NCBI GenBank assembly: GCA_020721445.1
Contig: DYMU01000025.1
Span: 1-32,584, forward strand
Origin: Gemmobacter nectariphilus
GTDB taxonomy: Bacteria > Pseudomonadota > Alphaproteobacteria > Rhodobacterales > Rhodobacteraceae
Length of the DNA stretch: 32,584 nt
Reading direction: 5' to 3'
Below, in pieces: positions 1-32,584 of this stretch (position 1 is its first letter; every line of letters starts with the position of its first letter). The notes under the pieces were generated by a model. That model worked only from the letters and a program-made list of their open reading frames with translations. It did no database searches and had not been told where the DNA came from. The position numbers and the translations under genes are program-made.

Positions 1-215
1 GCGCAATCGCAGCTTACAGATTCAGCAGGAAGGTGGGGCCAGAACAGCGCTTACTCTGCTCTACGCCAAGCCGACGTTATCGCCGGTCCTGACCAACGAC
101 CGGATCAAGATCGTTGATCGCAAAGAAATCCTATGGCAGGTCAACCGGTGCGGCACCGTTGCCGGGGCCGTTCCTGCGGCATCCCGGGCGCGACGCGACC
201 AACGCCCCAGCCCGG
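1..215. other. Left-edge segment without a recognised gene
   Basis: I see no gene I can support here. Two plus-strand frames are open at the edge, one of them running on past this segment, and could be the tail of a gene that starts outside the window. The translations match no family I know and contain no clear domain motif. The segment is downstream of the minus-strand DUF6455-like gene, so it may simply be 3' flanking sequence. Confidence 0.4.
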
Positions 216-473
216 TCAATGCCGCAGCGACAACACCTCAAGCGCCGACTTGTTCGGGCAGAACACCGGCGGACAGGGGCTGTTGACAGCGGTGGCAAGC
301 CAGGCGGTGCAGGCCGATTTCTGGGTGCAGGCCTCGCACCGATCCACAAGCGCCCCAAGTTCCTTGCGGCTCAGCCAGCCCTCCACCACGGCCGAAGGCA
401 GGTTGACCCCCAGAACCCGCGCCATGCCGCGCGTCAGACCCCAAGCCAGCGGGGTTTCCGAATACCCGATCAT
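216..473 (-). CDS. DUF6455-like small cysteine-rich protein
   Basis: This is an 85-residue protein of unknown function. Its C-terminal half carries a regular cysteine pattern: RCEAC, then KSAC followed by TAWL, then a second group ending in FCPN. That pattern fits the small DUF6455 family common in Rhodobacteraceae, assigned here from memory of the family. The cysteines could bind a metal or form disulfides, but nothing in the sequence proves it. The ATG at 473 was chosen over an upstream in-frame ATG because AGGAAAGG lies just before it and because the family begins shortly before the conserved core. It lies 106 bases downstream of the DUF2254 gene on the same strand and may share its transcript. 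Confidence 0.65.
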   Translation of the reverse strand: MIGYSETPLAWGLTRGMARVLGVNLPSAVVEGWLSRKELGALVDRCEACTQKSACTAWLATAVNSPCPPVFCPNKSALEVLSLRH

Positions 474-579
474 CCGTTCCGCCTTTCCTGCCCTTGGGTC
501 ATCCCGACCCTGGTCAAAGGGTGATCCATGACATCGCTTTGCGCCTTGACGCAGATCAACCACACAAAGGGCGAAAGCG

Positions 580-1887
580 CTACAGCCCGCGGGGGCCATG
601 CTGCCGGTCTTGTGCCGCGACATACACCGCGTCGACCACATCGCGGATGCGGTCCAGATCGCTGGCATGGGTCAGCCCCCGGGTTGCATCCTGCAAGGCC
701 CGCTTCGACATGGCCACGGCCGCTGCGCCAAAGCACTGCGGCGCGATCTGCACCAGCGCAAGCAGCAGTTCTTGCAGGCGCAACTGCACCGAAAACATCC
801 CCGCCCCATCGCGCGAGATGGCGGCAAAGGCATCTTGGAACAGATCATCCGTCTCCAGCCCCGGCACCGCCACCAAGGGGCAGGACGGCGCGACCGTCGC
901 GCGGTCTGCCCAAGTCTCGATCACCCGTATCATGCGGCTTAGCACGTCAAGCGCCGTGCCCGGATCGTTCACCGCAGGCGACAGCGCGCGCTCGGCGATT
1001 TCGGACAGCACCGACAGACCAAAGCGCGGATCCTGCTCGAAGGTCCGGGCGCTGCCGATGGAAAAGGCCCTGCGCAGCGCCTTGGCAAGGGGCTTGGCCG
1101 CATCGCCCTGCATCGCAGCGGCGGGCACATAGAGCAGCGGGGCCTTTCGATGCACAAAGGCACCGGGCAGACAGTCGACATGCAGCACCGGGCCGCCGTC
1201 CGCCCCGGTGATACCCGCTGCCAGCTTTTGCAGGCCCGGCACGTCGATATGGCACAGATAGCCGGTCTGATCGGCGCAGATCGCCACCAGACCCGGCGGG
1301 TGGCGCACCGCAGCCACCCCCCCCAGATGCGGTTCGGCCACGCGGGCGCACATGGCCTGAAGCGCCGCATCCTCGACGCGGCTGATGGTGTCGGACACCC
1401 GGCCGAAGTTGGACAGATGCGAAATCCAGCGCAACAGCGCCAGCACCACCGCACCGATGACCCACAGCGTCGCCCCGAACAACACCACCTGCCCCGAGGC
1501 CGCGAACACCCCGGCCCGCACGCCGATCAGCCCGACAAGGGCAAACAGGAACGACCCCAGAAAGGTCGACAGCACCAGATGGGATGTTGTGTCCTCTTTC
1601 AGCAACGCGACCGCGCGCGGTGTGACCGATGTTGTGGCGGCAGAGTAGGCCCCGACCATGATCGACAGCGAAAACGTCGTCACCGCCAGCATCGACGAGG
1701 CAAGGATGTTCAGGATGCCTTCTACCGACTCGGCGGCCTTCAGATCGGCCAGCCAATCCGGCAGAAACGGCCCCAGCACCGGGGCCAACCCTGCCACCGC
1801 CATGGCCGCCAAGGCAAAGAACGACACCCGCACCCAAAGCTTGCGCGACAGCTTGCGCCACAAAAAGCCGATCCGCGTATCTGCCAT
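580..1887 (-). CDS. DUF2254 family inner-membrane protein
   Basis: The 435-residue product fits the DUF2254 family of predicted integral membrane proteins of unknown function. The N-terminal third holds four hydrophobic segments at about residues 20-43, 58-85, 105-127 and 132-153. Between the second and third lies a conserved-looking stretch with SIMVGAYSAATTSVTPRA. The remaining 270 residues are soluble and probably cytoplasmic, with the motif SPAVNDPGTALDVL, which I recall as typical of the family. Length is as expected. A G-rich ribosome-binding stretch (AGGGGGG) directly precedes the ATG. The DUF6455-like gene follows on the same strand. The substrate or role is unknown. Confidence 0.85.
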   Translation of the reverse strand: MADTRIGFLWRKLSRKLWVRVSFFALAAMAVAGLAPVLGPFLPDWLADLKAAESVEGILNILASSMLAVTTFSLSIMVGAYSAATTSVTPRAVALLKEDTTSHLVLSTFLGSFLFALVGLIGVRAGVFAASGQVVLFGATLWVIGAVVLALLRWISHLSNFGRVSDTISRVEDAALQAMCARVAEPHLGGVAAVRHPPGLVAICADQTGYLCHIDVPGLQKLAAGITGADGGPVLHVDCLPGAFVHRKAPLLYVPAAAMQGDAAKPLAKALRRAFSIGSARTFEQDPRFGLSVLSEIAERALSPAVNDPGTALDVLSRMIRVIETWADRATVAPSCPLVAVPGLETDDLFQDAFAAISRDGAGMFSVQLRLQELLLALVQIAPQCFGAAAVAMSKRALQDATRGLTHASDLDRIRDVVDAVYVAAQDRQHGPRGL

Positions 1888-1987
1888 CCCCCCTGTCGCC
1901 CCCTTGCAAAGTCCTGTCGCACTGAACCACAGCGACGAGTGACAGGGAAGCGCGACGGAAGACGGTGGCCGGAAACGGCAGCCGGCG

Positions 1988-2722
1988 CTAACGCAGGCTG
2001 GCGGTCACGCGCTGCACCGTAGCCTTGCGCTGCGCATTGGGGGGGTGGGTGCCCAGAAACTGGTCGCCGGGGTCGGGCAGGCGGTCAAAGAACGCAGCCC
2101 CCCGCACCGGGTCATAGCCCGCGCGCAGGGCGATTTCCGCGCCAAGCGCATCGGCCTCCAGCTCAAAGTTGCGGGCATCGGTCCGCGCCCCCATCGCGGC
2201 CCCCATGTCCTGCGCCGCCCGCACCGCTTCGGGCGGGGCACCGGATGCCTGCGCCAGAACCCCCGCCAGCACGGCCCCGGTCAGGGCGGTGCGTTGGGTC
2301 AAGGGGATATGCCCGGCGATGTGGTGGGCGGCTTCGTGGCCCAGAACAAAGGCCATCTCGTCGGCGTTGCGCGCATCGGCAATCAGCGACAGCGTAAAGC
2401 CCAAGAGCGGGCGGCCGCTGCGGTCCAGCGTCTGATAGGCGTTGGGCGGTTGGTTGGCGCGGTCATCGACGAAAATCAGCAGATCGCAATTGCTGCGCGG
2501 ATCGCGGGCACGGCAATAGCCTTCGGCCACGGGTTCGACATCCGCCACCACCTGCAGGAAATTGCGCGCAGCCACATCGGGCGGCAGCCGTCCATCGGGC
2601 ATCGGTTGCGCCACCACCGTCATCGGCGCAGGCGGCAATGGCGCGGGCACGGGGTAGCCCACCGGTTGGCACGCCGCCAGACCAAGCGCCACCACGATCA
2701 TCTGTGCTGCCCATGAAAGCAT
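1988..2722 (-). CDS. M48 family metallopeptidase, predicted lipoprotein
   Basis: A 244-residue zinc peptidase of the M48 (HtpX/Oma1/LoiP/BepA-like) type. Residues 129-133 are HEAAH, the HExxH zinc motif, and the downstream ELEADALG segment supplies the usual third-ligand glutamate. The first 18 residues form a lipoprotein signal ending in LAAC, so Cys18 is probably acylated and the enzyme attached to a membrane facing the periplasm. A proline-rich linker follows. Family knowledge suggests a role in envelope protein quality control. The ATG at 2722 is preferred over the TTG 33 bases upstream because AAGGGG precedes it and the signal peptide then has normal length. The neighbouring plus-strand gene is divergent. 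Confidence 0.88.
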   Translation of the reverse strand: MLSWAAQMIVVALGLAACQPVGYPVPAPLPPAPMTVVAQPMPDGRLPPDVAARNFLQVVADVEPVAEGYCRARDPRSNCDLLIFVDDRANQPPNAYQTLDRSGRPLLGFTLSLIADARNADEMAFVLGHEAAHHIAGHIPLTQRTALTGAVLAGVLAQASGAPPEAVRAAQDMGAAMGARTDARNFELEADALGAEIALRAGYDPVRGAAFFDRLPDPGDQFLGTHPPNAQRKATVQRVTASLR

Positions 2723-2822
2723 GCGCTGCCACCCCTTAATCGCCGTGGTCGGCAACCTAGCAGACCACGCGCGCGGGGAAAGGCCTGCTCACGCCAAGTT
2801 GCATCCGGGCAGCGATTCGCGG

Positions 2823-2850
2823 TTGAAGATTGGTGGCGGCGGCGTAAGCT
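2823..2850 (+). promoter_or_regulatory. Candidate promoter of the 80-residue acidic protein
   Basis: TTGAAG (2823-2828) and TAAGCT (2845-2850) are separated by 16 bases and resemble a housekeeping sigma promoter. The -10 box ends only six bases before the ATG, so initiation would fall at or next to the start codon. The spacing is one base short of ideal, so this is a weak prediction. Confidence 0.3.
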
Positions 2851-2856
2851 GAAGGC

Positions 2857-3099
2857 ATGTTTACCATCGAGCATGAATTTGACGCGACCGTGATCACCCT
2901 GATCGACGAAGGGGCTGGGTCGCTGGAAGAGGATGTCACCATCCTTGCGTTCGAGGAATGCGTGGTGCTGGAACAGCTTGACCCGTTAAGCGGTGAGCCT
3001 GTGCGTGTGACCCTGTCGATGGGGCAATTGGCCGATCTGGCGGCGGCACTGGACCTGCCCGAGGGCAGCTATCGGCTGGAACGCCCTGCAAAAGCCTGA
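2857..3099 (+). CDS. Small acidic protein of unknown function
   Basis: An 80-residue acidic protein with no signal peptide, membrane segment or cysteine pair. The start MFTIEHEFDATVITLIDE and the later LPEGSYRLERPAKA look like a compact single domain with alternating beta strands. I recall similar short hypothetical proteins in Rhodobacteraceae but no assigned function. GAAGG lies three bases before the ATG, an unusually short spacing. The gene diverges from the M48 peptidase and converges on the YdcZ-type permease. The last codons and stop are the first unit of a threefold tandem repeat filling the gap to the next gene. Codon use matches the surroundings, which supports a real gene. Confidence 0.7.
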   Translation: MFTIEHEFDATVITLIDEGAGSLEEDVTILAFEECVVLEQLDPLSGEPVRVTLSMGQLADLAAALDLPEGSYRLERPAKA

Positions 3100-3142
3100 C
3101 CGGGAATAAAGGCCTGACCGGGACCAAAAGCCTGACCGGGCC
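3091..3142. repeat. 17-18 bp tandem repeat, three units, copying a stop-codon region
   Basis: Three head-to-tail units occupy the whole gap between two convergent genes: AAAGCCTGACCGGGAAT (3091-3107), AAAGGCCTGACCGGGACC (3108-3125) and AAAAGCCTGACCGGGCC (3126-3142). The first unit contains the final codons and TGA stop of the acidic-protein gene. The last unit ends exactly where the stop codon of the convergent permease gene begins. Confidence 0.9.
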
Positions 3143-3580
3143 TTACAACCGCGACAGCACCACCCCGCCCGCCACCAGTGCCACCGCCAGAACCCGGGTC
3201 AGGCTGATCTGCTGCACCGGCAGCCCAAAGGCCCCCAGCGCATCCAGCAGCAAGGCCCCGGTCATCTGGCCCAGAATCAGCGCAGCCATCGCGGTCACCA
3301 CGCCGATCGACGACACCCCCCAGACCACCGACCAGACGTAATAGGCCCCAACCACCCCGCCCAGCCATTGCCACCACGGCACGTTTGCCAGACGCCCATA
3401 GGCACTGCCATTGCCCACAAGGCTGAGCGCAAACAAAAGCACAAAGCCGACACCAAACGACACCGCCGCCGCAGGCAGGACCGCGCCCAGACTGCGCCCC
3501 AAGGCACCGTTGACCGGGGCCTGAACCGCAATGGCAACACCGCCCAGAAGGATGGCCAGAATGGCGGGAAGCTGGGTCAT
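3143..3580 (-). CDS. YdcZ/DUF606-type DMT superfamily permease
   Basis: A 145-residue, very hydrophobic protein matching the short DMT_YdcZ (DUF606) type of drug/metabolite transporter. Five hydrophobic segments can be drawn, at about residues 4-24, 31-55, 70-90, 93-115 and 123-143. It has the typical opening QAPVNGALGRSLG and the central VTAMAALILGQMTGALLLD. Members have about 140 residues and probably act as dimers; their substrates are unknown. The ATG at 3580 follows AGGAG at good distance. It lies 79 bases downstream of the DUF167 gene on the same strand, with a tandem repeat between them. Confidence 0.85.
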   Translation of the reverse strand: MTQLPAILAILLGGVAIAVQAPVNGALGRSLGAVLPAAAVSFGVGFVLLFALSLVGNGSAYGRLANVPWWQWLGGVVGAYYVWSVVWGVSSIGVVTAMAALILGQMTGALLLDALGAFGLPVQQISLTRVLAVALVAGGVVLSRL

Positions 3581-3630
3581 GAAGGCTCCTGTCAGCGGTG
3601 GGTCAAAGTTGGTACAAGCACAGGCCGGGT

Positions 3631-3670
3631 CAGTCGGGTACGGATCAGTCGGGTACGGATCAGTCGAGGC
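3631..3670. repeat. 15 bp tandem repeat across the DUF167 stop codon
   Basis: CAGTCGGGTACGGAT occurs at 3631-3645 and again at 3646-3660. A third, partial copy, CAGTCGAGGC (3661-3670), lies inside the last codons of the DUF167 gene. Read on the minus strand, the segment holding the final Asp codon and the TGA stop is repeated downstream of the true stop. The array lies between the DUF167 and YdcZ-type genes. Confidence 0.88.
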
Positions 3671-3914
3671 GAAAGGTCTTGTCGCGGGCCGTTGCGCCGC
3701 GGATCAGCGTCAGCCGGGTCTTGGCCACGCCAAGCGCATGGGCCAGGGCCTCGGCCACCGCCGCATTGGCGCGGCCCTCATCGGCAGGTGCCGTCACGCC
3801 GATGCGAAACACCCCCGCATCGCGGCTGACCCCCGGCTTTTTGGCGCGCGGCGTGGCCCGCACCGCAAACTCGGCCCCCGGGACGGCAAGCTCTGCCCAT
3901 GCGCCTTTTGTCAT
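3660..3914 (-). CDS. DUF167 family protein (YggU/UPF0235)
   Basis: An 84-residue protein of the DUF167/UPF0235 (YggU) family. The core is typical: FAVRATPRAKKPGV, then FRIGVTAPADEGRANAAVAEALA, then LGVAKTRLTLIRGATARDKTFRL. The family is small, cytoplasmic and of unknown function, often near YggT or other membrane proteins. The length is slightly shorter than many members but complete across the conserved core. AAGGAA lies eight bases before the ATG at 3914. It diverges from the nitroreductase gene and is followed by the YdcZ-type permease on the same strand. Its stop codon lies inside a tandem repeat that extends downstream. Confidence 0.88.
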   Translation of the reverse strand: MTKGAWAELAVPGAEFAVRATPRAKKPGVSRDAGVFRIGVTAPADEGRANAAVAEALAHALGVAKTRLTLIRGATARDKTFRLD

Positions 3915-4031
3915 CACGCTGTTCCTTGTGCCGTGGCACCTTGGCGCAAGCTGTGGGGTGATGCAACGGGGCGGCTGGCAATCTGCCGGCACAAGCCCTA
4001 GCCTTGGCGCCAAAGCCGTTCGGAGATGCCG

Positions 4032-4604
4032 ATGCCTGACCCAAACCCTGCCGTGCTGGACCACCTTGCCAACCGCCGATCCCCCAATGCCAAGACCTTC
4101 ACCGGCCCGGTGCCCGACCGCGATGCGGTGATGCAAATCCTGACGCTTGCCGCCCGCGTGCCTGATCATGGCAAGCTGGAGCCGTGGCGGATGGTGGTGC
4201 TGGACCGTGCCGCCATGGCCCGACTGGCCGATCTGGCCGAGGCGCGGGCACGCGAACTGGGCGCTGATGCCGAAAAGATCGACAAGGGCCGTGGCCAGTT
4301 TGACCGCGGGCAACTGGCCGTGGTGGTGATCGCCTCGCCCAAGCCCGCGCCCAAGGTGCCGGTGGCCGAACAACTGCTGTCGGCGGGGGCACTGTGCATG
4401 AACATATTGCACGCGGCATCGGCCCTTGGCTGGGGCGCGTGCTGGCTGACCGGCTGGACCTCGCATGATGCGCCGTTCTGTGCGCAGGCCTATGGCTGCA
4501 CGGGTGACGAGACCGTGGCCGGCATCATCCACATCGCCACCCCCGGACCGCTGGCCGCGGACCGCCCGCGCCCCGATGTGGCCAAATTGACAAGCTGGGC
4601 CTGA
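4032..4604 (+). CDS. Nitroreductase family protein (YdjA-like)
   Basis: A 190-residue flavoenzyme of the short nitroreductase type resembling E. coli YdjA. The N-terminal RRSPNAKTF and the PDHGKLEPWRMVVL segment form the FMN phosphate and isoalloxazine site in this family. The C-terminal half has the AEQLLSAGALCMNILHAASALGWGACWLTGW helix-turn that packs against FMN in the dimer. Members bind FMN and reduce nitro or quinone-like compounds with NAD(P)H; the natural substrate is not predictable. The ATG at 4032 is preferred over one six bases earlier because GGAG at 4022-4025 is then correctly spaced. The EI24 gene follows after three bases, so the two are probably co-transcribed. Confidence 0.88.
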   Translation: MPDPNPAVLDHLANRRSPNAKTFTGPVPDRDAVMQILTLAARVPDHGKLEPWRMVVLDRAAMARLADLAEARARELGADAEKIDKGRGQFDRGQLAVVVIASPKPAPKVPVAEQLLSAGALCMNILHAASALGWGACWLTGWTSHDAPFCAQAYGCTGDETVAGIIHIATPGPLAADRPRPDVAKLTSWA

Positions 4605-4607
4605 CGC

Positions 4608-5303
4608 ATGATTTTTGCCGATTTCCTCAGGGCTCTGCGACAAATGACGGACCGGCCGTTTCGCCGGGTGCTGCTGATCGGCGTGCTGCTGTCGGTGACC
4701 TTGCTGGTGGCGGTCTATGCAGGCTTTCTGGCGCTGATCCAGATGGTCACGCCCGAGACGATCGACATTCCCTTTGTCGGCCCGGTCGGGGGCCTTGATA
4801 CGCTGCTGTCCTGGGGATCAGCCGTGTTGATGATCGGGCTGTCGGTGTTTTTGATGATGCCGGTGGCATCAGCCTTTACCGGGCTGTTTCTGGAAGACGT
4901 GGCGCAAGCGGTGGAAGACAAGCACTACCCCGCCCTGCCGGCAGTGCCGCGCATTCCGCTGATGGACGGGATCATCGACAGCGCCAATTTCTTTGCGCTG
5001 CTGATTGCGGTCAACGCCTTGGCGCTGATCCTTTACGCCTTTGCCGGGCCGTTCGTGCCGGTGGTGTTCTGGCTGGTCAACGGCTTCTTGCTGGGGCGCG
5101 AGTATTTCACGCTGGTCGCCATGCGCCGCCTTGGCCGGGCGGGGGCACGGGCGCTGCGGGCCCGGCATTGGGGCCAGATCTGGCTGGCGGGCACCCTGAT
5201 GGCGGCGCCCCTGTCGGTGCCGCTGGTCAACCTGCTGATCCCGGTGCTGGGGGCGGCCACATTCACCCACCTGTTCCACCGGTTGAACGGCCCCGGCCGC
5301 TGA
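4608..5303 (+). CDS. EI24 domain membrane protein (CysZ-like)
   Basis: A 231-residue membrane protein with the EI24/CysZ fold. Hydrophobic segments lie near residues 20-46, 61-88, 122-150 and 189-222. The central region, with VNGFLLGREYFTLVAMRR, resembles the conserved core of this family. E. coli CysZ mediates sulfate uptake, but many alphaproteobacterial EI24 proteins have no proven role and no sulfate-assimilation genes are nearby, so I do not give a symbol. The ATG is three bases after the nitroreductase stop, which suggests translational coupling. It converges on the acyl-CoA synthetase, and the gap holds a GC-rich hairpin element. Confidence 0.82.
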   Translation: MIFADFLRALRQMTDRPFRRVLLIGVLLSVTLLVAVYAGFLALIQMVTPETIDIPFVGPVGGLDTLLSWGSAVLMIGLSVFLMMPVASAFTGLFLEDVAQAVEDKHYPALPAVPRIPLMDGIIDSANFFALLIAVNALALILYAFAGPFVPVVFWLVNGFLLGREYFTLVAMRRLGRAGARALRARHWGQIWLAGTLMAAPLSVPLVNLLIPVLGAATFTHLFHRLNGPGR

Positions 5304-5324
5304 CCGCGCCTGTGGGCCAAACGC

Positions 5325-5374
5325 GGACCGGGGGCCAGCCCCCGGACCCCCGGGGTATTTCTGCCAAGAGGAAA
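5325..5374 (+). repeat. Dispersed hairpin element, copy A
   Basis: The perfect hairpin CCGGGGGC-CA-GCCCCCGG (5328-5345) is followed by ACCCCCGGGG, then GTATTTCTGCCAAGAGGAAA (5355-5374). Near-identical architecture recurs at 15299-15356 in the opposite orientation and at 30793-30843, with a diverged version at 24612-24735. Here it lies between two convergent genes, where it could serve as a transcription terminator or RNA end-stabilising structure. Confidence 0.85.
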
Positions 5375-5393
5375 GGTGCCGGCGCTTTTGCTT

Positions 5394-7283
5394 TCAGGCC
5401 GCCCAGTCCCATGGATTGGTAAAGCTGCCCAGCACATGCGCCACGCGGCCATCATCAACCTCGCCCGACTTTTTAAGCTTGGCCACCAGCCCGCGCTTTT
5501 TGTCCTCAGCCACCGACTCGACCGTGGCTGGCACCCCGGCCTCGGCCAGGGCCGCATCAAACACGCGGGCAATCGCCATCCGGCGCAGATCAGGCTTGAA
5601 CACCTTGCCCACGGCGGTTTTCGGCAGTTCCGGCAACACTATGATATGCTTGGGCAGCGCCGCGCGTTCGTGGATGTGCTTGGCGGCATAGGCCATCAGA
5701 TCGGCCGCCGTGGCGGTGGCACCCTTGACCAGTTCGACATAGGCCACCGGCAGTTCGCCGGAATGCACATCGGGCTGGCCGATGGCGCCGACCACCGCCA
5801 CCGCCTCGTGGCCCATCAAGGCCTCTTCGATGATGGCGGGGTCGATGTTGTGGCCGCCGCGAATGATCAGATCCTTGGCGCGCCCGGTGATGAACAGATA
5901 GCCGTCAGGGTCGATCCGGCCCAGATCGCCGGTGCGCAAAAAGCGGTCTTCGGCGAACAGATTGTGGTTCTTGTCTTCCTCGGTATAGGTCGACCCCTCA
6001 TAGACGCCGGGGTTGGCGACACAGATCTCGCCCACCTCGTCCACGCCACAGGTCCGAAACCCGTCGTGCGTCTGCACCAGAATGCGCACATGGGTATAGG
6101 GGAACGGCATCCCGACCGAGCCGATCTTCTTGATGCCCTCGGGCGGGTTGATCGACACGAGGCAAGTGCATTCGGTCAGGCCATAGCCTTCGACAATGTC
6201 GATCCCGGTCAGCTTCTTGAACCGGTTGAACAACTCGACCGGCAGCGGCGACGAGCCGGAAAACGCGCTGCGCAGGCTGCTGATATCGGCATCGACCGCG
6301 CGCTGCATCAGCGCCGACAGCGCGGTCGGCACCGTGATCATGTAGGTTGCCTTGTAGCGTTCGATCAGCTTCCAGAAATTGTCGAACACCCCTTCCCCGC
6401 GATAGCCCTGCGGCGTGGGAAACACCACATGCGCGCCCGAGGCGATCATGCCCATCAGAATGGGATAGGCGGCAAAGACGTGGAACAGCGGCAGGGGGCA
6501 CATCACCACATCGTCGGGCTTGAACAGCAACTGCTGGCCCAGCCAGCCGTTGTAGACCATGCCCGACACCTTGTGCTGCGCCACCTTGGGCATGCCAGTG
6601 GTGCCGCCGGTGTGGAAATAGGCCGCCACCCGGTCATCCGGCACATCGGCAAAGGTCAGCCGGTCGGCGGGCTGGCGGGCCAGTTCTGCGGCAAAGGATT
6701 TCACATTGGCGGCGTGGTGGATCGGGTTTTTCGGCCGGATCAGCGGCGCGATATACTTCTTGGCCCCCGACAGATAGCGCACCAGATCGACCTCCAGCAC
6801 GGTCTTGACCGATGGCGCGTGGCGCACGGCCTCGGCCACCTTCTGCGCCATATCACTTTTCGGCAGTGCCTTCAGCGTGACCACGACATGCGCCTTGGTT
6901 TCGCGCAGGATGGCGCTGATCTGTTCGGGTTCCAGCAGCGGGTTGATCGGGTTGACGATCCCCGCCACCGCGCCGCCAATCAGCGTGACCACGGTTTCAG
7001 GGGCATTGGGCAGCACGTAGGCCACCACATCCTTGTCCCCCACACCAAGGCTGCGAAACAGATTGGCGGCCTGGGTGACCTGAGCGTGCAATTCGGCCCA
7101 GGTCAGCATGACGCGCTTGGTGTCTGGGCCTGACAGCAACTGATAGCTGACCGCCGGACGCGATCCATGGGCGGCGCGGGTTGCCGACACGAACTCATAC
7201 ATGGTGCGCGCAACCGGGCGCTGCGCCCACGGCATTTCCGCTTCAATACTGGCGATATCCGCCTTTGTGACGAATTTTCCCAT
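5394..7283 (-). CDS. Acyl-CoA synthetase (AMP-binding family)
   Basis: A 629-residue ANL-superfamily enzyme that activates a carboxylic acid through an acyl-adenylate and transfers it to CoA. The motifs appear in order: phosphate-binding HTGGTTGMPK (224-233), GYGLTE (366-371), the hinge-region TGDLGRIDPDGYLFITGR (451-468), and the catalytic-lysine region PKTAVGK (Lys560). The chain-length preference is not predictable. An extra segment of roughly 60 residues between the N-terminal fold and the 224 motif makes it longer than short-chain synthetases, which points to medium- or long-chain or other bulky substrates. GGGGAGGAAACC directly before the ATG at 7283 decides the start. It lies 140 bases downstream of the terminator of the BON-LysM gene, so it is likely transcribed from its own promoter. 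Confidence 0.9.
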   Translation of the reverse strand: MGKFVTKADIASIEAEMPWAQRPVARTMYEFVSATRAAHGSRPAVSYQLLSGPDTKRVMLTWAELHAQVTQAANLFRSLGVGDKDVVAYVLPNAPETVVTLIGGAVAGIVNPINPLLEPEQISAILRETKAHVVVTLKALPKSDMAQKVAEAVRHAPSVKTVLEVDLVRYLSGAKKYIAPLIRPKNPIHHAANVKSFAAELARQPADRLTFADVPDDRVAAYFHTGGTTGMPKVAQHKVSGMVYNGWLGQQLLFKPDDVVMCPLPLFHVFAAYPILMGMIASGAHVVFPTPQGYRGEGVFDNFWKLIERYKATYMITVPTALSALMQRAVDADISSLRSAFSGSSPLPVELFNRFKKLTGIDIVEGYGLTECTCLVSINPPEGIKKIGSVGMPFPYTHVRILVQTHDGFRTCGVDEVGEICVANPGVYEGSTYTEEDKNHNLFAEDRFLRTGDLGRIDPDGYLFITGRAKDLIIRGGHNIDPAIIEEALMGHEAVAVVGAIGQPDVHSGELPVAYVELVKGATATAADLMAYAAKHIHERAALPKHIIVLPELPKTAVGKVFKPDLRRMAIARVFDAALAEAGVPATVESVAEDKKRGLVAKLKKSGEVDDGRVAHVLGSFTNPWDWAA

Positions 7284-7426
7284 GGTTTCCTCCCCTGATG
7301 GCCCCGTTGATGGGGGGCCTGTTCTTCCCTGTCCGAAACCATGGTGGCAAATGCAGGCTTTGCCAAGCACCCCTGCGTCACGAAAACGCAACGTCAAAGT
7401 CACGCATGGGCGGCGGCAGGCATAAA

Positions 7427-7453
7427 AAAAGGCGGCCACCGGGGCCGCCTTTT
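7427..7453 (-). terminator. Rho-independent terminator of the BON-LysM gene
   Basis: A perfect 11-bp stem (AAAAGGCGGCC paired with GGCCGCCTTTT, loop ACCGG) lies 20 bases past the stop of the minus-strand gene. Read on the minus strand it is followed by seven consecutive T, a classic intrinsic terminator. It separates this gene from the acyl-CoA synthetase. Confidence 0.88.
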
Positions 7454-7473
7454 GAAGCACAAAAGCGCCAGCC

Positions 7474-7908
7474 TTATTCAGGGATGCGCAGCATCTGGCC
7501 CGGATAGATCTTGTCCGGGTGGGTCAGCATCGGCTTGTTGGCCTCATAGATTTCCATGTAGCGATTGGCATTGCCCAAGGTGGCCTTGGCGATGCCTGAC
7601 AGCGTGTCGCCCTTTTCGACCGTGTGAAACCGCGGCGCGGGACCATCTTCATCGTCTTCGGCCTCGACCTCGGCCACGCCGGCCACGTTGCCTACGGCCA
7701 GAATGATCTTTTCCTTCATCTCGGGCGACACAGCCTTGCCCTCGACCTTGACCTTGTCGCCGTCAACCGAGATCTCGACGCCGGTCGTGTCCAGCCCCAG
7801 ATCCTTGATTTCGGCCTTCAGTGCATCGGCTTCCGGCAGCGTCGCGGCCTCGGCCTTGCCCCCGAACAGCGATTTTCCAGCGTCCTTGACGAAACTCCAC
7901 ACACCCAT
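7474..7908 (-). CDS. BON-LysM protein (Kbp/YgaU-like)
   Basis: A 144-residue protein close in length and order to E. coli Kbp (YgaU, 149 residues). The N-terminal WSFVKDAGKSLFGG leads into a BON domain at about residues 28-88 (VEISVDGDKVKVEGKAVSPEMKE). The C-terminal LysM domain spans about residues 95-143 (HTVEKGDTLSGIAKATLGNANRY to the end, with IYPGQMLRIPE). E. coli Kbp is a cytoplasmic potassium-binding protein. No signal peptide is visible here, which fits that rather than a secreted cell-wall protein. AAGGAG before the ATG at 7908 fixes the start. A candidate promoter lies upstream and a strong terminator follows, so it appears monocistronic. Confidence 0.9.
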   Translation of the reverse strand: MGVWSFVKDAGKSLFGGKAEAATLPEADALKAEIKDLGLDTTGVEISVDGDKVKVEGKAVSPEMKEKIILAVGNVAGVAEVEAEDDEDGPAPRFHTVEKGDTLSGIAKATLGNANRYMEIYEANKPMLTHPDKIYPGQMLRIPE

Positions 7909-7969
7909 GGCATACTCCTTTTCCACGTTTCCCAGGGTCTGGCCCCAGGCCAGGCCGCAAGGGAGCAAA

Positions 7970-7999
7970 AGTCTATGCCCATCTGGTGCGACAACGCAA
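7970..7999 (-). promoter_or_regulatory. Candidate promoter of the BON-LysM gene
   Basis: On the minus strand TTGCGT (7999-7994) and TAGACT (7975-7970) are 18 bases apart. The -10 box would place initiation about 55 bases before the ATG. Match and spacing are reasonable but untested. Confidence 0.4.
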
Positions 8000-8057
8000 T
8001 GACAGGTTGACCCGGATCACCGGGAGAAACGGCCGGCGTTTCGCCAAGCTGACGCCG

Positions 8058-9839
8058 CTAAAGCGCACCGTCAGTGAATTGCAGGCGCGCCAGACGGGCA
8101 TAAAGCCCGCCCTCGGCCACCAGATCATCATGCTTGCCCTGTGCCACGATCTTGCCCTGATCGAACACCACGATCCGGTCGGCCCGTTTGACCGTGGCCA
8201 GACGGTGCGCCACCACCAGCGTGGTGCGGCCCTTGGCCAGCTTTTCGACCGCCATCTGCACCAGCCGTTCCGATTCGGCATCCAGCGCGCTGGTGGCCTC
8301 ATCCAGCAGCAGCACCGGCGCGTCGCGCAAAATCGCGCGGGCAATCGCCACCCGCTGTTTCTGCCCGCCCGACAGCATCACCCCACGCTCGCCCAGATAG
8401 CTGTCATAGCCCTGCGGCAGCGCGCTGATGAACTCATGCGCGGCGGCGGCACGGGCGGCGGCCTCGACCTCGGCATCACTCGCCTCGGGGCGGCCAAAGC
8501 GGATGTTGTCGCGCGCCGACATGGCAAAGATCACCGGGTCTTGCGGCACCAGTGACAGGCTGCGACGGAAATCGTCGCGCGCCAGATCGCGCAGGTCGAT
8601 GCCATCCAGCCGCACAGCGCCACCTTGCGGGTCATAGAACCGCATCAGAAGTTGCAAAATCGTGGTCTTGCCCGCACCTGACGGGCCAACCAGCGCCACC
8701 GTCTCGCCCGGGGCCAGATGCAGCGTCACCCCGTCCAGCGCCGAGGTTTCGGGCCGCGCCGGATAGCGGAACGTGACCGCGTCAAACACGATCTCGCCGC
8801 GCACCGGGCGCGGCAGCGCCTTGGGCTGGGCAGGGTCATTGACCGGGTCTTTGGCATGCAGCAATTCGATCAGCCGCTCGGTCGCGCCCGAGGCCCGCTG
8901 CAACTCGCCCCAGATTTCCGAAAGTGCCCCAACCGACCCTGCCACCATGATCGCGTAGATCACGAACTGGATCAACTCGCCCGGGGTCATCGCGCCGGCC
9001 CGCACATCGCGCGCGCCCATCCAAAGCACCCCGACAATCCCGGTAAACACCAGAAAGATCACGATGATTGTCATGACGGCACGGGTGCCGATGCGGGTCT
9101 TGGCGGATTGAAAACTTTTCTCGGTCACTTCGGCAAAGGCGGCGCGGGTCTGGCCTTCGTGGGTAAAGGCCTGCACCGTCTGCACCGATGACAACGCCTC
9201 GGACGCCGAGCCCGACGAGGACGCGATCCAGTCCTGGTTTTCGCGGCTGAGGCGGCGCAGCTTGCGCCCCAGAAACACGATCGGCAGCACCACCGTCGGC
9301 ACGATCAGCAAGACCAGCGCCGCCAGCTTGGCCGAGGTCAGGAACATCAGCACCAGCCCGCCCAGCAGGATCAGGAAGTTGCGCAAGGCGATGGAAATCG
9401 ACGAGCCGATCAGCGACAGGATCAGCGTGGTGTCGGTGGTGATCCGGCTGAGCACCTCGCCGGTCAGGATGCGTTCAAAGAAGGCGGGCGACAGGCCAAG
9501 CACACGGTCAAACAGCGCGCGGCGAATGTCGGCCACCACCCGTTCCCCCAACCGGGTAACAAGGTAATAGCGCAGGCCCGAGCCAAAGGCGAACAACCCG
9601 GCCACCACGATGGCCGCGCCGAAATACAGGTCAAGGATGCCGGCACTGGCGTTGAAATTGTCCACCACCCGGCGCACCGCAAGCGGCAGGATCAGACTGA
9701 CCGCCGCTGTCAGCACAAGGGCCAGCAGCGCCAGTGCAACCAGACCGCGATAGGGGGCCATGAACGGCACCAGCCCGCCCAACGCGCTGACCCGCTTCGA
9801 GGTCGCCCGCTCTTCAAGGATCGTTGTCGGTTTTGCCAT
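8058..9839 (-). CDS. MsbA-like ABC exporter, fused permease-ATPase
   Basis: A 593-residue half-transporter of the ABCB/MsbA type. The N-terminal membrane domain (about residues 25-310) has six hydrophobic segments. The nucleotide-binding domain (about 340-585) has Walker A GPSGAGKTT, signature LSGGQKQR, Walker B VLLLDEATSALD and the switch histidine in AHRLAT, so it looks competent for ATP hydrolysis as a homodimer or heterodimer in the inner membrane. Relatives export lipids, drugs or peptides; nothing nearby defines the substrate. The ATG at 9839 is preferred to one 15 bases upstream because AGGA is well placed. It diverges from the haloacid dehalogenase gene across a 138-base gap. Confidence 0.92.
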   Translation of the reverse strand: MAKPTTILEERATSKRVSALGGLVPFMAPYRGLVALALLALVLTAAVSLILPLAVRRVVDNFNASAGILDLYFGAAIVVAGLFAFGSGLRYYLVTRLGERVVADIRRALFDRVLGLSPAFFERILTGEVLSRITTDTTLILSLIGSSISIALRNFLILLGGLVLMFLTSAKLAALVLLIVPTVVLPIVFLGRKLRRLSRENQDWIASSSGSASEALSSVQTVQAFTHEGQTRAAFAEVTEKSFQSAKTRIGTRAVMTIIVIFLVFTGIVGVLWMGARDVRAGAMTPGELIQFVIYAIMVAGSVGALSEIWGELQRASGATERLIELLHAKDPVNDPAQPKALPRPVRGEIVFDAVTFRYPARPETSALDGVTLHLAPGETVALVGPSGAGKTTILQLLMRFYDPQGGAVRLDGIDLRDLARDDFRRSLSLVPQDPVIFAMSARDNIRFGRPEASDAEVEAAARAAAAHEFISALPQGYDSYLGERGVMLSGGQKQRVAIARAILRDAPVLLLDEATSALDAESERLVQMAVEKLAKGRTTLVVAHRLATVKRADRIVVFDQGKIVAQGKHDDLVAEGGLYARLARLQFTDGAL

Positions 9840-9977
9840 CTGGTCCTGCCTCATTCCCCGGCCACGGGTTTAGGCAACCAAAGCGGCAGGGGCAAGCATC
9901 TCTGCACCTGCCCCCCCTTTTCGTTACCGCCGCCCTGTGCGACGGTTCGCGCAGAGGACCGCTTGGGGGGGGGCCAG

Positions 9978-10637
9978 ATGCGACCACGCGCCTTTGTCTT
10001 TGATGCTTATGGCACACTGTTTGACGTGACTTCCGCTGCGCGCGACGCCGGGGCCGGGCCGCATTGGCCGCGGCTGGCCGAGGACTGGCGACGCAAGCAG
10101 CTGGAATACACCTGGTTGCGCGCGATCATGGGGGCGCATGCCGATTTCGCCACCGTCACCGCCGATGCGCTGGACTGGGCGCTGGAGGCGCAGGGCCTTG
10201 GCACCGACCGCACCCTGCGCGCCCGCCTGCTTGCGCTTTATGACCGGCTGTCGCCCTTCCCCGAGGTCTTGTCCACGCTGACTGCGCTGAGGGCCAAGGG
10301 CGCGCGCATGGCGATCTTGTCGAACGGATCGCCCGCCATGCTGGACAGCGCGGTGCAGGCTGCGGGCATCGGCGGGCTGGTCGAGGCGGTCTTGTCGGTC
10401 GAAGCGGTCGGCATCTACAAGCCGCACCCGTCGGTCTATGCGCTGGTCGAGGCCCGGATGGGCGTGCCGCCGTCGCAGGTGATGTTCATTTCGGCCAATG
10501 GCTGGGATGTGGCGGGGGCGGCGCGGTTCGGCTTTGCCACCGCCTGGGTCAACCGTCTGGGTGCCCCGATCGACCGGCTGCCGCATCTGCCCGCCCGCAT
10601 TCTGCCCGACCTGACGCCCTTGCCCGACTACGCCTGA
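9978..10637 (+). CDS. Haloacid dehalogenase, type II
   Basis: A 219-residue HAD-superfamily hydrolase of the (S)-2-haloacid dehalogenase type, which displaces halide from short 2-haloacids to give the 2-hydroxyacid. FVFDAYGTLFD carries the nucleophile Asp9. LSNGS is the second motif, VGIYKPHP supplies the conserved lysine, and SANGWDVAGA is the Asn-Gly-Trp-Asp signature that separates type II dehalogenases from phosphatases of the same fold. Length matches the family. The ATG at 9978 follows a run of G residues. It is the first gene of a tightly spaced plus-strand series. Its stop codon lies inside a 16-bp tandem duplication. Substrate is inferred from family only. Confidence 0.87.
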   Translation: MRPRAFVFDAYGTLFDVTSAARDAGAGPHWPRLAEDWRRKQLEYTWLRAIMGAHADFATVTADALDWALEAQGLGTDRTLRARLLALYDRLSPFPEVLSTLTALRAKGARMAILSNGSPAMLDSAVQAAGIGGLVEAVLSVEAVGIYKPHPSVYALVEARMGVPPSQVMFISANGWDVAGAARFGFATAWVNRLGAPIDRLPHLPARILPDLTPLPDYA

Positions 10638-10661
10638 AAGACCCCACGCCTGAAAGACCCG
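10630..10661. repeat. 16 bp tandem duplication over a stop codon
   Basis: ACGCCTGAAAGACCCC (10630-10645) is followed at once by ACGCCTGAAAGACCCG (10646-10661), identical except for the last base. The first unit contains the dehalogenase stop TGA. The second ends two bases before the ATG of the next gene and therefore forms its ribosome-binding region. Confidence 0.92.
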
Positions 10662-10663
10662 CC

Positions 10664-11521
10664 ATGCCCCCATTCTTCACGGCCCCGGATTCTACGGCCC
10701 CGGAATTCTTCACCGCCCCCGACGGCGCACGCCTTGCCTTTCGCGATCAGGGCGCAGGGTTGCCGGTGCTGTGCCTGCCCGGCCTGACCCGCACCATGGG
10801 CGATTTCGACTATGCGGCCCCGCACCTGCCACCCTGCCGCCTGATCCGGATGGATTATCGCGGCCGTGGCCAAAGCCAATGGACCGGCGAGGCAACCTAC
10901 ACCGTGCCGCAAGAAGGCCGCGATGCGCTGGCCCTGCTGGATCACCTGGGGGTAGACCGCGCCGCCATCATCGGCACCTCGCGCGGCGGGCTGATCGGCA
11001 TGTATCTGGCCGCCACTGCCCGCACCCGCCTGCGTGGGCTGCTGTTGAACGACGTAGGCCCGGTGATCCATGCGCCGGGGCTGGACCGTATCCTTGCCTA
11101 TCTGGGCCGCAACCCTGCTGCCCGCAGCCATGCGGCCCTGGCCAAGACCCTGCCCGGCCTGATGCCCGGCTTTGCCAATGTGCCCGACAGCCGTTGGCTG
11201 GACGAGGCACGGTTGCACTACGCGCAAACGCCGGACGGGTTGCGCATCACCTATGACCCAGCCCTGCGCCCGGCCTTTCTGACCGCCTTCCAAGGCGCGA
11301 CGCAAGACCTGTGGCCGTTGTTCGATGCCTGCGCCGGCCTGCCGCTGGCGCTTTTGCGCGGCGCAAACTCGGACCTGTTGTCGGGGGATGTTGCCGCGCA
11401 GATGCGCCGCCGCCGCCCCGACATGCTGTTTGCCGAAATCCCCGACCGCGCGCATATCCCGTTTCTGGATGAACCTGCCTCGCTGGCGGTGATCCACGCC
11501 TTCCTGAAAGCCTGCGCATGA
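10664..11521 (+). CDS. Alpha/beta hydrolase
   Basis: A 285-residue alpha/beta hydrolase of unknown substrate. Residues 104-108 are GTSRG, the nucleophile elbow with Ser106. The oxyanion region is CLPGLTRT (37-44), MDYRGRGQS (63-71) is the usual strand after it, and the C-terminal DRAHIPFLDEP supplies the catalytic histidine. The acid is probably in the LRGANSDLLSG segment. The N-terminus is odd: FFTAPDSTAPEFFTAPDG is an internally repeated peptide made by a 15-bp tandem duplication just after the start codon. A start further in is not available as a nearby ATG, so I keep 10664. The TGA stop overlaps the ATG of the next gene, indicating coupled translation. Confidence 0.85.
   Translation: MPPFFTAPDSTAPEFFTAPDGARLAFRDQGAGLPVLCLPGLTRTMGDFDYAAPHLPPCRLIRMDYRGRGQSQWTGEATYTVPQEGRDALALLDHLGVDRAAIIGTSRGGLIGMYLAATARTRLRGLLLNDVGPVIHAPGLDRILAYLGRNPAARSHAALAKTLPGLMPGFANVPDSRWLDEARLHYAQTPDGLRITYDPALRPAFLTAFQGATQDLWPLFDACAGLPLALLRGANSDLLSGDVAAQMRRRRPDMLFAEIPDRAHIPFLDEPASLAVIHAFLKACA
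10676..10705. repeat. 15 bp tandem duplication inside the start of a hydrolase gene
   Basis: TTCACGGCCCCGGAT (10676-10690) and TCTACGGCCCCGGAA (10691-10705) are adjacent and in frame, and a third, more diverged copy follows to 10723. They encode the repeated peptide TAPD/TAPE/TAPD in the first 20 residues of the hydrolase. Confidence 0.75.
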
Positions 11522-12474
11522 CCCCGGCCCAGATCGACGCCGCCGCCCAGCGCCTGAAGGGTCATGCCCGTGTCACGCCCTTGCTGAATGCGCCGTTGCT
11601 GGACGCGGCCTTTGGCAAGCGCATCTTCCTCAAGGCCGAATGTCTGCAATTGACCGGATCGTTCAAGTTTCGTGGCGCATGGTCAGCCGTTTCGGCCCTG
11701 CCGCCCGGCACAAGGGGCGTGCTGGCGATGTCGTCTGGCAACCACGGTCAAGGCGTGGCGCTTGCCGCCAGCCGGCACGGCCTGACTGCGGTGGTGGTGA
11801 TGCCCGCTGACGCGCCGCAGGTAAAGATCGCCAACACCCGCGCCTATGGGGCCGAGGTGGTGCTTTACGACCGCGCCACCGATGACCGCGACACGCTTGC
11901 CGCCAGCCTGTGCGCTGACCGGGGGCTGACCCTGATCAAACCGTTTGACGATGCGCAGGTGATCGCCGGGCAAGGCAGCGTCGGGCTGGAAATCGCAACG
12001 CAAGCCCGCGACGCCGGAATAGATGCGGCGCAGGTTCTGGTCTGCTGTGGCGGCGGCGGGTTGTCGTCGGGCATCGCGCTGGCGCTGGAAGCCCGCGCCC
12101 CGGGCCTGCGCGTCCACACGGTGGAACCTGTGGGGTTTGACGACATGGCGCGCTCGCTGGCAAGCGGAACAGACCAGCGCAATGCCACCACCACCGGCTC
12201 GATCTGCGACGCGACCCTGACCCCCACCCCCGGCACCCTGACCCTGCCGATCCTGCACCGCCTTGCCGGGCCGGGCATGACGGTAACTGACGATCAGGCC
12301 CTGCACGCCATGGCCCTTGCCTTCACCCACTTCCGCCTTGTGCTGGAACCGGGCGGGGCGGTCGGCCTTGCTGCCGCGCTGTTTCACCCCACCTCTGATC
12401 CGGTGATCTGTGTGGCCAGTGGCGGCAACACCGACCCCGCCAGCTTTGCCCTTGCCCTGTCACGGTTTGCCTGA
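11518..12474 (+). CDS. PLP-dependent threonine/serine dehydratase
   Basis: A 318-residue fold-type II PLP enzyme. GSFKFRGA holds the PLP lysine (Lys50), SSGNHGQGVAL binds the substrate carboxylate, and the glycine loop CCGGGGLSSG binds the cofactor phosphate. The C-terminal SGGN closes the cofactor site. There is no C-terminal ACT regulatory domain, so it resembles catabolic threonine dehydratases, serine racemases and hydroxyaspartate ammonia-lyases rather than biosynthetic IlvA. The ATG overlaps the stop of the preceding hydrolase, and the next gene starts three bases after its stop, so all three are probably one transcript. The exact amino-acid substrate cannot be told from sequence. Confidence 0.88.
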   Translation: MTPAQIDAAAQRLKGHARVTPLLNAPLLDAAFGKRIFLKAECLQLTGSFKFRGAWSAVSALPPGTRGVLAMSSGNHGQGVALAASRHGLTAVVVMPADAPQVKIANTRAYGAEVVLYDRATDDRDTLAASLCADRGLTLIKPFDDAQVIAGQGSVGLEIATQARDAGIDAAQVLVCCGGGGLSSGIALALEARAPGLRVHTVEPVGFDDMARSLASGTDQRNATTTGSICDATLTPTPGTLTLPILHRLAGPGMTVTDDQALHAMALAFTHFRLVLEPGGAVGLAAALFHPTSDPVICVASGGNTDPASFALALSRFA

Positions 12475-12477
12475 GCC

Positions 12478-13263
12478 ATGCCCCTGATCTTCTTTCCCGA
12501 CCTGCGGCTGAATGCCGAACTCTCTGGCCCGGCCTCGGCGCCGCCCGTGGTGCTGCTGCATGCTCTGGGCACCAACCTGCGGCTGTGGGATGGGGTTGTG
12601 TCGCTGATGCCGCGCCACCGCATCCTGCGGGCCGACATGCGCGGCCATGGGCTGTCGGACGTGCCACCCGGCCCCTATGCCATGGGCGCGCTGATCCATG
12701 ATGTCGAACGCCTGATGGCGCATTTCGCCCTGAGTGACGCCGTGGTGGTCGGCCTGTCGATCGGCGGCATGGTGGCGCAAGGGTTGGCCACCAAGCGGCT
12801 GGATCTGGTCCGCGCCATGGTGCTGTCAAACACCGCCGCCCGCATCGGCACGCCCGCGCAATGGCAGACCCGGATCGCTGCGGTGCAGGCGGACGGGCTG
12901 GAGGTGGTGGCCGACGCAACGCTGGAGCGGTGGTTTGGCCGCCGCTGGCGCGATCTGCCCCAGATGCCCGCCTGTCGCGCCATGCTGCTGGCCACCCCGG
13001 TTCAGGGCTGGATCGGCGCCGCCGCTGCAATTGCCGGCACCGATTTCTACACCCCCACCGCCGCGCTGACCCTGCCGACGCTGGCCATCGCCGGGGCCAA
13101 TGACGGATCAACCCCGCCCGATCTGGTCAAGGAAACCGCCGATCTGATCCGGGGCAGCCGATTTGCGCTGCTTCGCGGCGCGGGCCATCTTCCGATGGTG
13201 GAAAAGCCCGCCGACTATGCCACCCTTCTGACAGAGTTTCTGGAGAGCATCGGCCATGTCTGA
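12478..13263 (+). CDS. 3-oxoadipate enol-lactonase-like hydrolase
   Basis: A 261-residue alpha/beta hydrolase closest in layout to PcaD, which opens 3-oxoadipate enol-lactone in the protocatechuate and catechol branches of the beta-ketoadipate pathway. Ser94 lies in GLSIGG, the acid is in ANDGSTPP, and the histidine in GAGHLPMVEKP. DMRGHGLSD and SNTAARIGTPAQW are features I associate with the PcaD group. No other protocatechuate genes are visible here, so the substrate may be a different lactone or ester and I withhold the symbol. The gene begins three bases after the dehydratase stop and overlaps the next gene by eight bases, indicating an operon. Confidence 0.78.
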   Translation: MPLIFFPDLRLNAELSGPASAPPVVLLHALGTNLRLWDGVVSLMPRHRILRADMRGHGLSDVPPGPYAMGALIHDVERLMAHFALSDAVVVGLSIGGMVAQGLATKRLDLVRAMVLSNTAARIGTPAQWQTRIAAVQADGLEVVADATLERWFGRRWRDLPQMPACRAMLLATPVQGWIGAAAAIAGTDFYTPTAALTLPTLAIAGANDGSTPPDLVKETADLIRGSRFALLRGAGHLPMVEKPADYATLLTEFLESIGHV

Positions 13264-13978
13264 TTTCCTGCTGATCCATGGCTCATGCCATGGCGCCTGG
13301 TGCTGGCACCGTGTCATTCCGGCGCTGGCCGACCTTGGCCATACCGCCCGCGCCATCGACCTGCCCGGCCATGGCCGCGATCATACCCCCGCGGGTCAGG
13401 TGACGCTCTACAGCTATGCCAAGGCGATCTGCGCAGCCCTTGACCGCCCGACCATCGTCGTCGGCCACTCGATGGCCGGCTTTCCGATCACCGCCGCGGC
13501 CGAGCATGACCCGACCCACATTGCCGCGCTGGTCTATGTCTGCGCCTATGCGCCGGTGTCGGGCCTGTCGCTGGCCGACATGCGCCGGGCAAGCCCCCGG
13601 CAACCGCTGGTCCCGGCGATCCGCGTCGATGCCGACCGCACCACCTTCAGCTTCGACCCTGCCCAGATCAATGCCCTGTTCTACCACGATTGCGATCCGC
13701 AGGCCCAGACCCTTGCCGCGCTGTGCCTGACGCCCGAACCGATCGCGCCGCAGGAAACCCCGCTGACCCTGACCGAACGATCACAATCCCTGCCGCGCCA
13801 CTACATTCGCTGCACCGATGACCGCGCCATCCCGCCCGAGTATCAACAGACCATTGCGCAAGATTGCGCCGCCGGCTACCACAGCACCCTGCCGACCTCA
13901 CACTCCCCATTCTTCGCCTGCCCAGACGCGCTTGCCACCCGCCTGCACGCGATTGCACAGACCCTGTCCAGCCCCTAA
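13256..13978 (+). CDS. Alpha/beta hydrolase of the methylesterase/hydroxynitrile-lyase type
   Basis: A 240-residue alpha/beta hydrolase whose N-terminus LLIHGSCHGAWCWHRVIPAL matches the group containing plant methylesterases, hydroxynitrile lyases and many bacterial esterases. The nucleophile is Ser72 in GHSMAG. The C-terminal TSHSPFFACPDA gives the catalytic His, and RCTDDRAIPP carries the acid. This is the third alpha/beta hydrolase in the cluster, but the three are not close copies: their nucleophile motifs and cap regions differ. The ATG overlaps the end of the PcaD-like gene by eight bases, so translation is probably coupled. The substrate is unknown. Confidence 0.83.
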   Translation: MSDFLLIHGSCHGAWCWHRVIPALADLGHTARAIDLPGHGRDHTPAGQVTLYSYAKAICAALDRPTIVVGHSMAGFPITAAAEHDPTHIAALVYVCAYAPVSGLSLADMRRASPRQPLVPAIRVDADRTTFSFDPAQINALFYHDCDPQAQTLAALCLTPEPIAPQETPLTLTERSQSLPRHYIRCTDDRAIPPEYQQTIAQDCAAGYHSTLPTSHSPFFACPDALATRLHAIAQTLSSP

Positions 13979-14016
13979 GCTGTGCCCAACACCCCGCATC
14001 GGGGCCGGATCACACC

Positions 14017-15285
14017 ATGCCTCAGCCTGCCCCACCCCAGACGCCCAGACTCGCGCTGACCTTCATTCTGGCCACCGTCACGCTGGATGCGATTGGCATC
14101 GGCCTGATCTTTCCGGTGATGCCCGACCTGATCCGCGAGGTGACCGGCCGCGACCTTGCCGATGCCGCCCTGTGGGGGGGCGTGCTGGCCACATCGTTTG
14201 CCGTCATGCAGTTCCTGTTCGGCCCGGTGCTGGGCTCGCTGTCTGATCGCTATGGCCGCCGCCCGGTGCTTTTGCTGTCGCTCTTGATCATGGCCGCCGA
14301 TTATCTGGTGATGGCCACCGCCAGCACGATCTGGGTGCTGCTGGCCGCCCGCGTGGTCGCAGGCATCACCGCCGCCACCTATGCCACCGCCACCGCCTAT
14401 ATCGCCGACATCACCCCGCCTGACCAGCGCGGTGCGCGCTTTGGCCTGATCGGCGCGGGCTTTGGCGTGGGATTCGTGCTGGGCCCGCTGATCGGCGGCT
14501 TGCTCGCGGGCGTTGACACCCGCGCGCCGTTTTATGCCGCCTCGGCGCTTGCCATCGCCAACATGATCTTCGGCGCGCTGGTGCTGCCCGAAACCGTGAC
14601 CGACGCCACCCGCCGCGCCTTCTCGCTCAAACGCGCCAACCCGCTGGGGGCCCTGCGCGCGGTTGTCAAACTGCCCGGCGTCCGGCTGACGCTGGCCTGC
14701 TTTTTGATCCTCGGCATCGCGATGAACGTCTATCCCAGCGTCTGGGCCTATTACGGTCAGGCCCGCTTTGGCTGGGACAGCGCCATGGTCGGCATCTCGC
14801 TCGCGATCTACGGCATCAGCTTTGCCTTCGGTCAGGCGCTGCTGGTCGGGCCGATGATCCGGCGCTGGGGCGAACACCGCGCCGCACATTACGGCATGTG
14901 GGTCGATGTCGTCACCCTGACCGCGCTTGGGTTTGTCACCTCTCCCACGCTCGCGCTGATCATCACCCCGCTCACCGCGCTTGGCGGTGCCGTCACCCCC
15001 TCGCTGCAGGCGCTGGCCAGCCGCTCGGCCCCCGCCGATGCGCAGGGTGAACTTCAGGGCGTGCTGGCCAGCCTCAACGCCATCGCCATGATCACCTCAC
15101 CGCTGATCATGACCACCACTTTCAGCCTGTTCACCAAAGCCGGCGCCCCGGTCTTCGCCCCCGGCGCGCCGTTCCTGCTTGCCGCGCTGATGATGCTGGC
15201 CTGCATTGCCCTGCACGTGCTGGGCCCCCGGATCAGGTCCGGAAAGCGACCCCCACAGGTCGCAAATCAGCGCACCCAAGCCTGA
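14017..15285 (+). CDS. MFS transporter of the Tet/TCR type
   Basis: A 422-residue major facilitator transporter with about twelve hydrophobic segments. LGSLSDRYGRRPVLLLSL is MFS motif A between segments 2 and 3. GIGLIFPVMPDLIRE in segment 1 and the RVVAGITAATYATATAYIAD region are typical of TetA-like drug:H+ antiporters. Resistance to tetracycline should not be assumed; in this position export of a pathway compound or an antimicrobial is equally plausible. The ATG at 14017 was chosen because MFS proteins of this type begin a few residues before the first membrane segment. It follows the esterase gene by 38 bases and is followed by a dispersed repeat element before the next gene. Confidence 0.87.
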   Translation: MPQPAPPQTPRLALTFILATVTLDAIGIGLIFPVMPDLIREVTGRDLADAALWGGVLATSFAVMQFLFGPVLGSLSDRYGRRPVLLLSLLIMAADYLVMATASTIWVLLAARVVAGITAATYATATAYIADITPPDQRGARFGLIGAGFGVGFVLGPLIGGLLAGVDTRAPFYAASALAIANMIFGALVLPETVTDATRRAFSLKRANPLGALRAVVKLPGVRLTLACFLILGIAMNVYPSVWAYYGQARFGWDSAMVGISLAIYGISFAFGQALLVGPMIRRWGEHRAAHYGMWVDVVTLTALGFVTSPTLALIITPLTALGGAVTPSLQALASRSAPADAQGELQGVLASLNAIAMITSPLIMTTTFSLFTKAGAPVFAPGAPFLLAALMMLACIALHVLGPRIRSGKRPPQVANQRTQA

Positions 15286-15298
15286 AACGCCGCCCAGA

Positions 15299-15356
15299 TT
15301 TCCTCTTGGCCCAAATACCCCGCGGGGGGTCCGGGGGGCGCAAAGCCCCCCGGTGC
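15299..15356 (-). repeat. Dispersed hairpin element, copy B
   Basis: On the minus strand the hairpin arms CCGGGGGGC and GCCCCCCGG enclose TTTGC. They are followed by ACCCCCCGCGGG, then GTATTT and CCAAGAGGAAA. It has the same architecture as copy A but the opposite orientation. It separates the MFS gene from the mandelate racemase-type gene on the plus strand, so it may attenuate read-through within the cluster. Confidence 0.85.
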
Positions 15357-15357
15357 C

Positions 15358-15381
15358 GGCCCCAAGACAGGCCCCAAGACA
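15358..15381. repeat. 12 bp exact tandem duplication upstream of a ribosome-binding site
   Basis: GGCCCCAAGACA at 15358-15369 is repeated exactly at 15370-15381. It is followed directly by GGAGCG, the ribosome-binding site of the next gene, whose ATG is at 15393. Confidence 0.9.
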
Positions 15382-15392
15382 GGAGCGTTGGC

Positions 15393-16640
15393 ATGAAGCT
15401 GCAAGACCTTGAGATCTTCATCGTCGCCCCGCCGTTTCCGGGCTGGGGCGGGCGCTACTGGATCTTTCCCAAGCTGACCACCGCCTGCGGCATCACCGGC
15501 TATGGCGAATGCTATGCCTCCAGCGTCGGCCCCAAGGCCATGGTTGCGGTGATCGAAGACGTCTTCGCGCGCCACATGCAGGGTGACAGCCCCGAAAACA
15601 TCGAGATGATGTTCCGCCGCGCCTATTCGTCAGGCTTCACCCAGCGCCCCGACCTGACCGTGATGGGCGCGTTTTCCGGGCTGGAGATCGCCTGCTGGGA
15701 CATTCTGGGCAAGGCCCGCAACCGCCCGGTCTGGGCGCTGCTGGGCGGGCGGATGAACGACCGCATCCGCAGCTATACCTACCTTTACCCCGAACCGGGC
15801 AATGAAAGCCCCGACTTCTGGGTCGACCCCGATGCCGCCGCCAGTGCCGCCGTGCGATTCATGGATCTTGGCTTCACGGCGGTGAAGTTCGATCCCGCCG
15901 GTCCCTACACCATCCGCGGCGGGCATCAGCCGGCGCTTTCCGACATCGCCCGCTCGGTCGCCTTTTGCCGCGCCATCCGTGCGGCTGTGGGCGATCGGGT
16001 CGATCTTTTGTTCGGCACCCATGGCCAGTTCACCACCGCAGGCGCCATCCGTCTGGGCCGCGCGTTGGAATCCTACAACCCGCTGTGGTATGAAGAACCG
16101 ATCCCGCCCGACAATCTGGCCGAGTTTGCCGAGGTCGCGCGGCAGGTTCGCGTGCCCTTTGCCACGGGCGAGCGGCTGACCACCAAGGCCGAGTTTGGCG
16201 CGCTGTTGCGGCATGGCGGCGTCAAGATCCTGCAACCCGCACTCGGCCGCGTCGGCGGCATCTGGGAGGCCAGGAAGATCAGCGCCATGGCCGAGGTGTT
16301 CAACGCCGAAATCGCGCCGCATCTTTATGCAGGGCCCGTGGAATGGGCGGCCAACATCCACCTTGCCACCTCAATCCCCAACCTGCTGATGGCCGAGACC
16401 ATTGAAACCGGCGGGGCGTTTCACCAAAAGCTGATCCGCAACACGATCACCTGGGACGCAGGCTATATCCTGCCGCCCGAAAGCCCCGGTCTGGGCATCG
16501 ACTTTGACGAAGAACTTGCCCGCGCCCACCCCTACACCGGCACCGCGCTGCATTTGCAGATGCAAGAGGGCCCGTGCGATTATTCCAACGGCAACCGGTT
16601 TGAGGGCGGCGCGCCCTCGGCCTTGCCGCACAAGACCTGA
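15393..16640 (+). CDS. Mandelate racemase/muconate lactonizing enzyme family protein
   Basis: A 415-residue enolase-superfamily enzyme with an N-terminal capping domain and a barrel from about residue 125. VKFD gives Lys165 and Asp167 at the second-strand base position. Metal ligands are likely Asp204 (DLLFGTHGQF), Glu234 or Glu235 (WYEEP) and Glu260 (ATGERL). His310 (APHLYAGP) matches the seventh-strand catalytic histidine. The sixth-strand Asp that pairs with it in mandelate racemase is Ala283 here (QPALGRVGG), so chemistry probably differs from the classic racemase. Relatives dehydrate acid sugars. AGGAG precedes the ATG. It lies in the catabolic cluster, 107 bases after the transporter, with repeats between. 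Confidence 0.85.
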   Translation: MKLQDLEIFIVAPPFPGWGGRYWIFPKLTTACGITGYGECYASSVGPKAMVAVIEDVFARHMQGDSPENIEMMFRRAYSSGFTQRPDLTVMGAFSGLEIACWDILGKARNRPVWALLGGRMNDRIRSYTYLYPEPGNESPDFWVDPDAAASAAVRFMDLGFTAVKFDPAGPYTIRGGHQPALSDIARSVAFCRAIRAAVGDRVDLLFGTHGQFTTAGAIRLGRALESYNPLWYEEPIPPDNLAEFAEVARQVRVPFATGERLTTKAEFGALLRHGGVKILQPALGRVGGIWEARKISAMAEVFNAEIAPHLYAGPVEWAANIHLATSIPNLLMAETIETGGAFHQKLIRNTITWDAGYILPPESPGLGIDFDEELARAHPYTGTALHLQMQEGPCDYSNGNRFEGGAPSALPHKT

Positions 16641-16641
16641 T

Positions 16642-16670
16642 TTGCGCTTTGCCATGGCACAGGCTATCCT
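16642..16670 (+). promoter_or_regulatory. Candidate promoter of the TetR gene
   Basis: TTGCGC (16642-16647) and TATCCT (16665-16670) are 17 bases apart. They begin two bases after the preceding stop codon. The -10 box touches the TetR-type palindrome, as expected for an autoregulated repressor. Confidence 0.5.
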
Positions 16671-16683
16671 TGAACAAAGTTCA
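16671..16683. promoter_or_regulatory. Candidate TetR operator
   Basis: TGAACAAAGTTCA is an inverted repeat with 5-bp arms around AAA, lying between the -10 box and the ATG at 16696. Size and position are typical for a TetR-family repressor controlling its own gene. Binding is inferred. Confidence 0.5.
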
Positions 16684-16695
16684 CCGAGGCAAGCG

Positions 16696-17313
16696 ATGGC
16701 CAAGACACCGACCAAGACCGAAGCGCGCCGCGAAGACCTGCGTGCGCGCCTGACCGACATTGCCGAGCGGGTGATTGCCGAACAGGGTCTGCCCGCGCTG
16801 AAAGCCCGCGATCTGGCGGCCGAGGCTGGCTGTTCGGTGGGGGCGATCTACAACGCCTTTGCCGATCTCAATGATCTGGTGATGGCGGTAAACGGGCGCA
16901 CCTTTCAGCAGCTTGGCGCAGCGGTCACCGCATCGCTTGACGGCCGCGCCCTGCCACCGCGCGATGCGCTGATCACCATGTCACACGCCTATCTGCACTT
17001 TGCCGCGACCCATACCCGGTCATGGCGGGCGCTGTTCGATCTGGAAATGTCAACCGATGCCGCCGTGCCGGACTGGTATCTTGCCGAACTGGCCAAGCTG
17101 TTTGCCATCATCGCAGCCCCCTTGCGCCAGATCTTTCCTGATTGGCCGGCGGCCCAGATCGACCTAATGACGCGGGCGCTGTTTTCATCGGTGCATGGCA
17201 TCGTACTGCTGGGTCTGGAAAGGCGCATCTCGGGCGTACCGACCGACCAGATCGAACGCATGATCGCCGTGGTGCTGTCGAACCTTACGTCAGCACCGGA
17301 GGCCGCGACCTAA
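16696..17313 (+). CDS. TetR/AcrR family transcriptional regulator
   Basis: A 205-residue one-component regulator. The N-terminal helix-turn-helix lies at about residues 33-66, with LKARDLAAEAGCSVGAIYNAF as its core. The C-terminal helical domain would bind a ligand and form the dimer; it resembles the WHG/TetR_C type with a conserved Trp-rich HTRSWRALFDLEM stretch. GAGG lies before the ATG at 16696, and an earlier in-frame ATG at 16654 would put the promoter and operator inside the coding region, so I reject it. It ends the plus-strand catabolic cluster and is the only regulator visible there, so it may control those genes as well as itself. Confidence 0.88.
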   Translation: MAKTPTKTEARREDLRARLTDIAERVIAEQGLPALKARDLAAEAGCSVGAIYNAFADLNDLVMAVNGRTFQQLGAAVTASLDGRALPPRDALITMSHAYLHFAATHTRSWRALFDLEMSTDAAVPDWYLAELAKLFAIIAAPLRQIFPDWPAAQIDLMTRALFSSVHGIVLLGLERRISGVPTDQIERMIAVVLSNLTSAPEAAT

Positions 17314-17351
17314 CGCGCCAGCGCCCAGCCTTCGCCATTCGGCCTTCGACC

Positions 17352-17882
17352 TTAATCAACCTGCTGCGGAACGGCACCAAGCCTTGACGTCAGCGCGTCA
17401 AGGTCAAGATCAAGCCGCCGGATATCAAGCTCGTCGAGGAACCTTGCCTCCATCCGGCTGATCGGTCCGGGCAACAGCGCGATATGGCCGGTGCTTGATC
17501 GTTTGGCAATCTGGCGGGCATAGATGCGCAACAACTGGTCATCAAACCGGCAGCCCAGAAACAGGAACGGCCGGCCGGTGCGGCGGTTTTGCACCTCGGC
17601 CGGGATCGGGGTCTGGATGTCGATCTCGGTCAGCACCTCGACATAGTCGCTGTCCGACATCAGGAAGGATGACCCGGGCCGCGCCAGACCATAGGGCTTG
17701 TAGATCAGCGTCGTCCACGCCGGATCGGGGGCCACCACCTCGGTGCCCCGTGCATCATAGGCGCGGGTAAAGGCATCGACCAGCCCGCCCGCCCGGCTGA
17801 CGCCCTGCACCAGCCCCCAATCGCCGCCCCGCCGGCCAAAGGCGGTCAGCAGCGTGTCGTCATACCAGGTGTCCACCACCAT
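17352..17882 (-). pseudogene. SIR2-family protein, 5' truncated
   Basis: The 176 residues match the C-terminal part of a SIR2-like protein of about 300 residues. Family features seen are VVDTWYDD, DWGLVQGVSRAGG, SDSDYVEVLTEIDIQTPIP, FLFLGCRFDDQLLRIYARQIAKRSS and the end FLDELDIRRLDLDLD. The N-terminal NAD-binding region is missing. Homology stops at the ATG near 17882, and within about ten bases the sequence becomes an rnfC fragment on the other strand, so the gene was cut by a rearrangement. From memory, this subtype often lies near nitrogen-fixation genes. A shortened protein could still be made, but no catalytic function is likely. Confidence 0.7.
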
Positions 17883-17890
17883 CGGCGGGC

Positions 17891-18429
17891 GGATATCTGA
17901 CCTGCGATGACCACCTGATGCGCGAGAACGCCGAAGAACTGGTCGATGGCGCGGGCATCATGGGCCGAGCCCTGGGCGTGCACCGCATCATCATCGCCAT
18001 CGAGGCGAACAAGCCCGACGCGATCAGCGCGCTGCGCCGCTTCAAGCAGGCTCTGGGCATCCCGGTGAGCATTTCCGTGGTGCCGACGCAATAACAGATG
18101 GGGTCGGCCAAGCATCTGGTGCTGGCGGTGACCGGCAAGGAAACCCCGGCGCGGGCCCGCATCGCCGAAATCGGCGTGCTGGTCTACAACGTCGGCACCG
18201 CCCATGCGGTGCATCTGGCGGTGCGCTACGGCGAGCCGCTGATTTCGCGCATCGTCACCGTGTCCGGCAGCGCGGTGGCGCGCCAGGCCAATGTGCCGGT
18301 GCTGATCGGAACCCCGGTTGCCGATGTGCTGAACTTTTGTGGCGGCCTTGTGGGCGACCCGGACCGGGTGCTGCTGGGCGGGCCGATGATGGGCCTGCCG
18401 GTGCAGAACCTGCGGGTGCCGGTGGTCAT
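17891..18429 (+). pseudogene. rnfC: rnfC fragment with internal stop, truncated at both ends
   Basis: The reading frame from 17891 matches the middle of RnfC, the NADH-oxidising subunit of the Rnf electron-transport complex. It runs YLTCDDHLMRENAEEL, IIIAIEANKPDAI, VSISVVPTQ, then GSAKHLVLAVTGKETP, VGTAHAVHLAVRYGEP, VLIGTPVADVLNFCGGL and LLGGPMMGLPV. The first part of RnfC is absent. A TAA at 18092-18094 replaces the expected Tyr codon without a frameshift. After LRVPVV the frame meets the tail of rnfE, so the two C-terminal 4Fe-4S clusters are gone. The product could not work. Confidence 0.88.
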
Positions 18430-18674
18430 CCTTGCTGCTGGGGCCGCAGTTCGGCTTTCTGGAACAGACCATTTTCCCCGATTATCCGGGCTTTCTGATC
18501 CTGATCCTGCCACCGGGCGGGTTCATCGTGCTGGGGCTGATCCTGGCTACGAAAGCGGCATTTGACGCCCGCAAACCCGGCACTGAGCAGGAAATCGCCG
18601 CGCGCAGGACCGAACGGGTGTTCACGGCGGCAGGCAGCCTTGACGCAGTATCTGACACAAGCGAGGCATCATGA
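18430..18674 (+). pseudogene. rnfE: rnfE 3' fragment
   Basis: From about 18430, one frame off the rnfC fragment, the sequence encodes the end of RnfE: LLGPQFGFLEQTIF, then FLILILPPGGFIVLGLILATK, followed by a charged tail. E. coli RsxE ends with a comparable LLG...FLLAMLPPGAFIGLGL region. Only the last membrane segment of about six remains, so the protein is lost. Its stop overlaps the rnfH start as ATGA, the spacing expected in an intact operon. The junction at about 18427-18432 implies a deletion of the end of rnfC, all of rnfD and rnfG, and most of rnfE. Confidence 0.85.
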
Positions 18675-18928
18675 TCGTCGGCGTCGCCTATGCCAAACCC
18701 ACCGTGCAGGTCTGGAAACACGTCGATGTGCCGGAAACCGCAACCGCGCGCGACGCCATCGACCGCTCGGGCCTGCTGGCGCAATTTCCTGAAATCGACC
18801 TTGCGGTGATGAAGATCGGCATCTTCGGGCAGATCTGCACGCTGGACCGGCCGCTGAAGGCAGGCGACCGGGTCGAGATCTACCGCCCCATCCACCCCGA
18901 GGCCGAACTGCTTGAAAAAAAGCGCTGA
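18671..18928 (+). CDS. rnfH: RnfH family protein
   Basis: An 85-residue complete RnfH (UPF0125) protein with the small beta-grasp fold. The markers are VAYAKPTVQVWKHVDVP near the start, ARDAIDRSGLLAQFPEID in the middle and LKAGDRVEIYRPIHPE at the end. The role of RnfH is not settled; in Rhodobacter it belongs to the rnfABCDGEH operon. Here it is the only intact member. It has no stop or frameshift and keeps its ATGA overlap with the rnfE remnant. It may be a leftover that has not yet decayed or may have a role independent of the complex. The flavoprotein gene follows 33 bases later. Confidence 0.88.
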   Translation: MIVGVAYAKPTVQVWKHVDVPETATARDAIDRSGLLAQFPEIDLAVMKIGIFGQICTLDRPLKAGDRVEIYRPIHPEAELLEKKR

Positions 18929-18961
18929 CCTGCCCCCCTTCGCCCCAAAGGAGACCGTCCG

Positions 18962-19960
18962 ATGTTCACGCCCAGCCGCCGCCACTTTGCCCTTGGTCTG
19001 ATGGCCGCCACCATGACGGCCGGCACCGGCCTTGCGATCTTGCCAAAGGACCGGCTGGCCGTTGTCGGCGGTGGCCCGGCGGGCGCCCATGCCGCCCTGG
19101 CCTTGCGGGCTGCCCATCCCAAGGCGACGGTTCTGTTGCTGGAACGCGACCCCACACGCCTTGGCCGCGGCCTTGATGCGGCGCCGGCGCGCTTTGACCG
19201 GCCGGGGGCAGGTGTCAGCCTTGACACGCTGCGCCGCGCCGGGGTCGAGGTGGTGCTGGATGACGTGACACAAATCGACTGGACCGCCGCCCGCCTGGCG
19301 CTGTTCTCGGGCCGGCGGCTTGCCTTTGACCGGCTGTTTGTGGCCCCCGGCACCGCGCCGCGCCCCGAATCGATCGCCGGGCTGGATGCCATGGCCCGCC
19401 ACGCCTCGCCCGCCGCCTGGGGCACCCCGCATGAGGCGCGCCGGCTGACAGCGCAACTGGCTGCGCTGCGCGACAACGGCCATGTGGTGCTGCGCCTGCC
19501 GCCAAGGGGCCAAAGCCATCCGCAAGCAGCACTTGACCGCGCGCTGACCCTGGCGCGCCTGCTTGCCATCCGGCGGACCGCAGCCCGGCTGACCGTGCTG
19601 GACGAAAGCACCGACAACCGCCTTGCCACCATTTTTGCACAACAGGCGGCGGATCAGCGCCTTGCGGGCCAGACCGCATGGCTGACCGCGCAGGACGGCG
19701 CGTTGGTGCGCGCGGTCGACGTCCGCCGGGGCTGGATCGAGACCGACGCCGGACGGCTGACCGCCGATGTGGTGAACTTCATCCCGCCACTGCAAGCCGG
19801 GGCCATCGCCCGCAGCGCCGACCTGACCGACGCCAGCGGTTGGTGCCCCTGCACGGCCACCGGCCATTCCACACACTGCACCGAGGCCGTCATCCTGGGC
19901 GACGCCCGCAAGGGCGCGGTGCGGACACTCGCGGCTGCGCTGGAGTCGGCACGGGTGTAA
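18962..19960 (+). CDS. FAD-dependent oxidoreductase related to flavocytochrome c sulfide dehydrogenase
   Basis: A 332-residue flavoprotein, shorter than the roughly 420 residues usual for FccB/SoxF-type proteins. SRRHFALGLMAATMTAG at the N-terminus looks like a twin-arginine export signal. LAVVGGGPAGAHAALALRAA is the FAD dinucleotide fold, and LAFDRLFVAPGTAPR and VNFIPPLQAGAIA match later conserved segments. The CPxSN motif, whose cysteine contacts FAD in sulfide dehydrogenases, is not present, nor is the partner cysteine; RLPPRGQSHPQ stands in its place. The C-terminal flavin-binding domain is short. Sulfide oxidation is therefore unlikely. AAAGGAG precedes the ATG. It follows rnfH closely and may have been in the same operon. 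Confidence 0.72.
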   Translation: MFTPSRRHFALGLMAATMTAGTGLAILPKDRLAVVGGGPAGAHAALALRAAHPKATVLLLERDPTRLGRGLDAAPARFDRPGAGVSLDTLRRAGVEVVLDDVTQIDWTAARLALFSGRRLAFDRLFVAPGTAPRPESIAGLDAMARHASPAAWGTPHEARRLTAQLAALRDNGHVVLRLPPRGQSHPQAALDRALTLARLLAIRRTAARLTVLDESTDNRLATIFAQQAADQRLAGQTAWLTAQDGALVRAVDVRRGWIETDAGRLTADVVNFIPPLQAGAIARSADLTDASGWCPCTATGHSTHCTEAVILGDARKGAVRTLAAALESARV

Positions 19961-19980
19961 AGGGGCGGGGCTTCGGGCGG

Positions 19981-19998
19981 CGCCCCCCACCGGGGGCG
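19981..19998. other. GC hairpin between convergent genes
   Basis: CGCCCCC and GGGGGCG pair around CACC, 21 bases after the flavoprotein stop. There is no T-run, so a factor-independent terminator is doubtful. It resembles the hairpin part of the dispersed element without the GTATTT tail. Confidence 0.45.
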
Positions 19999-20139
19999 TG
20001 GCAGATTGGTCATCGGAGTGCGGGGTGCGGCCTGTTGGCAACGGGCTGGCTGTTCAAAGTCCCTGAAAACCGTTGCCCCTCGCCGGCCAACCCACGCCAT
20101 ACTGATCGCTGTCAACGACCTTTCCCAGACTTTGGAAAA

Positions 20140-21939
20140 TCAGGAATCCATCTTCAGCGCCGAAATAAACGCCTCTTGCGGGATCTCGACCTTGCCGAAC
20201 TGGCGCATCTTCTTCTTGCCGGCCTTTTGCTTGTCCAGCAGCTTGCGCTTTCGCGTGGCGTCGCCACCATAGCATTTCGCGGTCACGTCCTTGCGCATGG
20301 CACTCAACGTCTCACGCGCGATCACCCGGGCGCCAATCGCGGCCTGGATCGGGATCTTGAACATATGCCGGGGGATCAGTTCTTTCAGCTTTTCCACCAT
20401 CGCCCGGCCCCGGGCCTCGGCACGGTCGCGGTGGACCATCATCGACAGGGCATCCACCGGTTCCTCGTTCACCAGGATCGACATCTTGACCAGAAAATCC
20501 TCACGGTATTCGCTGATCACATAGTCAAAGCTGGCATAGCCCTTGGTGACCGATTTCAGCCGGTCGTAGAAATCGAACACCACCTCGGCCAACGGCAGGT
20601 CATAGACCACCATGGCGCGGTTGCCGGCATAGGACAGGTCCATCTGGATGCCGCGGCGGTCCTGGCACAGCTTGAGGATATCGCCGAGGTATTCGTCGGG
20701 CACCATGATGGTGGCCTTGATCCGCGGTTCGGTGATGTGGTCGATATAGGTCAGGTCGGGCATGTCGGCGGGGTTGTGCAGATCGCGCACCTCGCCGTCC
20801 TTCATGTGCAGCTTGAACACCACCGAAGGGGCTGTGGTTATCAGGTCAAGGTCATACTCACGCTCCAGCCGGTCGCGGATCACCTCAAGGTGCAACAGGC
20901 CCAGAAAGCCGCAGCGAAAGCCAAAGCCAAGGGCGGCACTGGTTTCCATTTCGGAACTGAACGACGCATCATTCAGTTGCAGCTTTTCGATGGCGTCGCG
21001 CAGGTCTTCGAAATCATTGGCATCGACCGGAAACAGCCCGCAGAACACCACCGGTTGCGCCGGCTTGAAGCCGGGCAGCGGGGTTTCGCAACCCTTGCGC
21101 TCGGTGGTGATGGTGTCGCCCACCCGGGTGTCGCGCACCTGCTTGATCGAGCCGGTCCAGATGCCGATCTCGCCCGGCCCCAGCTCGTCAATATCCACCA
21201 TCTGCGGCTTCAGCACCGCCAGCTTGTCAACGCCGTAGACCGCGTTGGTCTGCATCATCTTGATGCGGTCGCCCTTGCGGATCACCCCGTCGATGACGCG
21301 GATCATCACGACCACGCCCAGATAGCTGTCATACCACGAATCAACCAGCATCGCCTTCAACGGCGCATCGCGGTCGCCCTTGGGCGCGGGCAGGCGGGTA
21401 ACGATTGCCTCCAGCACGTCAGGGATACCAAGGCCGGATTTGGCCGAGATGTTGATGGCTTGCGACGCATCCAGCCCGATCACATCCTCGATCTGCTGCT
21501 TGACCCGTTCGGGCTCGGCTGCCGGCAAGTCGATCTTGTTCAGGACCGGCACAATCTCGTGCCCCGCATCCAGCGCCTGATAGACGTTGGCCAGTGTCTG
21601 CGCCTCAACCCCCTGCGACGCATCCACCACCAGCAGGCTGCCTTCAACGGCCCGCATGCTGCGTGACACTTCATAGGCAAAGTCAACGTGGCCGGGGGTG
21701 TCGATCAGGTTCAGGATATAGGTCTTGCCATCCTTGGCCGGGTATTCGATCCGCACCGTGTTGGCCTTGATGGTGATGCCACGTTCGCGTTCGATATCCA
21801 TGCTGTCCAGCATCTGCGCCTTCATATCGCGCGCAGCCACCGTTCCGGTCAACTGAATGAGCCGGTCGGCAAGGGTGGATTTGCCGTGGTCGATATGGGC
21901 CACGATCGAGAAATTGCGGATGAGATCAAGCTGGGTCAT
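20140..21939 (-). CDS. lepA: Elongation factor 4 (LepA)
   Basis: A 599-residue translational GTPase of exactly the usual LepA length. AHIDHGKST (14-22), DTPGH (80-84) and NKID (134-137) are the G1, G3 and G4 motifs. The C-terminal LepA-specific region has [25 protein letters not shown] followed by the conserved IPQEAFI. It binds the ribosome and is thought to promote back-translocation or correct ribosome assembly under stress. The start at 21939 gives the family N-terminus; an ATG three codons earlier is equally possible, as neither has a strong ribosome-binding site. It converges on the flavoprotein gene. Confidence 0.97.
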
Positions 21940-22306
21940 GGGCCGCATATAGCTTGGAAATATGGGGGCGGGAAGGGGTTTGCGCGCAGCGTTTCGGATT
22001 GCGCGTGATGGTCTGTTGCACGGCCTGCCAGCGACCGGCCCTTGTGGGTGATTCTGCGCGGCGTGACGCAGGCCCGCCGTGCGAGGGCAAGCCGCGCGTT
22101 GGCAGGCAAGTCCCTTGTTTTGCGATTCCACCCCTGATCTTGTAGCGTTTGCGACGCAGACCACGAACCATGGCCTGTCTGGCCGATACGCCAGCCAATC
22201 GCGCGGTGGCATTGTAAGAACGGCTACGATTTGGCATGCTGCCATGGCAAAACAAGGATCGAAGCGGTGGGTTTCCCCCCCGTATCCGGCAAAGAGGCAG
22301 TGAACC
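21940..22306. other. 367-base intergenic region, lepA to small secreted protein
   Basis: This gap lies between two divergent genes, so it should hold the promoters of both. I found no open frame with a recognisable product, no tRNA and no convincing terminator. No -35/-10 pair with good match and spacing stood out on either strand. The plus-strand gene has GAGG near its start. Confidence 0.5.
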
Positions 22307-22618
22307 ATGAAACCAGTTGTGCAGGCGGCCTGTGTCGGCCTTTTGCTTTCCCTGACCGCAACCACCGCCGTGGCCGGCCCGATCGAGCGGGCCTGCCTGC
22401 AATCAGACCGGCAGGCCGCCAACCGCCAGGTCTGCGCCTGTATTCAGCAGGTGGCCGATATGACGCTGCGCGGCACCGATCAGCGCAAGGCGGCGGTGTT
22501 CTTCAGGGACCCTGAACGGGCGCAAAGCGTGCGCATGTCAAAATCCAACGCCGACAATGACTTCTGGGCGCGCTACAAAAGCTTTGGCGAACAGGCCGAG
22601 GCCTATTGCGCGCAGTGA
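22307..22618 (+). CDS. Small secreted protein, conserved hypothetical
   Basis: A 103-residue protein with a clear Sec signal peptide: [23 protein letters not shown] with likely cleavage near residue 23. The mature part is about 80 residues with the cysteine pattern [18 protein letters not shown] and a last cysteine at AYCAQ, so four cysteines could form disulfides in the periplasm. Related short proteins in Rhodobacteraceae are sometimes labelled arginine transporter, a label the sequence does not support: it has no membrane segments beyond the signal. Function is unknown. Its last 16 bases overlap the end of the convergent phosphatase gene. Confidence 0.8.
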
Positions 22619-23070
22619 TCCGCGCGTAATGCCCGGATCAGACCGGCCGCGGCGGCCTCGACCAGATCCAGCGTCTGGTCGAAATCGCCGGTAAAATACG
22701 GATCGGGCAGATCGGTCAGCCCGGTTTGGGCTGCATGGCTCAGGAACAATTCGGGCGCGGTGCCCTGACCTTGGCGCAGGTGCAAGACATCGCGCAAATT
22801 GGTGCTGTCCATCACCACGATCCGGTCAAACCGCGTGAAATCGGGCCGGTTCACCTGCCGCGCCCGCAGCGGGCGCAGGTCATAGCCACGTCGGGCGGCG
22901 GCAGCAATCATCGGCGGATGCGGTGGCGCGCCCACATGCCAGCCGCCGGTGCCCGCGCTGTCCACCACAACCTCCAGCCCGGCCTGATGCGCCAACTGCC
23001 GAAACACCACATCGGCGGTGGGGGATCGGCAGATGTTGCCAAGGCAGACAAACAGGATACGATGCGTCAT
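22603..23070 (-). CDS. Low-molecular-weight protein-tyrosine phosphatase
   Basis: A 155-residue LMW-PTP, a cysteine phosphatase that acts on phosphotyrosine or, in some relatives, arsenate. The P-loop CLGNICRSP is at the N-terminus with the nucleophile Cys and Arg in CxxxxxR spacing. The general-acid loop is DPYFTGDFD near residue 125. SAGTGGWHVG and VMDSTNLRDVL are typical intermediate segments. Length matches the family. The ATG at 23070 was chosen because family members begin a few residues before the P-loop; the ribosome-binding site is weak. No tyrosine kinase or exopolysaccharide gene is nearby, so the partner is unknown. Its end overlaps the convergent secreted-protein gene by 16 bases. 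Confidence 0.93.
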   Translation of the reverse strand: MTHRILFVCLGNICRSPTADVVFRQLAHQAGLEVVVDSAGTGGWHVGAPPHPPMIAAAARRGYDLRPLRARQVNRPDFTRFDRIVVMDSTNLRDVLHLRQGQGTAPELFLSHAAQTGLTDLPDPYFTGDFDQTLDLVEAAAAGLIRALRADHCAQ

Positions 23071-23136
23071 GTCACACAGGATGCCACATGCGCAGGGCGC
23101 GGCAAAGCCCCCTGCCCCGTGGAATGGCAAGCCAGC

Positions 23137-23682
23137 CTAGCCGCCGGTCTTCTGGCCCGGCATGCCGTTACCCATGGCGCCGCCCATATTGCCGCCCATA
23201 TTGCCCATGCCAGCGCCCATCGCCGCGGGTTTGCGGTCATTGTCCAGCGGCACCTCGACGATGACCTCGCCCGCCTGTTCAAACACCAAGGTCAGCGGGA
23301 ACACCTCACCGGGTGCCAGGTCACGGGTCAGCCCCATCAGCATGACGTGGTCGCCGCCCCGGGCCAGGGCGTGGCTCTCACCACTGGCAATGGCAAAGCC
23401 TTCGGGCACATGCAACATCTGCATGATGCCCTGACCATCGTCCTTGTGGGTGTGCAGTTCCACCTTTTTCGCCACATCGGCACGGGCGTCGATCAGGCGG
23501 TCATCGCTGCCGGTATTGTTCTGGATGACAAAAAACACGGCACCCGATTTTCCCATGCCGCCCATGGCGCGGGCATAGGGGTCTTGGATTTGAATACCCT
23601 CGGGCAGATCCTCGGCGGCAAGCGGAAACGACAACGCAACAACAGCCGCCGCAGCGGCCAACAGGGTGCGATAAGCAGACAT
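23137..23682 (-). CDS. Periplasmic copper chaperone PCu(A)C
   Basis: A 181-residue secreted copper-binding protein. A signal peptide covers about residues 1-23. The PCu(A)C copper site is visible as VELHTH (His77-His79), MQM (Met87, Met89) and HVM (His112, Met114), in the H-x10-M-x21-HxM style arrangement. The C-terminal 30 residues are very rich in Met and Gly (MGAGMGNMGGNMGGAMGNGM), an extra likely copper-binding tail. In relatives it delivers Cu(I) to the CuA centre of cytochrome c oxidase. AAGGAA precedes the ATG at 23682. It follows the DUF2946-like gene by 43 bases on the same strand, so the two probably form a copper-handling unit. Confidence 0.93.
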   Translation of the reverse strand: MSAYRTLLAAAAAVVALSFPLAAEDLPEGIQIQDPYARAMGGMGKSGAVFFVIQNNTGSDDRLIDARADVAKKVELHTHKDDGQGIMQMLHVPEGFAIASGESHALARGGDHVMLMGLTRDLAPGEVFPLTLVFEQAGEVIVEVPLDNDRKPAAMGAGMGNMGGNMGGAMGNGMPGQKTGG

Positions 23683-23725
23683 GGCAGATTTCCTTGAATG
23701 GGGGGGATGTAAGGCCGAACCGCGA

Positions 23726-24070
23726 TTACAGCGCCGTCGGCGGCCCCCGCGCCTGTGGCGGCAGCGAAACCTGCGGCGCGGCCCGCGCATCCGTTGGCGG
23801 CAGCAGCACGGATCTGCGCGCTACTTGGCCCCGCCCGACCGGCAGCACCGGCACCACCGCCAGACCAAACCCCGCCAGACAATCCGGGCAGGGATGCATC
23901 GGACCGGTCGGGTTGCCATCGGCGTCCAGCGCCACGGTCACAACACCAGCGCCCGAACAGAGCGTCACCTCGGTCACGCCGATGGCACCGACCCGGGCAA
24001 CCGCCATCGTCCCCGACACCAGGCCAAGGACCATCGACAGCATCAGCGCAAGGAACAGCCGTATCTGCAT
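23726..24070 (-). CDS. DUF2946-like secreted protein, probable copper-associated
   Basis: A 114-residue protein with an N-terminal hydrophobic segment (about residues 4-24) that acts as signal or anchor. The middle has TLCSGAGVVTVALDADGNP followed by MHPCPDC, close to the histidine-cysteine pattern I associate with DUF2946-type proteins, which often sit beside copper genes. A second hydrophobic stretch (about 64-77) follows, and the tail is proline- and arginine-rich. The Cys and His could bind copper. It directly precedes the PCu(A)C gene on the same strand. The ribosome-binding site is weak, so the exact start is uncertain. Confidence 0.62.
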   Translation of the reverse strand: MQIRLFLALMLSMVLGLVSGTMAVARVGAIGVTEVTLCSGAGVVTVALDADGNPTGPMHPCPDCLAGFGLAVVPVLPVGRGQVARRSVLLPPTDARAAPQVSLPPQARGPPTAL

Positions 24071-24125
24071 CGGCTGAACTTAAGGGTGCCCAACCGCAAA
24101 GGAAAGGCCCCGCGTCACCACAACG

Positions 24126-24158
24126 AAAAACCCCGCCAACGCGACAGCGCAGGCGGGG
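24126..24158 (-). terminator. Rho-independent terminator of rpmB
   Basis: On the minus strand CCCCGCC and GGCGGGG arms enclose a 14-base loop with further internal pairing, followed by TTTTT. It lies 24 bases past the rpmB stop and separates it from the copper-related genes. Confidence 0.82.
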
Positions 24159-24181
24159 CAAGCATCAACATCAGCAAACAC

Positions 24182-24469
24182 TCAGACGGCGGTCTGCGCC
24201 TTTGCAATGTCTTTCTTGATCTTCAGCGCCGTGCTGGACAGTTCCACATCCTTGGCCTTGGCAAGGAAAGCGTCCAGTCCACCCCGGTGATCCACAGTCC
24301 GCAAGGCCGCAGCCGAAACCCGCAGCTTGAACGACTGGCCCAGAACGTCCGACATCATGGTAACGTCATTCAGATTGGGCAAGAACCGGCGACGCGACTT
24401 GTTGTTCGCGTGGCTGATCGTGTTGCCGGTCATCGGGCCCTTGCCCGTCAGTTCGCAAACGCGCGACAT
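24182..24469 (-). CDS. rpmB: 50S ribosomal protein L28
   Basis: A 95-residue L28, the longer form usual in alphaproteobacteria. [33 protein letters not shown] is a textbook N-terminus, with a cysteine retained at position 5. The middle [22 protein letters not shown] matches the 50S-binding core. AAGGA precedes the ATG at 24469. A good housekeeping promoter lies about 90 bases upstream and a strong terminator follows, so it is probably transcribed alone. Unlike many bacteria it is not paired with rpmG here. Confidence 0.97.
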
Positions 24470-24555
24470 GGTCGTGATCCTTCGAGTCAACGCCCTCACG
24501 GCGTGGGTGACAAAACAACAGGGCCCACGCAAGCGCGGCCCCAATTCGATGCCCG

Positions 24556-24584
24556 CTGTTACGCGCGATTGCCGCCCTCGTCAA
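24556..24584 (-). promoter_or_regulatory. Candidate rpmB promoter
   Basis: On the minus strand TTGACG (24584-24579) and TAACAG (24561-24556) are 17 bases apart, close to the sigma-70 consensus. Transcription would start about 80 bases before the rpmB ATG. Confidence 0.6.
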
Positions 24585-24611
24585 GCGATTCACCCAAATC
24601 CCACGGCAGAA

Positions 24612-24735
24612 AGGGGCGCTGCCCCTCGGCGCGTGCCGCGCCTCACCCCGGAGTATTTTCAAAGCAGCAAATCAGGGGCGCGGCCTGCGCTTGCTGCTTG
24701 GACAAATACTCCCGCCGGAGGCAAACGGCCTCGGC
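24612..24735. repeat. Diverged dispersed elements in inverted orientation
   Basis: GGAGTATTT (24650-24658) with AGCAGCAA (24663-24670) faces TTGCTGCT (24691-24698) with AAATACTCC (24704-24712). These are inverted copies of the GTATTT part of the dispersed element. GC-rich hairpins lie outside on both sides (GGGGC-GCT-GCCCC on the left). Confidence 0.7.
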
Positions 24736-24761
24736 GGTTGGCCGCAGGCCAGAGCCGAGAG

Positions 24762-24785
24762 AAAAAACAATGCGGCGCAGCCGCA
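24762..24785 (-). terminator. Rho-independent terminator of hrpB
   Basis: On the minus strand TGCGGC-TGC-GCCGCA is followed by TTGTTTTTT. It lies 9 bases past the hrpB stop. Confidence 0.85.
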
Positions 24786-24794
24786 CCTTTGCCT

Positions 24795-27206
24795 TCAGGT
24801 TCCGCGCGGCTTGGCGCGCAGGGTGGGGTCGGCGGTGGTGGGGTCTTCGGGCCAGGGGTGGCGCGGGTATTGGCCGCGCATGTCGCGGCGCACCTCGGCA
24901 TAGCTGTTGGCCCAGAACCCCGGCAGGTCCAGCGTCACCTGCACCGGGCGCTGCGCCGGCGACAAAAGGGTGATGCGCAGCGGCAGGTGCTGCGCGCCCA
25001 CGGTGGGGTGGCGGGTGACACCGAACATCTCTTGCAGGCGCACCTCGATGGCCGGGTGGTCACCGTCATAGTCGATGGCGATCTTGCGGCCCAGCGGCGT
25101 TTCATAGCTGGCCGGCACGCGGGCGTCGGTCTGCGCCATGCGGTCCCAGCCGATCAGGGTTTTCAACGGCTCGGTCAGGTCCAGTGCGCGCAGGTCGACT
25201 TCGGTCTTGCGCCCGGCAAGATGCGGCAAAAGCCAGTCTTCGGCCTGCGCCAGAAGGGCGTCGTCCTCGACCCCGGGCCAATCGTCGCCCCGCGCAAGGC
25301 GCAGGCGGGCGCGCAGGCGGCGGGCAGAGGCGCTCCACGGCAGGCCGATCTGGCGCAGGCCGTCAAGGGCGGCGCGGGCCATCGCCTCGGGCGGGGCGTC
25401 AGGCCAGGGGCGTTCGGCCAGGGTCAGGGCGCCCAGGCGCTCTTCACGCCGGGCGATCACCCGTCCATCGCGGCGCGACCAGTCGCAGACCTCGCGCCAG
25501 GTGATCTGATCGGCGAACAGTGCGCGCACCTCGGCCTCGGTCAGGCTGGCGGCTTGCCGGATCTGCGCCTCACGCGGGTCACCGTCCAGATCGGTCGCCA
25601 CGATCAGCCGCGCCTGCGCCAGCGGCGGGCCAGCGGCCATCGCCGCGCCCTTGCCACCCGACAGCACCCAGCGCGGCGCATCGCCCTTGCGGCGTAGGCC
25701 GATGCGGTCGGGATAGGCCAGCGCCGCCATCTGGGCCGGCGACAGGCCGGGGATTTGCGCCTGTGTCACCACGCGGGCCAGACGGCGGGCCTCGTCGCGG
25801 ATACGGTCAATCGTGGGGCGGTGGGCGTCGGCGGGCGGTATGTCGATCGCCTTCAGCCGCGCCAGCAGATCGGGGCCTGCACCACGCAACGGGTCGCGTT
25901 CGGCCAGCAAAGCCGCCAAGGGCGCGGCCTTGGGCCCGGCGATCACCAGCATATGCGCCAGACGCGGGTGCAGCGGCAGCGCGGCCAGCGCGCGGCCATG
26001 GGCGGTGATGTGGCCTTTGTCATCCAACGCCCCAAGGCCGTGCAGCAGGCTTCTCGCCTCGGCCAGCATCCCCGGATGCGGCGGGGTCAGGAACGGCAGG
26101 TCGGCCGCGCCCCACAGCGCCAGATCCAGCGCCAAGAGCGTCAGGTCGGCGGCCTCGATCTCGGCGGGCGGAAAGGTGGCCAGCCCCCCCTCTTCGCCGC
26201 GCGTCCACAGCCGGTAGCACACCCCCGGGGCCACCCGCCCTGCCCTGCCGCGGCGCTGTTCGGCCTCGGCCTTGGTCACCCGATCGGTCACCAGCCGCGA
26301 CATGCCCGAGGCCGCATCGAACCGGGCGCGCCGTGCCCGCCCGCCATCGACCACCACCCGCACGCCCGGAATGGTCAGCGAGGTTTCGGCAATCGACGTG
26401 GCCAGCACCAGCTTGCGCCCCGGCGCGGGGGCAAGGGCGGCTGCTTGGGCGGCAAAATCCATCGCGCCGAACAGCGGGCGAATGGTCACGCCGGGCAGGC
26501 CCGACAGCAACCCCTCGACACGCCGGATCTCGCCCTCGCCGGGCAGAAAGGCCAGCACATCGCCCTCGGGCACCTCGTCCAGCGCTTGGCGGATCAGCGC
26601 GGCCACCGCGGCCTCATGGCGCTGTGACGCATCGGGCGGGCGGGCCAGCCAGCGGGTTTCCACCGCAAAGGCGCGGCCTTGCGAGGTGATCAGCGGCGCA
26701 TCCCCCATCAGAGCGGCCACCGGACCTGCATCCAGCGTGGCCGACATCACCAGCAGTTGCAGGTCGGGCCGCAGGGCGCCGCGGATTTCCAGCGCCAGGG
26801 CAAGGCCAAGGTCGGCCTGCAATGAGCGTTCGTGAAACTCGTCAAAGATCACCAGCCCGACGCCGGGCAGATCGGCATCCGACTGGATCATCCGGGTCAG
26901 GATGCCTTCGGTCACCACCTCGATCCGTGTGAGGGCGCTGACCTTCGCCTCGCCCCGGATGCGGTAGCCAACGGTCTGGCCAAGGCTTTCGCCCAGCGTG
27001 TCGGCCATGCGGGCGGCGGCGGCGCGGGCGGCAAGGCGGCGCGGTTCCAGCATCAGGATGCGGCCGGTGACCTGCGACAACAACGCCAGCGGCACGCGGG
27101 TGGTCTTGCCCGCGCCGGGCGGCGCTTGCAGCACCGCCTGACCCTGTGCCGCAAGGGCAGCGCACAGGGCGGGCAGACTGTCGTCTATGGGAAGCGGATC
27201 GGCCAT
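24795..27206 (-). CDS. hrpB: ATP-dependent helicase HrpB
   Basis: An 803-residue DEAH/RHA-type helicase of the HrpB family. APPGAGKTT (28-36) is motif I, DEFHERS (122-128) motif II with H at the fourth position, MSATLDAGP motif III, and EQRRGRAGRV motif VI in the second RecA-like domain. The C-terminal half, with the long HrpB-specific region ending ITLLSPAQRPVQVTLDLPGFW and YPRHPWPEDP, is complete. HrpB is thought to act on RNA, but its role is poorly defined. The ATG at 27206 gives the family start even though no strong ribosome-binding site is visible. A terminator follows directly. Confidence 0.95.
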   Translation of the reverse strand: MADPLPIDDSLPALCAALAAQGQAVLQAPPGAGKTTRVPLALLSQVTGRILMLEPRRLAARAAAARMADTLGESLGQTVGYRIRGEAKVSALTRIEVVTEGILTRMIQSDADLPGVGLVIFDEFHERSLQADLGLALALEIRGALRPDLQLLVMSATLDAGPVAALMGDAPLITSQGRAFAVETRWLARPPDASQRHEAAVAALIRQALDEVPEGDVLAFLPGEGEIRRVEGLLSGLPGVTIRPLFGAMDFAAQAAALAPAPGRKLVLATSIAETSLTIPGVRVVVDGGRARRARFDAASGMSRLVTDRVTKAEAEQRRGRAGRVAPGVCYRLWTRGEEGGLATFPPAEIEAADLTLLALDLALWGAADLPFLTPPHPGMLAEARSLLHGLGALDDKGHITAHGRALAALPLHPRLAHMLVIAGPKAAPLAALLAERDPLRGAGPDLLARLKAIDIPPADAHRPTIDRIRDEARRLARVVTQAQIPGLSPAQMAALAYPDRIGLRRKGDAPRWVLSGGKGAAMAAGPPLAQARLIVATDLDGDPREAQIRQAASLTEAEVRALFADQITWREVCDWSRRDGRVIARREERLGALTLAERPWPDAPPEAMARAALDGLRQIGLPWSASARRLRARLRLARGDDWPGVEDDALLAQAEDWLLPHLAGRKTEVDLRALDLTEPLKTLIGWDRMAQTDARVPASYETPLGRKIAIDYDGDHPAIEVRLQEMFGVTRHPTVGAQHLPLRITLLSPAQRPVQVTLDLPGFWANSYAEVRRDMRGQYPRHPWPEDPTTADPTLRAKPRGT

Positions 27207-27308
27207 GCCGCCCGGGTTAGGGCCAAGGCAACCGTCGTGCAAGGGGGCCGCCGTGGTGCAACAGGGCCACGCCGGGCGCGGCCCCTTGCGCCACAGGGAT
27301 GGCGCCCC

Positions 27309-28040
27309 TTAGTCTCGGGTCATGCGCGCGGGGCCAAACGGGCTGTCCATCGTCAACTCGCGTGGGCGCAGGGTGGTGGCGTCCACCGCATCATAGATCA
27401 CGGTGAACGGGAATTTCCGGCGCTTTTTCACCTCTTTCGGCGGATAGCCCGCCACCCGGTGATAGACCCCATCGCAGGTCACGGCCCCATCGCCACCGCG
27501 ACCGGGAGTCAGCGTGACGTGGCTGAGGCGGTGACCATCAAACAACCGCAGTTTCAGGTCACAGATCTGATCGACGGGTGTGTCGCGCAGCAAGGCATAA
27601 AGGCCGGTCAAGGTGTCCACGGTGCCGATCATATCGTCGGGCGCAATGCTGGGGGCCTCGGGGTCTGGCATGCCGAAAAACTGCACGACCCGGGGCGTCG
27701 CCCCGTCATAGGCGATTTCGGCCCCGCGTCCTTCGTGCTCACCCTGCCCTTTCGACACATAGCTTCTGGGTTGCAAGGCACGGCCTTTTGCAACCCCCTC
27801 AACCTTGCTGTCCATGGTAAACGACTTCAGCACGGCACCCAGCCCGGCGGTGGCGGCTTGCGAGGTCACGCTGTAGCGTTTGCCGTTCAGGCTGGCCTTG
27901 AAGCGGAAGGTGCCCGCCTTTATGCCGGCAACGGTGACCGTAAAACTTCCCGCATCCGTGGCGCTTTGGGCCCGGGCCATCGGGGCCGCGGCAAGCAGGG
28001 GCAAAACAACAAGACTCAGAACTGTCAACGCGCGGCGCAT
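27309..28040 (-). CDS. DUF3108 domain secreted protein
   Basis: A 243-residue protein with a Sec signal peptide (about residues 1-24, ending PMARAQS). The rest fits DUF3108, a beta-rich domain of unknown function found in periplasmic or outer-membrane-associated proteins. Seen are FTVTVAGIKAGTFRFKASLNGKRYSV, LKSFTMDSKVEGVA, YDGATPRVV, VDTLTGLYALLRD and the terminal RPRELTMDSPFGPARM. CAGGA lies before the ATG at 28040. It diverges from meaB with an 81-base gap. No partner is obvious. Confidence 0.87.
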   Translation of the reverse strand: MRRALTVLSLVVLPLLAAAPMARAQSATDAGSFTVTVAGIKAGTFRFKASLNGKRYSVTSQAATAGLGAVLKSFTMDSKVEGVAKGRALQPRSYVSKGQGEHEGRGAEIAYDGATPRVVQFFGMPDPEAPSIAPDDMIGTVDTLTGLYALLRDTPVDQICDLKLRLFDGHRLSHVTLTPGRGGDGAVTCDGVYHRVAGYPPKEVKKRRKFPFTVIYDAVDATTLRPRELTMDSPFGPARMTRD

Positions 28041-28121
28041 CGGGCATCCTGTCAGACTTGGACTGGCGAAGCTTGCCGGGATCGGGCAAGAAACACCACA
28101 ATAATGCAGACAGGTGACGCG

Positions 28122-29111
28122 ATGGTGACGGCGATGAATGTGCAAGAGCTGGCAACAGCGGTGATCGCGGGCGACCGCCGGGCGCTGGCGCGGGCCATCA
28201 CGCGGGTGGAAAGCGGGCGCGCCGATCACAGGGCGCAGGCGGTCGAGTTGGTGGCACTGGCGCGGGCCTCCGGGCGGCAGGCGTTGCGCATCGGGCTTTC
28301 GGGCACGCCGGGGGTGGGCAAATCCACCTTCATCGAAGCGTTTGGCATGATGCTGGTGGCGCAGGGCCTGCGGGTGGCGGTGCTGGCGGTGGACCCATCC
28401 TCGGCGCGGTCGGGGGGGTCAATTCTGGGCGACAAGACCCGGATGGAACGGCTGAGCCGAGAGCCGGAGGCCTTCATCCGCCCCTCGCCCAGCCAGGCGC
28501 AGATGGGTGGTGTCGCCCGCCGCACGCGCGAAGCCGTGGCGCTGTGCGAGGCGGCAGGATTTGACATCGTGCTGGTCGAAACCGTGGGCGTGGGCCAGTC
28601 CGAAACCGTGGTGGCCGAGATTTGCGATCTGTTCATCCTGCTCTTGGCCCCGGCGGGCGGCGATGAATTGCAAGGCGTCAAGCGCGGCATCATGGAAATG
28701 GCCGACCTGATCTTGGTGAACAAGGCCGATGGCGATCTGAAACCCGCCGCGCTGCGCACCATGGCCGATTATAGCGGTGCCCTGCGCCTGCTGCGCCGCC
28801 GCCCGCAAGACCCCGAGGGCTTTCCCAAGACGACCTGTGTCTCGGCCGTGCAGGAAACCGGGTTGCAAAGCGCATGGGAGGAAATGCAGTCGCTTGCCGC
28901 ATGGCGTCGCAACCATGGCCATTGGGACAGTCGCCGGGCACAGCAGGCCCGCCACTGGTTTGGCGAAGAGGTGCGCCAAGGCCTGCTGTCGGTGCTGGAC
29001 CGTGAACCTGCCCGCGGCTTGATGGCCGCCCTTGGCGCGCGGGTCGCGGCGGGCGAGGTGTCGCCCGAGGCGGCAGCTTTGCAGATGCTGTCGCTTTTGG
29101 GCCGGGACTGA
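28122..29111 (+). CDS. meaB: Methylmalonyl-CoA mutase-associated GTPase MeaB
   Basis: A 329-residue G3E-type P-loop GTPase. GTPGVGKST (61-69) is the P-loop, LAVDPSSARSGGSILGDKTRM is the switch region, ETVGVGQSE is the base-2 region typical of MeaB/ArgK, and NKAD is the specificity motif. It protects adenosylcobalamin-dependent methylmalonyl-CoA mutase from inactivation and gates cofactor loading. The mutase is not in the window, which is common because the genes are often apart. Three in-frame ATG codons are possible; 28122 was chosen because AGGTG lies eight bases upstream. It diverges from the DUF3108 gene. Confidence 0.93.
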   Translation: MVTAMNVQELATAVIAGDRRALARAITRVESGRADHRAQAVELVALARASGRQALRIGLSGTPGVGKSTFIEAFGMMLVAQGLRVAVLAVDPSSARSGGSILGDKTRMERLSREPEAFIRPSPSQAQMGGVARRTREAVALCEAAGFDIVLVETVGVGQSETVVAEICDLFILLLAPAGGDELQGVKRGIMEMADLILVNKADGDLKPAALRTMADYSGALRLLRRRPQDPEGFPKTTCVSAVQETGLQSAWEEMQSLAAWRRNHGHWDSRRAQQARHWFGEEVRQGLLSVLDREPARGLMAALGARVAAGEVSPEAAALQMLSLLGRD

Positions 29112-29238
29112 TACGGCGCGAATGGCAGGGCTGACGCAACTGCCCCTGATGGCCCACGCCCCAGAGCGGCCAAAACAAGGCACTTTTTCAGGGCTTCGCC
29201 CGTGCGCCCGAAACTGCCATGCACAAAACGCATATCAG

Positions 29239-29284
29239 CAATGGCCACCTGTCCATTGTGCAGGTGCAGCAATTGACCCATGTT
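29239..29284 (+). promoter_or_regulatory. Candidate promoter with two nested inverted repeats
   Basis: CAATGG (29239-29244) pairs with CCATTG (29253-29258), and CACCTG (29246-29251) pairs with CAGGTG (29261-29266). The two palindromes interlock. A weak -35/-10 pair, TTGTGC (29256-29261) and CATGTT (29279-29284), overlaps the right arms. It would drive the DUF1127 gene. Confidence 0.35.
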
Positions 29285-29349
29285 AGCGATAACGAAAAGG
29301 GTGGATCCGCTGCCCCGACCTGTTCGATGACAAGAAAGAAGAGACGATC

Positions 29350-29565
29350 ATGACACTTTCGAACACGCAAACGATTGCTGGCCTGCCGGTCAGCGGCTGG
29401 CTGGGCGGTGTTCTGGCCCGCTGGACCTTGGCCCGCGAACGTCGCGCGGTCTATCTGAAAACCCGGAACGAATTGTCGGCCATGTCCGACCGCGATCTGG
29501 CCGACATCAACCTGTGCCGGTTGCAGATCGAAGATATCGCGCGCCAAGCGGCTTACGGCAAATGA
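29350..29565 (+). CDS. DUF1127 domain mini-protein
   Basis: A 71-residue protein. The C-terminal half, RNELSAMSDRDLADINLCRLQIEDIARQAA, is the DUF1127 motif, an arginine- and acid-rich helix pair. The N-terminal half has a hydrophobic helix with GLPVSGWLGGVLARWTLARERR. DUF1127 proteins are common in alphaproteobacteria and have been linked to stress responses and to small-RNA and phosphate regulation, but no biochemical role is certain here. AAGAGA precedes the ATG. A strong terminator follows 50 bases later, so it is transcribed alone from a region with interlocking inverted repeats. Confidence 0.85.
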   Translation: MTLSNTQTIAGLPVSGWLGGVLARWTLARERRAVYLKTRNELSAMSDRDLADINLCRLQIEDIARQAAYGK

Positions 29566-29615
29566 CACAGGCTTGCCTTGCGGCGCTTTCTCCTCCCTGC
29601 GCTGACAGGTTCTGC

Positions 29616-29647
29616 GGCGATCCGGTCCTCCCCCGGGTCGCCGTTTT
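29616..29647 (+). terminator. Rho-independent terminator of the DUF1127 gene
   Basis: GGCGATCCGG pairs with CCGGGTCGCC, including one G-T pair, around a short C-rich loop, and TTTT follows. It is 50 bases past the stop. Confidence 0.75.
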
Positions 29648-29842
29648 CATGCCCGCTGTTTAGGCTGGCACACCGCGTGAAGCCGGGGGCGTTTCGCCCG
29701 GTCCGGCCCGCCTTACCGAAGCCGCAACAGATGAAGCCACGCCGGGCCTGCTGATCCCGGGGCTGGGTGGCGGATGGGGTGCACACGGCGCCTTTGCCGA
29801 CGACCAAGGTCGCAAACACAGGCCAAAGCGAGAGACGAAGGC

Positions 29843-30769
29843 TTATTTGCCCAGACACCAGCGCATGATCGCCTTTTGCGCGTGCAGGCGGTTTTCGGCC
29901 TCGTCAAAGATCACCGAATGCGGGCCGTCCATCACGGCACTGGTGGCCTCGTCGTTGCGATGCGCGGGCAGGCAATGCATGAACAGGCTGTCGGGCTTGG
30001 CCCGCGCCATCAGCGCCTCGTTCACCTGATAGCCGCGCAACTGGTTGTGGCGGCGTTCCTTGGCGGACTCGGGATCATGCATGCTGACCCAGGTGTCGGT
30101 CACCACCAGATCGGCCCCGACCACGGCAAGGTTCGGGTCACGCTCGATCTGCACGTCCGAGCCTTTGGACCGCGCGAACTGCACGAACTTTTCTTCCGGG
30201 TCCAGCGTTTCGGGCCCGGTGAAGGTAAAGTCGAAACCGAACTGCCCGGCGGCGTGCAGGAACGAGCCGCAGACATTGTTGCCATCGCCCGCCCAAACCA
30301 CCTTGCGGCCCGCGATCGGACCGCGGTGTTCTTCATAGGTCATCACATCGGCCATGATCTGGCACGGATGGGTGCGGTTGGTCAGCCCGTTGATCACCGG
30401 CACCGTGGCATGCTCGGCCATTTCCAGCAGCGTCGCCTCTTCGAATGTGCGGATCATGATCAGATCGACATAGCGCGACAGCACGCGGGCAGTGTCGGCG
30501 ATGGTCTCGCCATGGCCCAACTGCATCTCCTTGCCCGACAGCACCATGGTCTGCCCGCCCATCTGCCGCACGCCGACGTCAAACGACACCCGGGTGCGGG
30601 TCGAGGGTTTTTCGAAGATCAGCGCCACCATATGGCCCGCCAGCGGCTGGTCATCATCGGGCGCGCCCTTGGGGCGGCCGCCCCGGGCAGATTTCATCGC
30701 ATGGGCCGAGTTGATCATCACCCGCAGGTCGGTAGCGTTGGTCTTGTGGATATCGAGGAAGTGTTTCAT
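29843..30769 (-). CDS. argF: Ornithine carbamoyltransferase
   Basis: A 308-residue complete OTCase that makes citrulline from ornithine and carbamoyl phosphate in arginine biosynthesis. STRTR (56-60) binds carbamoyl phosphate, HPCQ (134-137) follows, and MHCLPAHR (264-271) contains the ornithine-site cysteine. The SMHDPES segment is the flexible ornithine-binding (SMG-like) loop. Length is normal. argD lies upstream on the same strand, separated by 81 bases that hold a dispersed hairpin element, so the two are probably one arginine operon with a structured spacer. No ArgR-type operator was recognised. Confidence 0.96.
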
Positions 30770-30792
30770 TTCATATCATCGGTTTGGCGGAG

Positions 30793-30843
30793 ATCCCGGG
30801 GGCGCTGCCCCCGGACCCCCGGGATATTTGGAGAAAGAGAAAG
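30793..30843 (+). repeat. Dispersed hairpin element, copy D
   Basis: CCGGGGGC-GCT-GCCCCCGG is followed by ACCCCCGGG, ATATTTG and GAGAAAGAGAAAG, a slightly diverged form of the same element. It sits between argD and argF inside their likely shared transcript. Confidence 0.82.
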
Positions 30844-30850
30844 CCGGCTG

Positions 30851-32044
30851 TCAGGGTCGGAGGGCGGCCTGCGCGCCCTCGAGATCGCTGGCGACGGCAT
30901 CGAGGCGGGACAGGGCCTCGGTGATGTCGTCATCGGGGATGTTGAGCGCGGGCAGCAGCCGCAACACGTTGTCGGCGGCGGCGACGGTCAGGACGTGGCG
31001 GCTGTAGCCGGCCTTGACCACATCGGTATTCGGGACCACGCATTTCAGGCCCAGCATCAGGCCGGTGCCACGCACGGCCTGAAACACCGACGGGTGGCTG
31101 GCGACCAGACCTTCAAGGCCCTGACGAAAGCGCGCGGCCTTGGCCGACACCGCGTCAAGAAAGTCGGGGTCTGCGATCAGTTCGGTAACCTTTGCGCCGA
31201 CCGCACATGCCAAGGGGTTGCCGCCGTAGGTGGACCCATGCGTGCCTGCCGTCATGCCCGACGCCGCATCTTCGGTGGCCAGCACCGCGCCCAGCGGAAA
31301 GCCGCCGCCAATGCCTTTGGCGACCATCATGATATCGGGCGTGACGCCGGCCCATTCATGTGCAAACAGCTTGCCGCTGCGCCCCATGCCGCACTGCACC
31401 TCGTCAAAAATCAGCAGGGTGCCGGTCGCGGAACACAGGTCGCGCAGGCCCTTGAGGCATTGGTCGGGCACCTGCCGAATGCCGCCTTCGCCCTGAATTG
31501 GCTCGATGATCACGGCGCAGGTCTGGTCGGTGATGGCGGCGCGGATCGCGTCATGGTCGGCCCAGGCCAGATGGGTGAAGCCGGGCATCAGCGGGCCGAA
31601 GCCCTTGACCATCTTTTCCGAACCGGCGGCGGCGATGGCCCCGGTCGAGCGGCCGTGGAACGCGCCTTCAAAGGTGATGATCTGGGTGCGGTGCGGGGCA
31701 CCTTTGTCATTGTGGTATTTGCGCGCCATCTTGATCGCCAGCTCGGCCGCCTCGGTGCCCGAATTGGTGAAGAACACCGTGTCGGCAAAGGTGAGGTCCA
31801 CCAGCATTTCGGCCAGCCGGTCCTGTTCGGGGATGCGGTAGATGTTGGACACGTGCCACAGTTTTTGCGCCTGATCGGTTAGGGTTTGCACCAGCGCCGG
31901 ATGGGCATGGCCCAGCGCATTGACCGCGATGCCGGCGCCCAGATCAAGGTATCGGCTGCCATCTTCGGCGACAAGCCAACTGCCTTCGCCACGAACGAAG
32001 GCCAAGGGTGCGCGGTTGTAGGTCGGCAGAACGGCGGAAATCAT
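30851..32044 (-). CDS. argD: Acetylornithine aminotransferase
   Basis: A 397-residue class III PLP aminotransferase. YLDLGAGIAVNALGHAHP is the family N-terminus, TNSGTEAAELAIKMAR binds the cofactor phosphate, FDEVQCGMGRSG contains the PLP-contacting Asp214, and Lys243 in VAKGIGGGFPLGA is the Schiff-base lysine. It converts N-acetylglutamate semialdehyde to N-acetylornithine, the fourth step of arginine synthesis, and may also act in lysine synthesis. AGGG precedes the ATG at 32044. argF follows. Upstream of its ribosome-binding site lies a threefold 15-bp tandem repeat. The neighbour gcrA is divergent. Confidence 0.95.
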   Translation of the reverse strand: MISAVLPTYNRAPLAFVRGEGSWLVAEDGSRYLDLGAGIAVNALGHAHPALVQTLTDQAQKLWHVSNIYRIPEQDRLAEMLVDLTFADTVFFTNSGTEAAELAIKMARKYHNDKGAPHRTQIITFEGAFHGRSTGAIAAAGSEKMVKGFGPLMPGFTHLAWADHDAIRAAITDQTCAVIIEPIQGEGGIRQVPDQCLKGLRDLCSATGTLLIFDEVQCGMGRSGKLFAHEWAGVTPDIMMVAKGIGGGFPLGAVLATEDAASGMTAGTHGSTYGGNPLACAVGAKVTELIADPDFLDAVSAKAARFRQGLEGLVASHPSVFQAVRGTGLMLGLKCVVPNTDVVKAGYSRHVLTVAAADNVLRLLPALNIPDDDITEALSRLDAVASDLEGAQAALRP

Positions 32045-32059
32045 GGTCGATGCCCTTTC

Positions 32060-32104
32060 GGATCAAGGCGGGTCAGATCAAGGCGGGTCGGATCAAGGCG
32101 GGGA
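32060..32104. repeat. 15 bp tandem repeat, three units, upstream of argD
   Basis: GGATCAAGGCGGGTC (32060-32074), AGATCAAGGCGGGTC (32075-32089) and GGATCAAGGCGGGGA (32090-32104) lie head to tail. They start 16 bases before the argD ATG and would form most of its leader or promoter spacer. Confidence 0.92.
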
Positions 32105-32339
32105 CGGGACGGAAAACGAAGCCGAAACCGGGCGCTTTGCAAGCCCAAGCCGTAGCGGTTGGCCGCGGGATGTGTCAATGCGGGGAATGGACCTGTGCGC
32201 CGGGCCAAGCGAAAGCTGTCGCCTTAGCGGCGTCGGCTACGTCGGTTCTGGGCTAGAAAATTGCTCATTGGCAGGGCATAGGCGACATTGCGGCGGCTGT
32301 AAACCGGAAACCGCAAGCCAGTTATCGCGCAAGCGCGGC

Positions 32340-32368
32340 TTGATCTTCCGGCCTGCGCCCTGTATCCC
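32340..32368 (+). promoter_or_regulatory. Candidate gcrA promoter
   Basis: TTGATC (32340-32345) and TATCCC (32363-32368) are 17 bases apart, about 50 bases before the gcrA ATG. It is a fair match to a housekeeping promoter. Confidence 0.45.
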
Positions 32369-32418
32369 ATGCCGTCGCGGGTCAAATCCGCTCATCAGCC
32401 GATTTTGCGGAGAACGCC

Positions 32419-32584
32419 ATGTCCTGGACCGACGAGCGGGTTGAAACGCTCAAGAAGATGTGGGCCGAAGGTCAGTCGGCCAGCCAGATCGCCAAGGAAC
32501 TGGGCGGCGTCACGCGCAATGCCGTGATCGGCAAGGTGCATCGGCTGGGGCTGTCGAATCGGGTCGGCAATGGCAAGGACGAGG
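32419..32584 (+). CDS. gcrA: Cell-cycle regulator GcrA, 5' part
   Basis: The first 55 residues of GcrA run off the window edge. SWTDERVETLKKMWAEGQSASQIAKELGG, followed by TRNAVIGKVHRLGLSNR, is the N-terminal helix-turn-helix that contacts DNA at CcrM-methylated GAnTC sites and works with sigma-70. It is a master regulator of the alphaproteobacterial cell cycle. GGAGA lies before the ATG. The C-terminal sigma-binding domain is outside the window. It diverges from argD, an arrangement I recall in Rhodobacteraceae. Confidence 0.96.
   Translation, partial: MSWTDERVETLKKMWAEGQSASQIAKELGGVTRNAVIGKVHRLGLSNRVGNGKDE

Follow-up and report, generated by a model that had tools for sequence, protein, structure and literature searches.

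The segment at positions 17352–19960 of the Gemmobacter nectariphilus DNA analysed here is very probably the remnant of a nif-rnf island like nif cluster A of Rhodobacter capsulatus, reduced by two deletions and a TAA stop. The window, i.e. the whole stretch under analysis, is the entire contig C36 (32,584 bases) of a 3.07-Mb genome that comprises 53 contigs and has a completeness rating of 99.93%. The original prediction had placed a decayed rnf operon at 17352–18928. The pieces it named are there, but the range proved too short, as an FCSD-like gene at 18962–19960 belongs to the remnant too.

Gene pieces and junctions

From left to right, the region contains tetR (plus strand), the 3′ part of SIR2 (minus), the middle of rnfC, the tail of rnfE, rnfH and the FCSD-like gene (all plus) and a LepA-type gene (minus). 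The left flank is a TetR-family regulator gene (16696–17313, plus strand; PF00440, E 3e-8). The right flank (20140–21939, minus strand) is a gene that we take to be LepA-type from recognition of its sequence. Both flanks are common to a congener, G015, hereafter referred to as the sister. A SIR2-family C-terminus on the minus strand had been proposed, and a Pfam profile search bore this out, with PF13289 (SIR2_2) matching 17352–17882 at E 1.5e-18. The piece, the 3′ part of a SIR2_2 gene of nif-operon type, occupies 17352–17893. It is 89% identical to the C-terminal part of the whole SIR2 of the sister and lacks the first ~105 codons present in that 281-aa copy.

The middle part of rnfC follows on the plus strand (17894–18428; TIGR01945 positions ~168–343 of 435). 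The pieces on either side of the stop were searched separately, and both match TIGR01945: 17894–18091 at positions 168–231 (E 1.2e-17) and 18098–18433 at positions 234–343 of 435 (E 1.1e-39). The second piece is 88% identical to RnfC of a Frigidibacter sp. MAG (locus L014). Codon alignment with 20 named rnf loci revealed that the TAA at 18092–18094 is indeed a nonsense codon, standing where every one of them has Tyr (TAT in 11, TAC in 9). A minus-strand open frame at 17846–18472 that covers the rnfC piece was rejected as spurious, the plus strand being the one that matches RnfC.

The tail of rnfE (~18427–18674, plus strand) is joined to rnfC out of frame, as had been predicted. Positions 18435–18674 match PRK12405 (RsxE) at 164–220 of 231 with E 2e-9 and TIGR01948 (rnfE) with E 7.2e-5; a Pfam search of the tail returned no family at E 0.1. 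The tail is 71% identical to RnfE of L014.

Both junctions were located by alignment with relatives, and the overlaps given here are estimates because the ancestral bases are approximated from those relatives. At the junction of deletion 1 (17894–17896), ~3 bases (TAT) are common to both sides: the window matches the sister's SIR2 through 17896 and the rnfC of L014 and L015 from 17894 onward. At the junction of deletion 2 (18427–18428), ~2 bases (CA) are shared, rnfC homology stopping at 18428 and rnfE homology starting at ~18427. Compared with Frigidibacter L014, deletion 2 removed ~2.7 kb (L014 ~10331 to 13008). Gene order and strands agree with those of intact relatives, which excludes a chance arrangement. 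The two deletions that had been proposed are upheld.

The rnfH gene (18671–18928, plus strand, 85 aa) is complete, as had been stated. It contains a whole Ub-RnfH domain (PF03658, E 2.1e-30 over 1–77 of 83), scores 68.9 bits with NCBIfam PRK01777, under the cut-off of 75 for that family, and is at most 89% identical over its full length to RnfH from intact loci. Next to it lies a whole gene for an FCSD-like flavoprotein of 332 aa (18962–19960, plus strand; PF21706, E 9.6e-12; PF07992, E 6.6e-11). Among the 20 named rnf loci, 17 (L014–L029 and L033) have such a gene after rnfH. As for the other three, L030 ends ~200 bases past rnfH, L032 ends in rnfD, and L031 has no FCSD. In G257 (L094) the FCSD-like gene lies at the opposite side of the cluster, adjoining rnfF. 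Both this protein and those of the 15 relatives examined start with an RR motif, presumably a twin-arginine signal. The L014 copy matched no NCBIfam family at E 1e-10. Judged by its sequence context, the gene looks like a cluster member and a steady, so far unnamed companion of Rnf in Rhodobacteraceae.

The SIR2 gene as a member of a nif operon

Matches to the SIR2 piece were found in 13 genomes besides its own among 394 family genomes searched. One of them, in G177, is weak (33%, E 6.5e-4); it was excluded from the context count and included in the Fisher table below. In all 12 loci examined, whose gene labels come partly from L092, itself one of the 12, SIR2 adjoins nifT in the company of nifZ, an LRV-FeS gene and nifB, and it terminates a nifB-nifZ-nifT-SIR2 operon. 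The nifA gene is visible in 9 and nifH in 7 of the 12, several of the stretches or contigs ending earlier. Across the 393 other family genomes, rnfC and SIR2 occur together in 5, rnfC without SIR2 in 1, SIR2 without rnfC in 8, and neither in 379 (Fisher p 1e-7, with kinship of the genomes ignored).

The layout of one collinear relative, G269 (L092), consists of a minus-strand run of SIR2, nifT, nifZ, the LRV-FeS gene, nifB, nifA, prx, fdxD, rnfF, a 108-aa frame, fdxC and fprA. A plus-strand run of rnfA, B, C, D, G, E, H and FCSD comes after fprA. SIR2 and rnf thus have the same orientation there as in the window, and the cut points are separated by ~12.6 kb that hold nif and rnf genes. The published account of R. 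capsulatus nif cluster A, in the portions drawn on here, lists a SIR2 family protein (Rcc03262), NifT (Rcc03263), nifB1 (rcc03266), NifE (Rcc03280), FdxC (Rcc03285), FprA (Rcc03286) and rnfA (rcc03287), and gives the operons nifB1-rcc03265-nifZT-rcc03262 and rnfABCDGEH (PMC6925177). A figure legend for Rhodovulum likewise shows a nif operon with an LRR protein, nifZ, nifT and a SIR2-like protein (PMC9412634).

Since SIR2 is a nif-operon gene, deletion 1 took a nif region, beyond rnfA, rnfB and the start of rnfC. The proposal that this deletion was limited to rnfA, rnfB and the 5′ ends of SIR2 and rnfC is therefore disfavoured. For the same reason the rnfABCDGEH order, which had been said to explain everything, accounts for the rnf pieces but not for the join of SIR2 to rnfC. 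As in cluster A, SIR2 and rnf are found at one place on opposite strands; the nif genes that would lie between them are gone here.

The course of events may be pictured as follows. The ancestral layout would have had SIR2-nifT-nifZ-nifB on one side and rnfABCDGEH with the FCSD-like gene on the other. This layout is drawn from R. capsulatus and a nifN scrap in the sister (see below), as nifN does not lie between SIR2 and rnf in G269. Deletion 1, internal to the island, would have joined the interior of SIR2 to the interior of rnfC, removing the intervening nif genes; on the G269 layout its span would cover nifT, nifZ, the LRV-FeS gene, nifB, nifA, prx, fdxD, rnfF, fdxC, fprA, rnfA and rnfB. Deletion 2 would have joined rnfC to the rnfE tail out of frame, and the TAA would have arisen in what remained of rnfC. 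The exact content of the lost island and the order of these events we infer, and both deletions may have occurred by recombination at the very short overlaps. Rnf would have been the electron-supply arm of the nitrogen-fixation island, and the cell would no longer be able to build either the Rnf pump feeding nitrogenase or nitrogenase itself. The pieces of rnfC and rnfE can have no function now that the nif genes and the membrane subunits are missing, while rnfH and the FCSD-like gene would persist as intact frames without partners.

Losses in the genome and in the sister species

The loss of an Rnf complex, as originally proposed, is borne out at the level of the genome. RnfA/E-type (PF02508) and RnfD-type (PF03116) subunits had no match in the own genome, while each of the two profiles was found in 4 of 14 control genomes. 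RnfB and RnfG are absent by position between rnfC and rnfH in the window. RnfC is incomplete, being left with ~168–343 of 435 positions plus the TAA; a search of the genome for a second match to the rnfC piece returned none. Three other PF01512 matches in the genome (open frames of 436, 517 and 570 aa) are not matched by the RnfC piece. No second intact copy was found in the genome for rnfC, rnfH, PF02508, PF03116, nifH, PF00148-type nif or nifB.

The nifH model gave no match over its cut-off in any of 16 genus genomes, and its top match in the own genome is BchL. Four PF00148 matches here and four in the sister were considered as nifDKEN and rejected, being BchB, BchN, BchY and BchZ in both. 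A search of the 16 genus genomes for nifB was positive for the sister alone, the own genome having none. The nifH, nifDK, nifEN and nifB set of a Mo-nitrogenase diazotroph is thus not present in this genome. The rnfC piece and rnfH, sought in 15 congeners, were found in none of them; among the 393 other family genomes, the rnfC piece has a match in 6.

The sister genome is rated 91% complete, and its contigs C73 and C40 both end in the region of interest. C73 carries tetR (92% identical to that of the window) adjoining the whole SIR2, with nifT, nifZ and nifB (TIGR01290, 665 bits) directly 5′ of SIR2. At the contig end, ~250 bases from nifB, lies the 3′ end of a gene (L105:1-200, G015:C73) whose product matches DNA adenine methylases on 15 plasmid records, all less than 60% identical; 7 of 10 such records among the matches listed are 39–55 kb. 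A mobile element may bound the sister's decay near this end. The nifB of the sister (L105:447-1940, C73) is an orphan, accompanied by nifZ, nifT and SIR2, no nifH or nifDKEN having been found in that genome, and it could mislead gene-based surveys of diazotrophs.

The first ~76–107 bases of contig C40 (L106:1-107) may be the terminus of a repeated insertion element; after them comes a scrap of nifN. The scrap comprises 51 bases with 84% identity to R. capsulatus (L029), whose gene is NifN by TIGR01285 (683 bits). As a peptide, it is 61% identical over residues 143–170 of a 461-aa protein of L016 (E 2.5e-5). The scrap and FCSD are on opposite strands, an arrangement shared with L029, and the join falls at about codon 22 of FCSD, which thus lacks ~21 codons. 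A LepA-type gene, its protein 99% identical to that of the window, comes next. Since the nifN scrap is fused to FCSD, the deletion in the sister spanned nifN to FCSD. SIR2 and nifB are whole only in the sister, FCSD and rnfH only here, so the SIR2-rnfC and nifN-FCSD deletions were separate events. The rnf part is missing from the sister, so deletion 2 and the stop seen here could predate the split. Function may equally well have been lost once, at an early stage, with each line then cleared on its own, or lost twice. Either the island was transferred into the common ancestor of this species and the sister, or it was lost in the other 14 congeners.

No empty site was demonstrated in congeners. 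Of the six besides the sister in which tetR has a close match, five have tetR and lepA on separate contigs, and in the sixth (G005) the two genes are 238 kb apart. The tetR orthologues G001:C14:43539-44144 and G006:C1:1158985-1159590 contain one TGA inside the matched stretch, which may simply be an earlier natural end. In G014 (L122, G014:C22) the block carrying the genes at 1988–10664 of the window has the LepA-type gene close to its other end; with the gene displaced in this way, gene order near the site is fluid in the genus. Base composition of the window (0.658), left flank (0.665), lepA (0.602), SIR2 piece (0.646), rnf pieces (0.655), rnfH (0.624) and FCSD (0.72) gave no clear mark of foreign origin.

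In a tree of the joined RnfC/E/H pieces, the window stands beside L014 (support 0.997, branches 0.130 and 0.131), with R. capsulatus SP108 and R. viridis next. The dN/dS values against L014 are 0.29 and 0.23 for the rnfC pieces, 0.31 for rnfE and 0.09 for rnfH; the corresponding values for the intact pair L014-L015 are 0.40 and 0.33, 0.28 and 0.20. Between the own genome and the sister, dN/dS is 0.31 for FCSD (0.42 for L014-L015), 0.24 for the SIR2 piece and 0.02–0.18 for six neighbouring genes. Codon statistics and tree branches, in which a signal of decay was sought, pointed neither to relaxed selection nor to faster change in the dead pieces: either the decay is young compared with the divergence, or the test was underpowered. 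The pseudogene reading is based on the deletions, the break in frame and the stop codon, sequence change being silent on the matter.

Alternative explanations and known systems

Decay of an rnf operon whose SIR2 neighbour had no connection with it, deletion 1 having removed nothing beyond rnfA, rnfB and the 5′ ends of SIR2 and rnfC, would fit the order and strands as far as rnf reaches. However, SIR2 sits behind nifT of the nifB operon in 12 of 12 loci, appears in 0 of the 20 named rnf loci within stretches that extend at most 10 kb upstream from the match, and has nifT, nifZ and nifB directly 5′ of it in the sister. With SIR2 a nif-operon gene in relatives, this extremely improbable model was dropped. 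It is also very unlikely that one or both joins, as seen in the assembly, are chimeric. The overlaps amount to just ~2–3 bases, and the words of 12 to 20 bases centred on the joins are not repeated within the window. Furthermore, the joined parts keep the arrangement and orientation of a single ancestral cluster, an intact copy that might have served as chimera partner was not found, and both flanks agree with the sister.

A further possibility, otherwise compatible with the remnant of a nif-rnf island that we favour, is that selection retains rnfH and the FCSD-like gene for a function unconnected with Rnf and nitrogenase. Both frames are whole, and dN/dS is 0.09 for RnfH against L014 and 0.31 for FCSD against the sister, below the 0.42 of intact L014-L015, but the greater part of this divergence may be older than the loss, and the FCSD of the sister is beheaded. 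In A. vinelandii, RnfH is cofactor-free and contacts RnfB and the C-terminal helix of RnfC, according to the portion of that study drawn on here (PMC12174285). The RnfC C-terminus is gone here, leaving RnfH without that partner. Such retention is on balance unlikely. The fuller scenario, in which the two sisters dismantle the same nif-rnf island independently and RnfH and the twin-arginine-type FCSD-like protein are kept as a pair for a purpose independent of both the Rnf pump and nitrogenase, is quite unlikely.

The remnant of a nif-rnf island is a case of ordinary gene-cluster loss by deletion, unusually legible and documented from two sides. It makes the dismantling of a nitrogen-fixation island readable, two parts of the island being in place here and other survivors in the sister. 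The species pair could serve to study why diazotrophy is lost in phototrophic Rhodobacteraceae. The case also advises caution, as neither an isolated rnfH or nifB nor a fragment of RnfC is a basis for inferring Rnf or nitrogenase. Papers describing this remnant, or a paired decay of nif and rnf in Rhodobacteraceae, were sought, and none was found among the best 10–20 matches listed.

In R. capsulatus, nif cluster A, as described in the portions of the source used here, holds SIR2 (Rcc03262), nifT, nifZ, nifB, nifA, nifE, fdxC, fprA and rnfABCDGEH together (PMC6925177), whereas all that is left of such a cluster in the window is the SIR2 3′ part, pieces of rnfC and rnfE, a whole rnfH and the FCSD-like gene. 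In L015 and L029, rnf and fprA are on opposite strands. As described in the portion consulted, Rnf is driven by an ion gradient and sends electrons to ferredoxin for nitrogenase, a role proposed for R. capsulatus that has found support in A. vinelandii (PMC12174285). The closest RnfC/E/H to those of the window are in the Frigidibacter MAG (L014), which, unlike the window, has an intact rnfABCDGEH with FCSD, nifH and nifD. The remnant in the sister resembles that of the window in its tetR and lepA flanks and differs in its whole SIR2, nifT, nifZ, nifB and nifN scrap, with no rnfC or rnfH found. Beyond the Rhodobacteraceae, Paenibacillus, which belongs to a different phylum, offers a parallel. 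There nif clusters were gained and lost within the genus, and mobile elements and prophage near the nif genes have been proposed to be involved; the nif cluster is compact, and an rnf remnant is not described in the portion of that paper drawn on here (PMC3961195).
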